A stretch of DNA of 64,000 nucleotides, taken from assembly GCF_032884065.1 (NCBI RefSeq), contig NC_088873.1, positions 37,993,823 through 38,057,822 of the forward strand, given 5' to 3'. Position numbers and translations under genes: made by a program. The notes below the pieces were generated by a model, which worked only from the letters and a program-made list of their open reading frames with translations, did no database searches and had not been told where the DNA came from. Within the stretch, counting starts at the first letter, position 1. Each line of letters starts with the position of its first letter. The DNA is from Artemia franciscana (taxonomy: Eukaryota; Arthropoda; Branchiopoda; Anostraca; Artemiidae). Below, piece after piece: positions 1-64,000 of this stretch.

Positions 1-969
1 CTCTTGTATTGTAATTATATAACGTATAATTGATAGGTTGTTTCCTACTAATTCAAGTCCAGGGAGACCAAAAAGGACATCAGAATTGAAAAATTTCATC
101 ACTTGGTATCCGATTTCCACCTCAAGCAAACCTCAAGCAAACATTCAAACCTCAAGAACATTTTGGTGCCAAAAACATTTCTGTTGCTCAAATGCCGAGT
201 AGAAACCATATTTTTGCTGGACTATTTGATTTATTATTACCTGGAATCAGCAGTTTTCTAAGATTATTTTTTAGTTGTTTCAAAATGATGAAGTTTTTAA
301 TGCAGTTTCACCTTTTCGTCAGTGTTGTCACATTGAAATGTGAAAATGGATAATTAAAACTAATTAGTTAGATTTGACAACGCTTTTTGTCTTTAAAAAA
401 TGTAAATGTTAACAGCTTGTTGATTTCAGAAGTCAACTACACATTCAAAGGAAAGCCATACCTTCTTACGGTATTTGCTGCCATATGTTTATAGTTTATT
501 TTTTGATTTTTTCACTCATGTTGCTTTTTTAATGTTGGGTCCTCTGCTACCAAAAATTAAATAACTTTATATGAAAATCTTTTTCATTAAAAATTTAATT
601 TCTGGTTTTCCCTAGTTTTTTTTTTTTAAGATTTATAACTATAACTTTCCACTTATTCAATTTAAAGAATAACAAATGAAACAATCATTTCACGTTTTAT
701 TATCCTCGGTAATTTAATAAAATAAATTTTATAAATCAATTGATTATTTAAAAAATAAGGGGATTACGGGGAGACTAATTCAGTTATATAGGGCATACAA
801 TTTTCATTTTACTTCATTTGGAGAATCATATCAGTGTAAAAATAGGAATTTTCGTCGGACTATTACCAGGGAGGTAGTGTCTAAAAGGAAAAAGAACCAG
901 CTAGGTGTTCAGTGATTAAGGACAGCGTATTAGTAAAGGACAGCGGAATTTTTCTGCTTATTCCCTCAA
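1..969. other. AT-rich stretch without a recognised gene
   Basis: No long open frame, splice-bounded exon or recognised repeat end is visible. The sequence is AT-rich with short homopolymer runs. Confidence 0.5.
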
Positions 970-1262
970 GGATAACAAGATTATTTTCGCGAAGAAATAA
1001 ATAGATAGATACTACTACTACTGCTAACAATTCACCGCAGCACCAAGCCGCCTGAGGCCAACACAGCTACACACGCTCCTCCTTCCCCCCAATCCATTCA
1101 AAACCCCCCTCTTCATACCGTCCCAAGAAATTCCCATTTCCCTCAAATCTTTCTTTACAACATGCTCCCATCCCAACTGCGGACGACCTGCTTTTTGTTT
1201 GTCCATAGACGGTTGGCCGAAAAGTACAATCATCGACAATCTGTCATAGACAGTATCTATCA

Positions 1263-1263
<1 letters not shown>
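970..1263 (-). pseudogene. 3' tail of an RTE-like LINE
   Basis: The minus-strand frame carries the C-terminal tail of an endonuclease/reverse-transcriptase LINE, with the string GRPQLGWEHVVKKDLREMG and, near the end, CVGLRRLGAAVNC. The same tail recurs at 12180-12365, 31880-32065 and 48326-48640, so it belongs to a repeated family of the window. After the stop codon the element runs into short GTA/TCTA repeats, as LINE 3' ends often do. Only about 79 codons remain and the polymerase core is absent, so this is a 5'-truncated dead copy. That it is the LINE tail is fairly sure; the RTE assignment is inferred from the fuller copies. Confidence 0.75.
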
Positions 1264-1341
<78 letters not shown>

Positions 1342-1367
1342 AATAGACAGATAGATAGATAGATATC
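1264..1367. repeat. (TA)n microsatellite with GATA tail
   Basis: About 38 uninterrupted TA dinucleotides (to 1339) are followed by a short gap and a few AGAT units. The array directly abuts the LINE tail. A plus-strand open frame across it is only the translation of the dinucleotide. Confidence 0.97.
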
Positions 1368-1479
1368 GCTACAGAAACCTACTCCGGCCATGGCAAAAAA
1401 CACTTTCGGAGATAATAAAATATACAAAACAGTAATGATACCATGATATAATTATAATACAGCAATAACAGCTGTAATT

Positions 1480-1725
1480 ACAAAAACCCGCATAATAAGA
1501 CGCATAATACCTTAGTAGCACAACAAAATATAATGGAGCATTACAGATGATTCTTACGCATCTTTTATGAACTGCCGCAATACTTTCTGATAACTCCTTG
1601 AAGATGTTGGGATGCAAAACTGGGCACATGTATTCGAGTCTACTGGCCTGTTTGTAGTTATTTTTGAATAACTGGCCGTTGATTTTTGAATTTAAAAAAA
1701 AGGGAATAGTTGTGGGAAAAGTCAA
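1480..1725 (-). pseudogene. Relic of a CR1/Jockey-like LINE reverse transcriptase, C-terminal part
   Basis: The minus-strand frame contains ASRLEYMCPVLHPNIFKEL followed by SIAAVHKRCVRIICNAP. This resembles the 'LEYACPVWHP ... IQKRALRII' block found after the polymerase core in CR1/Jockey-type LINE proteins. Only about 60 codons are convincing; the rest is low-complexity. No end of the element can be placed. The assignment rests on motif spacing remembered from the family, not on a search. Confidence 0.5.
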
Positions 1726-1739
1726 AGTTATGGCCCATT

Positions 1740-3122
1740 GTAGAAAAAAGCCAAGACAGATTGTTCTGTATAAGTATCCCTTTATACAGTTATGTACATC
1801 GCTAGGTAACTGAAGTGGTATAGCTCTTTGTTGCCTGAAAAATACAGCCCATGACTATTATTGACCATTATTGGCTATTATTGAGAGTATTTAGATGCTG
1901 TCGGAGCCTGATGTCGGAGCTGTCGGAGCATTAAAAAAAAAGAATAAAAACAGTATTTAAAAAAAGTCAGTTCAACTATAAGCAAGCAATTAATTCATAA
2001 GTAATGAATCATAAATAAAAAACGTTTTAAGGTTCCTGCTAATACTAATAGCCTTTGAAGCAGGGAAAACATAATTGAAACTTATATTATTGCATCATTC
2101 CCTTGTGAGAAAGTAAGGAAAGAAGGAAAAAGGAAAAGAGCAAAGAAGGAAAAAAGCGAGTTACATTATCGTCAAACATGACAGTCTAAAGAAGGACAGG
2201 TGATACGAGGGACTCTTCCCAAAATCCCCTCAGGGAGTCCTTCCCTCCCCCTAAAAGCAAAGCGAGGGGAGACACATTTTTTGACTATGTGCAGCTACGG
2301 TTAATATATTTTGAAAGACATTTGATGAAAGGCTATATTGTCAGGACATATTAGAGCCATATTAAGGTTGTATTGTCGTGTCGAACGGAAGTCTGCATGT
2401 CAAATTATCGTAATTTCGCAAACTGCAATAAGTTTTTTTTTACTCCTGCAGTGTTTTTTAGCATTTAATGGAGGAAAACCCCTAAAAAATTGAATCGGGT
2501 TGTTTAATAGTGTTGCTTCAATTAGGCGTCTAGAACAAAATGATGCTATATTTTTGAAAATCAGGGATGGCAAGGCTCAACACCAATGAACTAAATATGT
2601 GTGCGATGATCCAGTGAATAAAATACCCAAAAGATGTGTCTTTTTTCACTCTATATTACCTTTCTTAAAAAAAAAAGAATAAAAAAAAAACGCTGCGAAA
2701 CAGGCTTTTGTTTTGAGGCTGACGATATAAAGGAATGATAACTAATACAAATTATAATATTTTTTTTACATGCGATTATTATTTTAGCCTAGAATAATAA
2801 AGACAGGGACCATGCACCCAATTCAGTAAAAAATTTAGTATTTTGAACTAAAAAATATATTATCTTCAATTTTTTGTATTTATCTTCTTAATTTCTTTTA
2901 TATTCTTAGACTTGGTTCAATTTATTTCATAACTTATTAAAGTTGCCCTAAATGCTTACTTCCTAAATAAAAATAAGACTGATAAATATTAAGTGAGCCA
3001 ATAAATAAATTAATAAATATTAGATAAATAAGTTAATAAAAATGAACTTATTAAATGAAAATTTCCGAGCTGAAAAATATCTTGTTGTCAATTTGACCTC
3101 ACCTGACTTATATCCCATCCAG
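1740..3122. other. No recognised feature
   Basis: AT-rich DNA with poly-A and poly-T runs. No coding signal was seen before the candidate splice acceptor at 3121-3122. Confidence 0.4.
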
Positions 3123-3246
3123 CCTTTGTGGCTGTATTTGGGTTTCTTCTCTTTACACTTGTCCTTGAATATTGCGACGGTATTCGGTTCTATCTGGTGC
3201 TGGACGAAGGAATGGGGGAAGTTCTGGCCATTGAAGTTGTCGTAAC
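3123..3246 (+). CDS. Candidate internal exon of an unrecognised host gene
   Basis: The exon begins after a CAG acceptor at 3120-3122 and ends before a strong GTATGT donor at 3247. A weaker donor, GTAACG, lies at 3242. Only the frame starting at 3125 reads sensibly throughout: FVAVFGFLLFTLVLEYCDG, then IRFYLVLDEGMGEVLAIEVV. The first 17 residues are hydrophobic and could be a membrane helix. Using the 3242 donor gives a phase-0 join to the exon at 3309. Using 3247 requires the alternative acceptor at 3311-3313 and restores the same downstream frame. I do not recognise the protein. It is called from splice signals, frame and codon texture only. Confidence 0.45.
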
Positions 3247-3308
3247 GTATGTCAATTTATTCTTTTCAATTTGTCTTATTAGTTCGTCTCGTTAATCTAA
3301 TTTTTTAG

Positions 3309-3443
3309 GCCAGAACAATCAGGTTTTCCTGTGCCAAACAGAAATTTGCACAATGGGCCCTATCTGGCTCAGAGCTGTCGTCTAACATTACTGAACTGGC
3401 ATGGCTTGCTCTTGATTTCCTTGCTTTTGAAGCCATCGGTCAG
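3309..3443 (+). CDS. Candidate internal exon of an unrecognised host gene
   Basis: A T-rich tract ends in TTTTTTAG at 3301-3308 and a CAG/GTAAAG donor lies at 3443/3444. The 135-bp exon is exactly 45 codons in phase 0: ARTIRFSCAKQKFAQWALSG, SELSSNITELAWLALDFLAF, EAIGQ. It joins in phase to the exon at 7865 over a 4.4-kb intron filled with repeats. A second frame is also open by chance over this short length, so the frame choice depends on the phase-0 chain with the neighbours. The protein is rich in Leu, Ala and Phe and has no motif I recognise. Confidence 0.5.
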
Positions 3444-4045
3444 GTAAAGTAAACAATTTAGGTACCTTGCCTAGAGATTATGTGTGTAGTCTAGTAAAAC
3501 TGTGGTTTGACCTCAAACAAATTGCTATGCTAATGATTCTGTCACTACACAACTAAACAATATGTGCTGAATCTGAAGGATTTACCGCTCTAGCTCTTTC
3601 AAAAATTAAGAGTTTTTTTTTAGGTTGAATTCGAGGTTGAGGCGAAAAATGTTGATTGAGTTAATACCAACAAATGTGATTAGATAATATCATTTCTACG
3701 CTCTTTTTTTTGCTGAATAACATGAAACTAAATGTTTAAAGTCAAAACCAAATTTTTTGGAGCTTAAAGCTTTAAGAGAAAGTGAGGTTGGGGGACGAGT
3801 TCTAGGAAAATTGTGAGGGGTCAACCCCAAACAAAATGCTATACAAATATTTCTTTCATTGTCCGACCAAAAAATGTGCTGATTGAATCTGAAAAGTTTG
3901 CCACCTATCTCTTTCACAAATTTAAGTTTTTTGAGGCTGAGTTTGAGGCTGAGAAAAAATGTTGATTGAGTATATGCCAGCAAATGGGATTAGATACGTC
4001 ATTCTGACGCTCTTTTTTTGTTGATGAACATGAAACTAAATGTTT

Positions 4046-4667
4046 GGTAAAACTCTAGTTAATTGACTTCTTGCTATCTCGGAAAGGTTTAGGTTAGAAA
4101 AATGAAACTTTCAGGGATGGGTCTAGAGGCTAAAGTATGTCCCGGGAAGGTATTTTTAAGTACATACCTCTACTCCTTCTCCCTCTAGAGGGCCGTGAAA
4201 TTTGCCTACATGACAGGTCTACATACCTATTGAAATTTTGACAAAACAAATTTACCTGAATTTTCAGTTACTAGTTGCTTTTTCTCTGCCTTTAGTTCTG
4301 AAAATGCAATTCCTGTTATTTGAGTAGAATTTTGAGCCATATCAATGTTTTTTTTTCAAAATTTAGGAAATGTATTCGCATATCTTTAAAACCATATAAA
4401 ATGGAATTGAGCAAAGTTGTGAAGCTGAAAACAATTTTGTTTTACTTCAATTAAGCAGAAGATCTATTTTGCAAGATTTCACTTTTGTAACACACATTTT
4501 TTTAAAAATCCTCAAAGGTCAGGGCCCTCTAGAGGGAGAAGGAGTGGAGGTAGTTGCTTCAAAATACCTTCCCAGGACATACTTTAGTCTGTAGATTCAT
4601 CCCTGAGAGTTTCATTTTCCTAAACCCTTTCTGAGATAGCAAGAAGTCAATTAACTAGAATTTTACC
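4046..4667. mobile_element. Non-autonomous DNA transposon with long terminal inverted repeats
   Basis: The left end GGTAAAACTCTAGTTAATTG is mirrored at the right end, whose reverse complement starts GGTAAAATTCTAGTTAATTG. The arms stay similar for about 150 bp, including the paired blocks 'CCCTCTAGAGGG' and 'AAGTATGTCC'. The octamer AAATGTTT lies directly outside both ends (4038-4045 and 4668-4675), a perfect 8-bp target duplication. The 622-bp interior has no open frame. The 8-bp duplication suits hAT or P-type mobilisation, but the termini do not name a family I recognise. Confidence 0.88.
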
Positions 4668-4888
4668 AAATGTTTAAAGTCAAAAGAATTGCTTGAGGCT
4701 TAAAGCTTTGAGAGAGAGTAAGGTTTGGAGACAGGTTTTAGGAAAATTGGGAAAACAAAGGGGTCAACCTCGAATAAGTTGTCATATGTCTATAAATGAT
4801 TATTTCAGTACCCGCCCAAAAAATATGTGCAGATTCCGAATCCGAAAAGTTTACGGCTCTAGCTCTTTCAGAAATTTGATTTTTTATG

Positions 4889-5822
4889 ACACTTGCCCTT
4901 CGGCCAAGTGCCATATAGCGATCGCAATTTCTGTCGGTCGGTCCCGGTTCTGCTAGTTTGGGTACTTCCAGAAAAGCTAGGAACATGAACTTTGAGACCG
5001 GATCCGCTCTCTTTGGAGGAGTTGAAGGGGGGTGTTAATCCAGAAAAATTAGGAAAAATGAGGTATTTTTAGCTTAAGAACGGGTGATCAGATCTTAATG
5101 AAAATCGATATTTAGAAGGACCTCGTGTCTCAGAGGTCTAATTCTAAATCCCAACCAGATCCGATTTAATTGGGGAGAGTTGGGGGGGGGGAACCGGAAG
5201 TCTTGGAAAACACTTAGAGTGGAGAGATTGGGATGAAACCTGGTGGGAAGAATAAGCGCAAGTCCTAGATACTCTATTGACATAACTGGAACGGATCCGC
5301 TCTCTTGGGGGAAGTGTTGGGGATGGGATTTCCAGTGCTTTCGTGAGTTCGGTGCTTTTGTACGTGCTAGGACGATGACAATTGGTAAGCGTGACAGGGA
5401 CCTGCACAAATTGACTTTATTACGGTCGTTTCATCGTTTCGAACATCTTGGGGAGGGGCTTGAGGGAGGGGAAATCGTGAAAATTGATGTATGTTTATCT
5501 TGCGAATGGGTGATCGGATCTTAATGAAATTTGATATATAGAAAGATCTCATTTATCAGATGCTCCATTTTTAATTCGGATCGGACCTGTGGACATTAGG
5601 GGGTAGAGGGGGGAAACTAAAATCTCGGAAACCGGAAATCTTGTGAAACGCTTAGAGTGAAGAGATCGGGATGAAACTCGGTGGGTCGAATAAGCACAAG
5701 TTCTAGATACGTGATTGACATAACCGGACCGGATCTGAGCTTTTTATCGAAAACTCTAGTACTGAGTCTAATTTTAGGTTCCGACCTCGTCAAAAGTACC
5801 ATATGAGCTCTTGGCTCTTGTT
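4889..5822. repeat. Unclassified interspersed repeat with two internal halves
   Basis: This block replaces part of one unit of the surrounding array. It starts near a small hairpin (CACTTGCCCTTCGGCCAAGTG) and contains two diverged copies of a ~440-bp module: compare 'ACTTAGAGTGGAGAGATTGGG' near 5212 with 'GCTTAGAGTGAAGAGATCGGG' near 5650, each followed by GATGAAAC and a GACATAAC block. The G-rich tracts give several overlapping open frames on both strands, which I take as chance. No ends or target duplication were found. Confidence 0.6.
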
Positions 5823-6404
5823 TGAGGAAGAATTTGAGCCTGAGACAAAAAAGTTGATTGAGTAAATACCAGCAAATGTGATTATATGTGTCATTTCTAG
5901 GCTCTTTTTGGGCGATGAAAATGGAACTAAATGTTTAAAGTCAAAAGAATTGTTTGGGGATTAAAGCTTTGAGAGATATTGAGGTTGGGGGGGGGGGAGA
6001 TTCTAGAAAATTGTGAAAAAAGGGGTCAACCTCAAGTTAATTACTTTACAAATGATTATTTTCTACCCGACTAAAAAATACGTGCTAATTCCAAATCTGA
6101 AAAGTTTGCCACTCTAACTTTCACAAATTTTAATTTTTTTTAGGTTGAGCTTGAATTTTTTAATGCAAAGAATGTCATCCTGAAAAGACAATGCCGAATT
6201 TAGGAAGTGGTTTAAGGTTTTGGTTTAACATCCCTAATACATCAGAACACTACAGCAACTAGTATTGAGTATGGAGAGGGTGAGGTAGTCTCTGAGGCAA
6301 ATTTGAGTTACATAAAAGTGACCTTTTCGAAAATCGTCATAGTCCATCGAGTTTCGAAGGATTTTCGTGTCTCCGATTCTTTGTTTGAAAATTTTACTTT
6401 CTAA

Positions 6405-7470
6405 CTGATGGGGGAAGATACAATTTTGTGAAATAGTTGGAAGGGGATAGAATTATCCAAGGCTAAAGGGGGAAAGATATAATTGTGTGAAATAGTTGGA
6501 ACAAGATAGAATCGTACAGGGTTAAAAGGGGAAGGATATAGTTGTGTGAAATAGTTGGAAGAAGATACAATTGTACAGGGTTAAAAGGGAAAAGATATAT
6601 ATTCTAGATATATCTCTGAACCGTGTACAATTCTATCTTCTTCCAACTATTTTAAACAATTATATCTTTACCCTTTTAACCATGTACAATTCTATCTTTT
6701 TCCAACTATTTCACACAATTATATCTTTCCCTTTTAGCCCTATACAATCCTATCTTATTCCAACTATTTTTCACAATTATATCTTTCCCTTTTAACCCTG
6801 TACAATTCTGTCTTCTTCCAACTATTTCAAACAATTATCTTTTCCCCTTTAACCGTGTACAATACTTCTTACGACTATTTCACACAATTATATCTTTCCC
6901 CTTTTAGCCCTATACAATTCTATCTTCTTCCAACTATTTCACACAATTATATCTTTCCCCTTTGAACCCTATACAATTCTGTCTCCTTGCAACTATTTCA
7001 CACACTTATATCTTTCCCCTTTTGATCCTTTACAATTCTATCTTCTTCCAACTATTTCACATAATTTTATCTCTCCCTCTTTTAGTCCAGTAGAAACCTA
7101 TCTTTTTCCAACTATTTCACACAGTTACATCTTTCCCCTTTAGCTTTGTACAATTCTATATTCTTCCAACTATTTCACACATTTTTATCTTTCCGCTTTT
7201 AGCCCTATACAATATTATCTTCTTCCAACTATTTCTCACAATTATATCTTTCCCTTTTGAACCCTGTACAATTCTATCTTCTTCCAACTATTTCACACAT
7301 ATACATTTTCCCCCCTTTAGCTCTGTACAATTCTATCTTCTTCCAACTATTTCACACATTTATATCTTTCCGCTTTCAGCCCTATACAATATTATCTTCT
7401 TCCAACTATTTCACACAGTTATATCTTTCTCCTTTTAACTCTGTACAATTCATGCACAATTCATTTAAAT
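6405..7470. repeat. 59-bp minisatellite in inverted arrangement
   Basis: About 14 head-to-tail units on the plus strand (6615-7460) share TACAATTCTATCTTCTTCCA, ACTATTTCACACAATTATAT and a CTTTCCCCTTTTAACCC segment. About three units run in the opposite orientation at 6405-6598. The switch point near 6592-6614 is itself nearly palindromic (AGATATAT/ATATATCT). Open frames across the array are translations of the unit. A lone inverted unit sits at 12808-12846, so the repeat has been moved as part of something larger. Confidence 0.93.
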
Positions 7471-7864
7471 AAATTTCTCTTACGTCATTTGTACTTTCAG
7501 TTTGAGAATTCCTTTATCAAGCTCATTCGTTCTGTGACTACAGGCAGGCTTTCAAACTGAAGGAGCATTGCAATCTAATAGGCCCAATTTTGAATTAAGT
7601 TAAAGTGTTCAGTTAATCGATTTTCTTTTTGAAATAAAGAACTTAGCTAGATTTTGGATTCCGCAAAATAAATTTAAGATTTCGCATACACATAATACTA
7701 TGTAATCATAAATCGTAAATACGCATATAATTTACGATCACGCACAATATTTCTAATAGATTTTGCAGCTAAATAAATAGAAGTTAGTAGTCATAGCAAT
7801 TTAGTTTTCCTAAAAACAGTATGTGCCTAGTTTTTTACTGATTTTTGATTTTGTTTTCTTTTAG

Positions 7865-7954
7865 GCTGGTCTCACGTGTGCAGGCCTCCTAGGCAAGCCT
7901 TTAACACCTGATGAAATAAGTGAAGCCTATAGGCGATTAACAACTAGAATTAGG
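7865..7954 (+). CDS. Candidate internal exon of an unrecognised host gene
   Basis: The exon lies between CTTTTAG (acceptor, ending 7864) and AGG/GTATGT (donor at 7955). It is 30 codons in phase 0 on both sides: AGLTCAGLLGKPLTPDEISE followed by AYRRLTTRIR. It continues the frame of the exon at 3309-3443 and leads into that at 8427. The 'PLTPDEISEAYRRL' stretch looks like an amphipathic helix. It does not match any domain I can name. Confidence 0.55.
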
Positions 7955-8426
7955 GTATGTCTCAGTGGCCATCAGGAATTGCTCCCTAAGTGTCTCTTAA
8001 TTTAGCTACATTTTGCTCCAGGGGTTTCGCACTCGCTTTTATAAACATGCGAGTTTGTGTCTCTCATCATGCCTTTGATTTTACTTTGTGGTACTCTTAT
8101 CGCCTTCTAGGATCACAGACCTTTAGATAAATTGAGTATGCAGTAACCAATTGAGTACGTACCCCCCCCCCCCATTTCGATTTAGAAGAATGGGGCTACT
8201 CTTTGTCCGTAACATTTCACCTAAAGTTTTAAAATTGATGGTAGTTTGGAGTTTTAGTATGTTCATTCACGCTATTCAATAAGATTCATTAAAGAAAATG
8301 AAGATCAGATATAGCAATCTTTTGTAATACTCTCTTTTAAAATTTTAACTGGTTTTAGCCTTTATAATAAAATTTTTGTTGTGTAAGTGTGTTTCTTTTT
8401 ATTGCTTTTTTTATTTTTAATAATAG

Positions 8427-8533
8427 TATCAAGTTTCGCAGGAACTTCCACTTGATGTATTGTCTGTTCTAGAACGTCTTAGTTCACATAACGGCATTTC
8501 ATTGTATGAACTCAAAGACTTTGTACATAACCC
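8427..8533 (+). CDS. Candidate exon of the same host gene, possibly its last, cut by a small insertion
   Basis: Acceptor AATAG ends at 8426; a second in-frame acceptor, TCGCAG, ends at 8441. In phase 0 the exon reads YQVSQELPLDVLSVLERLSS and HNGISLYELKDFVHNP. The frame then runs into a repeat at 8536-8692. Beyond that repeat an open frame (8693-8764) gives LTLPLDLDSSRSYSMSIAPR, QDF and a stop. The simplest reading is that this is the final exon and the repeat inserted near the C-terminus. Alternatively a donor such as GTACAT at 8522 ends the exon before the repeat. The protein is not recognised. Confidence 0.48.
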
Positions 8534-8535
8534 AT

Positions 8536-8692
8536 GGCCGTATCCAGGATTTTTTCTGGGGGGTGGGGGGGGTACAAAAACTTTAAAAAATGTATCAAAA
8601 TTTGTTTATATTCATTTTTGTTTTTGCGTTTTTACGAGTACGACAAACATTTTGGGGACATTTTGGTCGAATTAACCCCTCTGGATGCGGCC
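8536..8692. mobile_element. Short MITE-like repeat with terminal inverted repeats
   Basis: The left end GGCCGTATCCAGGA and the right end TCTGGATGCGGCC are imperfect inverted repeats about 13 bp long. The interior is short, with a long G run after the left end, and has no coding capacity. Target duplication is unclear. It interrupts the coding frame of the exon at 8427. Confidence 0.6.
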
Positions 8693-8764
8693 TTGACGTT
8701 ACCCCTGGATCTTGATTCGTCGAGAAGCTATTCTATGTCCATAGCACCTCGTCAGGACTTTTAG

Positions 8765-9480
8765 GAGTCTTCAAGCATGCAGTTATTTTTAGTTTTTCTC
8801 TAATTATTTGAAAGTTTTTTAACCTTCTAATTCACGGTAGTTTCCTCTTTCTATTTCAAAATAGTTGCTCACCAAACAGACTATTGAGTGCGTTTTTATT
8901 GCTGCATTCTGTTATGTACAAAGCAAGTTATCAGTTGGGTGGTATATTTAGTTCAGACCAATCAAGGCGGCTTTTGAAAAGGTAGAATCATATGTTTTAA
9001 ACGAACACGAGTGATCAACGGCGTTGTAAAAAATAATGATTTCTAAAAATTAGTGCCTTCTAAGGCCTACATGTTTATCGTCACTGGGGCATGGGCATAA
9101 CGTCAGTGTCACGTCTAATTGTCGTTCAGGCTTTTCACGAGAAGACTTTTCAGAAGCGCTGTTCTAGTTTCTCTTGCTTCCAGGACAAAATCTTGATGAG
9201 TCCCCCGTCTTCCAGAAATTTTTGGGTTAAATTTTGACAGAATTTTCATTTGTTAACAAAATCTTCATTCATTGATGAAAATCGAATAGAAAATATCATA
9301 AAAAACATTAATATTAATTAAAGTCGGGTTGATTACTTTTTATTTTCAAGGAATGGTGATTTCGAGAATCTCAAGGAAAATTTCGGGTTCAATTTGCTAA
9401 TACTTACTACCAACTGCGCCCTCTACTTTATTTTAATAAAAATAAAACTCCAAAAATTAAGACGAAAGTAAAAGAGTTCA
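8765..9480. other. No recognised feature
   Basis: No gene, repeat end or structured array was seen. This precedes the 3' end of the minus-strand Penelope-like element. Confidence 0.4.
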
Positions 9481-9532
9481 AAATAGGGATGAAACCTTTT
9501 TATTGACAGTGAAAAGATATAAAATTTAACTG

Positions 9533-9567
9533 GATATTTCGAACACTTATACAGTGTTCATCATCAG
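9533..9567 (-). ncRNA. Hammerhead-ribozyme-like motif at the 3' end of a Penelope-like element
   Basis: On the minus strand the order is CTGATGA, then a 7-bp stem (GAACACT/AGTGTTC, loop GTATA), then GAAA, then ATATC. Downstream, a second AUAU followed by C could close a 4-bp helix III and supply an AUC cleavage triplet. Penelope-like elements are known to carry hammerhead ribozymes in their terminal repeats. Against full activity, an extra U separates CTGATGA from stem II, and I find no convincing helix I partner. It may be a decayed or structural relic. Confidence 0.42.
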
Positions 9568-9625
9568 CAGTAAAACTAAAAGACATGAATAAAAAACCAA
9601 ACAAAATTTATACCTAATAAACTAA

Positions 9626-10672
9626 TTACATATAGTTTATTGCTCTTATTTTTTTCAATGCAACAGCGGAAGCCAGTCTCTTTGACCTTTTCGGTTCCGG
9701 TTCATTAGATTTATCTGACATATTACGTGGACAGAGATCATAGCTTTTAGGTGAGGTGATATTTACTTTATTTGAACTTAGTAAATTATCATAAATTGAA
9801 TTCAATCCAAATTCACCCGTATCTCTGTTTATGGAATTATTCTTGAATAATTTTTTTTTTTTTTTGATTGTTTCCCTGAAAATTTGCTTTAAACCTTGGT
9901 CCCTAGAAATCAAAGAAACATCTTCAAACAAAATAAAATGATTTGGAAAATTATTGATATGTTCCGAGAGGGCCGACGTGAAATCTTCAGGTTTGGTATT
10001 TTGCTTTATAGACGATGAAATAGAATTATGGTGTTGTAGCAATCTCATTTTTAAATACTGGTTAGTACGTCCCACATAAGAGCTTCCACAAGTACATGGG
10101 ATTTTATAAACCCCACTTTGTTGCTCTTCGGACGTTCGATCCTTTCCAGAATTTAAAAAACTAGCCAAAGTATTACTACCTCTTAAAGCTACCTTTAAGC
10201 CATTATTTTGAAAAATTCTTTTAAGCTTTTCACTCAACCCTGGAACATATGGTAGAGAACAAAAAATATCTTTCTTTTCTGTTGTTTCCAGAATATCGTC
10301 AGAAAATTCTAGAATTTTTTTTCCTTCTTTTCGAAAAAGTCTGGTCAATTAACCAACCCGGATAATGGTTACTTATTAAAATCTCTTTTAACAACAATAA
10401 TTCCTCCTTAATGAATTTTGGAGAGCAAATTCTAAAAATGCGTTCAGTTAAGGATATGATTAAACCAATTTTTACTTGGCGAGCATGACCGGAGAAAAAC
10501 GACAAAAATCTGTTATTGTTAGTAGGTTTTCTGTAAATCTTAAAATCCAGACTATTTTCATTTTTTAAAAGAAGAACATCCAGAAAAGGAAGTTTATTAT
10601 CCTCTTCTAATAGAGAAGAGATTTTATAGATATGTTATCTACAAAAACTAAGAAATGATTATTACCGTTTTA
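9626..10672 (-). pseudogene. Penelope-like element: end of reverse transcriptase, linker and GIY-YIG endonuclease
   Basis: Reading on the minus strand, the upstream part (10640-10505) gives KLPFLDVLLL and FKIYRKPTNNNRFLSFFSGHA, typical of the end of the Penelope reverse transcriptase. An ORF at 10505-10299 continues the linker. A second frame (10348-9626, 240 residues) has the endonuclease core GVYKIPCTCGSSYVGRTNQY, i.e. the GIY-YIG pair as GVY/YVG, with a conserved Arg and HH downstream. Its C-terminal tail is basic (EPKRSKRLASA). The two ORFs overlap by about 50 bp in different frames, marking a frameshift. The palm domain is absent, so the copy is 5'-truncated and dead. Assignment to the Penelope superfamily is firm; the subclade is not determined. 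Confidence 0.9.
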
Positions 10673-10734
10673 TCTATTTGAAATTTTGCGCCCCTAATTT
10701 TTTGTCTTAACAATGTTACTGATTTACAGGAGTT

Positions 10735-12365
10735 GCTAAAAGAAAGAGAAATTTATATGAGTTGGATATTCGGCAATTTAACATGGGAAGATAAGGATTC
10801 AAAATTCTAGCGCTACTCATAGGGTAATGAATGGCAATGTCAGTAAAAAAGTTGAAAATTTCAAAGAAAATTGGATAATAGTGTATAATGCAATATGAAT
10901 GAAGTTTTCCAATTTCTCTTCAAACGACAATTAATCAGTATTTGATATATGTGGTAGTGTGATGAATAGTGTGGTAAATGATTTGTTCAAATATGGTGGT
11001 TATGGAGTTGGAGATAAGTTACTGAAGATTATGAATATGATTTCTAAAAAGAGGAAGTACCTAGCGGTTTTATGAAAACACTAATTAAACCCCTCTATAA
11101 GAAATTTGATAAGAGAGAATGTGACAATTATAGAGGCATTAGCTTGTTGTTCGTAGGAAGCAAATTACTTAATATGATGATACTTTTTAAGCTTAGAGAT
11201 GCTGTAGATAGAGTTTTAAGGTAAGAACAGTGTGGTCTCTAGGAAGGGGAGAGAATGTGTCGACCAAATCTTCACTCTTAGGTTATTAATTGAGAATTGC
11301 CTGGGTCATCGGACACTTTAGTCTTCAGTTTTATAGATTATGAGCAAGTGTTTGATTCTGTTTATAGAAGAGCTTTAGCAAAGGTCCTATCCTGGTTTGG
11401 TATACCAGATAAATACATTAAAATGATTAGTGCTATATACGAGAATAAAATTGCTGCGGATAAGGTAGGAAATGAAGTTAGTAGCTAGTTTCGAAGTGAA
11501 TCAGAAGTTAATCAGGGTTGAGTCCTATCCCCATTTATAGGGATTATTTTGATGGACCTTAGTCCTTATAAGCAGAGCAAAGACAGTGAGAGAACATGAA
11601 ATTCATTCGGAAAGTAAAACTCTCCAAGACTTAGATTATGTTGATAATTTAAGCATCCTAGATCAAAATGTTAGTAAAATGAATGAATTTTTAGAGATTT
11701 TGCGAGTTCAGGGTGCACAAATAAGTTGAAAAATTAATGTTGAGCCGACTAAGTTGCTAAAACTAGGAATAACTGAAGGTGAAAAGTTTGGGTAAAGGAA
11801 AGATCGATCAAGTAGACGGCCTCACTTACCTCGCTAGTATTATTAGTAAAGACGCTGGGTGAAGTGAAGATTTGAAAAGTGGAACAGCCAAGGCTTAGGG
11901 TGTTTATCCACAATTGAAAAAAAAAAATTGGAAGAATATGAAGATAAGTCTGCGCACGAAGATTAGAATATTGGAAGCTACGGTGATGACGTTGGTCAAG
12001 TATGGTTCTAAAGTGTGGGCGCTCCGAAAAACGGAAATTGTACCCAAAACGGACTGTTTTGGGTACGCGGCAGACTGATTGTATCTCAAACAGAAAGCTG
12101 TGCGAAAAATTGGGGCCACAATCCTGCTTCCTAGGGCTATAATGAGAGAAAGTTCGAGATGGATAGGAAACATTCTGCAGATGGAAAATGATAAATTACC
12201 AAAAGGCCAGCCAACCGCCTATTTCCAAACAAAAAACAGGCTTTTAATGTAACGTGATGGAAGATTGGAGGCTTTTAATGTAACGTGATGGAAGATGAGC
12301 GCGTATAGCTGTGCTGGCCTCATATGGTTTGGTGCAGCAGTGAGTTGTTAGTAGCACAATAGTAA
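10735..12365 (+). pseudogene. Decayed RTE-like LINE, reverse transcriptase to C-terminal tail
   Basis: Broken frames run in order through the polymerase: EVPSGFMKTLIKPLYKKFDK, then ECDNYRGISL, then FSFIDYEQVFDSVYRRALAK and VLSWFGIPDKYIKMISAIYE (11297-11488). A 'LSPFIGIILMDL' block follows, then LDYVDNLSIL where an active enzyme has (Y/F)ADDLSIL, then LTYLASIISKD, KISLRTKIRILEATVMTLVK-like and WALRKTE blocks. The tail near 12239 contains a tandemly doubled ~31-bp segment. There are many stops and frameshifts, and the second catalytic Asp is replaced by Asn. It is the same family as the copies at 1 kb, 32 kb and 45-48.6 kb. Confidence 0.85.
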
Positions 12366-12990
12366 AGGAAATCCTATGTAATAAAAAATAATAAAGAAAA
12401 GGTTTTTCTCTAATTAACATTTTGCTGCATACCATATTTTAAGAAAGTCCCATCTACACTTATTATTTTTCCTAGTTTAGACTAAGAAAATAAATTCAAA
12501 TCAGATTTAAAATTCTGGTAATATGTTTAGAAAGATGAGCCTCACACATAATTTATTTTAAAACGTGTATCATTACATATGGTTAATATTTGTAACATGT
12601 TTATATACGATACTAAAAATGTATACTGTGTACAGTTCAGGGAATTTCATTTCTTATATCAACGAGGTTATTTTTTGTGTGACTGAAATCATTCAACATA
12701 ATAAGCTATCAATAAGGAACTAAATCCATTAGAAGTTTTATACTGTACAAATTCTTTTCTTTGTCCATTGTATGTCTGCGCATTTCATTTAACTTTTCAT
12801 TAAAATTGTGTGAAATAGTTGGAAGAAGATACAATTGCACCGGATGGTGGCTATTTAGAACAACTCTGAGTATGACGTAAATAAAGAATGAACAGAACTA
12901 AAAACAAATCATAAGAGTTCTTAAGTGACAGAAAGAACTACATTGAAGGTTAAAACAATATACGCGTAATCAAACAGTTTCAGTGATTAT
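12366..12990. other. No gene; one stray minisatellite unit
   Basis: Apart from a single inverted copy of the 59-bp minisatellite unit at 12808-12846 (GTGTGAAATAGTTGGAAGAA), nothing was recognised. Confidence 0.5.
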
Positions 12991-12999
12991 CCTCACTTC

Positions 13000-13642
13000 T
13001 TGACTTGACTTACTTGACTTATGTCTCCTGCAGGGCATGGTTCAGTGTAGAGAGTGATGTCAGCTTCCTCCAACTTGTGCGATCAGTGGCTAACGCTGGT
13101 GCGTCATGGACATCAATGTTTGTCAGCTTCAAGTATTTCGAAAGACTATCGGACCATGGTTGTTTTGGTCTTCCGCGGGATTGTTTCCAGCCAGCTTCTG
13201 CGGGATTAAAGTCCAGCACAATTTTTGCAGGTGGGTGTGATAGTATTCTAAGGAGATGACCGTAGCATCGTAGACTGCGCTCTGCAATTTGGATGGAAAG
13301 CAGCGTCTGCTGCGTTGTCTATAGTAACTTCTGGTTGCTGGCAAAGTCGAACCATCTCAGGCCTTCTATCCTCCGAAGGCTTTTTGTCTGGAACACCTGG
13401 AGAGAAGGGAGCCGTCGGCAGTAATTACAGAGCCCAAGTACGTGAACTGCTGGACCTCGTCGACAGTAGTCTTTGGTCCAGGGCCACAGGAGGGTTGGCG
13501 ATGCTAGAGGATGGATCAACGACCATAATCTTGGTTTTGTCCCAATTGTCCTGTAGTCCTACTTTCGCAGCTTCTTCTTGGTGCCCACGGATTCCGCCAT
13601 GAATGCCAGCCGTTGGCAAAGTCACTATCCGAAAGGATGCGA
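13000..13642 (-). pseudogene. Fragment of a second RTE-type LINE, C-terminal part
   Basis: The minus-strand frame near 13600-13430 contains EEAAKVGLQDNWDKTKIMVV and DPSSSIANPPVALD. It parallels QKEAAKIGMHINWNKTKIMV / IDPSSPTVSSPVSLD in the fuller copy at 15285-18034. Further downstream, 13219-13019 reads GRPKQPWSDSLSKYLKLTNI and DVHDAPALATDRTSWRKL, the characteristic tail after the polymerase. Both pieces are on the same strand with a frame change between them. The upstream boundary abuts the terminal-hairpin element at 13643. As its content overlaps that of the neighbouring copy, it is a separate insertion, not that copy's missing 3' end. Confidence 0.8.
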
Positions 13643-15281
13643 TTGCTCCGTATATGAAATGGGTTGTCCCCTCCGCAATCCCTCGCTCTTTACGCTAAAG
13701 TTTTTAATTGTTTTAAAAAGTAGAATTGTGGCAAAGGGGACAACCCATTTCATATACAGAGTAATTTCTGTTCGTTTTAAGTTTTAATATCGCTCCTTAC
13801 TTTCAGTTTAAAAAACTAGTTTTTCTTATTTAATTTCTGAACGTTTTTTAAATAATGCATTTTTGATTTTGGCTCTCCGCACATAAATTATTAAAATGAA
13901 ATTTACATATTAATTCTTTTTTTTTGGCTAAATGGCTTTCTCTTAGTTTTGATCAGACGATCTTGAGAAATAAGGGGTGGGGAAGGAGGCCTAGTTGCCC
14001 TCCAATTTTTCGGTTACTTAAAAAGGCTACTAGAACTTTTAATTTTTAACGAATGTTTTTATTAGTAAAAAATATACGTAACTTAAGAATTAACTTACGT
14101 AACAAACTTTTATATTCTTATATTTTTTGTTATGTATATGAGGGGGTTGGTCCCCCCGTTAATACCTCGCCTTTTACACTAAATCTTAAGTTTTATCCCA
14201 ATTCTTTAAGAATGACCCCTGAATCAGAAAGGCCGTAGAATAAATAGTTGAAATTACTAAAAATACTTTAGCATAAAGAGCAAGGTATTTATCTTCTCCT
14301 AAATACCTCGCTCTTTATGCTAAAGTATTTTTAGAACCCCTCATATGCGTAAAAATCTCTGTCCATTTTAAGTTTTAATGCTACTCCTTACTTTCAGTTG
14401 AAAAAACTTTTTCGTCTTTATTTTTCATTGTTTTTTTTTATAGTAATGCTAGAAAATCCCGCGCCCTTTTCATTAAATTTCTCTTACCCCATGACATATT
14501 CCTCCAAGAGAAGATCCTCCCACATAGCCCTCTCCCCTCAACCCCAACCCAAACCAAAAAAAATCCCCCTGAAAACGTCTGTACACTTCCCAATAACCAT
14601 TACTGTATATAAACACTGGACAAAGTTTGTAAATTGCAGGCCCCTCCCAGGGACTGTGGGGGAGTGAGTCACTTCAAAGACATAGTTAATATGGTTTTCG
14701 ACTATGCGGTACAAAATGGCTATCTCAAAATTTGGATTCGTTGACTTTGGGAAAAAAAATGAGCGTGGGAGGGGGCATAGGAGCCCTCCAGTTTTTTTGG
14801 TCACTTAAAAAGGGCACTAGAACTTTTCATTTCCGTTGGAATGAGCCCTCTTGCGAGATTCTAGGACCACTTGGTCGATACGATAATCCCTGGGGAAAAA
14901 AAAGAAGAAAAACAAATAAACACGCACCCGTGATCTGTCTTCTGACAGAAAATACGAAATTCAACATTTTTGTAGATAGGAGCTTGAAATTTTTTCTATA
15001 GGGTTCTCTGATACGCTGAATGCGATGGTGTGATTTTTGTTAAGATTCTTTGACTTTTAGGGGGGTGTTTCCCCCTATTTTCCAAAATAAGGCAAATTTT
15101 CTCAGGCTCGTAACTTTGGATGACAAAGATTAAATTTGATGAAACTCATATATTTAGAATCAACATGAAAATTCGATTCTTTTGATGTATCTTTTAGCAT
15201 CAAAATTCCGTTTTTTAGAGTTTCGTTTACTATTGAGCCGGGTCGCTCCTTACTACAGTTCGTTACCACGAACTGTTTGAT
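13643..15281 (+). mobile_element. Terminal-hairpin element, copy A
   Basis: A non-coding ~1.6-kb repeat of the family described at 46575. It begins within the 'CGCTCTTTACGCTAAAG' module, contains the inverted pair around 14263-14337 (CTAAAAATACTTTAGCATAA mirrored), then the 'GACTTTGGGAAAAAAAA' module near 14740. It ends with a perfect 9-bp hairpin at 15255-15276 (ACAGTTCGT, loop TACC, ACGAACTGT) plus TTGAT. It separates two minus-strand RTE fragments. No open frame looks like a protein. Confidence 0.8.
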
Positions 15282-15284
15282 GTG

Positions 15285-17022
15285 GTGGCATTCGAAGCAG
15301 GTGTCCGAATCATCGTAAGGTTCGCTCGGCTACTTGAGTCAAAAACCGAGACTGCTTCGTGAGTTGCAGAAGCTTCTAATTGCTGACGAAGTCGGACCAT
15401 CGTAGGCCCTCGATCCTCCTCAAGCTCTTCGACTGAAATACGTCGATTTCTTTGAGGTTTGCAGCTGATGCTTGCCATGCCGACTAGGCCGTTGAAGATC
15501 CGCAGTTTTGTTGTACGAATGATGTTTGGTTTTCGCCAGAGGTGACGGATCAGTCTGCCCATAGCAGAAGGCGCTTTGGATAATCTCGCTTGCATCTCGG
15601 GGAAAAGCGAGCCATCTGAAGAAATTATGGAGCCCAGGTAGGTGAACTCTTGAACAACTTCGATGCCAGTGGGGCTGTCCAGGCTAACTGGAGAGCTAAC
15701 AGTTGGAGAAGACGGGTCTATGACCATAATTTTAGTTTTGTTCCAGTTTATATGCATTCCTATTTTGGCAGCCTCTTTTTGTAGAATTCGGAGTGCTTCC
15801 AGCAGCTGCTCCATGGAGTTTGCCAGAATGGCCAAATCTTCAGCAAAATCAACATCTGTGATTGCACGATATTTAAATTTGAGCCCAAAGCTGAGACGCG
15901 AAGTGGTTTTTGTCATAATGTAATCTACGATGACGTTGAAGAGCTCTGGGGCCACTGCACATCCTTGGTGCACTCCTGTCGTGATTTGAAAGAACTGGCT
16001 GTGTCGGCTGTTTACTTGTACACAGCTCTCCTTCTAATGTTGCAGTGCCTTTAGAAGTCTGCAATATTTCTCAGGAAGGCAAGTCAACTCTGGAATCTGC
16101 CAAAGAGCTTCTCGATCAACTGAGTCAAATGCAGCAAGGAAGTCGACGAAAGCAATAAATGCTTTCTGTCGAAACTATGTGGTCTTCTCTACTATTTGTC
16201 GAATTGTGAAAATCTGCTCGATGGTTGAACGGTCCGAGATAAAACCAGCTTGCTTCGGTCGCCATATTTTTCGAATGATATTCCGACATCGATCCAGCAG
16301 GACCATTGAAAACGGTTTGTCAGGGACTGACAGTGGGGCTATTCCCCGTTAGTTGTAGCAGTCACTTCTTGAGCCTTCCCTCTTCCATAAAGGAATGATG
16401 ACACCTTTGGCCAATCCTCAGGAATTATCTCTTTTTCCCCGATTGTACAGAACAGGGTGTGGAGACACAGGAGCATTGCAGGACCTTCATATTTAAGCAG
16501 CTCTGAGCTTATGTCACAGATACCAGCAGGTTTATTATTCTTGAGGCATTTTACTGCATATTCGGTTTCTGAGGGCCTGAAAGGCTCGTCTGGAGGAACA
16601 TCTGTTTCAGGTCTTTGACTGCTAGGTTGGCTGTGGCTCTCATTAGGAGGCACGGACGGGCTAGTATTGTTGAGGAGTGAACAGTGGTCCTTCCACCGCT
16701 CAAGACAAGAGCCTTCATCAGAAAGAAGTGTCCTATCCCTGGATAGGACGGGACCCAAGGTGGGAGTTTTATTTTCCGTGAGGTCTCGGAGATGCTTGAA
16801 TAGGCTACCCGTGTCTTTCTTTTTTGCAGCTAGTTCAATTTCATCGGTTTTCCTTGCAACAAACTGGGTTCCGTCCCGATGAATGAGTCTGGTCCGCACT
16901 CTAATGAGCCTTCGATATGTGGTCATGTCCCCAAGAAGTCTTGCCTTCCGTCTTTGCTCTATGACTTGCAGTGTGCCATTGGTTAGCCACAATTTCTTTG
17001 GGTAACTCCTCTTGCCGAGCAC
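15285..17022 (-). pseudogene. RTE-type LINE (CFDP2-like), reverse transcriptase region
   Basis: Minus-strand frames 17022-16339 and 15973-15285 cover the pre-polymerase segment and the polymerase. The first has SLFKHLRDLTENKTPTLGPV and ends in NNKPAGICDISSELLKYEGP ... IPEDWPKVSSFLYGRGK; the second starts HQGCAVAPELFNVIVDYIM. The catalytic box reads DVDFAEDLAIL, where the family has ADD, so the first catalytic Asp of the pair is Glu. EFTYLGSIISSDG, the usual block after the palm, follows. Between the two ORFs, broken frames keep FRQKAFIAFVDFLAAFDSVD-like signals near 16200-16090. The 3' end is cut by the hairpin element at 15281. Stops and the altered box show it is dead. Confidence 0.85.
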
Positions 17023-18010
17023 TAGTTGTGCTGCTTCGCTAGTCTGCGATTTAAAATGTTGTCAGAGATCCTCGCTGCTATTAAGTGAGCCAAGTGGCTC
17101 GAAGCGATTCACAATCTTAACACTGTACTTCTGGCTAGTATCTGGCTCCTTTAGTTTCACAATATCTGCAGCAACGGGTTTTCTTTCCGATCGTTGCGCA
17201 TGGAGGTGAAGCCAGAAATCAGCGCACGCAAGCCTGTGGTCTGCGTTTCCGAGCTCTGCTGATCTGTAAGTTCTGCAATTCTTCAACGATGATCTCCAGC
17301 ACTCGGAAATAATGACATAGTCAATCATCTTCTTTGTACGACCGTCGTTACTATACCACGTGTACAGGTGGATAGTTTTATTCTTGAAATAGGTGTTTGC
17401 AATACAGAGGTCGTGAGATCGGCAGAGTTCAAGTAGGCGAAGCCCATTGTCGTTAAGTGGGTCGGGGATACAGGACCAATTTTGCCACGCCATACACCCA
17501 TATCATCGCACGCTGTCGCATTGAAGTTACCGAGGAGAACAGTTGTATCACGGGGGGAGCACTGTCGCAAGGCATCTGGACAAAGCAGAGTAGAAATCTT
17601 CCTTAGTCACATCGCCAGAATTGCTGGTCGGGGCATAGCACACGATGACAGTCATCTTGCCATGCTTGTGTCCAAAGCGGGCCTTCATTAATCTGTCAGA
17701 TACGGCTTCGTGTAAAAGTAAGGCCTTTCTTGCAAGGCTGTTTAGAGCAAGGTCAACGCCATTCCTTCTCGTGCTTCCTCCAGACCAGAGCAACGAGTCA
17801 CTGTTACCTATTCGCTCTTCTCCGCATCCGGTAAGACGAGTTTCTGTAAGACCCGTAATCGACACTTTATTCTTACGAAGTTCTTCTGAGAGTAGGTTCT
17901 TTGACGCAGGTGCATTCGGAGTCAAGACATTCCAAGTGGATGTTCGTAGCCCCCTTTGGTCCATAAGGTTTAGTCTGTCAGTCTTCCTGACGTCCGTCAG
18001 CATGTCCGCT
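17023..18010 (-). pseudogene. RTE-type LINE, apurinic/apyrimidinic-like endonuclease region
   Basis: This is the 5' part of the element at 15285. On the minus strand, 18003-17548 begins with STWNVLTPNAPASK, then VSITGLTETRLTG and MTVIVCYAPTSNSGD. A frameshift moves to 17570-17325 with TTVLLGNFNATACDDMG; the family has GDFNA, so the catalytic Asp is Asn here. A second shift leads to 17493-17062, with WYSNDGRTKKMIDYVIIS and ELGNADHRLACADFWL (the family's SDHR). Motif order matches the exonuclease/endonuclease/phosphatase fold found at the N-terminus of RTE LINEs and of CFDP2-like domesticated copies. Three frames and an altered active site mark a pseudogene. Confidence 0.87.
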
Positions 18011-18039
18011 GACGCGCGATGGTCGAGATCTTAAATGGG

Positions 18040-19680
18040 AGTCGGGGTCCGTGGCCATTTTGTCACTTTTCATAGCACTTAATTTTCGGGTGAAGGGGGT
18101 CAATAGCGAAACCGACCCTAGGCCTGGAATCTGATTAGAGCTAGGTTATACCTAGGTACTGACAATCCTGAGGTGGGCTCCACCTGGCACATGAGGTTGC
18201 GGCCACCCTGATCGGAGTGTCTTTTTAGGGGGTATACCCCATATTCAGAGGCACTTGGTCAGCTGACAGAGTCTGCCTTATTCCGGACGAACTCCATTCA
18301 ATGCTTCAAGAATCTATTTTCTAACGCTTAAAGTGAGGAAAAATTACCCTATTGCACCTTTTAAGTTTCGCTTTATTTGCTTTAAATAACACCATTTTTG
18401 GGATTGACTTTTTGAAAAGCAGTTAGTAAATGAAATACTTGACATCACCAACCAGCTATATTTGCCATAGTTCAATATATTTCCAGGAAAGCTCTTGTCG
18501 AAATTTATTGCAAGCGATGGTCAACCATCCTTTACGATAAACTGCTCTCAAGAGCAAGGTTGGTAGACCTTCCAAATATAAAGATGTGGTTGGTGTATCT
18601 GGTATACTGTGCTGGTTTATCTGGTGTATACACCAGATACACCGTACTGTGTTGGTTTGTTCCATTAAAAGTTTTTTTCAATTTTTAATACGCTTCTTCT
18701 ACGTAAAAAATTTACTTTCCGGATTACCGTCTTTTAAGTCAGTTTCCTAGGTTATAAGCCTCTTCTGGTGAGTTAAATAGCAATCTGACACAGTGTAATA
18801 GCTTTAGATAATGTCTTCTTAAAAGCTTTTTGACTTCCAAGTCCATTATTTTATCCTGACTATGAGAAAGTAAACATTGTATTTTTTAAACCAGGTTTTT
18901 AGTTTATTATCAGCAACTGTGAATGAAGCTTAGAAGTCGGCGGTAACTATTTGAATTTTATGAATTTCTTGCTTTTTTCATCGCACAGAAATAATACGTT
19001 TAAAATGCAAATGATATTTAAAAATACAATGTTTCATCACTGTTAGGTCATTATTGACATGAATATCTCTGCTTACTGTTCATTACCCGATCTGTTTGAT
19101 TAACATGACTTTTTTGTCTTTAAGTATTAAGTAGTTCCTTTCATATCTTGCACCATCCACACATACTAGGCTTAGTGGCAATAAATCACGACTCCCCACC
19201 CCTGAGTACGGCCTGACCTATTTGTATTTTTACTTAATAAATGTTGTTTTTTTAACAACACTGTTAGTGTTCCAGAAGTGGTGGTAATGTTGGACTAGAC
19301 ATCCAGTTAGATTAAACTTGCCCCACCATTAAGACAATTGGGTGTATTATACTGACTGAATCTGATAATATTCGGCAATAAAGGCATCTGCGCCTCACTC
19401 ATTATCTTTTCCCCAACAGAACACAAACATAGTGTTATGGTGTGTCGTTTTCAATTCAAACAATAGCGTAACTACGTTTTATTATTTGGTATTGCAATTA
19501 TTGTAAATAAATTATAACGAGCCGTCAAATAAAGCTACTTTATTATTAGAAATTAAATATTATTGAAATTAAAAATTAAATAATATTAAATATTGTTAGA
19601 GATTAAATATTATTAGAAATTATTAGAAATTAAGTAGCCAGTGGAATCGTTGTTTTTTTACACTGGGATACAAAATGAGC
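18040..19680. other. Mostly unrecognised DNA with one palindrome
   Basis: No gene was found. A perfect 22-bp palindrome lies at 18618-18639 (half-site TATCTGGTGTA). It is flanked by two partial repeats of 'CTGTGCTGGTTTATCTGG'. AT-rich imperfect repeats of AAATTAAATATTATT occupy 19545-19640. Confidence 0.45.
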
Positions 19681-19689
19681 AAGGCATGA

Positions 19690-21284
19690 TTAAGAAAATT
19701 CTTTTTTTGGCTAAATAGCTTTCTCTTAGTTTTGATCAGACAATTTTGAGAAATAAGGGGTGGGGAAGGAGGCCTAGTTGCCCTCCAATTTTTCGGTTGC
19801 TTAAAAAGGCAACTAGAACTTTTAATTTTTAACGAAAATTTTTATTAGTAAAAAAATATACGTAACTTAAGAATTAACTTACATAACAAACTTTTATATT
19901 CTTAAATTTTTAATTATATATATGAGGGGGTTTGTCCCCTCGTTAATACCTCGCTCTTTACGCTAAATCTTAAGTTTTGTCCCAATTCTTTAATAATGAC
20001 CCATAAATCAGAAAGGCCGTAGAATAAATAGTTGAAATTACTAAAAATACTTTAGCATAAAGAGCGAATTATTTATCTCTTCCTAAAGACCTCGCTCTTT
20101 ATGCTAAAGTATTTTTAGAACCCCTCATATGCGTAATAATCTCTGTTCGTTTTAAGTTTTAATGCTACTCCTTACTTTCAGTTGAAAAAACTTTTCATGT
20201 TTATTTTTTCATTATTTTTTTTTATAGTAATGCTAGAAAATCCTGCGCCCTTTTCTTTGAATTTCTCTTCCCCCATGAAATATTTCTCCAAGGAAAGATC
20301 CTCCCACATAACCCCCTCTCCTCAACCACACCCCCAACCAAAAAATCCCCTTGAAAACGTCGGTACACTTCCCCAATAACCATTACTGTATGTAAACATT
20401 GGTCAAAGCTTGTAACTTGCAGCCCCTCCCCCAGGGACTGTGGGAGAGTAAGTCATCCCCAAAAACATAGTTATTATGGTTTTCGACTATGCGGAACAAA
20501 AGAACTATCTCAAAATTTCGATCCGTTGACTTTGGGAAAAAAACGAGCGTGGGAGGGGGCCTAGGTGCCCTCCAATTTTCTTGGTTACTTAAAAAGGGCA
20601 CTAGAACTTTTCATTTCCGTTAGAATGAGCCCTCGTGCAACATTCTAGGACCGCTTGGTCGATACGATGACCCCTGGAAAAAAAAAACTAACAAACACGC
20701 ACCCGTCATCTGTCTTCTGGCAAAAAAATTGGAAATTCCACATTTTATTAGATTGGACCTCCGTTGACTTTGGGAAAAAAACGAGCGTGGGAGGGGGCCT
20801 AGGTGCCCTCCAATTTTCTTGGTCACTTAAAAAGGGCACTAGAACTTTTTATTTCTGTTAGAATGAGCCCTCGTGCAACATTCTAGGACCGCTTGGTCGA
20901 TACGATGACCCCTGAAAAAAAAAACTAACAAACACGCACCCGTCATCTGTCTTCTGGCAAAAAATAGGAAATTCCACATTTTATTAGATTGGACCTTGAA
21001 ATTTTTGCAATAGGGTTCTCTGATGCGATGGTGGGATTTTCGTTAAGATTCTATGACTTTTAGGGGGTATTTCCTCCCATTTTCCAAAATAAGGCAAATT
21101 TTCTCAGGCTCGTAACTTTTGATGACAAAGACTAAATTTAATGGAACCTTATATATTTGAAATCAGCCTGACAATCCGATTCTTTTGATGTATCTTTTAA
21201 CATCGAAATTCCGTTTTTTAGAGTTTCGTTTGCTATTGAACCGGGTCGCTCCTTACTACAGTTCGTTACCACTAACTGTTTGAT
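19690..21284 (+). mobile_element. Terminal-hairpin element, copy B, with an internal tandem duplication
   Basis: It is co-oriented with copy A and collinear with it from 'GGCTAAATAGCTTTCTCTTA' to the terminal hairpin at 21258-21279, where one arm has a single mismatch (ACTAACTGT). It lacks the first ~270 bp of copy A. The segment starting 'TTGACTTTGGGAAAAAAACG' occurs twice, at 20527 and 20764, a 237-bp direct duplication with almost identical halves. The inner mirrored pair (20040-20115) is kept. It is non-coding. Confidence 0.8.
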
Positions 21285-21306
21285 AAATTATGTCTGTTTG
21301 ACTCAG

Positions 21307-21505
21307 TACAAAAAAATACTACTATTTCCATTGAGGTCCCACTTGCTCTGTCTGAATGCCCTGTAAGTTTAAGTCTCAAGGGAAGCAAAAAATTGACCAA
21401 ATTTTATGTGTCACATGTTGGTACAGCCAAACGTCGAAGTACTTTGTCTTCATTGACGGCAACCAAAACCTGTCTACTGCAAGATTCAAGCTTATCTACG
21501 ACCAT
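21307..21505 (+). CDS. Weak exon candidate of unknown gene
   Basis: TTTGACTCAG ends at 21306 and ACCAT/GTAAGT sits at 21505/21506. One frame is open across the whole 199 bp and reads QKNTTISIEVPLALSECPVS, LSLKGSKKLTKFYVSHVGTA, KRRSTLSSLTATKTCLLQDS. This Ser/Thr/Lys-rich sequence would suit a cytoplasmic loop. It ends in a phase that does not join directly to the receptor exon at 32292. Another frame is also open over most of the span. It could belong to the receptor gene or be chance. Confidence 0.25.
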
Positions 21506-21648
21506 GTAAGTTTTGGCCCATTTTGGATGCCTAGAACCACTCCAAGATTAATATAAATTTTTATCCCTGGAACTTGTATTTGTCTGATTGGAATAAGTTT
21601 CTGCCTCAAGTTCTTACTGTATTGATTCTTCTGAGTAGTTAAGGCTTA

Positions 21649-21935
21649 GGCACCTGAGAAGAGCGAGGAGGAGGGGCTTGTTGCATTCAAATATCTCCTC
21701 AACACACTTAAATTTTTCAACTTAATACCCTCAGTCGTTCTTTAGATATTGTTGATCATCCCTTTTCACAACTAGCAAGCATATAGTGGATTTTGATTGT
21801 GTTTGGTGTCCTCTCAGCATTTACTTAAAGTTTCACCTTATTACCCTGTGTCTTTTTGGAGACCCAGGATCAAACGTGCCGTCTTTCCCAATTAAATTCA
21901 TCATATGCTAACAATGGGTAAAATTCAAAACTTGT
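21649..21935 (+). repeat. Left arm of a ~287-bp inverted duplication
   Basis: From GGCACCTGAGAAGAGCGAGG to CAAAACTTGT this segment is the reverse complement of 25013-25300 with only scattered differences, including an extra GAGGAGATGTT in the right arm. The arms enclose 3.1 kb with a tandem array and a deleted Helitron. No coding content was found. Confidence 0.93.
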
Positions 21936-23075
21936 ACCCCTTGCCTTGGAGAATAGGGGTCGTTATCTCCAGAGGCATAGTTACTGGACATTTGGACTCT
22001 TTCGAACATCTCAAATTTGGATTCAATTATCAAATTTTCTATTTAAAATTGAAATCATCAATTTGATTTGTCAATTTTATATCTCAAATTTTGATAGAAT
22101 GAATGTGGGGAAAACGGCTGGGGGGGCTGGTGGCCCTTTGATCACTCTGGATTCTTAAAAAGTAGCTATAACTTCCAATTTAAAATCAAAGGAACCCCTT
22201 AAAAGTTTGTACGACCGACCGTTCAACAAAAACCTTATATGTTAACAATATGCAACTCTCATAAGTTACAAACCTCGGGGTTGTGAGCAGTTTTGACAAC
22301 CCTGGAAGCATAGTTATTTTTCCCTTTTGACTAATTTAAACAACATAGCTATCTCAAATTTCGATCGTATTTATTGGGAGGAAAAAGGCGTAGGGGGTTG
22401 GTTGCCCTCCGATTGTTTTTACTCTCATAAAGACCTCTAGAGCTTGTTTTCCAGTAGAATGAGCCCACTCCGAATTTATGCAACCACCCCTTCCATAAAA
22501 ACCTTTTATTTTAACAGTGAGCAACTTGCACAACTTATAGCTGTTGCCCTGGGGGCTTGGCGAGAGAGAGTTGTCAAGCCTGAAACTATAGCTATTTGAC
22601 CTTCAGCCTTTTTAAAACGTAATTTCTATCTCAAAATTTTGACCAGAAGTAATTAGGGGAAAAGGACGTGGGGGGTGCTGGTTCTCTTCTGATCAACATT
22701 TGACTGTTAAAAAGAGAACTATAGATAACTTTCAATTTCAAATCAGACGAGCCTCCTCCGAAGTTTATACGACCACTCCTTATCAATAATCTTATATATT
22801 AAGAAGGGGCAACTTGCATAACTTACAGCCCCTTCGTCGGGGCTTTGGAGGGTTTTTTCAACCCAGAAGGCATAGTTATTTGACCTTCAGACTATTTTCA
22901 ACAAAATATCTCGTACAAATTTTGATTGGATGCATTTGGGGAAAATAGGGTTTGGCTTGGGGGATAGTTGTCCTCTGATAACCTTTGACCCTTAAAAAGA
23001 GCACTAGACACTTCCAATTCCCAATTGAATTAGCCCCTTTAAAGTTTATTCGGCAACCTTTTCCATATGCGAGTC
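21936..23075. repeat. Tandem array of ~285-bp units related to the hairpin-element module
   Basis: Four diverged units begin near 21925, 22238, 22520 and 22808. Each has 'CAACTT(G)CA', then a 'CATAGTTATTT' or 'TATAGCTATTT' block, 'ATCTCAAATTTTGA', a G-rich 'GGGGAAAA' stretch, 'CTTAAAAAG(A)GCACTA' and 'AAGTTTATACGACC'. The same order occurs in the ~237-bp module of the terminal-hairpin elements (20400-20680), which is doubled in copy B. The array thus looks like an expanded, older version of that module. Confidence 0.72.
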
Positions 23076-23083
23076 CTTCTAAA

Positions 23084-24338
23084 TCTATACATATAAAAAT
23101 AAGTCGTATGTTTGTTTGTTTGTACGCATATGTCGTCATTATAAGTATATAAGGCCTTGTATATGACGTCATTATAAGTATATAAGGGGCCGATTCAAAG
23201 AGAAATTTTAGTATAAATCCTACAATGGCAGAAGAAACAGCCGAGGAAGCTGCTCAAAGAGTTAATTCAAAGAAAAATTTTAGTATAAATCCTACAATGG
23301 CAGAAGAAACGGCCGAGGAAGCGGCTCAAAGAGTTAATGCCATAAGGCTTGCGGCTAAAAGAGAAAGTAAGAAAAGAAAGCGTGCCGAGGAATAACAAGA
23401 ACAACGTGAATACAGGCTTGCGTCTCAAAGAGAAATTACCAAAAAAATCGTGCCGAGGAATCACAAGAACAACGTGAAAACAGGCTTGAGGCTCAAAGAG
23501 AAATTACCAAAATAAATCATGCCGAGGAATCACAAGAACAGCGTGAAAACAGGCTTGCGGCTCAAAGAGATAATTCCAAAAGAAAGCTTGCCGAGGAATC
23601 ACAAGGGCAACGTCAAAATTATCACCTGGCATTCAGGTACAGCCCAGTCGATGATTATAGCTTGAGTAGGTATGTTCAAATCGGGACTATGTCTAAAATT
23701 TGTCCCTATTGCAAGGCCTTGAAATGTAATGGTGAAACAATGGGAATGTGCTGCGCCTCAGGAAAAGTTAAACTTCCTCAACTGGCTGTACCACCAGAGC
23801 CATTGAAGACTTTATGACGTTACAGACCGGGACACAAGGAATATAAGTGACGACCGAGACACTCAAAGAGAAATTACAGACCGAGACACCGGGACACAAA
23901 TGACGACCGGGACACAACTACAACGGGGATGCCGGGAGGGCACAGGGGGGGATATATAAATGACGACGGGGACGCAGGGAATGTTTGATTAGCAATCGCC
24001 ATCAACAAAGCTCAAGGGCAATCAAAAGAAAAATGCGGTATAGATCTGAATACGGATTGTTTTCCCATGGACAATTATATGTTGCATGTTCAAGAGTTGG
24101 TAAACCTGACAGTGTATTTATATGCACAGACAATGGGACAGCGAAGAATGTTGTATATTCGCATGTTTTACGTAGTTAAAAACATATATATATATATCTA
24201 TCTATATTCACAGGTGGGACACAGGGACACAACTACAATGGCGCGTAACGACTTACATGCGCGGGGGGACTTGGAGGGCACGAAGCGCCCCCTCCAACAA
24301 GGTGTTGGTGTGGCGCGAAGCGCCACACTAACAGCTAG
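23084..24338 (+). mobile_element. Internally deleted Helitron (derivative of the element at 54.6 kb)
   Basis: The 5' end A/TCTATACATATAAAAATAAG and the 3' end in a GGTGTGGCGCGAAGCGCCAC-type hairpin plus CTAG/T match the large Helitron. Inside are several ~69-bp repeats encoding the RAEESQEQRENRLAAQRE-type charged repeat, then FRYSPVDDYSLSRYVQIGTM and the cysteine-rich CPYCKALK ... MGMCCASGKVKLP. Next comes a 'GACCGGGACAC' minisatellite (23825-23960). Only the last coding bits of the helicase survive ([13 protein letters not shown] near 24080). Rep and the helicase core are missing, so it is non-autonomous. It is 1,255 bp long. Confidence 0.9.
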
Positions 24339-24339
24339 T

Positions 24340-24784
24340 GAAAGAATAATAATAAATAATAAGACGCTGAAGCCTCATAGCTCTTCACTATAGGCAACGC
24401 TATAGCATAGCCACTGATTTCTTTTAGTTGAGTATAATTTGTGTATAATTGGTATTCCACTCCAAAAGGGTTGAAAGAAAAAAAAATATAGAGGCAACAT
24501 CGTTCTTTGCCAAGGAGACCCAAGTGGGCACACTTTTGATATGGGGGAAACCCCTCAGCTTTTTACTTTGCTTGAACTTGCTAAATCAACAACCCGATTT
24601 TCAACAATGAATATGATGCCAAAAACTGTTGTTCTGTTAAAATTGGGTATTACTTTAGTTTTATAACTTTCAGTTCTTAAAATAGTACGTCAGGTGCTGA
24701 TGTAAAAGGTTGCAAGCAGGTTACAACCATAAATGACCTCATAAAAATTGCATCATAACATTGCAATGCCACTGTGCACTAGTA
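24340..24784. other. No recognised feature
   Basis: No coding frame, repeat end or array was noticed between the deleted Helitron and the hairpin-element fragment. Confidence 0.4.
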
Positions 24785-24985
24785 AAAAAGATCCCTCCAT
24801 CTTTACGCTAAAGTTTGACTCTTTGTCACAATTCTGCTTTTTAAAACAATTAAAAACTTTAGCGTAAAGAGCGAGGGATTGCGGAGGGGACCACCCATTT
24901 CATATACGGAGTAATTTCTGTTCGTTTTAAGTTTTAATGTCGCTCTTTACTTTCAGTTAAAAAAACTGGTTTTTTTTATTACATA
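24785..24985. mobile_element. Fragment of the terminal-hairpin family (mirrored 'CTTTACGCTAAAG' module)
   Basis: The mirrored pair TCTTTACGCTAAAGTTTGAC and AACTTTAGCGTAAAGAGCGA, about 50 bp apart, is followed by the shared arm 'CATATACGGAGTAATTTCTG' and 'TTTACTTTCAGTTAAAAAAA'. The hairpin end is absent. Confidence 0.75.
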
Positions 24986-25012
24986 AAAAACGTTACGTTT
25001 TGACAAGTTTTG

Positions 25013-25300
25013 AATTTTACCCATTGTTAGCATATGATGAATTTAATTGGGAAAGACGGCACGTTTGATCCTGGGTCTCCAAAAAGACACAGGGTAATAA
25101 GGTGAAACTTTAAGTAAATGATGAGAGGACACCAAACACAATCAAAACCCACTATATGCTTGCTAGTTGTGAAAAGGGATGATCAACAATATCTAAAGAA
25201 CGACTGAGGGTATTAAGTTGAAAAATTTAAGTGTGTTGAGGAGATGTTGAGGAGATATTTGAATGCAACAAGCCCCTCCTCCTCGCTCTTCTCAGGTGCC
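25013..25300 (-). repeat. Right arm of the ~287-bp inverted duplication
   Basis: Reverse complement of 21649-21935. Its outer end, CTTCTCAGGTGCC at 25300, is exactly where the minus-strand LINE ORF2 breaks off, so this junction truncated the LINE. Confidence 0.93.
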
Positions 25301-26691
25301 CCCTCTCTCCACAGTAAGCAAAATCCTACAAAAAGGAAATAGCTCGTTTATTGCCTCTCCACTAAAACATATAATTAGCTCATTCGGTTTTAACCCGTCA
25401 CTTGTAGTAACTTCACCAGGCAGAACCGGATCTGTTGAAGATATAACACTTTCAATAATTTTCCAAGTTTTAGCTGGGTTACCACAACCATCTTTAAATT
25501 TACACTCAAAATATTTTTTCTTCACGTTTCTCAAAAGTTTATTAAGAGCATTTCTATAATTTTTATAAACTCTTGTGCAAACTGGATCATTTTCATTCCT
25601 TATAGAATCCCTATATAACCGGTCTTTCTTATTTTTGCACCGCAGAAGACTAGGTGACAACCACGGCTTTTTGGGCATCTTTTTCCTTGACCTTGTCCGA
25701 TTCATTACACAAGTTTTACTCAAAATAGAGATAATGTATCATACAATCTCTGTTTAAACTTTTCTAAGTTACCCTGGTTGAGCACAGGTAACATACTCAT
25801 TTTCAGTCTAGGGTCTTGCTGCCTCGGGAAACAAACTTTAAAACTTGACGAAATCCCAAAATGGTCAGAAATATCAGTAACAATAACCCCTGTATATGAA
25901 AATTTATAATTAGAAACAATATTATCAAGTAGCTTTGCCGTTAAAGTGGTAACACGCGTACAAATATTAACAGTGGGAAATAAACTATATGACATGCAAA
26001 GCTGTAGGAAGTTCATAGGAGTATTCGAATTCATATCGTTAAGGTCAATATTAAACTCCCCAAGCATGAAGAATGGGTGCGAACCAGTAGGTACTTTATC
26101 CAACTCTTCCTCCAAAATATCCAAAAAGGCCGGTATAGGCCCAGATGGCGGTCTATATAGTACAACGACATAAACATCTTTTGGCTTAAGCCTGAGCTGA
26201 AGGATAAGTGGCTCATATAACATCTAGTGAAACAGCACTAGATCACTTCTTACCAAAACCTCGATATCGCTTCGTATATAAGCTCCAATACCTCCATGTT
26301 GACGAAATTGACGATTCCTATGATAAAATGTATACCCTGGAATATCCAAGAGAGCAGAGTTATGCTCATTTAGCCATGTTTCTGTGAGACCAATAACCTG
26401 AAAAATGGAAAGTTCACATACCTCGCTTAAAAAATTAAAAGATGAATTCAAACCCTGGCAGTTGAGATGGAAAACTCTGAGATCTTCAGAATCACCACCA
26501 CTATTCCCGGACCTCAAACCATCTTTAAATAGGTACTTTGAATTACAAGAAACATATTGACCAGCAATCCCAATATCATAATTCCGGTGGAGCTGCTCCG
26601 TAAACATACTACCAAAATCCACAAATGAAGCTTCCAAATTTTTAAGACGGCTGTTGCCCGGGGTGCCACGATCACCATCAACCATATTCAT
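25301..26691 (-). pseudogene. CR1/Jockey-like LINE ORF2: endonuclease and pre-polymerase segment, polymerase missing
   Basis: Minus-strand frames in order: 26691-26224 holds VFHLNCQGLNSSF, VIGLTETWLNEHNSAL and HRNRQFRQHGGIGAYIR. 26223-25720 holds YVVVLYRPPSGPIPAFLDIL, FFMLGEFNIDLNDMN and VTDISDHFGIS. 25723-25292 holds KKPWLSPSLLRCKNKKDRLY and AKTWKIIESVISSTDP. These are the ordered endonuclease motifs and the linker of this LINE group. The GDFN motif reads GEFN, so the catalytic Asp is Glu. A stop separates the first two frames. The reverse transcriptase is absent because the copy ends at the inverted-duplication junction at 25300. Confidence 0.88.
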
Positions 26692-26976
26692 ACAGTTTTA
26701 AAACAAAGTAATATGGCCTCATCTCTACAACAAACAAAAAAGAAAAGAAAAACAAGAACAAAATAGAATATAACAAACAACAAAAGAATGACACTTTCCA
26801 TCTCGGAAAAAAAAAAAAAAAAAAGAAACAGGCCGTATTTGGTTTGCCCGTAACGAATCCATATACAAGTTACCAAATACAACGGCTACTAATTCCCACA
26901 ATCACACAACCATAATTATCGCGACAAAATAGCAAGTTTTATTTTTTATTTATTTTTTTTGTATTTTTATTTTTTT

Positions 26977-27316
26977 TTAATTGATTTTTTCAATAAAAAA
27001 CAAACACTCACTAATTTTAACAACAGCAAAAAAAAAATTAAGAATCCAACAAACTCTTAGCATTGTACCAAGGCACTTTAATAACACGGTTGTCCTTTTT
27101 AACAGAGATGCTGGGTGGTAGGGTAGGAGGTACCCAGCATTCCACACCTTTATCCACCAAACGCTTACGTAACCCAAGTAATTCTTTACGCAAAACCCGT
27201 ACACGCGGTGAGACATCATCACTAATAAAAACAGACTTATAAACACCGAACTCTTTCCCTTTTTTATTTTTTTCGCATTACTTAGAATCAAGAAACGTGC
27301 CTGGACACTGTCCACC
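26977..27316 (-). pseudogene. LINE ORF1, C-terminal part (downstream of a hAT insertion)
   Basis: The minus-strand frame VDSVQARFLILSNAKKIKKG leads into KSSVFIS, then a frame change to DDVSPRVRVLRKELLGLRKR, WVPPTLPPS and VIKVPWYNA. This is the C-terminal domain typical of CR1/Jockey ORF1 proteins, which bind the RNA. It lies in the correct order between the ORF1 start (30724-31280) and ORF2 (25301-26691). The two ORF1 pieces are separated by 3.4 kb of inserted hAT sequence. A poly-A run at 26811-26824 lies between ORF1 and ORF2. Confidence 0.75.
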
Positions 27317-30300
27317 CAGAGGCGCCATCTGAGGGGGCAGGGGTGGGCAAATGCCCACCCCAGATTTTTTAGGGGGCCTAAGCTTCCACCACAAAGGGCC
27401 CTTTGCCGGCCATAACAATTACGCTATATGTTATTAACCATTGTTAACTTTGGAAATAGGTTAGATACATAATTAAATTCTCAAGTTCTGTCAAATGCCC
27501 ATTTTCTAGATGATTATATTAATATTTTAAATTCTGAATATTTGCAGTAATTCCTCTAAGTTGACAGATTAAAATAGGTAAGTTCCTGGCAAATCTTTCA
27601 ATGTTCATTTCCTTCTTTTAGTGAATATAAGCCACCCTTTTAGATTACTCGAGTCAGTTCTTATTCTATTTCTGTCCTCGTCTTACGTACATTTACTGTA
27701 TCATATGTGTAAATAAACATTTTTGTACTCGACACATAAACCTTATGAAAGTTAGAGATGCTTGACATCCTCTACCGTTCAAACCCCAGATTGTAGGCTA
27801 ACGCTACCATAAGACTCTAAAGAACATTACAGAGAAAGTCACACTTTACAGAGAGAAGTAGGAGACTTTACACCATTAAGCCTATTAACCTAAGGTATTA
27901 ACAGAAATTAGCATTAGTTAGTATAAAGTCGTCCTAAGGATTGGGATTGGAGTGACAGAATTGTTTGTGATTTTGTTGATTCAATATCTTATTTGTTTGT
28001 TATCAAGAGTTTGTCAGGAGCTCAAAAGCGGAAATTGGCAGCCTTGAAGATAGAGAAAGAGGCAGAAAATCAGTCTTCGCTAAGTAGATGGATTAAGAAA
28101 CAGAAACCGTCACCATGTGAACCGGCTCAGCGAGTGACCGTCCCTCAGATCGAGCAAGAAGGAAACGAGACACCCCGAGGAACCACTCTACGACTGTGGC
28201 AGGTCTGTTGGACCCTCAGTTTCAGCGACATACGCCTCAAGATGAAGGGTATCGCCAGTCTAGCGGCCTTACGGACATTTCTTTGTCCTCTCTCGATCCA
28301 CCATCCCAACCGAAACTAGTACAATACCCTGCGCAAGTGACGGCAAACGGCAATCTGGTTTACTGGTTCTGGTGCAGACACTTCGGCGGCACATCTACTC
28401 TTCCCGGACAGCTGTACGGGTCTAGACATTTCATAAGCGTCGGCGTGAGAAGATGGAAAGACATCTCTAACCTCCTCGAACAGCATACAAGAAGTGACCG
28501 CCACAAAGACAGTGCAGTTTCTTGGACGAAGTTCAAAGCCATACAAACTAAGAAGATGCAACTAATCGCGTCTGTCTTAATGACAGACAGAGACAATGAA
28601 ATCAAGGAGAACAGAGAGCACGTAAAAGACTTATTAAAAGTAACAGCTTTATTGGGGTGACTCGGCACTGCCTTTAGGGGGCATGACGAAACAGAATCCT
28701 TGACAAACAAGGGAAGTTTCGTCGAGATGTGCAATCTTCTCGCAGAGTACTCTCCTACGCTCTTCAACAAGCTACAGAGACGGTACGGTCACTACATATC
28801 CCATGAATACCAGAACGATCTTATTTCGATGATCGGTTCCAGGCTTTAGCGCACGATAGTGCAAGAATTAAAAAGCACCAAATACTTTGCCGTTCTGGTC
28901 GATGAAACGAAGGACAACTCGAAGAAAGAGCAGCTTGCCATTCTTCTTAGGCACTTCGACGAAGGAAAAGTAAAAGAAAAACCGATCGGATGCTATCACA
29001 TGAAGAGCCTGGATGCTGAAAGTCTAGCAAATTTCATTCATGACACAGTGACAAGAATTGGACTCGATTGGAACTACTGTGTCGCGCAGTGCTACGACGG
29101 AGCAAGCGTAATGAGCGGACCGATCTCCGGTGTTCAAGTTCGTTTGAGAGCGAAATCGCCACAGGCATTCTGCATTCATTGCCATGCACATAAGCTAAAT
29201 TTGGTCATTGCGAGCTGCGTTGAATCTGTCGGCACTGTTGGTTCTTTTTTCTCACTGGTCTAGACTCTATACACATTCATTTGCAACAGCAACACTCGGC
29301 ATCAGTTGATTATTGAGGCCCAGAAAGCTGCCGAACTGCAAGCTCTAGAGCTGGAAAGAAGTGCTTCCACACGATGGTCTTACTGGTATCGATCTATATC
29401 GAAGGTGAGACTCCGATATGAATGCATTTTAGCTGTACTGTCTGCTCTAAGCGAGGGAGCCGACGGCGAAGCACGGGCAGAGGCAGCTGGGCTCCAGAAG
29501 AAGATGGAATCGTTCCTTGTTATCTTCCAATGGCACTACATAAAAGCAATCATGCGAGCGACGAACTCGGTGTCTCAGCAGCTCCAGGCCGTCGACTTGG
29601 TTATTTCCCGATCGCGCACCCTGATTCAAGCCACAAGAAGCGAACTCACCAACCTGCGTTCAGATGCTTCATTTGTATCACTTTTCGAGAAGGCTAAAGA
29701 GTTTGCAACAAAACACGAAATTGAATACCTGCTATGAATGAACCCGCGACTAGACCCTCCTCTGTTGGTCAGAAAGGACAACCTCGAAGAACTCAAAAGA
29801 TCACCAAGCATCTGAAACAATTTGTGACAACTTTGACGCTAGGAAAGAATTTCATCGAATCAGGAAATCGGAATACTACTTTGGCGGATGAAATGAATCG
29901 AGAATACTTCGAAACTTTTGACCGTCTACTCGCTGAATTTGACAGAAGGTTCACAGATAACTTGCCAGTGCTGAGTACACTCGAAGCCTTGGATCCAAGC
30001 TCAACCAAGTTTATGGACACAGAGCTGCTCTTTACGGTGAGCTGGATATCGACGACATTCTTCTCGAATCTCAAGCTGGTATTGCCAAGCGTTTCTTGCT
30101 CGATGAGGAGAAAAAGCTGGAAAACTTTCTAGACATTGTCGACCACATTCAGACATTACCAGTGGCTTACTCAGAAGTAATTAAAGTACTTCGTATTGCT
30201 GCCACACTTCCTCTGACAACACTTCCTCTGGCAATGAGCGTTTGTTCTCTAGCCTAGAAATAGTGAAAAACTACCTGCGGTCTACAATAGGAGATGATCG

Positions 30301-30720
30301 TCTCAGTCACCTTCTTTTGATATTTGCAGAGAAGGATTTAGTAAAAATTTTTGACTACGACCAGCCTCTTGACGATTTTGCAAAGATGAAACCTCGGCGG
30401 TTCCCCTTGTTACCTTGAGTGTTATAATATTTTTTTATCTTGTTATGTTTTTCCTTTTTGTAAATATATTTGATCTGGAAGATTTCTGCTGAAGGAAAAC
30501 CGAGATTTTGGTTACAACCCTCAGCATAGCAATGAAGATTACTTTCACCGACGTATTGTTTACTTAAATAAGAAAGTTTCTCGCTGAGGAATGCCAGCCT
30601 TTAGTCTGGTTGAATTTTCCACTTTCAGTTTAATCATTTAACCTCGTTGATTGTATTCTTCGTTGTTATAATTAATCTTATATGTCAGTGTGGCTGAGTT
30701 CCACATTCGGTTACAGTACA
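27317..30720 (+). mobile_element. hAT transposon inserted in LINE ORF1
   Basis: The LINE ORF1 frame stops at 27316 and a typical hAT-like terminus starts at 27317 (CAGAGGCGCCATCTGAGGGG). Its inner part is self-complementary (GGGTGGGCAAATGCCCACCC). The transposase frames occupy 27990-30418. LINE ORF1 resumes at about 30724 on the minus strand. I could not find the matching right terminus or an 8-bp target duplication, so the right end is probably deleted together with some LINE sequence. Confidence 0.75.
27990..30418 (+). pseudogene. hAT transposase, ZMYM1/DUF4371-like with TTF-type zinc finger
   Basis: In order: a basic N-terminus (LSGAQKRKLAALKIEKE), then 28196-28660 with a TTF-type finger (NLVYWFWCRHFGG ... 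FISVGVRRWKDISNLLEQH ... SDRHKD). The catalytic part (28859-29263) has FAVLVDETKDNSKKEQLA, CVAQCYDGASVMSG and FCIHCHAHKLNLVI. 29306-29737 has the conserved Trp block ASTRWSYWYRSI. The C-terminal dimerisation block (30228-30418, another frame) reads NERLFSSLEIVKNYLRST and ends RRFPLLP-stop. At least four frame changes and stops interrupt it. Motif order and length fit the family; the enzyme would excise and reinsert the element, but this copy is dead. The typing rests on motif recall. Confidence 0.87.
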
Positions 30721-30723
30721 TTT

Positions 30724-31290
30724 TCAAGCAACGCACGGGTGCTGAACCACAGTGAATGGTGGCAACTTGTCAGTTGGGAGTGACAAACCAGCTACAATCA
30801 CCTCGGAAACCCGAGATGCAGCCTCATTCAAGGGTACATTATTAAGGCCCCAAAACAGCAAATCATGCAACTTGTCCCGATTTTCATCAACAAGAGACTG
30901 GGACACAACCACATTCATTTCCTCATTGCATTTCTTAATCAGCTGTGACTGGGCTTTTACAAAACTTTGCAGAGCTAGAAATTCCGATTTCACTGTTGCA
31001 ATTTCATTTTCCGTTGCACTACTTTTATTTTCAAGCACCATAACACGACTTTTAACTCTACCCAAATCGTTCTGAATTTCAAGTACACTCTGCTTTAGGG
31101 TTTCCATGTTCACATTTATAGATTGGACCATTTCCAAAATTTTAATGATATTCTCTGCATTCGTTTTCTGGCAGTCCGCATTGACACTCGCATCCGAATT
31201 ACTAGTAGAATTCAAAACCGGATCCTATAACTCAGCTTCTGTCCGGTTGCGTTTGGGTCTGGCTTTCTTTCCCATTCTGACTATATCAAA
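30724..31290 (-). pseudogene. LINE ORF1, N-terminal part with coiled coil
   Basis: The minus strand reads MGKKARPKRNRTEAEL, a stop, then a 160-residue open frame with heptad-rich sequence (VQSINVNMETLKQSVLEIQN, then DLGRVKSRVMVLENKSSATE). This is followed by the start of the RNA-binding fold, DKLHDLLFWGLNNVPLNEAA, and PPFTVVQHPCV where it breaks. This is the layout of a CR1/L1-type ORF1: basic N-terminus, coiled coil for trimerisation, RRM-like domain. The rest of the protein is at 26977-27316 beyond the hAT insertion. Confidence 0.78.
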
Positions 31291-31409
31291 ATAATACTAA
31301 TAATAAGTCACCTACATTTGCAAAAACTTATTTTTTACCCACGCTAGTTGACAGCGTGCAGTTTGCATAAACCGTTAAAAGACCACGGCTAACACCCACA
31401 TCAGGATTC

Positions 31410-31720
31410 CTCAGGAACTAGCTCGAACGCAGAACTCACTCCTTTGTATCCAAAATTTTATTGTAACAATTAATTTAAGCAATTATCACGATATCATTCA
31501 CTACATGGCATAACAACATAAGTCTACAACATGGCATGGCAACCGTTGTATCCGGGGGAAAGCAGTCAGACAAGTTTATCCATTGACTGCTAAATGCGAA
31601 CTGATTAGATGATCATACTTCAACAAGCAGCAGGATATTCGTTGGACTTGACTTCCGGTTGAAGTTCCAATGTCAATATCAGATTTTATGCTGGTAATTT
31701 TTGGGTATCCGTTTGACTGA
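31410..31720. repeat. Uninterrupted copy of the repeat hit by the 13-kb hAT
   Basis: From GAACTAGCTCGAACGCAGAA to CTTGACTTCCGGTT this segment matches 49980-50156 joined to 63128-63210. It runs straight through GACTGCTAAATGCGAAC, where the other copy is split, and so serves as the empty-site reference. The repeat class is unknown; a solo LTR is possible but untested. Confidence 0.85.
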
Positions 31721-31879
31721 CCGTATTTCAAACTGTAAGATACATAAAAAATATGGTTCTATCTTGTTTCCCGGGTCTATAATACGGAAAAGATTAGGAT
31801 AGCTAGAGCAGATGTTGTGGAGGGTGAGTGATTGCCAAAGACCGTTCTTCTTGATCATCTATATAGGACAAAACTAAAA

Positions 31880-32065
31880 ACATCTTTTGCAGGACAAAGC
31901 AAAAAAGATGTCGTCCCCAAATGGGTTGGGAAGAGGTCGTAAGCAATAATCTAAGGAAAATGGAAGTTCTTGGTAGGATGTAAAGAAGGAACCTTTAAAT
32001 AGGTTGACATAGAGGAGGAGTGTACAAAGCTGCATTGTCCTCAGTTGAAAAAGTGCTACCTTGAT
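31880..32065 (+). pseudogene. RTE-like LINE tail relic
   Basis: The short frame CRPQMGWEEVVSNNLRKMEV corresponds to the family tail GRPxxGWExVVRKDLREM. It is followed by decayed sequence, then TTGTTAGTAGTAGTAGG, matching the 3' terminal repeats of the copy at 970-1263. Confidence 0.7.
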
Positions 32066-32291
32066 TTATTGTTAGTAGTAGTAGGAGAGAGGCTTATAGT
32101 CTATAGTGATAAAAAACCTTGAATCTGATACATCAAGGCATCAAAGCTTGATTTTTCAGTCAATGTGCTGAATTCCCATTTCATCACATCTTAGAATTAT
32201 CTACCCTTTAATTTCAAAATTGTATTAATACATCATATTTCAGAAGCATTAAATCCTTGCCATATCCTTATCATTCCTGTTGTCATTTTAG

Positions 32292-32497
32292 GTACTTTGA
32301 TAAGTAGAGTGCTAACTACATTCTACTTAAGTCGGAAAAATCTTTATTACATTTGCATAGATGCAGAAACACTAGAAGGTGGAATTTTCCATCAAAGTGG
32401 TGTGATGTTATTTCTTGTATATTTTTCACTCACCTATGGAGTTGATATATTTCTCATGCTGAAACTTTGGCTGAAGCAGCGGAAACGTTATAGACAG
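32292..32497 (+). CDS. Exon of a probable seven-transmembrane receptor: second extracellular loop and TM5
   Basis: The acceptor CATTTTAG ends at 32291 and the donor CAG/GTGAGA begins at 32498. Only one frame is open (the two first bases complete an upstream codon): TLISRVLTTFYLSRKNLYYI, then CIDAETLEGGIFHQSG, a loop with a Cys that could form the usual disulphide. Next comes the hydrophobic stretch VMLFLVYFSLTYGVDIFLML and a basic end KLWLKQRKRYRQ. It joins in phase 0 to the exon at 35295. The upstream exons are not found in the window with confidence. Topology suggests a G-protein-coupled receptor; the ligand class is unknown. Confidence 0.65.
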
Positions 32498-32529
32498 GTG
32501 AGATAGTCGTTATAGACAGGTGAGATAGT
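32486..32529 (+). repeat. 22-bp tandem duplication covering the exon-intron junction
   Basis: The unit CGTTATAGACAGGTGAGATA + GT occurs twice in a row (32486-32507, 32508-32529). It duplicates the 5' splice site of the receptor exon. Only use of the first donor avoids the in-frame TAG. Confidence 0.95.
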
Positions 32530-32639
32530 CGTTTAGTGGCCATATTTTTACATTTGTAAAACGAATATACAGAACAAATCCAGACAAAGAAATTTATCTT
32601 CAAAAATTATGTTTTGCTTACGGAAAGAAAGAGTGAAGC
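32530..32639. other. Intron sequence
   Basis: AT-rich intronic DNA with no further feature seen. Confidence 0.4.
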
Positions 32640-33900
32640 TGAACCTTAAAAGGAACAAAAACTAGACCTCCGTTGCCTGTGCAACAGGAAGTGTTGCAGC
32701 AACTGTGCCCTGTTCCTTAGGGCACATTTGCGGACCAACACGTGCAACTGTGCCCTACGGGACACAGTTGCGGAGCAACAGTCTCCATTATATCCTTCAG
32801 AGGACATTTTTCTAATGCGGCTTCGATTGTTATCTTGAAGCATCTTTGATATGGTTTTATTTCGAGCTCCTACTAAACTGAGTTTGGTATAACGTTTAGC
32901 TGGTCCAGAAATAAACGAGAAACATCTATAAAAGTTCTATATGAGTTCATAATTATTTTACCTCTAAAACGTTTACTTCCGAAACTAGGGCCGTCGTAAC
33001 TTGACGCCAATTCGAAGTATTATGTTTCGAGACGCACATTTCGGGAATTATTTCCGGGAAATCTGAAAGAGATACGGAAATAACGTCTTATAGTTTTCTG
33101 CTTAACTTTTGATGGTCTAAGCTAAGGAAATATAAAACAAACCAAATTCACCAAAAAATTTAAATTGCCCCGAGGGCATGACAAAACTTCCAAATAGAAA
33201 AACCCAAAGAAGGAATTTTATTTCGGAGAAACTATTGTAAGCTTCAGTTGTTAGGAGATCGAGACCTGTCGAACCGCGTTGGAAAAAAAATTCTAGCTGG
33301 TCCAGAACAGAAGTTACCTCTAGAACGTCGAAACTTCGGAAATTATTTCTTAGAGAACGAAGCAACTTGGTATATAGAACACTTCACTTCTTCTTGTATA
33401 CTTTTCATAGCACTACTCGATAAAAATATAAGAAACATCAAAATCGAAAATTTGAGAAAATTCCAAAAAAAATCGGAACGAGATGGACTTTTCCGGAATT
33501 ATTTCCGGGAAATCTGTAAGAGCTACGGAATTTTGTGCTCCGGTTCTCGAAGAGACAAATGAAAGTTCTACATGAGTTCAGCATAACTGTATTTCTAACA
33601 AGTTTATTTCCGAAGCTAGGGTCGTCTTAACTTGACGCCAAACATCGAACGCAGAGTTTCTAAGAAAAAACGGTTTTATTTTTTTTTATGGGAAACTGTT
33701 AGAAATTTTAGGAACTTCTCTGGAACTTTTTTACTCTGTTTCACGTTTCCCTTCCCTCTGAAAAATCTCAAATTTTTAACTCTTACCACTTCGGAGCTAC
33801 AGGTCGCTGATCACGGCGAAAAAAAAAAAAAAAAAAAAACTACGAAAGCAGTAGTGTTGCTCCGCAACACAACTAGTGCTTCCCGAGTTTCAAGATATTA
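32640..33900. repeat. Repeat region with hairpins and a duplicated ~600-bp segment
   Basis: The pair 'GCAACTGTGCCC' and 'GGACACAGTTGC' (32744-32771) forms a hairpin, and a related GC-rich block precedes it at 32695-32730. 'TTCCGAAACTAGGGCCGTCG' near 32983 and 'TTCCGAAGCTAGGGTCGTCT' near 33610 mark two copies of a longer unit. Each is also associated with 'GGAATTATTTCCGGGAAATC' (33053, 33495). A 21-base A run ends at 33839. ORFs here have no recognisable product. Confidence 0.6.
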
Positions 33901-35294
33901 AAAAACTAGCTGGAATAAGACAACTCTTGGTTTTTTTTCAGTATCTTTAGATTTTCAAAAATTAGTAATTTACTGAAAACACAAAATCGGACCCCAAAAA
34001 AACAGGACGTTCTCATTAATGCAAAAAACCCATGAGTAGCATACAGCTAATAAAAGACAGGTTTATAAATCTCTCAGTATTCTTTAACCAGCCAGGATAT
34101 CGAAAGCTTTTCATCTAAAGTTTAAATTCAAAGACAAAATCAATCGGAAAACAAAAATCTAATTTATAAATATCTCAATAATCTTTCAACAACAATGATT
34201 TCGATAACTTTCAATGTCAAATTCTGATTCTAAAAAAAGCTTAGTTTTCGGTAAAGAAAACTCCATGGCAGAAAATGCACTTGTCAGTGGTACCCCCTCT
34301 CTTGCTACTTAAATGAATCAGCATCAGCTGATTATTGATCCACCGCATTAGTGGTCACTTCAGCACTTGTTAATATTAGCTAACAATTTATATATAGGTT
34401 TTAATTTTGTGTTATGTACATAAAGTAACCTCTTTGACCACCCCTGGGGCCAACTAAGACTCTTAGGGGATGTATTGATTAATCATCTTGGTTCTGAAAA
34501 ATTTTCTGGGTTGTTTTTCGAAATTTTCACATATTAATTATTATTAGTAAATACAATCACTATTTTCGTCTGAAGGAATTCTTATCAAAAAAGTTGTATC
34601 AGAAATTTTCATCAAAAATTTCATCTGAAGTTGTAACAGCCTTTGCGCTACGGCATTCTTGTTGAAAGCATTGTTTGATATGACTCCAAACAAAAACATT
34701 ATTGAACATTAATTGGATTTTTAAATATTATAAAAAATGATTAAAAATGTTTTAATCAGTAATAAGTGTCTCACCAGTAACCGTAGCGATGTGTAAACTG
34801 CGACTAATTTTAGTAGCAATCCTTAGTACAATAGCTCCATTTCTTTCTAGCTGATTAAAAAAATGTATGAAAAGGCGAAAATAACGAGAATTCCGAATGA
34901 TATTATAGATACAGGGAATTCAACATTTATTTGTTAGTATAGAATTGAAACGTAGAGAATAAGACATTGGTAGTGCTTTAATAACAAGTGTTTCAATTAA
35001 TAATAATTTATTTAACTAATAAGCGTTTCAGTAATTAATAATTTAATTAATAAGCGTTTAAAATACAAATAATAGACCCATATATTATACCCATATATTA
35101 TACCCGTATATACCCATATATACCAGATAATAGATAATACATCCCATCCATCCTTCCGCTGATTATGCGTCTTCCTACGTCTTTTTTCATAGGTGCTCCA
35201 CACTATAATACTCATCTTTTTTTTTGGTTTACAAATTAGTCAGTCAATACACTAAAAATTAATTATCTATATAAAAATCGAAAAATCCTTTCAG
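33901..35294. other. Intron, nothing recognised
   Basis: AT-rich sequence within the receptor gene's presumed intron. No repeat ends or coding signals were seen apart from short ATA-rich repeats around 35070-35130. Confidence 0.4.
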
Positions 35295-35642
35295 GTTGGA
35301 ATATTAAACTTGAATTCCATAAATGCAAGGAGACAGCAGAACCTTCTAACATTCAGTGGAAATGCCCTTTCAAGATTATTCATGCTTTTGACCTACATCC
35401 TTCTCTCGTTTCTGTATGGATTTATCAACAAGGAGGATCCAGTGTATAACAGTCGACTGTTTTTTGGCCTAACTTACCTAATTTATTTTACAATTTTTAC
35501 TGTGGTTGTTCCTCTTGTCCAGTTTTTTACGAGTCCACTTTTGAGACTTGTTCTTTTCTCGGCTTACAAAAAATTTAGGAAAATCCTTTCTAAAGAAGCT
35601 CTGCATCCATCTGCAAAACAAACAGGACCGAATATTTTTACA
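35295..35642 (+). CDS. Exon of the probable seven-transmembrane receptor: TM6, TM7 and C-terminal start
   Basis: Acceptor TTTCAG ends at 35294. The 348-bp exon is 116 codons in phase 0 and closes at ACA/GTGAGT (35643); if unspliced it would stop two codons later. It reads VGILNLNSINARRQQNLLTF, an intracellular-loop-like basic start, then LSRLFMLLTYILLSFLYGFI (helix), a short loop, then LFFGLTYLIYFTIFTVVVPL (helix). An amphipathic PLLRLVLFSAYKKFRKIL resembles helix 8. There is no classical NPxxY, so it may be a divergent arthropod chemosensory-type or orphan receptor. Downstream there are decayed tandem copies of this exon. Confidence 0.7.
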
Positions 35643-35715
35643 GTGAGTTAAAGAAAACCGAGGAAAAGCTAATATGAAAAGATAATTAGTGTGGAAGTAG
35701 ACAGATAGTTAGTGT

Positions 35716-35995
35716 GAATATATTTATATCCTTGAGTCGTTTCTATATGGGTTTATCAACAATGCACAAACAGTGTATATAGTCGTCCTATTTTTTGTCT
35801 AACTTACCTCCTATTTCTTGCAATTTTTTTGTGGTTTTTGTTTGATTTAGTTCTTTACCAGTCCACTTGTGAGATTCGTGCTGTTCTCAGATACAAAACA
35901 AAATAAGGAAATTCTCTTCTAAAGAAGCCCTGTACTCATCAGCGAAACAAAAAAGACAGGATGTTTTTACAGTTAGAAAAAAACGAGGAAAAAGC
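35716..35995 (+). pseudogene. Receptor-exon copy 2
   Basis: The closest copy to the intact exon. It keeps 'CGTTTCTATATGGGTTTATC', 'TTCTTTACCAGTCCACTTGT' and 'CTTCTAAAGAAGCCCTGTAC', but has several stops and indels. It lacks the exon's first ~100 bp. Confidence 0.85.
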
Positions 35996-36039
35996 TAACA
36001 TGAAAAGATAGTTAATGTGAAAATAGACAGATAGTTAGG

Positions 36040-36305
36040 GTGAATATATTTACATCCTCGAGTCATTTCTATATGGGTTCATCAACAATGCACAAACAGT
36101 GTATATAGTCGTCGTATTTTTCGTCTAACTTACCTTCTATTCCTTACAATTTTTTGTGACTTTTGTTTAGTGCAGTTCTTTACCAGTCTACTTGTGAGAC
36201 TAGTGTTGTTTTCAGATGCAAAACAAAATAAGGAAATTGTCTTCTAAAGAAGCCCTGTATTCATCAGCGAAACAAAAAATAGAGGATGTTTCTACAGTTA
36301 GCTAA
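36040..36305 (+). pseudogene. Receptor-exon copy 3
   Basis: Very similar to copy 2, including the shared upstream tract 'GACAGATAGTTAG', so the two are the youngest duplicates. The frame is broken. Confidence 0.85.
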
Positions 36306-36460
36306 TCAAAATTGATAAAACACTAGCACAAAAAGTTAGTTAGTGTAGAAACAAACGGATAAAACAACAATAAGTTCTTAAGCTCTCACTGGGAAAATGT
36401 TCTCTGAAGATTGCCTTTCGATTTTTATGTACATTCTTATATCATTTCTTAATGGATTAA

Positions 36461-37149
36461 ATAAAAAGAAAACAAATTTTTTCAACTGAAAGTAAGGAGT
36501 AACGTCAAAACTTAACGAAAAGAAATTGTTACCTATATGAAAGGAGTTGCCCCCTTCTTAATACCTCGCTCTTTACGCTAATTTTTTTCAGAACTTTTAA
36601 CAATGCTTATTATTCTAATTAAACGGCCCTTGTGCTTAGGAGTTGTCCTGAAGGAATTGGGACAGAAGTCAAAATTTAGCGTTAAGAGCGAGGTATTGAT
36701 GAGGAGGCAACCCCCCTCATATACGTTGGATAATTTTTTGTTCGTTTTAAGTTATGACTTTACTTTCAGTTGAAATTTTTTATTTAATTTCTGATTGTTT
36801 TTAAATTTAGCCGGGAATCTGGCTCCCTCTCCATGGAAAGTTCCTTCCCCTCATGGAAAAAAATTCAATGGAAAATTTCCCCATGTAAAACTCCCCCACC
36901 AGAAAATTCCCCCCAGACGATTCCATTCTAGCTGAAAACTCACTTCGAAAAATTTCTTGCGGATGCTTCTGGCTGAATATTTTTCTTAGATCACTTTCAT
37001 TTCAAAACGAATAATTTCTGTTTGTTTTTAAAGTCATGCTGGAAATCCTCCCTCCCTTCGTCGAAAATTCTTATTGAGTTTATTTATTCTTATTGAGTTA
37101 CTATTAAGCTGTGTTCCTCCTTACTTACAGTTCGTTACCACGAACTGTT
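36461..37149 (+). mobile_element. Terminal-hairpin element, copy D (short), inside an exon copy
   Basis: It interrupts an exon copy between 'TTCTTAATGGATT' and 'TTATCAAC', giving clean boundaries with no visible long target duplication. The 5' part is the mirrored module (ACTGAAAGTAAGGAG ... ACTTTCAGTTG, with CGCTCTTTACGCTAA mirrored by TTAGCGTTAAGAGCG). The 3' end is the perfect hairpin ACAGTTCGT/TACC/ACGAACTGT at 37127-37148. The interior is shortened to 'GGAAAATT' repeats. Confidence 0.82.
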
Positions 37150-37555
37150 TGATTTATCAACAAAATACATACGGCTTATAATAGTCGGCTATTTTTCAGG
37201 CCTAATTTACTTTCTGTTTTGTCCAATTTTTACCGTGTTTTTTATTTGGTACAGTCATTTACCAGTCCGATTGGGAGGCCTGTGTTCTTCCCAGATAAAG
37301 TAAAACTAGGGGTTTTCTATTTTTAGAACCACTGTGTTCATATTCGAAGCAAATAGGGGAGGAGGTTTTCACAGTTAACTAAGAAAAATTGATAAAAATA
37401 GACGGATCAAACAACTACACTAGTTTTTTCACTATATCTGTAGAAAATTTACTGTAAAAATTATTTATGCTTTCGATTTGTATCCTCCTTTTTTCTCTTT
37501 CTTCCTTCTCTTTCCCCTTCTCTTTTGTATAATTGTTTTTGCGGTTTTTCTCCAA

Positions 37556-38605
37556 AATCGTCCGATCGAAATTTTTAGATGGGCATTTTGTTCAGCATAG
37601 TTGAAAAGTCCCAAAACTATGTCTTTGGAGATGACATGACTCCCCTCCCTTCAGTCCCTCGGGATAGATTTTTAAATTATGAAAGTTGCCCATTGTTTAT
37701 GTATAGTATTTGTTATTGGGAAATATACATACATTTTTTTTTTTTTTTTGGGGGGGGGGTATTTTGTGTTAGTTTCTATGGGGATAATTTTCTGTTTTGA
37801 GGATATTTCTGGGGGTGAACTTTCCAGAGGAAATTACAGATTGGGGGAGTCGAATGAATTTCTCCGCGAAACACTTTTTATTTGTCAAATTGCTCTTTAC
37901 TTGCTCAATTTTGCATGTAATAACGTTCTTGGAAAATTGTGCGAGGAAATTTTCAGAGTGCTTGAATTTGCGGTGAATAATTTTGATAGATGGGGGGACC
38001 TGTGTGATCGGAAAAACGATTACAACTTACGGTCCTTTTCCAATTATAGTATGCTCAGGAGAATTTTTCAAGCAGAATCTTCTGCAAGAAGTTTTACGAA
38101 GGAGGAGGGATTTTTATCGAGGATTGAATTCTCTGGAAGGAATTTGATGAGGGGGGTTGTATTTTACGTGAGAAGAATTTTCTCATGGAGGACTTTCCCT
38201 TGAGGGGAGAAATTTTTAGTGAAGGGTGAGCCAGATTTACTGGCATTATTTAAAAAAAAACGATGAGAAATCAAATTAAAAAAAAATAAGTTTTTTCAAC
38301 TGAAAGTAAGGAGCAACATTAAAACTCAAAACGATCAGAAATTATTCTGTATTTGAGGGGTTACCATCCCCTCAATACCTTGCGCTTTACGGTAAAGTTT
38401 GACTGTTTGTCCCAATATTTTAACAACGACTCCTGAAACACATGGGCTGGTTACTTAGAATAGGAAGCTTTTTTAAAAGTGTAAAAAACTTTAGTGTCAA
38501 GAGCAATATATTGAGCAGGGGGTAACCCCTTCATGTACAGAATAATTTTTCTTCGTTTTGAGTTTAATGTTGCTTCTTATTTTTAGTTAAAGAAACTTTT
38601 TTTAT
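37556..38605 (-). mobile_element. Terminal-hairpin element, copy E (opposite orientation, hairpin end missing)
   Basis: It is collinear with copy C from 'GATCGAAATTTTTAGATGGG' through 'TATGTCTTTGGAGATGAC' to the mirrored module at 38288-38600 (AACTGAAAGTAAGGAGCAAC ... TTTTTAGTTAAAGAAAC). It splits an exon copy between 37545 and 38790. A plus-strand open frame of 174 codons across it has no known domain; I consider it accidental. Confidence 0.72.
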
Positions 38606-38619
38606 TTTATTTATTTATA

Positions 38620-38790
38620 GATCTATATACAAAGCATATAGACCCATAAGTAAACACTGCATATATGCTTGTATGTACACTGTATATACAGTGTATATGC
38701 AAAGTATATAGATCCATAAATAAATACTGCATATACATAGGTATACATACTGAATTTACAGTGTATATGCTTTGCAGATACATTGTTTAT
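38620..38790. repeat. Two ~75-bp tandem units rich in GTATATGCA
   Basis: 'AAAGCATATAGACCCATAAG' and 'AAAGTATATAGATCCATAAA' start two related units. Both contain 'CTGCATATA' and 'CAGTGTATATGC'. The inverted pair ACTGTATATACAGT lies at their junction. Confidence 0.75.
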
Positions 38791-41195
38791 GCAAAGCTTG
38801 TTCACTGTATATCAGTTGACTGTTTTTTGGCCTAATTTATCTTTTGTTTTATACAATTTTTACCGTGTTTTTTTGTTTGATGCAGTTTTTACCAGTCCAC
38901 TTGTGAGAGCGTTGCTCTTCCCAGATAAAAAAAAATAGCTAGAGAAATGCTATTTTTAGAAGCACTGAGCTCATATATTAGGCAAAGAGGGGGGGGGGAT
39001 GTTCTTACAGCTAGTTAATAAGAATTGATTAAAAACTAGCACGAGAAGTAGGTTACTGTAAAAACAGACAGATCAAACAATTATAGTGGTTTTTTCACTA
39101 TATCTATAGAAACTTACTATAAAGATCGTTTACGCTTTTGACTTAAATATTCCTTCTTTCTTCCTTGTCATCCCCTGTATCGTTTGTACAATTTTTACTG
39201 GGGGTGTTTTTCCTGTCCAGTATTTACTACTCCTGTTTAAGACTTGTGCTTTTCTCAGCTTAAAAAAGCTAAATTTCCTTCTAAGGATGACACTTTGTAT
39301 TTATTTAAAAACACAATAAATATGATTTTAATTGATAAAAAGTTAGTTAATGCAAAAAAAGACGGGTAAAACAACTACAATGGTTTTTTACCTCTATGAG
39401 TGAAGATCCTTTTTCAGAAATATTTTGTTTTTTATCTACATCTTTAGAATATTTCTTCATGGATTTATATGCAAACCAACAGTCGAGTGTTTTTTAGCCT
39501 AATTTATCTTCTGTTCTGTATAAGTTTTATCGTTGCTTTTGTTTGGTCAAAAAAAATCGGAAAATTGTCGTCTAAGGAAGCACTGCATTTATCGAAGTAA
39601 AAAGGGGAGGATATTCTTACTGATAGTTAAAAAAAAAATTGATAAAAAATCAAAAGAAAAAATCTACTGAAAAAATAGAAGGATATAGTTGAAAACCATC
39701 GGGGAAAACTGTGATATTTTTACACTCTATCTGTAAAAAATCCCTGTCAAGATTATTTGTGTTTTAACCTACATCCTTATATCATCTCTGTGTGTATTTG
39801 CCAACATAATACATTTATTGTAGAATATTTTCTGCCCTGGCTTACCTTCTTTTTGTACTTTTTTTTTCCTCTGGTCCAGTTTTTACCAGTTCACTTTTAG
39901 GACTTGTGCTTTTTTTTCAGCTTAAGAAAAACAATTAACTTCTACAGAAGTACTGTATTGATTCAAAGACCAAGAGAGAATTATTTTTCACACTTAGTTA
40001 AAAAAAATGATGACAACTTGAAATGAAAAGTTAGTTGGTATTACAAATGACGAATAATGAATAAATAAATGACGAATAATGATAATTGACGAATTGACGA
40101 TAATTGACAAATGACGAAAAACAAAAATGATTGGTTTTCCAGCTTTCGTTGAGGAAATACCCTTTAAGATATTTCCAATAAAACGATCATTTTTATTTAC
40201 ATCCCTCCACCATTCCTTTTCGGATTTATTAAAAGCAAAGGTATAATTATCGACTGATTTTTTGCTAAATCTTTCTGTTATGTACAATTTTTGGTGTGGT
40301 TGTTTGCCTGTTCCAGCTTTTGGAAACTTGTGACTTTCTCAGCTATAGGAATAATTAGGAAAATACTTTTGAAAGAAGCACACTACTTACCCTTTGATTG
40401 TTCCTCTGACTGTTCAGCTTTCTACCAGTTGACTTTCAAGACGTTTAATTTCTCAGTTTAAAGAAAAATTATGAAAATCCCTTCTAAAAAGTACTACATT
40501 ATTCTATACAACAAGGAGATGTTGTATTTACAGTTAGTTAAAATGTCAGAATTAAAGTTCCGCTTTTGGCGGTTTTTGGATACCTTTGAAAGTAGTTGAA
40601 CTTCAAGGTACCTGGAAAGGTACCTTGTGGCTGGATGTAAAGAATTAATAAAAAAAAGTCAAGACTCGGTCGTTAAAAAAGATAATTTACAGAGGTTTGA
40701 TAAAGAGTTAAGCATCATCGATTTTACTGAAATTTTAGATATAATTAATGACACTTCTTATGCATTTGATCTCATAAAGGGGATCGTACAGCCAATGTAT
40801 AATAAGACTTACCCAATGCAATGTTTGAAACCACATGGATGAGCCCAGGAAGGCTTGGATAACTGCCAAAATTCTTGAAGCGTCAGATCTAAGAAATCAA
40901 CTGTATGTGGATTATTTAAATAGCGAATGTGCTGAAAAACTAGAAGAACTCTAAATAATATGCAATAAAGTGAACTCGATGAGAAGAAAAGCTAAAAAAG
41001 AATACCTTTCGAATCAATTGAGTTTAAATAAGGATAATACCAAAGGAACTCGGAAGGTTATTAATGATCTCTTGGGAAAGAAGTAAGAAGCTCTACCCAA
41101 TTTGCTTCTGATTCAAGATGAAACTGTTATGATGAAACAATTATTACTAGTAGATTGAGCTGAGTTTTTTTTAAGTATTGGCCAAAATGTACAGG

Positions 41196-41290
41196 GCCAC
41201 TTCCTGGCTGAAGGGCCAAGAAACGGAGATCAGCACCGCCGGTACGGACTGTAAAGTCTAAATGCCGCATCCTTTACCTTTACCTTTTTA
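41196..41290 (+). mobile_element. Short SINE with CCTTTA tail and 14-bp target duplication
   Basis: A 95-bp segment from GCCACTTCCTGGCTGAAGGG to a (CCTTTA)n tail is flanked on both sides by CCAAAATGTACAGG (41182-41195 and 41291-41304). Removing it and one duplicate restores the LINE. It has no clear tRNA promoter boxes, so it may be 5'-truncated. Confidence 0.88.
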
Positions 41291-41513
41291 CCAAAATGTA
41301 CAGGCGGAAGGACTGATGAATTCTAATGATGATTTCCTGGACCAGGAATTTGTTGATGATAGAGGAACTGGAAGCGAAATTGAAATTCAGCCATGTACTG
41401 GAGACGAAATTCTGAAGGTTATGAAAATAATCAGATCTAGTTCAAGAGGGACATGTGGCATTAATCTTGACACTTTTAAATCAGTAATTTTTTATTTACT
41501 ACCATGCCTCGTT

Positions 41514-41672
41514 TTATAATTGGTTTTGTCCTGTGGTGGCGCAGTGGATTTGACCTTAGCTTGGTAATACGGGACCCAGAGATCGAATCACGCTGCAGGA
41601 ATGCACTGCAGGTCTGACGCAGGGACCTTAGTAGTCAAGAAGCGTCGTTAATTCTTAAATAATAATATGAAA
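41514..41672 (+). mobile_element. tRNA-derived SINE with 14-bp target duplication
   Basis: The A box TGGCGCAGTGG and a B-box-like AGATCGAATCA are spaced as in a tRNA. The tail ends in TTAATTCTTAAATAATAATA. TACCATGCCTCGTT (41500-41513) and TACCATGGCTCGTT (41673-41686) are the target duplication, with one mismatch. The same SINE occurs three times at 45.6-46.1 kb. Confidence 0.9.
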
Positions 41673-42386
41673 TACCATGGCTCGTTCAAATATTCAATCT
41701 TTTCCTCCGGCGTATTCTCTAATGCACATAAAAGGACAAATTTCACCCCCCTTCACAAAGGAGTTTCTAAGCTAAATATTGAAAATTAGATACTTATCAA
41801 TCCTACCCTTTTTTTAAAATTATTAGAAAAAAATTTCTATAAAAGACCTTACGAAAACGGGTATGTTAAGCGAACCTCAGTTTGGCCTTAGGAAAGGTCA
41901 TTCGACGTCGGACACCGTGGATTCCCTCTGTGATGCTGTAAATAATTACTTTGAATGTGATGAAATTCCGCTGACTATTTTTTATTGATTTTAGAAAAGC
42001 GTTTTATTGATTTAGACTGGCTTCCAACCGGGTTGGTTTTTCATATTGAGCTTCTAGTCTTAAGCCTAAAATGTTAAATTGGGATGCTAAACAGTCCTCT
42101 ATAATGTTCTAGTGCCCCACTAGCAGTGGAGGAAGAAAAGGAAATCAAGTAGACACAGTACTACCCATGCAAAAAGTTAATTTTCCTTATTGTTCAAGGC
42201 AGGTTAGTATTAGTTTTTTGTTTGGTGTTTTCCGCTATGGCAATTCTAAAGGTGTACTCTTTATTTTTATCTGGTATCATATTTTAAGGGTGTTGCGTTT
42301 CAAGCTGCTCTTTTAAATTTGTATTAAGTATATTTTTAAAACAACATTTTACTTTTAAAACTAATCGAGACAATAGTTACCATTCT

Positions 42387-42533
42387 ATTGATATTCTTCC
42401 TTGGGAATATGGGGCCCAGGGTTCGATCCCCGCCGCAGCAAGGTTGGGCGACAAGCTTGCTACTTGTCCCTGTAAAAAACACCCTGCAACTGAAACGTCA
42501 ATTTAACACCCTATGGAGGATCTTTATCCTTTT
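42387..42533 (+). mobile_element. Second type of tRNA-related SINE with 13-bp target duplication
   Basis: The B box GGGTTCGATCCCC follows 'GGGCCCA', but the A box region is eroded. A tRNA-unrelated body (GCAGCAAGGTTGGGCGACAA, then CACCCTGCAACTGAAACGTC) leads to a T-rich end. TAGTTACCATTCT flanks it perfectly at 42374-42386 and 42534-42546. The LINE frame continues across (NRDNSYHS / SGISNKCNFF). Confidence 0.9.
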
Positions 42534-42950
42534 TAGTTACCATTCTGGAATTAGCAACAAATGCAATTTTTTCTCACGGGCCAGTTTTTAAAGCGCATCT
42601 TAATTTTTTTTAATATATAGTCTGTGTTTGGTCCTTTACTAGGTTGTCTGTATTGCTTCAACCACGATACACTGACAAATGATAGCAAAAAACAAGCTGC
42701 TTTAAAACACATATAAGAGAATAATAGAAGAATATAATATAAAAAATATATTATAAAAATATAATATAAAATAATATAAAAGAAAAATAATCTGTATGCC
42801 AATTGATATACTTTTGAGATTATTGTAAACATTCCAGTGTCATCTACGGTTTTATTAACTTTCCTACTGGTCGAAGAGTTCATGGTAACAGACCGTAAAT
42901 AAGAAGTGACTCGGCCTAACACTAGCTGAAAAATTAAAAAAATGGAATTT

Positions 42951-43606
42951 TATAACAATTGATACCTCAAAAGAATAGATTTTTATTCTGATTTAATACC
43001 ATACAAAGACAGGGGCTCTAGGCAACCCCCCCTCCGGAAATACCCCTTCAGAAAACATCACCACAGAAGATACCCCTCCTCCCCCTGAAAAATCTCTCCC
43101 CGCAGAAAATACCCCCTCGTGGAAAATACTGTCCCACAAAATACCCGCGAGGATGTTTTTTGTGGAAATTTTCGCGGAAATTTTCCGCGAGGATGGATTT
43201 CTTGGGGGGGTAAATACCAGCCACCGTAAGACCTTCGTTAAAGCCCTTCTATCGACTGAATCAAACGCTTGGTGAAAACCTGAATAACTGAAAAGGTATG
43301 ATAGCTCAGGCCCTCTTCAATTATTAATCTAACATTTTTTGTATAGGACTATGTTTCAAAGTAAAAATGACATAATTTAGATATGTTGCGTGTTTCCACA
43401 TTTTTCTCTGACCATTTTGCTTTAGTTGAGTCCACCCTTGCAGGATATTCATTTTGAAAACTGACCGAGAAAGAATTTTTCCAAGAAAAGTAAAGATCCA
43501 TATTAAAACTTGGTGTGAGCATAAGTTAAGTCATGTAACAGCTCAAGTTTGAAACGGCTACAAAATACTATTAAAGAATAAATAAAGCTGGAAAACCAAA
43601 AAAAAA
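42951..43606. repeat. C-rich simple repeats, then unrecognised DNA
   Basis: 43010-43215 consists of imperfect 'GAAAATACCCC' units, partly mirrored near 43150-43200 (ATTTTCGCGGAAATTTTCCG). From 43250 to 43606 nothing was recognised. Confidence 0.5.
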
Positions 43607-44777
43607 TCTATCAGATAGAAATAGGACTTATATAAATCCTAGAAATATAAATAGGATTTAGTATAAATCCTACAACGACAGAAGAAACAGCCGAGGAAGC
43701 GGCTCAAAGAGTTAATGCCAAAAAGCTTGCGGCTAAAAGAGAAAGTAAGAAAAGAAAATGTGCCGAGGAATCACAAGGACAATGTGAAAACAGGCTTGCG
43801 TCTCAAAGAGAAATTACCAAAAAAATCATGCCGAGGAATCACAAGAACAACGTGAAAACAGGCTCGCGGCTCAAAGAAATAATATCAAAAGAAAGCGTGC
43901 TGAGGAACCATAAGAACAACGTGAAAACAGGCCTGAAGCTCAAAGAGAAATTACCGAAAAAAATCATGCCGAGGAATCACAAGAACAACATGAAAACAGG
44001 CTTGCGGCTCAAAGAGATAATACCAAAAGAAAGCGTGGCGAGGAATCACAAGAGCAACGTCAAAATTATTGCCTGGCATTCAGGTAGAGCCCAGTCGATG
44101 ATTATAGCCTGAGCAGATGTGTTCAAATCGGGACTATGTCTAAAATTTGTCCCTATTGCTAGGCCTTGAAATTCAATGGCGAAACAATGAGAATGTGTTG
44201 CGCCTCAGGAAAAGTTAAACTTTCTCAACTGGCTGCACCACCAGAGCTATTGAAGACTTTATGACGTTACAGACCGGGACACAGGGAATATAAATGACGA
44301 CCGGGAAGCTCAAAGAGAAATTACAGACCGATACACCAGGACACGAATGACGACTGGAACACAGGGAATATTTATGACGACCGGGACACAGGGACAAAAC
44401 TACAACGGGGACGCCGGAAGCGCACAGGGGGGATATATAAATGACGACGGGGACACAGGGACCATCAACAAAGCTTAAGGGCAATCATTAGAAAAATGCA
44501 GTTTAGATCTGAATACGGATTGTTTTCCCATGGACAATTATATGTTGCATGCTCAAGAGTCGGTAAACCTATCAATCTATTTATATGCACAGACAATGGG
44601 ACAGCGAAGAATGTTGTATATTCGCACGTTTTACGTATTTAAAAACATACATATATCTATCTATATCCACAGGTGGGACACAGGGACACAACTACAATGG
44701 CGCGTAACTAATATGGCGCGTAACGACTTACGCGCGGGGGGGGGCTTGGAGGGGCGAAGTGCCACACCAACAGCTAG
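43607..44777 (+). mobile_element. Second internally deleted Helitron
   Basis: It has the same layout as the copy at 23084: 5' TCTATC start after A, charged-repeat coding units (43680-44060), the block 'GTCGATGATTATAGCCTGAG', a 'GACCGGGACACAGGG' minisatellite (44265-44460), the helicase C-terminal scrap [13 protein letters not shown] near 44530, and the end CACACCAACAGCTAG/T. The 3' hairpin is degraded (GGGGCGAAGTGCCACACC). It is non-autonomous. Confidence 0.87.
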
Positions 44778-45018
44778 TTATCTATATAAAGGGGGATAGA
44801 ACACAGTATTGAAGCTGATTTAATTTAAGCTGGATTAATTTAAAGTTCAAATTTTTGAACTTCATCCGGTAAGTCATGACGTTGGTAAACTCACAACTTT
44901 TCAAAGGGGGGGGGGGCAGCCACTCCAGGTGCTGTGGCTGGGGACGTTTGGCTGAGGGTTGTCCACTTTTATCAAATTTATCACCCTGATTCGCCTGTTT
45001 TTTGTTGTTTTTTCTTGT

Positions 45019-45046
45019 AGCGCCGCCTACAGCGGTAGGCGGCGCT
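45019..45046. other. GC-rich perfect hairpin
   Basis: AGCGCCGCCTAC, loop AGCG, GTAGGCGGCGCT: a 12-bp perfect stem in an AT-rich setting, close downstream of a G-rich tract (44897-44914). It may be a transposon end; no partner was found. Confidence 0.8.
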
Positions 45047-45639
45047 GTACTTAATTTTGCCACAGGCACCATTAACCCAAGGAACGGCTATAGTTAAACT
45101 CCAAGTAGAATTTGTTGAAACTTTCTAAGAATTTATAGTGAAAGCATTAAAATATGATTAAGAAGTAGGAAGTGTAGGCCGTAGATAAACTGCTGAAGAT
45201 CTGGAAGATGCAACCATAGAGCATAAAAGTGAAATACTGCATTGGGTTGATAAAATTGAAATGGAATAGTCAATCCAGACTTTGTCCCCATAAAACACAG
45301 GGATGGGACCACAACTAGCGACAAGGAAAGAGCTAAAGAGAGGTGGGAAAAACATTTTGAGAGTGTGCTAAATCCTTTTTAAGTTCAAGACTCTAGCCTT
45401 TAATTGTATAGATATAAGCCAGTGTCTGATTCAGTCGATAGATGAGCTTTAAAGGAGGTCCTATCCTTGTATATACCTAAAAAATGTTTTTTATACCTAA
45501 AAAATGCATTAAAGTAATTAGTGCTATGTACGAGAATAACATTGCTGCGGCAAGAGTGTGATATGGGGTCTTTAGCTGGTTTTGCATCGGATCACGAGTT
45601 AAGCATGGCTGCATTCTATCCCCATTTATATGGTATTGT

Positions 45640-45770
45640 ATTGGATTAACGACGCTTCTTGACTACTAAGGTCCCTGCGTCGGCCCTGTAGTGCATTCCT
45701 GCAGCATGGTTCGATCTCTGGGTCCCGTATTACCAAGCTAAGGTCAAACCCACTGCGCCACCACAGGACC
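45640..45770 (-). mobile_element. tRNA-derived SINE, triplet member 1
   Basis: Minus-strand copy of the SINE at 41514 (A box CCACTGCGCCACCACAGG in plus reading). It follows CCCCATTTATATGG, the LINE target, and differs from members 2 and 3 at several positions and in its shorter tail. Confidence 0.9.
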
Positions 45771-45925
45771 CCATTTATATGGATTATTATTATTTAAGAA
45801 TTAACGACGCTTCTTGACTACTAAGGTCCTTGCGTCGGCCCTGCAGTGCATTCCTGCAGCGTGATTCGATCTCTGGGTCCCGTATTACCAAGCTAAGGTC
45901 AAATCCACTGCGCCACCACAGGACC
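45771..45925 (-). mobile_element. tRNA-derived SINE, triplet member 2
   Basis: Same orientation, exactly 155 bp after member 1 (TTAACGACG at 45646, 45801 and 45956). It is separated from its neighbours by copies of CCCATTTATATGGATT. It differs from member 3 at essentially one base (AAATCC versus AAACCC). Confidence 0.9.
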
Positions 45926-46082
45926 CCATTTATATGGATTATTATTATTTAAGAATTAACGACGCTTCTTGACTACTAAGGTCCTTGCGTCGGCCCTGCA
46001 GTGCATTCCTGCAGCGTGATTCGATCTCTGGGTCCCGTATTACCAAGCTAAGGTCAAACCCACTGCGCCACCACAGGACCCC
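45926..46082 (-). mobile_element. tRNA-derived SINE, triplet member 3
   Basis: Near-identical to member 2 including the intervening target sequence. After it the LINE frame continues at 'ATTTATATGGATCATTTTAA'. Confidence 0.9.
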
Positions 46083-46574
46083 ATTTATATGGATCATTTT
46101 AATGGACTTAGTTTTAAAATACACGCCAAGGGCTATGGGATAAAATGGGATCGAATAGGAGTGTAAAACTCTCCTTGACTTAGATTATGCTATTGATTTG
46201 ATGTCAAAATGAATTGTTTTTTGGAGGTATTGAGAGCTTAAGGTTCAAGAATGGGTATGAAAATTAATTTAAGAAGACTAATTCACTTAGACCGGGAATT
46301 AGAGGTGATGTTAAGTAAAGAGGAGATTAATGATTTAGACAGCTTCATTTAATTGGGAAGTGTTATCAATGAAGGTGAATGTTGATGTTTAAAGTAGAAT
46401 AACCAAAGTGTTTTCACAGTTGAAAAGATTTTGGAAGAATGGGAAGATAGGCGTGGGAACAGCGATTGGAATATTGGAAGTTACAGTAATGACAGTGGAC
46501 AAACAGAAGTCAAGCAGTGGTTAAGCAGAGAAAATGCTTACAGATTCTTTTCGGTACCTGTCTGCTTGACCATA

Positions 46575-48325
46575 TCAAACAGTTCGTGGTAACGAACTGT
46601 AGTAAGGAGCGACCCGGCTCAATAGTAAACGAAACTTTAAAAAACGGAATTTTGATGCAAAAATATACATCACAAGAATCGTATTTTCATGCTGATTTTA
46701 AATATATAAGTTTCATCAAATTTAGTCTTTGTCATCAAAAGTTTTATCAAATCAAATTTAGTCTTTGTCATCCAAAATTTGCCTTATATTGGAAAATAGG
46801 GGGGAAACCCCTAAAAGTCTTAGAATCTTAACGAAAATCACACCATCATATTCGGCGTATCATAGAACCCTATAGCAAAAATTTCAAGCTCCTATCTACA
46901 AAACTGTGGAATTTCGTATTTTTTTCCAGAAGACAAATCACGGGTGCGTGTTTATTTTTATTTTTTTTTCCAGGGGTCATCGTATCGACCAAATGGTCCT
47001 AGAATTTCGCAAGAGGGCTCATTCTAACGGAAATGAAAAGTTCTAGTGTCTTTTTCAAGTGACCAAAAAAATTGGAGGGCACCTAGGCCCCCTCCCACGC
47101 TAATTTTTTCTCCAAAGTCAACAGATCAAAATTTTGAGATAGCCATTTGGTTCCGCATAGTCAAAAACCATAATAACTATGTCTTTGGGAATGACTTACT
47201 CCCCCACAGTCCCTGGGGGAGGGGCTGCAAGTTACAAACTTCGACCAGTGTTTACATATAATAATGGTTATTGGGAAGTGTACAGATGTTTTCAGGGGAT
47301 TTTTCTTTTTGATTTTGTGGGTGGGATTGAGGTGAGGGGGCTATGTGGGAGGATCTTTCATTGGAGAAATATGTCATGGGGGAACAGAAGTTCAATGAAA
47401 AGGGCGAAGGATTTTCTAAAATTACTGTAAAAAAACAATGAAAAAATAAACATGGAAAAGTTTTTTCAATTGAAAGCAAAGAGTAGCATTGAAACTTAAA
47501 ACGAACAGAGATTATTATGCATATGAGGGGTTCTAAAAATACTTTAGCATAAAGAGCGAGGTATTTAGGAGGAGATAAATACCTCGCTCTTTATGCTATA
47601 GTATTTTTAGTAATTTCAATTATTTATTCTACGGCCTTTCTGATTCAGGGGTCATTCTTAAAGAATTGGGACAAAACTTAGGATTTAGGGTAAAGAGCGA
47701 GGTATTAACGAGGGTACAAACCTCCTCATATACATAATAAAAATTTAAGAATATAAAAGTTTGTTACGTAAGTTAATTCTTCAGTTACGTATATTTTTTT
47801 ACTAATAAAAACATTCGTTAAAATTACAATTTATAGTTGCCTTTTTATGTAACCAAAAAATTGCAGGGCAACTAGGCCTCCTTCCCCGCCCCTTATTTCT
47901 CAAAATCGTCTGTTCAAAACTAAGAGGAAGCCATTTAGCCAAAAAAGGAATTAATATAAAAATTTCATTTTAATAATTTATGTGTGGAGAGCCAAAATCA
48001 AACATGCATTAATTCAAAAACGTTCAGAAATTACATAAAAAAAACTAATTTTTTTAACTGAAAGCAAGGAGCGACATTAAAACTTAAAACGAACAGAAAT
48101 TACTCCGTATTTGAAATAGGTTGTCCCCTTCCCAACGCCTCGCTCTTTACGCTAAAGTTTTTAATTGTTTTAAAAAGTAGAATTGTGGCCAAGAGTCAAA
48201 CTTTAGCGTAAAGAGCGAGGCATTGAGGAGGGGACAACCCATTTCATATACGGAGTAATTTCTGTTCGTTTTAAGTTTTAATGTCGCTCCTTGCTTTCAG
48301 TTAAAAAACTAACTTTTTTATGTAA
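46575..48325 (-). mobile_element. Terminal-hairpin element, copy C (reference, complete)
   Basis: Both edges are set by the LINE frame that it splits (DHI before, NCKQK after), giving about 1.75 kb. In its own orientation it starts near AAAAAAGTTAGTTTTTTAAC and carries a large mirrored module (48050-48315 on the plus strand). In that module AACTGAAAGCAAGGAGCGAC pairs with GTCGCTCCTTGCTTTCAGTT and CTCGCTCTTTACGCTAAAG pairs with CTTTAGCGTAAAGAGCGAG. It has a second mirrored pair (47525-47615) and the 'AAAGTCAACAGATC' module. It ends with the hairpin at 46579-46600 plus TTGAT. There is no long open frame and no evident target duplication. Confidence 0.83.
48050..48315. repeat. Long fold-back module of copy C
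   Basis: Two arms of roughly 110-120 bp mirror each other around a ~55-bp centre, pairing the whole stretch from 'AACTGAAAGCAAGGAGCGAC' to 'CGCTCTTTACGCTAAAGTTT'. RNA or single-stranded DNA of this region would form a long hairpin. Confidence 0.9.
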
Positions 48326-48640
48326 TTGCAAACAGAAATTGGGCGAAAAATATGGTACTATTTCTACGGCTATAACGAGGGAAAGGTAGAGATGGCTAGG
48401 ACACTTTGCGCGTATGAAATCATTCTTTTTATCCAACGATTTAGGGTCGAAAGAGAAGCAGGTTGTTTCCGAATCGGGTGGGAGGAGGTCGTAAGGAAGG
48501 ACTTTGGTGAAATTTTAACTACTTGGGAGGTAGTAACGTGGGAGGCTTTAAATAGACTGGGGCAGAGAAATAGCGTGCGTAGCTGCCTCAGCCTCATGTG
48601 GCTTAGAACTGTAGTGAGTTGTTGGCAGTAGTAGTAGTTG
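48326..48640 (+). pseudogene. Continuation of the RTE-like LINE: C-terminal tail
   Basis: It resumes the frame broken at 46574: NEGKVEMARTLCAYE (family: RERLRWLGHVLR), then EAGCFRIGWEEVVRKDFGEI and LNRLGQRNSVRSCLSLMWLR, ending TVVSCWQ. This is the same tail as at 970-1263. It ends in GTAGTAGTAG repeats. Confidence 0.82.
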
Positions 48641-48659
48641 TAGCTCGGTTGAATCAATA

Positions 48660-49979
48660 TAACGCTCAATATGTCTGAATCAACGGCTATTAGAGATGTT
48701 TTTTCACCCCAGAACTTCTTTGAAAACCTGACTTAATATTTTGGTTATTGTGGGCTACGGGTTGGTCTTTATTAAGTTGCTGCTACCGCTCTAACCGTAA
48801 TAGGTGATTGTAAACCTTCAATTGAAGTTTTGCACAAATGGTGATTTTAATGGTATTCATCTTTGTTTTTAAGATAGTACAGAGTAATTCTTGTTTTTAA
48901 GATGTATAAGACAATGGCAGTTAAAATGATGTGATGTTCATTTCGATGTGGTATGACGTCATAATCAAGGGGTTTCAGGCTCTTGTCGAAATTCTTTCAA
49001 ATATATGTTTTCATAATTAAACTGTGCTGATATGTCGAATCAATATGTATAATTTTTTTTGCAAAATCAGTGTCTTTTGGAATTCTTTTTACTAAATAGA
49101 GTCTTTGCAAATGTGTTTTTAAAATGTCTATTTTTACTCTTTACTTCTTCGCTACGGTTTACTCTTTACTACATTGCTGCTACTGCTTCAACCACAGTTG
49201 ACCTTACGTAAACCTTACGTTGAAGCTACAAAGTGATGGTGGTTTTAATTGTCTAGTGTTAATGTTTCCTAACCTTCTCCACTCTAGAAGTAGCACGAAA
49301 AACTGTCATTTTTTATGCTCTAGCACTTCACTCTGGTGATACCAATGCAAATAAAAAGCGGGCAGATATTACATTACCTCTACAATTAGCCATAACCTTT
49401 ATCTTTACTATCTTCTAGTAGCATGCTAGCGGTAGATTAAAGAAAAAGGATCATCAGAAGTTTGACCTTATCTCTGATTCTTTCAGAGAGACTCCTGAAA
49501 CACAAGGGTCGTCTAATCAGAATAAAAAAATTAATTTAAGTATTAAAGAGCATTAGTGTGAGAAGCGAGGTATTGATTAGGGGCAACTCTCCACACATAC
49601 ACAATAATATCTGTTCTTTTTTCAGTTTTAATCTTGCTCCTCGTTTTGCATTGATTTTTTTCTTTTTTAATTCAATATCTAAAGAGGCTGTAATAGACCA
49701 TGTCCTTGAGGTATTGGAATTCAGCTCAGTTTGGAAGACAAAATTTGAATGAAAATCAAATTTAGCGATCGGATTTTGAATGGGGTTATTGGGTCACTCC
49801 TGTTGTTGACGAGCTTGTATTGGTATATTTCGGTCAGCTAACAGTCCTAGGAAAGCTATCAATGCCAATTTGGTCACAATAAGCTACTCTAGTCATTTCT
49901 GGCTTGCAAAGAATCATTTGAAAAAGTTTATCAACGATTTTTTTTTCTTGAATGAAAGGTGAGTAAGAAGGAACTAGCT
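48660..49979. other. Mostly unrecognised; relic of the hairpin family near 49490-49660
   Basis: 'GAAACACAAGGGTCGTCTAA', 'GAGAAGCGAGGTATTGATTA' and 'TTTTAATCTTGCTCC' follow the order of the mirrored module's right half. Around 49140-49230 two 'TTTACTCTTTACT' and 'ACCTTACGTAAACCTTACGT' short repeats occur. No gene was seen. Confidence 0.45.
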
Positions 49980-50156
49980 CGAACGCAGAACTCATTCCTT
50001 TGTATCCAAGATTTTATTGTAACAATTAATTTAAGCAATTATCACGCTATCATTCACTACATGGCATAACAACATAACAACATAAGTCTAAACATGGCAT
50101 AGCAACCGTTGTATCCGGGGGAAAGCAGTCAGACAAGTTTATCCGTTAACTGCTAA
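49980..50156. repeat. Left half of the repeat split by the 13-kb hAT
   Basis: It matches 31414-31600 closely, with an extra ACAACATA in one tract. It breaks at the 8-bp duplication ACTGCTAA (50149-50156). The right half resumes at 63128. Confidence 0.9.
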
Positions 50157-50439
50157 CACTGTTGCCAGATTGTCAGCGCAGAAAAACGCCCAGGGGTTTT
50201 CAAAACAATCCCGAACAAGCCCCAGAAAATTCTACCGAAATAATCCACTTTTGACATTCCACTTTATAGTGAGCGCGTACGAAAGCTTGTTTCACGAAGA
50301 ATGCTATATCTAGATGCAGAATTAATACTGAATTTTCAGTCCAAAGCTATTCTCATCGTTTTTTCTTTAAACTTCTGGAAGAGTCTCAATTTTGTTGATC
50401 TCCCCTCAACATTTGCAGGGAAGAAGAATAAACCTACCC

Positions 50440-51200
50440 GGCAGGCGGGAATACTTGACATTTTTTTCTGCTTTTAAGTTTGAAATATAAAAGAAATACC
50501 TTAAGCTGTATGGCAGCCCATAGCTCTGGCCTCTCCTAATATCGAGTTAATCTTTCGTTTCTTTTTTAAGCTGTATGGCAGCTAAATATTTTGAACTCAT
50601 GTTTTTTTTCTGACGCTAAGCTTTTGCATTGACAAACTTATGGTGCGGAAGTAAAACTGTTTACTTGGAAACGAATTCGTCCATAGAATTTTCAAACTCG
50701 AGACTTTTGGAATCAAATATTATGTGTTCAGACCTAGGATCAAAGTTGGACCATTTAATTGTGACTGCTGCTATTTTAGATGAAAGCTAGATAAAAAAGA
50801 CAAAGGGGCCATTTCCCAGCCGAGCCCTCGAGGCGAATCCTAATATGTTATTATTCCTTACAGTTTCAGTTTTCCCTCTGAATTTACACCTTTCAACAGA
50901 GTTGCCGCCTCTCCATGCCCTTCCGAAAGCTATAGCCATACACAAATAAAGCCACTTCCCCTTGCCCTACTGCCCTAATAAGTGATATTTTTTTAATTTG
51001 TCACTAAATATTATGTTTTCTTTATGTTTATCTCTTTAGAAACCTATTTTGAAGCAAGATTATTTAATCTAAAAATTACCTTCAGCTAAGTGGCAGCTAT
51101 ATATTTTGAACTTTTATGATTATTTCGGATGTTAAGACTTTTAACTGAAAACCTTTTTTTTCTCGTCACCTAGTTTTAATGGACGCGGTTCTCAGCTATT
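50440..51200. repeat. Diverged repeats in the left flank of the hAT element
   Basis: 'TTAAGCTGTATGGCAGCTAA' and related strings recur near 50500, 50565 and 51075, each followed by a 'TATTTTGAACT' block, suggesting units of about 70-500 bp. No coding frame was seen. Confidence 0.5.
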
Positions 51201-51955
51201 TCTTAATGTATTGACTTCATAATACAACAAAAAAAAAAATTCACAAGTAACAGAAAACACAATGAGATCTCTTCAATAAGCAAAATAATTTTTGTGAACA
51301 AAACAGAATTTTGGCCAAACTATCACGACAAGAAATACACAGGCTTAATTACTTCTTTGGATAGAATGGTAAAATGCAAAAAAGAAAATAATTGAAGCTT
51401 GAAATTTTGTAATACAAAGGAAAAAAGCTTCAAGAGAATAAACACAATGATTGAAAACTCTCAATACTTTTGGTACATTTTCTTAGTACCTCAAGTAAGA
51501 AAAATTAAAAATAATTTTTGAGAAATGAGATACTATGTACAGCTTTTGACAAAAAAAAATGCTACAACAGCTGAAATACCAATATATTGAACGAACACGA
51601 GGAACTTTTGATTTAAAAAAGCTAACTGCAAGCTAAAATTTCAGCGTCATCACCTTAGGAAAATATGCATATCAAAGGCTGATTATCTTGTAATACAGCA
51701 TTTTGGTTTTTAAATGCAGCTTATCAATCGATTTCTTTTACCAATCAGGCTTCAACCAAGATTCCTAGTTTTGGCTCCACTGAAGGGGCTCATTTTTATA
51801 TTAATTTCACAGAATCTGAAGAATTCCAACATTCGTTTTTCTTTTTTTTTTTAAACCTACGGTTTCTTATTCAATTCCTATTCGTACCTTGAGGTGCAAA
51901 TTGAAAAAAAAAACTCTGATTAAAAAATAATTTCGTATCTTATTTTCAACATTAT
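51201..51955. other. hAT element interior, no gene seen
   Basis: AT-rich, with short A and T runs and no product-like frame. Confidence 0.4.
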
Positions 51956-51959
51956 TTAC

Positions 51960-52290
51960 TAGAATAATCAGGAAAACGTAGAATATTAAGCTTTCTCGTT
52001 GGATTTTCAAATTTTTTTTTGGAAAGTCAGCAGAGTGTAAAATATAAAATTCTTTCATTGGAATTCCAAACTAATTGGTTGGACTTTGAAAAATTGGGTA
52101 TTGGAAAGTCAAGAGAACATGAAATATCAAACTTTTCGCTGGACTTAAAACGTTTTTTGTTGGAAAGTTAAACAAATCGTTGAAGATCACATTCACTTTT
52201 TTGATTTTACATCTTTGCTGAAAATTCAATTATAATTTTTTTTTAAGCAATTGAAAGTTTAACACATTTTCTTGTTGGAAATCCATTTTT
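51960..52290. repeat. ~95-bp degenerate tandem repeat
   Basis: Three to four units share 'TTGGAAAGTCA', 'AAATATCAAACTTTTCGCTG'-like and 'TTGGACTTT' segments near 52000, 52090 and 52150. The repeat lies just downstream of the transposase stop. Confidence 0.6.
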
Positions 52291-52392
52291 TTTTTAAAGT
52301 GTATATCTACAACTCAAGAAGTTAGAAAAGAACACCAAGAGAAAAACAGCATCAGATGAAAAGAAAGCGAATAAAGAGCCAGCTCTGCAATT

Positions 52393-54160
52393 CTATAGTA
52401 AAACCAGTATGTCATCAAGATCATTGTTAAAATTCATATCTGTGGTTGCAGTGGAACCCCCAAGCCTATAGATTTCACTGTTGAACTGCAACATTTTTTT
52501 AGTAGGCTCAAACTGGGAACAGCAAATACCACACACTGACAACCACAGCCGAAAGACTACTATTGAGTTCAGCATAGGCAACAACATTCGATTCCGAAGT
52601 TTTTTCTTCACAATATTCATCATAGAAAATGACCTCTCAACTACAGCATTGCTTATTGGCAGGCTGAGGAGGGTCAATGCCCACCTCGCTAAGTCACTAC
52701 ATGGAGGAACACCAGCTGGATCAAGATGGTGCAGGACCTTGACCCAGAATTCACAAGAGTCACTTGGAATTTCTCCGCCACAAGCTGATGCCCAGTCAAC
52801 TACCAAGAGTCTTCTCCACTGACTCTCTAACTCACTAATATTCAGCACTGGAATAACATCCAAAGGCAAATCACTAAATCGAGGACGTAACTGCGACAAA
52901 CAAATGGTCGGAGAAAGCACTTTCAGTTTCAGCAGAGAATCAAGAGCTGGGGGCAAGCGCTTTAAAACTGCTCTAGCAGCTGTCTTGAGAAATTTGAGGC
53001 AACGCAGCTTTACTTCTTCCTTTTGATGACTGATCAGCTTAGATCTTTCAAGCTCCAAATTGAACTCGTATCCGTAGTCAACCTGGGCTGTAGGAAGGTA
53101 ATAAATTTCGAAGTCCATATTCATTGTTAATGACACTGCAGACGTGTGCAATATTCTCTGCAGAAGACTTAATACAAACTCTTTTAGCTCTTGAAATAAA
53201 CGAAAGTGATCTGCGTTAGTGTGTTGGAAAAGGAGGTTAACTCTCTGAAATTCGGCCAATAATGGCTTCAAGAAAACAATATATGCCTTATTTCGTTCAT
53301 CGAGGTACATATCATGGAGCATTCGGGCAGTGTAGCAACGTTCCTTTTCCTTCGCTAATCGAAAGTGCGCTGACAGCTCAGAATACTGCTCGAGTATGCG
53401 AACGACTGCTCTATATCGAGATAGCCAACGGGTATTGGAAGGAGCAATCATTTTCAACGGGGTATTCCCATCGTTTATGAGCTGGAACATTTGCTGATAT
53501 GCCTCTCTTCGTAAAGGACTAACGTTAAACCACTTGTAAGTCTCTGAGAGCATGAACTCCAAATTGCTTGGAAGCTCTCTAACAGCCTCGGAAGCACACA
53601 AATGTAGGGAGTGACATACACATTTGAAGAGTTGGAGTTGAGGCAACCCGTCATCTTGTAATAACGTGAACAGCGAATGGTTCCCACCACACATGTTGTT
53701 TGCTCCATCTGTCCCAATACCTATCAGATTTTTAAGGGGAATTCCACATAAAGCTAAGACGTCTTTCAGTTCTTGATGTAAAATCACAGAAGTGGTCGAA
53801 GGTACTTAAACCATGCCCAAAGTAGCACAAAGAACTTTCTTCATCTTGGGGCTATAGTATCTCACACAAATACACATGAATTTCATGGTGGCAACGTCGG
53901 TCGATTCGTCCAGAATAAGGGAATATCTGCTGTCACCAACATCAGCAACAATCTCTTGGAGACTTTCTGGTCCAAGAACATTCTTGATAAGGGCTGAACA
54001 TTTTGATCCTTCAATTTCGTTGCCTCAGAAACTGGTCCAGGAAAAGCACTCTTGATAATGGTGGATAGGTGGTCAATAGTCATAATCGATGAATGACATG
54101 CGACATGTGCTGCCAAAATCAGTTCTGCTTTTCGTGCTTTGACATCGAGCTGAGTAATTC
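52393..54160 (-). pseudogene. hAT transposase, catalytic and dimerisation exon
   Basis: The exon starts at acceptor TTTTCTTAG (plus 54161-54169) and opens GITQLDVKARKAELILAAHV. The first catalytic Asp is in SLILDESTDVATMKFM. The 464-residue stretch (53787-52393) has TDGANNMCGG with the second Asp, CVCHSLHLCASEAV, the Trp block SNTRWLSRYRAV, and near the end SNAVVERSFSMMNIVKKKLR, the hAT dimerisation signature. Two lesions separate the parts: a one-base shift near 54008 and a TAA at about 53811 (LGMV-stop-VPSTTS). Otherwise the protein is intact, so the copy was active recently. It would have cut and pasted this element. Confidence 0.9.
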
Positions 54161-54789
54161 CTAAGAAAAGAATGGGGTTTTAATTCAGCAGGTTAATCTG
54201 CAAAGTGTCAAATAATTCCTGCACTGCTTTCAACAGTTACTTACTTTTAAAAGTGAGAAATAATTTGAAAGAAGACTAAACTGACTTTTTGTGCAAGCTT
54301 TGGATAAGCATCTAACGCAAGGGTAAAGACGCCCTACAGGCTGAGGTTGAGGAAAGCCTCATATTCTCTGGTATTGACTTTGAATAAAAAGCTTTGAGAT
54401 TGTAACATCCAGTTTGTGATATTTTTTTTACTTCAATCGTTTGAGCTGACAAACCACAGTCTAGGCTACTAGTTCTGCATGTAGTGAGGCCCTGAATATG
54501 TAATGAAGATTGAGACTATATGGATCTTTTCGGCCTTCTGGCCTTTGCCTCCTTACACTCTATCTCCTTGTACATCTATATCTATCTATATAAAAATAAG
54601 TTGTCTGTCTGTCAGGTGACGTCATGTTTCTATGTCGACTTACGTCATGAAGTTAGTTGTCGTCATTTTTGCTATGACGGAGACGTCATTAAAGATATTT
54701 AATCATGAAGTTTGTTGTCGTCATTTTTGCTATGACGGTGACGTCATTGAAGATATTTAAGACATATATCTTCACGTAGAAATCTATTA

Positions 54790-55495
54790 ATGTTTAAGTT
54801 TAAAATGACTGATGAACTTACAATAGCAAAAGCCGATGAAGATGCTCAAAGAGTCTATGCCAAAAAACTTGCTGCTGATAGAGAAAGTCAGAAAAGAAGG
54901 CGTGCCGAGGAATCAAAAGAACAGCAAGGAAACAGGCTTGAGGCTGATAGAGAAAGAAAGAAAAGAAAGCGTGCCGAGGAATCAAAAGAACAGCAAGGAA
55001 ACAGGCTTGAGGCTGATAGAGAAAGAAAGAACAGAAAGCGTGCCGAGGAACTACCAGAGCAACGCGAAAGCAGACTTGCTGCTAAAAGAGAAAGTGAAAA
55101 AAGAAGGCGTGCCGAGGAATCACAAGAACAGCAAGAAATCAGGCTTGCTGCTGATAGAGAAAGTAACAAATGAAAGCGTGCCGAGGAATCACTAGAACAG
55201 CAAGAAATCAGGCTTGCTGCTGATAGAGAAAGTAAGAAAAGAAAGCGTGCCGAGGAATCAGAGCAACCTGAAAGTTATCGCCTGGCATTCAGGTACAGCC
55301 CAGTCGATGATTATAGCTTGAGTAGATGTGTTCAAATAGGGACAATGTCTAAAATTTGACCCTATTGCAAGGCCTTGAAATTCAGTGGTGAAACAATGGG
55401 AATGTGTTGCGCCTCAGGAAAAGTTAAACTTCCTCTATTGGCTGCACCACCAAAGCCATTGAAGACTTTCTAATACTGGAACTACGTCAGAATCT
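54790..55495 (+). pseudogene. Helitron N-terminal charged repeats and zinc-finger-like segment
   Basis: It begins MFKFKMTDELTIAKADEDAQ, then about six units of the type KRAEESKEQQGNRLEADRER, a highly charged, probably helical repeat of ~23 residues. It then reads FRYSPVDDYSLSRCVQIGTM, SKI-stop-PYCKALK and GMCCASGKVKLPLLAAPP. The first Cys of the CxxC is replaced by a stop (TGA); the short copy at 23 kb has TGT there, so the lesion is private. Another stop interrupts the repeats at about 55171. The same segment opens both deleted Helitrons. Its role is probably DNA binding (inference). Confidence 0.85.
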
Positions 55496-57660
55496 AAGCG
55501 TTTTTTGTCAAAAATCAGAAAATACAACTCATGTTTCCAAATGACGTCGTTTGGAGCCCAAATCGAAAATCCAGATCAATTTATGTCTACTTTCAAAGTA
55601 AAAGGGCAAATTTATCATAGAGCAGGGTCCCTTCTACCATTCTCAGGCGAGAATCATAAATTTTACAATTGTACTTCATCAGTGATAGAAATTCTGAATT
55701 GAATGCACGTTGCGAAATTTCTCCCAACGTTGAAAGGACAATCGTTTCCCAATTGCAACATCTTTTCCACGAAAATAATAATTTAGTGCGTCTGTCCAAA
55801 ACAGCCATCGATTTGATGCCTACTGATACGCATAAAATTGTTATTTCCGCTGACAAAACGCCTCCTGGCCAACATGTGCGTAGATACAATGCTCCAACTA
55901 TCGACGAAGTGGCAATCGTTATGGTCAGTGATCAGTTTTTACCTCGAGATATTATTCTTCATAAGCAAAACGCTCAGTTGTTAAGAATTGCTGAAACTCA
56001 TCGATGTTACGATGCCCTACAATATCCTATTATTTTTTGGGATGGAGCCGACGGCTATCACTTTAATATTAAATTGATGAATCCAGCCACTAACAAAGAA
56101 ATGAATAAGAAATGCAGTGCAATGCATTATATTTTAAAATGCCGTGAATTGTTTCACCAATTTGTCGTTGATATGTTTGCTAAAATTGAATCAGAACGTT
56201 TGCTATATATCCGCCTGAATCAGACCAAGCTCCGCTCTGAACAATACATTCATTTGCGAGATGCAGTTATAAATGACGGTAATACCACAAACGTTGGAAG
56301 ATTAACAATTTTACCTTCGTCATATGCTGGCAGTCCCCGTCACATGCATGAATATGCTCAAGATGCTATTGCGTATGTTCGTCTCTATGGTCGTCCAGAT
56401 TTATTTATTACATTTATATGTAATCTATCTTGGGACGAGATACTGCAGCTTTTACTTCAAGGACAATCGGCGGTTCACAGGCATGACATTACGGCCCGTG
56501 TCTTCCGGCAAAAGTTGAAATTACTGATAAACTACATAGTAAAACTTAAAGTGTTTGGGTCAGTGCGATGCTGGATGTACTCAGTGGAATGGCAAAAACG
56601 AGGTTTGCCATACGCACATATACTAATCTGGCTACATTATAAAATTACTAAAAACGAAATTGATGATGTGATTTCCGCTGAAATACCTGATAAAAATGTC
56701 AATAATGGGTTACATGATATTATTGTAAAAAATATGATACATGGACCTTGCGGTGCACTGAACGAAAATTCACCATGCATGGCCAAAGGAAGGTGCACAA
56801 AGTAATATCCTTGACTTTTAGTATCAAACACAATTACTGGCATTGATGGTTACCCACAATATAGAAGAAGATCTACTGAAGATGGCGGTAAAACAGCAAT
56901 AATAAAGAAGCGTAACGGTACCACCATCGAAGTAGATAACCAGTGGGTTGTTCCATATTCCCCATTATTATCAAAAACATTTAATGCACACATAAACGTT
57001 GAATACTGTAACTCCGTAAAGGCAATCAAATACATATGTAAATACGTCAACAAAGGCAGTGACATGGCAGTTTTTGGCTTGCAGCCCGAAATCAAAGATT
57101 TCGACGAAATCGTACAATATCAGGCTGGAAGATACATAAGCAGTAATGAAGCTGTTTGGCGAATTCTTTCATTACCGATACATGAACGTAGTCCAGCTGT
57201 TGTTCACTTAGCGGTACATTTACAGAATGGTCAACGTGTTTATTTCACGGAAACCAACGTGCAACAAAGAGCCCTGAATCCACCGGATACAACATTAACA
57301 GCTTTTCTTCGCTTTGCAAAAATGATTCTTTTTCAAAAAAAACTGCTGTATACTGAAGTGCCTTGGTATTACACGTGGAATACTAAAAATAAAGTATTTG
57401 AACGTCGAAAACAGGGTAAGTCAGTCGACGGCCAACCTACCATTTTCAAAGATACCACGATAGGAAGACTCTACACAGTTCACTCCAATCAACATGAATG
57501 CTTCTTTCTACGCCTGCTTTTGGTGAATGTACCCGGTCCGACATCCTTCGAGTATTTGAGAACTGTAAACGGTACTATACATGACACTTACCGTAGTGCA
57601 TGCCAAGCTCTGAATTTATTGGAGAATGACCAACACTGGGATAACTGAATCAATGACGCG
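55496..57660 (+). pseudogene. Helitron Rep (HUH endonuclease) region
   Basis: 55505-55702 reads KIRKYNSCFQMTSFGAQIEN and shifts frame near 55665 into 55669-56805 (SELNARCEISPNVERTIVSQ ... LQYPIIFWDGADGYHFNIKL). The HUH motif reads RGLPYAHILIWL (about 56602-56637): the family has HAH, so one metal-binding His is Tyr. After two stops at about 56804-56816 the same frame continues with ITGIDGYPQYRRRSTEDGG and the two-tyrosine motif KAIKYICKYVNKG (57021-57060), both Tyr kept. A further stop ends ENDQHWDN at 57648. The gene would nick and transfer the Helitron strand; here it is inactivated. Confidence 0.9.
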
Positions 57661-59400
57661 TGCGAAACGTCAACCCCAAGTCAAATTCGTGCATTGTTTG
57701 GAATCATTTTAACAACTTGCTCTCCATCAGCTCCTACAGAGTTATTGGAAAAATATAAGTCAAAAATGTCCGAAGATATACTCCATCGAAAACAGTTAGA
57801 GACGTCAGATATGACTTTTGATTTTACATCAGAAATTTATAACTACACTTCAGTTATTATAGAAGATTTGTGCGTACGTATGGCAAACAAACCTCTTCAG
57901 GATTTTGGAATACATTCACCTAACCGTATCGCTGCTGTTTCGACATGTGTAGAATTGGATTGTGAACATAGTTACAGTACGAGTGATCTATTGTCGTATG
58001 TACAAAATAACATTTCCAAGTTATCGTCGGAACAAAAAGACATTTATGATACGATAATGCATTGTGTCGATAACAACGTTGGAGAAATTTTCTTTTTGGA
58101 TGCACCAGGAGGTACTGGTAAAACGTTTGTGATAAAACTGATTCTGGCATCAATTCGATCAAAAATGATATAGCGTTGGCAATTGCGTCGTCCGGAATAG
58201 CCGCAACATTGCTGCCTGGTGGAAGAACTGCTCAATCCGCTTTGAAATTGCCTCTGAATTTGCATTCTACAGAAACTCCCACGTGCAATATTTCCAAATC
58301 ATCTGGGATGGATAAAGTATTGCAGCAATGCAAACTTATTATTTGGGATGAGTGCAAAATGGCACACAAAAAATCGCTCGAGGCTCTGGATCAATGCTTG
58401 AAAGATTTGAGAGGGAAGTCGAAACCCTTTGGCAGCACATTAATATTGCTTGCGGGAGATTTCAGGCAAACATTACCTATAATACCTAGATCAACTCCTG
58501 CAGACGAAATGAATGCTTGCCTGAAAAATTCTAATTTATGGGCACACGTAAAAATATTAAAATTAACTACAAATATGCGTGTCCGATTGCAAAACGATGA
58601 CTCTGGTCAAACATTTTCAGATCAATTGCTGGCAATTGGAAACGGAAAGCTCCCAGAAGACTCAATTTCAGGACGTATACAACTACCTGCCGATTTCTGT
58701 AATTTAGTGACGTCCAAAAATGAACTGTTTGAAAAAGTATTTCCGAATATTCTAAAAAATTATAAAAATAATAAATGGCTAAGTGAAAGAGTGATTCTCG
58801 CACCCGAAAATATAGACGTCCACGAAATCAACAATATTGTTTTGACCAAGATTCGAGACCAGGCAGTCCTTTACAAGTCAGTCGACACAGTTTTGGAACC
58901 AAATGAAGTGGTTAATTATCCATCTGAATTTTTAAATTCCATAGATCTTTCAGGGTTTCCACCACACGTGCTACAACTAAAAATAGGCGTACCAATAATA
59001 CTTTTAAGAAATATCAACCCACCAAAGCTTTGCAATGGCAGGCGACTTGCCGTAAAAAAAAACAATGGAAAACCTAATAGAGGCCACAATCTTGACAGGG
59101 CCTTTTGAGGGTGAGGCTGTTCTTATTCCTCGCATTCCCATGATTCCAACGGATCTGCCTTTTCAATTTAAAAGATTGCAATTCCTAATTCGATTAGCAT
59201 TTGCAATCACCATTAATAAAGCTCAAGGTCAATCATTAGAAAAATGTAGTATAGATCTTAATACTGATTGTTTTTCCCATGGACAATTGTACGTTGCATG
59301 TTCGAGGGTCCTGACAATCGTAAACCTGACAATCTATTTATATGCAGCGACAATTGGACAGCGAAGAATGTTGTATATTCGCAAGTTTTACGCAGTTAAT
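57661..59400 (+). pseudogene. Helitron helicase (Pif1-like superfamily 1B) region
   Basis: INDACETSTPSQIRALFGII continues the Rep frame. Walker A is FLDAPGGTGKTFVIKL (about 58096-58140). A one-base loss in an A run at about 58163 shifts into 58176-59108, with IALAIASSGIAATLLPGGRT, Walker B LIIWDECKMAHKK, and LLAGDFRQTLPII. Another shift near 59060 leads to [18 protein letters not shown] and [13 protein letters not shown], the last helicase motifs. Order and spacing match Pif1-like helicases fused to Helitron Rep. The enzyme would unwind the displaced strand; two frameshifts kill this copy. Confidence 0.92.
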
Positions 59401-59407
59401 TTGTATT

Positions 59408-59752
59408 GTATCTATCTATCTATCTATCTATATAAAAACAAGTTGTGTGTATGCATGTTTGTTTGTTTGTAAAAAGAGCGTTTGCTTATGACGTCATTAT
59501 TAGTACATACAGCTTTGTATATGCACAGACAATGGGAAAGCCAAGAATGTTGTATATTCGCAATTTTTACGTAGTTTGAAACACATATATAAATCTATCT
59601 ATATTCACAGGTGGGACACAGGGACACAACTACAATGGCGCGTAACTAATATGGCGCGTAACGACTTACGCGCGCGGGGGGGCTTGGGGGGGGCGCGAAG
59701 CGCCCCACCAACTAGGTGTTGGGGTGGCGCGAAGCGCCACCCCAACAGCTAG
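59408..59752 (+). mobile_element. Possible short Helitron forming the 3' end of the large one
   Basis: Just after the helicase stop there is a second 5'-end-like sequence, TCTATCTATCTATATAAAAA followed by CAAGTTGTGTG, as at 54581. It is followed by a second copy of the last coding bits (ATGTTGTATATTCGCAA at 59378 and again at 59548) and the terminal hairpin. This is either a mini-Helitron joined to, or inserted at, the 3' end of the large copy, or an internal duplication of end sequences. Confidence 0.65.
59717..59747 (+). terminator. Helitron 3' terminal hairpin
   Basis: TGTTGGGGTGGCGC, loop GAA, GCGCCACCCCAACA, followed by G and CTAG (59749-59752). Such a hairpin near the 3' end is known to mark the end of Helitron strand transfer. 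A shorter partial copy (GGCGCGAAGCGCCCC) precedes it at 59691. Confidence 0.9.
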
Positions 59753-59760
59753 TATACTAT

Positions 59761-60150
59761 AAAAGCATCAAAAGGGCGGATTAAAATTGAAACATAATTT
59801 CATGAAACCTGTATTAACTCAGAAGAATAGAGTGTAATAGAGAATCAGCCTACAGAGGATTTTTTTTAATTCTCTATGGCACTTGTTCAGTGTATTGAAG
59901 GTTCACAAATACAGAAATATTTACAATTTACAAAAATAATTTGTAAACTTATAAAGCAAGTTCCATCCAGTTTTGTAAAAAACGATTTGCTGTGGTCTTT
60001 TGGCTCTTCTTGGCAAGGGCCCATATCAGGCTCTTGAGAGTTGGGATTAGGTCAGGAAAGAAAAGCTATCCAGCGATCTTTCTGTCAAAGCACTGTAGCT
60101 GAGATATCCCTTTTGTGCACTGTTAAGGTGCTAACACATTTCCAACTTAC
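59761..60150 (-). other. Remaining hAT intron
   Basis: AT-rich intron between the Helitron and exon 1. No repeat end was noticed. The donor CATG/GTAAGT reads on the minus strand at 60150-60145. Confidence 0.5.
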
Positions 60151-60421
60151 CATGGCTTATAACAGGTTCCTGAATCCTCATGGCTTGAGAGTTCTTCTTA
60201 TGTTTGGCTGAATTGTAATGCTGATGCAAATCAGACTTGTGAGCTCGGAGTACTGCTCCATTGCAGATTTTGCAGCAGGCTTTTATATTGTTTCCAGACA
60301 AAGGCTGTAGCCATCCTTTGAAATCAGGTTCCTGCTCCCATTTAGGGTTGTAGACCCTTTTGCGATCTTTTTTTCTGAGAGGAGTAGATGGCGTGTCATG
60401 AGTGTCTGAAATTAACAACAA
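60151..60421 (-). CDS. hAT transposase exon 1: BED-type zinc finger
   Basis: The minus strand from 60421 reads MLLISDTHDTPSTPLRKKDR, then VYNPKWEQEPDFKGWLQPL, KACCKICNGAVLRAHKSDL and HQHYNSAKHKKNSQ. C-x2-C with the HQHYNSAKH histidines is the BED-finger pattern, with the usual aromatic Trp/Phe before it. The exon ends in phase 1 at ISHATG-type sequence CATG/GTAAGT. The main exon at 54160 starts GA, which completes Gly and continues the frame, so the two exons belong together across 5.99 kb. The finger presumably binds the element's ends. The start codon is uncertain; an upstream acceptor just before 60421 (TTGTTAATTTCAG) could make this an internal exon. Confidence 0.82.
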
Positions 60422-60589
60422 AGGCTATATCTCTAAGTCTCCACAAATAATATTTCTGATAAAACAAGTCTGAAAAATTTTAGTAGGATCAAATGCAGTG
60501 GTATTTTGCTATAAGTAGTTTTTCAACTTTTATTTTAATTTAATACCTCTTTCATAAGTTATGCTAATAAACTGAAGAACTCGGTTTGG

Positions 60590-61295
60590 CCCTATTTTAC
60601 TTAAGGTCTTTAGATCACAAGTTAATATCAGTAATGGTATCAGGCATCTTTGTTTCAATTTCCATATAAACTTGACAATTGATTCACTGGTTCACAGTCA
60701 AATGAAAATTCTGTTTTTTTCTAAACTTCAAACCCTATTTTCCTTTCCTATTTGACCTAGGATCTTCATCTCAACACTTGATGTGATTCATGATTTTAGG
60801 CATTTTTTGTCCATCTTTGATTCAAATCTGTCACTACATTCATATACTATACAAACAAAACGAAAAAAATCAACTTTTTGAACGCTTCAATCTGACTCCC
60901 CCTCATACTATTTAGCCTAGAGTCTTCATCTCAGAGATGAAGAGTTTGGAATTTGATCCGACTTTCACTGAAAACTGCGAAATTAAACTTTTTTCAACAC
61001 TCGAAATTCCCTCAATCTGTTTGAGCTGGGGTCCTTGATCTCAGAGTTTGATTTGAGTAATGATTTTAGGCATCTTTGATCTAGCTTTCATTAAGAACCA
61101 TCAATCTATACATAAGTTATACTGAATTAAACAAGAAGCTCAATTTTCTTCAGCACTGAAAGTCTCCTCTCTCTTGCCCTATTTGAGCTAGGGTCTTCAC
61201 ATCCAAACTTGACATAAGTCATGGTCTTAGGCATGGTTGGTTCAATTTTCATTCAAGTCTGAAAGGGCAGTTCATCTGCTATACTTAATTGCACA
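60590..61295. repeat. ~150-180 bp degenerate tandem repeat
   Basis: Five units share 'CCTATTTGACCTAGGATCTT'-like starts, 'CATCTCA' and 'GTCATGATTTTAGGCATCTT'-like ends (near 60600, 60760, 60915, 61020, 61180). The repeat lies upstream of exon 1 in the hAT element. Confidence 0.75.
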
Positions 61296-62049
61296 AACTC
61301 AACATCTGCAGGTAACATCTAAGGTATCTATGTTGGCACATTGGCTCCCAATTATACTTTCATCTTTTGTCTTAGATAATGGGTCAGTATTGCATACATA
61401 GTCTAATAGGGTCAATTTTAACATGAATAAAGGTTTTGATAGGATATTTATGTTTAGGTTTTATATTTGGGTTTTCATCTCCTGTAGATTCTGCAGTAAT
61501 GGAACATTAGCTGATATTTAGTCTGCTAATTTTCTTTTTAATTTGACTGTTTTGTAAAAAAAAAAAAAAAAAAAAAAAACATAAAATAGTGCAGCAGTCA
61601 GAGAAGTGCTAAAAAATGCAAATCTCCATAATACCCATTACATTAGAGGTATGCTTAGTTGAATATTTGCTTGTTCTGAAGTTTGCCATTTTCATGCCCT
61701 TGCTGTCACTAAAACTGACCACCAATTAGCCACAGAAGGTAATTAAGGGCCTCTCAAAATACATGAATAGGTGTTTGGCATCTTTATTCTTCTATACAGC
61801 CCAAAATTATACAGTTAAAATCTAGGCATTTCAATAAGCATGCCTCTATCATAAAGTCAGTAAACTACCTGCTCAACTTCCACCAAAAATATGCTTTTTA
61901 ATAACAGGCAAACCTTGTCTAGGAAGCTACCTGAATCCAATAGGGTATGCAACTTTCTTACAACAGCAATGAGGATTAAAGATTGGCACTAGATTCAACA
62001 GTTGAATTTCCTTTGACCCTTGAATATAGATGTTACATAATTTACAACC
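61296..62049. other. hAT element interior, poly-A run
   Basis: There is a 23-base A run at 61557-61579. No gene or other structure was seen. Confidence 0.5.
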
Positions 62050-62390
62050 CTTGAATCTCACAATCACCCAATTCGACAGTGGGGTCCAAAAGTTTTTATC
62101 TGGGTGACCGCTCATTTGACAGGTCATCACTACAGGGACAGATGGACCAACCTTGAAGTCTGGGTGACCTCTCTACGGGTTGATGACCCAGTCTAGGTGA
62201 CCTCTCTTTGGGTTGATGACCCAGTCTGGGTGACCTTTATATGGACTGATGACCTAGCATGTATAGAGAGATTACCCAGATTTCAAAGTTGGGCCATAAG
62301 TCTTGGAATGATGACGTGTCAAATGAGTGGTCACCCAGGAGAGCTTGTGGACCCCACTACAATTTGATTGATCACTAGATTCAAAATTCA
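62050..62390. mobile_element. Inverted-repeat element with a minisatellite core
   Basis: The block AGTGGGGTCCAAAAG ... CTGGGTGACCGCTCATTTGA (62078-62120) is mirrored by TCAAATGAGTGGTCACCCAG ... GTGGACCCCACT (62318-62358). Weaker pairing extends to the TTGAATCT strings outside. The centre holds about four ~30-bp units of 'CAGTCTGGGTGACCTCTCTT' type. It is a small non-autonomous transposon nested in the hAT element; ends are not exact. Confidence 0.8.
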
Positions 62391-63127
62391 ACAAGAATTC
62401 AATGCTTGAATGTGATGATGAGCTTTGATCTTCATTGTCATTATAAAATAGTCATGGACCCATTTAGAGCCCACTGCCTGGGTCTCCATTTTGTCTAAGT
62501 CAGGGGTGAGCATGGGTCTGAGTAGGCAGAAGAATCCAGCCTTAAGTCAAATAACCTTGAAATTGACATAAAATGCTGATGAAAACAAACTAAATCATAG
62601 ATTACAAGAAGCAAATTCAAAATGACCTAGGACAAAAGTAGAACTGCAAGGTATTCGTTTGTAACATTTTGAGTGTTCCATGCTTGGGGGTTATGAAGTC
62701 CATCTCGATCTATTTCAAACACAATTTCAAGAAAAAAGTATTTGGAGTCTTTCCTTTATCCATGTTTTGTAGATGAAACATTTCTATTAAATAATTTATA
62801 ACTAGTAATCTGCTGCAGTACATATTTCCATGTGATTCATATTACTTATTTTCTTTTTCTTCTTTAGTGAATCCTAGGGTAAACTTTTCCTTAAATCCGT
62901 TCCTTTTCTTTCCTCGAAAGTTTTGTAAAAGAATGAACTTGAACTTGAAAAAAAAATCTTAAAAACAAAATAAGAAATATTATTTTTGGAGTAGAAAAAA
63001 GCCCAAAACAAGCCAAATTAAAAAATAATAAGCCCCGTTTTCCGCCCCAAGCCCGCAAAAAAAAACGCCCGCCCCAGCCCAGAGAGATAAGCCACCCGGG
63101 CTTGAAACAAGCCAATCTGGCAACAGT
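62391..63127. other. Right flank of the hAT element
   Basis: No gene was found. It ends in a G/C-rich purine-pyrimidine tract (63030-63100) and the terminal inverted repeat. Confidence 0.5.
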
Positions 63128-63210
63128 ACTGCTAAATGCGAACTGATTAGATGATCATACTTCAACAAGCAGCAGAATATTCTTTGGACTTGACTTCCGG
63201 TTTTTCCTGA
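63128..63210. repeat. Right half of the repeat split by the 13-kb hAT
   Basis: It begins with the second ACTGCTAA and continues ATGCGAACTGATTAGATGAT and GCAGCAGAATATTCTTTGGA, as at 31590-31670. Confidence 0.9.
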
Positions 63211-64000
63211 CCAATTTTAAACTTACAGTCGTAAGCCCTTGGGCCAAGTTGACTAAGTAAGGTATAAGGAAGCTATTTAATGATTGGTTCCTTTGAAACT
63301 GGTCCCTCCTCTTATAGCATGGGCTCCAAAAAGGGCCGAATCTTTCCAATTTGCCTTAAACTTACGAGAAACTTTTGGCTAAGGGGTCCTAATGCAAAAG
63401 GGAATAGATATTTATATCCCCTCAAAATGCAGCCCAAAAAAGTGTCAAAAACTTTTTTTTCTCATCTATTTCTAACAGAAAGGACTATTTTAGAAACTTA
63501 AAAGGGGGACTGTTCTATTAAAAGTTGAAAGTTCTTCTATCCTTTTCAAAGGCCGAAAGCTACTAAAGCGTATTACACCTCCATCTCGCTTCCTTTTCTG
63601 AAATCTGGCCTTCCTCTAATGCGTTTGATATCGAATGAGATTTTGAGATATCTGTCTCATTCGAAAATCTCCAAATGTCTGTTAAGTTTGTCTTTGGAGT
63701 TGAAGCCAGTCCCATAACCGCAATGTCAAACTTTATCTTACTCTGAAATGATAACACAAAAAAAGTATTAAAATAGATTGGTATTGCAAAAACAAATACT
63801 ATGAGACATTCTACAACACGTATTTGGCCTACATTTTGGAATATTGGTAAAATATTCCATAATCTCTTCCTTTCTTTTTTTTTTATTCGTCGTATTTCCT
63901 CTGTGCCTGCTTAATTTTTGAATATGGGATAATTTTCAGTGGGGTTGATAAGCCTAGCACCGTTGTATTGATCCAGTTTTTAAGAAATGGTTAATCCGGG
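63211..64000. other. No recognised feature
   Basis: AT-rich DNA. The short ORFs have no product-like sequence, and no repeat end was seen. Confidence 0.4.

Follow-up and report, generated by a model that had tools for sequence, protein, structure and literature searches.

An approximately 8-kb hAT transposon family in Artemia franciscana with a Helitron in a transposase intron and amplified derivatives that lack the zinc-finger exon

Introduction

BuT2, a hAT transposon of the Tip group, is 2.8 kb long with five predicted exons (PMC3942097). Compared with BuT2 by features, the Artemia franciscana element described here is alike in its multi-exon transposase, short inverted repeats and 8-bp duplications, in the insertion of other transposons into its copies, one of them intronic, and in the occurrence of shorter internal-deletion derivatives with the ends kept; unlike BuT2, the Artemia element is 8.0 kb long, with at least two exons and an intron of roughly 1 kb. 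Tgf2, a goldfish hAT element, also compares by features: its description (PMC4890040) places an N-terminal Cx2C...H...H finger before the catalytic part and subterminal repeats close to the ends, 17 and 18 of them, and the Artemia element has the same arrangement with fewer repeats. Mar MITEs of the Buster group are non-autonomous copies produced by internal deletion followed by amplification, a route shared by the Artemia family; Mar, however, is 610 bp, non-coding and flanked by nnnTAnnn duplications (PMC3517528), whereas the Artemia derivative is ~4.9 kb and keeps a catalytic exon. Animal Helitrons begin with TC and end with CTRR after a hairpin (PMC6544945), as does the Helitron nested in the Artemia element, which differs from that description in carrying an N-terminal array of STPR-type 23-residue repeats.

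Here we describe the element, its relatives and its nested Helitron. Very probably, the locus as a whole is explained by an ~8-kb hAT transposon with a Helitron in its intron, whose amplified zinc-finger-less derivatives were moved in trans.

Results and Discussion

The window, i.e. the whole 64,000-nucleotide stretch of DNA that was analysed, contains a hAT element with nested insertions at 50157..63127 (12,971 bp), with the transposase on the minus strand; its bounds are set by the ends, the duplications and an empty paralogous target. As the original prediction had it, both ends carry matching termini and the same octamer, ACTGCTAA, which forms target-site duplications at 50149..50156 on the left and 63128..63135 on the right; by itself this octamer is unremarkable in frequency (4 occurrences in the 64-kb window versus 2.1 expected). 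The 16-base left terminal inverted repeat CACTGTTGCCAGATTG (50157..50172, plus strand) has 59 copies in the genome versus 0 for a reversed control. Family copies have an inverted repeat of 16 bp, and the right one in the window (63113..63127, minus strand) is without the outermost base present in them. Over 15 bp, within the 10-25 bp of hAT termini, the repeat is exact at both ends of the window copy and has no other exact occurrence in the window; allowing 3 mismatches adds three more matches, no more than chance would give. When the flanks are joined minus the element they align to a repeat at 31413..31661, which holds the octamer once (31586-31593) and agrees with the left arm at 92% over 189 bp. 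The empty target predicted at 31.6 kb is empty in that the element is absent there, but it is a paralogous copy of the repeat, not an allele.

The two ends recur together elsewhere in the genome with 8-bp duplications, as would be expected of a hAT element: the duplication is perfect in 12 of the 15 both-end copies fetched, has one mismatch in 1 and is absent in 2. The C18 copy is 7,992 bp long, lacks the Helitron, and is flanked by the perfect duplication GCGTCACT; its zinc-finger exon is open, its donor and acceptor sites are conserved, and its catalytic frame is open over 595 residues. The catalytic exon is open in L025 and L026. Two suggestions made from the window are supported: that a live relative may exist, in that an open one is found, and that the element without its Helitron measures about 7.8 kb, large for a hAT. 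The complete copy lies outside the typical hAT length of 2.5-5 kb given in PMC3942097, a range that is not strict. The zinc-finger exon has 8 loci in this genome at ≥85% identity. Outside it, tblastn-confirmed scans of genome contigs, viral contigs and phages returned no relatives.

The transposase gene reads on the minus strand, and its parts largely agree with the original prediction. The catalytic exon (52393..54160) bears the two lesions that had been proposed, one frameshift and one in-frame stop, and its hAT C-terminal dimerisation region scores above the Pfam cut-off (Dimer_Tnp_hAT, PF05699; 23.0 bits, cut-off 21.4); only a weak resemblance to Hermes is seen (E 0.09, over a single stretch of 47 residues), with the ER-FS region aligned. 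The zinc-finger exon (Cx2C...Hx5H) spans 60151..60405, its proposed start at 60421 having been placed too far out relative to the AG acceptor. This exon ends in AAGCCATG followed by the donor GTAAGT at 60151, and the acceptor CTTTTCTTAG is followed by GAATT at 54160, so that matching phase and canonical splice sites bear out the proposed pair of exons across a ~6-kb intron; the intron (54161..60150) is 5,990 bp with the Helitron and 812 bp without it, and 970 bp in the C18 copy. On this DNA evidence the zinc-finger exon is predicted to be spliced to the catalytic exon, and the protein would be expected to have the enzyme chemistry of a hAT transposase. The finger had been called a BED finger: its spacing fits the BED-type Cx2CxnHx3-5(H/C), which has 3 other, chance-like matches in the six frames of the window, but the Pfam zf-BED model reported no match to it. 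Upstream of the finger, a search for a first coding exon gave only two unconvincing candidates, both overlapping a foldback. An NCBIfam profile search gave nothing useful. Structure prediction of a 470-aa catalytic piece alone was uninformative (mean pLDDT 36.4).

Repeats of AAGCC/GGCTT, a motif picked after inspecting the sequence, lie near the ends of the element. Seven fall within the 200 bp at 62928..63127, compared with ≤3 in intervals elsewhere, and 1 at the left end; the 15 family copies carry 6-7 over their final 200 bp and 2-4 over their initial 200 bp, so that subterminal repeats, a hAT feature, occur at both ends. These repeats may be what the zinc finger binds. Tandem arrays had been noted in the flanks of the element. 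The right one, which lies upstream of the zinc-finger exon at 60570..61310 and consists of five diverged units of ~150 bp, is real (9 of 10 unit pairs exceed 100 shuffles), and the left one, at 51985-52300, is weak (1 of 6). The foldback is an imperfect palindrome at 62051..62384 with a 3 x 33-bp array inside. We considered whether it might be a MITE that had inserted and made an 8-bp duplication of its own, and dropped that reading because the palindrome extends past the supposed duplication.

Helitrons insert between A and T and encode Rep and PIF1 domains, features seen in the nested Helitron too. This plus-strand element, proposed earlier to lie in the intron, runs from 54575 to 59752; it has STPR repeats, a Helitron_like_N domain (PF14214, 4.5e-51) and a PIF1 helicase (PF05970, 2e-49), in a frame broken in several places. 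Comparison of filled and empty sites shows a 5' TC, a 3' CTAG, and insertion between A and T without duplication: TTGTACA is contiguous with TATACTATAA at the same point in seven Helitron-free loci (L009, L019, L025, L037, L038, L047 and L048), two of which are near-identical neighbours. In the 3' part, a second Helitron 5' end followed by a 3' end forms a short tandem unit (59415..59752, plus strand, start approximate). Our literature search found no paper that pairs "STPR" with "Helitron".

Relatives of the element are scattered genome-wide, many of them shorter and with part of the enzyme gene lost. Twelve of the 15 both-end copies descend from one ~4.9-kb deletion derivative, previously unnoticed in this element, that has lost the zinc-finger exon and kept the catalytic exon. 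Its single origin rests on the shared junction filler, which is near-identical in the 19 copies examined; full-length junction matches number at least 21 with 40 of 54 candidates scored. In the topology of a tree of catalytic exons, derivatives L010, L023 and L029 stand apart from the other sixteen.

Two other accounts of the window concern how its parts came together. With ~6 kb between them in the window and a splice junction that is predicted, the two exons could derive from unrelated nested elements; we give this almost no weight, since zinc-finger and catalytic exons occur on the same strand 1.31-1.37 kb apart in six other loci (C18, C3, C1, C2381 and two neighbouring, near-identical C7 loci; spacings computed from exon match positions), and matching phase and canonical splice sites are present in two copies, the window and C18. 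It is also very improbable, if slightly less so, that the hAT and the Helitron jumped jointly as a 13-kb unit, the Helitron multiplying as a passenger of the hAT. A copy at C11:38318456 (L052) does hold the Helitron at the corresponding point of its intron, but it shares the target repeat and the left octamer of the window copy (L054, 98.7% over 388 bp including flank), and among 53 loci, many of them partial, only the window itself (L024) and this copy run into the Helitron there. With the same target repeat and left octamer, the C11 copy, ~274 kb away, most plausibly arose when this one insertion was duplicated, and not by a 13-kb jump; its zinc-finger exon is in the opposite orientation, and the stretch fetched for its right end (L055) has no match in the window.

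A further possibility concerns the derivatives. Truncated repressor proteins exist in other transposons, KP, a truncated P-element protein, being one. Like KP, the zinc-finger-less protein of the 4.9-kb derivative could repress transposition and have been kept for that, consistent with the fact that each of the three deletion classes represented in the 15 both-end copies lacks the zinc-finger exon yet retains the catalytic one (small indels aside, and a larger loss in L013), and with an uncorrected pairwise pN/pS of 0.64 among derivatives (versus 1.05 among the six copies whose 5' side is intact), a value that by itself would point to weak constraint. Once the mutation spectrum is allowed for, however, the ratio rises to 0.86 (0.94 for singletons and 0.66 for shared variants, not significantly different at p = 0.27), premature stops are shared within groups of 6, 3 and 2 derivatives, together 11 of the 19 copies, and divergence is nearly equal in coding sequence (2.50%) and flanks (2.67% and 2.64%). 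Selection on the derivative catalytic exon is therefore unsupported; the exon drifts near-neutrally, and we consider repression an improbable reason for its retention. The wider proposal, that the derivative and independent zinc-finger-side deletions survived through regulation of the family by a finger-less protein, is similarly improbable, and if true would provide a hAT counterpart of the truncated repressors of other transposons. Given near-neutral drift and the multiplication of copies with premature stops, derivatives were most likely mobilised in trans by full-length elements.

Under the favoured explanation, i.e. an ~8-kb hAT with movement of its derivatives in trans, we infer the following order of events. 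An ~8-kb element with at least two exons, one encoding the N-terminal zinc finger and another the catalytic and dimerisation part, would have entered a copy of a dispersed repeat by cut and paste, giving the 8-bp duplication. The Helitron would later have inserted between A and T of the intron. The hAT copy decayed, and a second instance of its locus lies ~274 kb away. One internal deletion removing the zinc-finger exon would have founded the ~4.9-kb derivatives, i.e. most of the both-end copies found, with full-length elements presumably moving them.

A transposon nested in a transposon gene is an ordinary arrangement. The locus leaves our understanding of the transposition of hATs and Helitrons unchanged. 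What the locus provides is a well-bounded hAT family with a near-8-kb complete copy, one amplified derivative, and both filled and empty sites, the Helitron borders being exact by comparison with family members that lack it. It is a clean example of a hAT above the usual size range, with non-coding flanks of at least 2 kb, and is of use for the annotation of Artemia repeats.

Duplications of the form nTnnnnAn are characteristic of the hAT Ac group; in the 15 Artemia duplications T2 or A7 fills 10 of 30 positions, close to what base composition predicts. A TA centre, as in the nnnTAnnn of Buster elements including Mar, occurs in 0 of 15. The same duplications show a preference for T3/A6 (17 of 30 positions), a hint only at p = 0.005 before correcting for the positions inspected.

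Borders of the element and its family in the genome

The hAT element spans 50157-63127 and is flanked on both sides by the octamer ACTGCTAA; by itself the octamer is weak proof, since it occurs four times in the window against 2.1 occurrences expected by chance. With the element removed, the joined flanks align over ~250 bp to 31413-31661 and the octamer is single there, so the borders are correct, which bears out the limits set in the original prediction. The 'empty target' proposed at 31.6 kb does lack the element and carries the octamer once, but it represents a paralogous copy of the repeat, not an allelic site. The terminal inverted repeat of this copy is 15 bp and exact; that of the family is 16 bp, the outermost base being absent at the right end here.

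We searched the genome (6,468 contigs totalling 1,270,528,402 bases, with the window at C11:37993823-38057822) for the 16-base end, which occurs 59 times, versus no occurrence of the reversed control. The suggested search for paired termini gave 16 +/- pairs no more than 15 kb apart, of which 15 were fetched, leaving out a 10.8-kb pair on C19. Perfect 8-bp duplications flank 12 of the 15 both-end copies; one copy has a duplication with one mismatch and two (L018 and L022) have none. The TA-centred Buster pattern is present in 0 of the 15, and the Ac pattern does not fit their duplications. At L022 (C20:9041308-9047714) two element ends lie ~1.3 kb apart with reverse-complementary flanking octamers, TATGTACT and AGTACATA, as if an inversion had rearranged a single insertion. 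A hAT locus at C7:60837.5-60855 kb is arranged in tandem: the catalytic exon is present twice, in near-identical form and at a distance of 9.3 kb, and the right-end region recurs several times at intervals of ~0.6 kb.

A transposase of at least two predicted exons and a complete relative

hAT elements encode an RNase H-like transposase and move by cut-and-paste. The zinc-finger exon (60151-60405, minus strand) has matches of at least 85% identity at eight genome loci, and at three of these it is fragmented. At six loci besides the window (including two near-identical neighbours on C7) the catalytic exon (52393-54160, minus strand) follows it at 1.31-1.37 kb on the same strand, as derived from match positions; this links the two exons, as had been claimed. 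At the eighth locus, C11:38326921, they are oppositely oriented. The catalytic piece contains the hAT dimerisation region (Pfam, 23.0 bits, cut-off 21.4) and aligns with the Hermes transposase over 47 residues around the ER-FS motif (E 0.09). The finger has the BED-like spacing Cx2C...Hx5H, that of BED fingers in PMC4890040, but Pfam zf-BED was not reported for it.

A complete relative, where a live one had earlier been thought possible, is found at C18:22302058-22310049: a 7,992-bp copy with a perfect duplication, GCGTCACT, no Helitron and a left end one base off the 16-mer. Its zinc-finger exon is open, with the GTAAGT donor of the window copy, and a 595-residue stop-to-stop frame is open across the same acceptor. 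The intron is 970 bp there and 5,990 bp in the window copy (812 bp minus the Helitron). The large Helitron-free size first estimated (~7.8 kb) agrees with that of this relative, and near 8 kb the element exceeds the 2.5-5 kb given as typical of hATs in PMC3942097. The window copy also contains an array of five ~150-bp units (60570-61310) and a foldback (62051-62384).

The finger would bind subterminal AAGCC repeats, a motif picked post hoc after inspecting the sequence; the final 200 bp of the 15 copies contain 6-7 of them and the initial 200 bp 2-4, and the window copy has 7 and 1. Two distant matches, one to the catalytic exon (29%, C5:4180844) and one to the finger (39%, C9:48300674), fall within open frames that run without a break for 793 and 738 residues; judging from these frames, the intron may be missing from other hAT-like genes of this genome.

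A Helitron in the transposase intron

Seven loci (L009, L019, L025, L037, L038, L047 and L048) have an unbroken TTGTACA|TATACTATAA in the intron, and in the window the Helitron (54575-59752, 5' TC and 3' CTAG) separates precisely this A from this T, confirming its predicted place in the intron. It would have arrived later than the hAT insertion; a transposon inside a hAT intron has a precedent in PMC3942097. A second hAT copy, at C11:38318456, has its Helitron at the same position, and since it shares the target repeat and the left-end octamer of the window copy, it is most simply a duplicated locus and no independent jump. The stretch fetched for its right end (L055) has no match in the window.

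The Helitron protein is fragmented; its pieces include STPR repeats and the domains Helitron_like_N and PIF1. Within the 3' part of the element (59334-59752), another Helitron 5' end and duplicated last helicase codons come before the 3' end, an arrangement that resembles a short derivative inserted in, or joined to, the 3' end of the long Helitron. The window has two shorter relatives, at 23.08-24.34 and 43.66-44.78 kb. Tandem 69-bp (23-residue) repeats (54751-55359, 23193-23618 and 43683-44065) mark the N-terminal end of the Helitrons' Rep-helicase gene; the first, the only one scanned, matches Pfam STPRs at 1.7e-08, and our literature search found no paper joining 'STPR' and 'Helitron'. Helitrons make up 8.81% of the 1.27-Gb Artemia franciscana assembly described in PMC11492255.

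Deletion derivatives

The zinc-finger exon is absent from all 15 both-end copies and the catalytic exon is kept in all of them, though several have small indels there and L013 has lost a larger part; these copies were picked by their ends, independently of the catalytic exon, and loci found by that exon are excluded from this count. Twelve of the 15 have in common the junction 54562/62615 and a near-identical 25-base filler; the junctions 59985/61910 and 54184/60696 occur in two and one. Full-length matches to the 111-base junction that defines this main class (~4.9 kb) number at least 21, a lower bound given that 40 of 54 candidates were scored. The simplest account of the main-class copies is a non-autonomous derivative mobilised in trans; amplified deletion derivatives have a precedent in PMC3517528.

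In the catalytic exon of 19 main-class copies the singletons comprise 150 replacement, 59 silent and 7 nonsense variants, and the shared variants 38, 22 and 3 of the same kinds, the three shared nonsense codons being common to 6, 3 and 2 copies; the neutral expectation under the same mutation spectrum is, in all, 190.9, 72.7 and 15.5. Divergence among ten of these copies is 2.50% in coding and 2.67% and 2.64% in non-coding sequence. On the other side stand the uncorrected pN/pS of 0.64 and the shared-variant ratio of 0.66, by which the exon may have been under weak constraint in the past, a less simple account than movement in trans. Two of the 32 catalytic-exon sequences examined are free of both stops and indels: L025, which served as the reference for the comparison, and L026, a derivative lacking the finger. 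The original prediction is correct in nearly all points.

Elsewhere in the window, a repeat reaching 1.7 kb in length is present in three copies ~83-90% alike (13642-15286, 19697-21284 and 46569-48259), and a 59-bp minisatellite forms two inverted blocks at 6410-7451.
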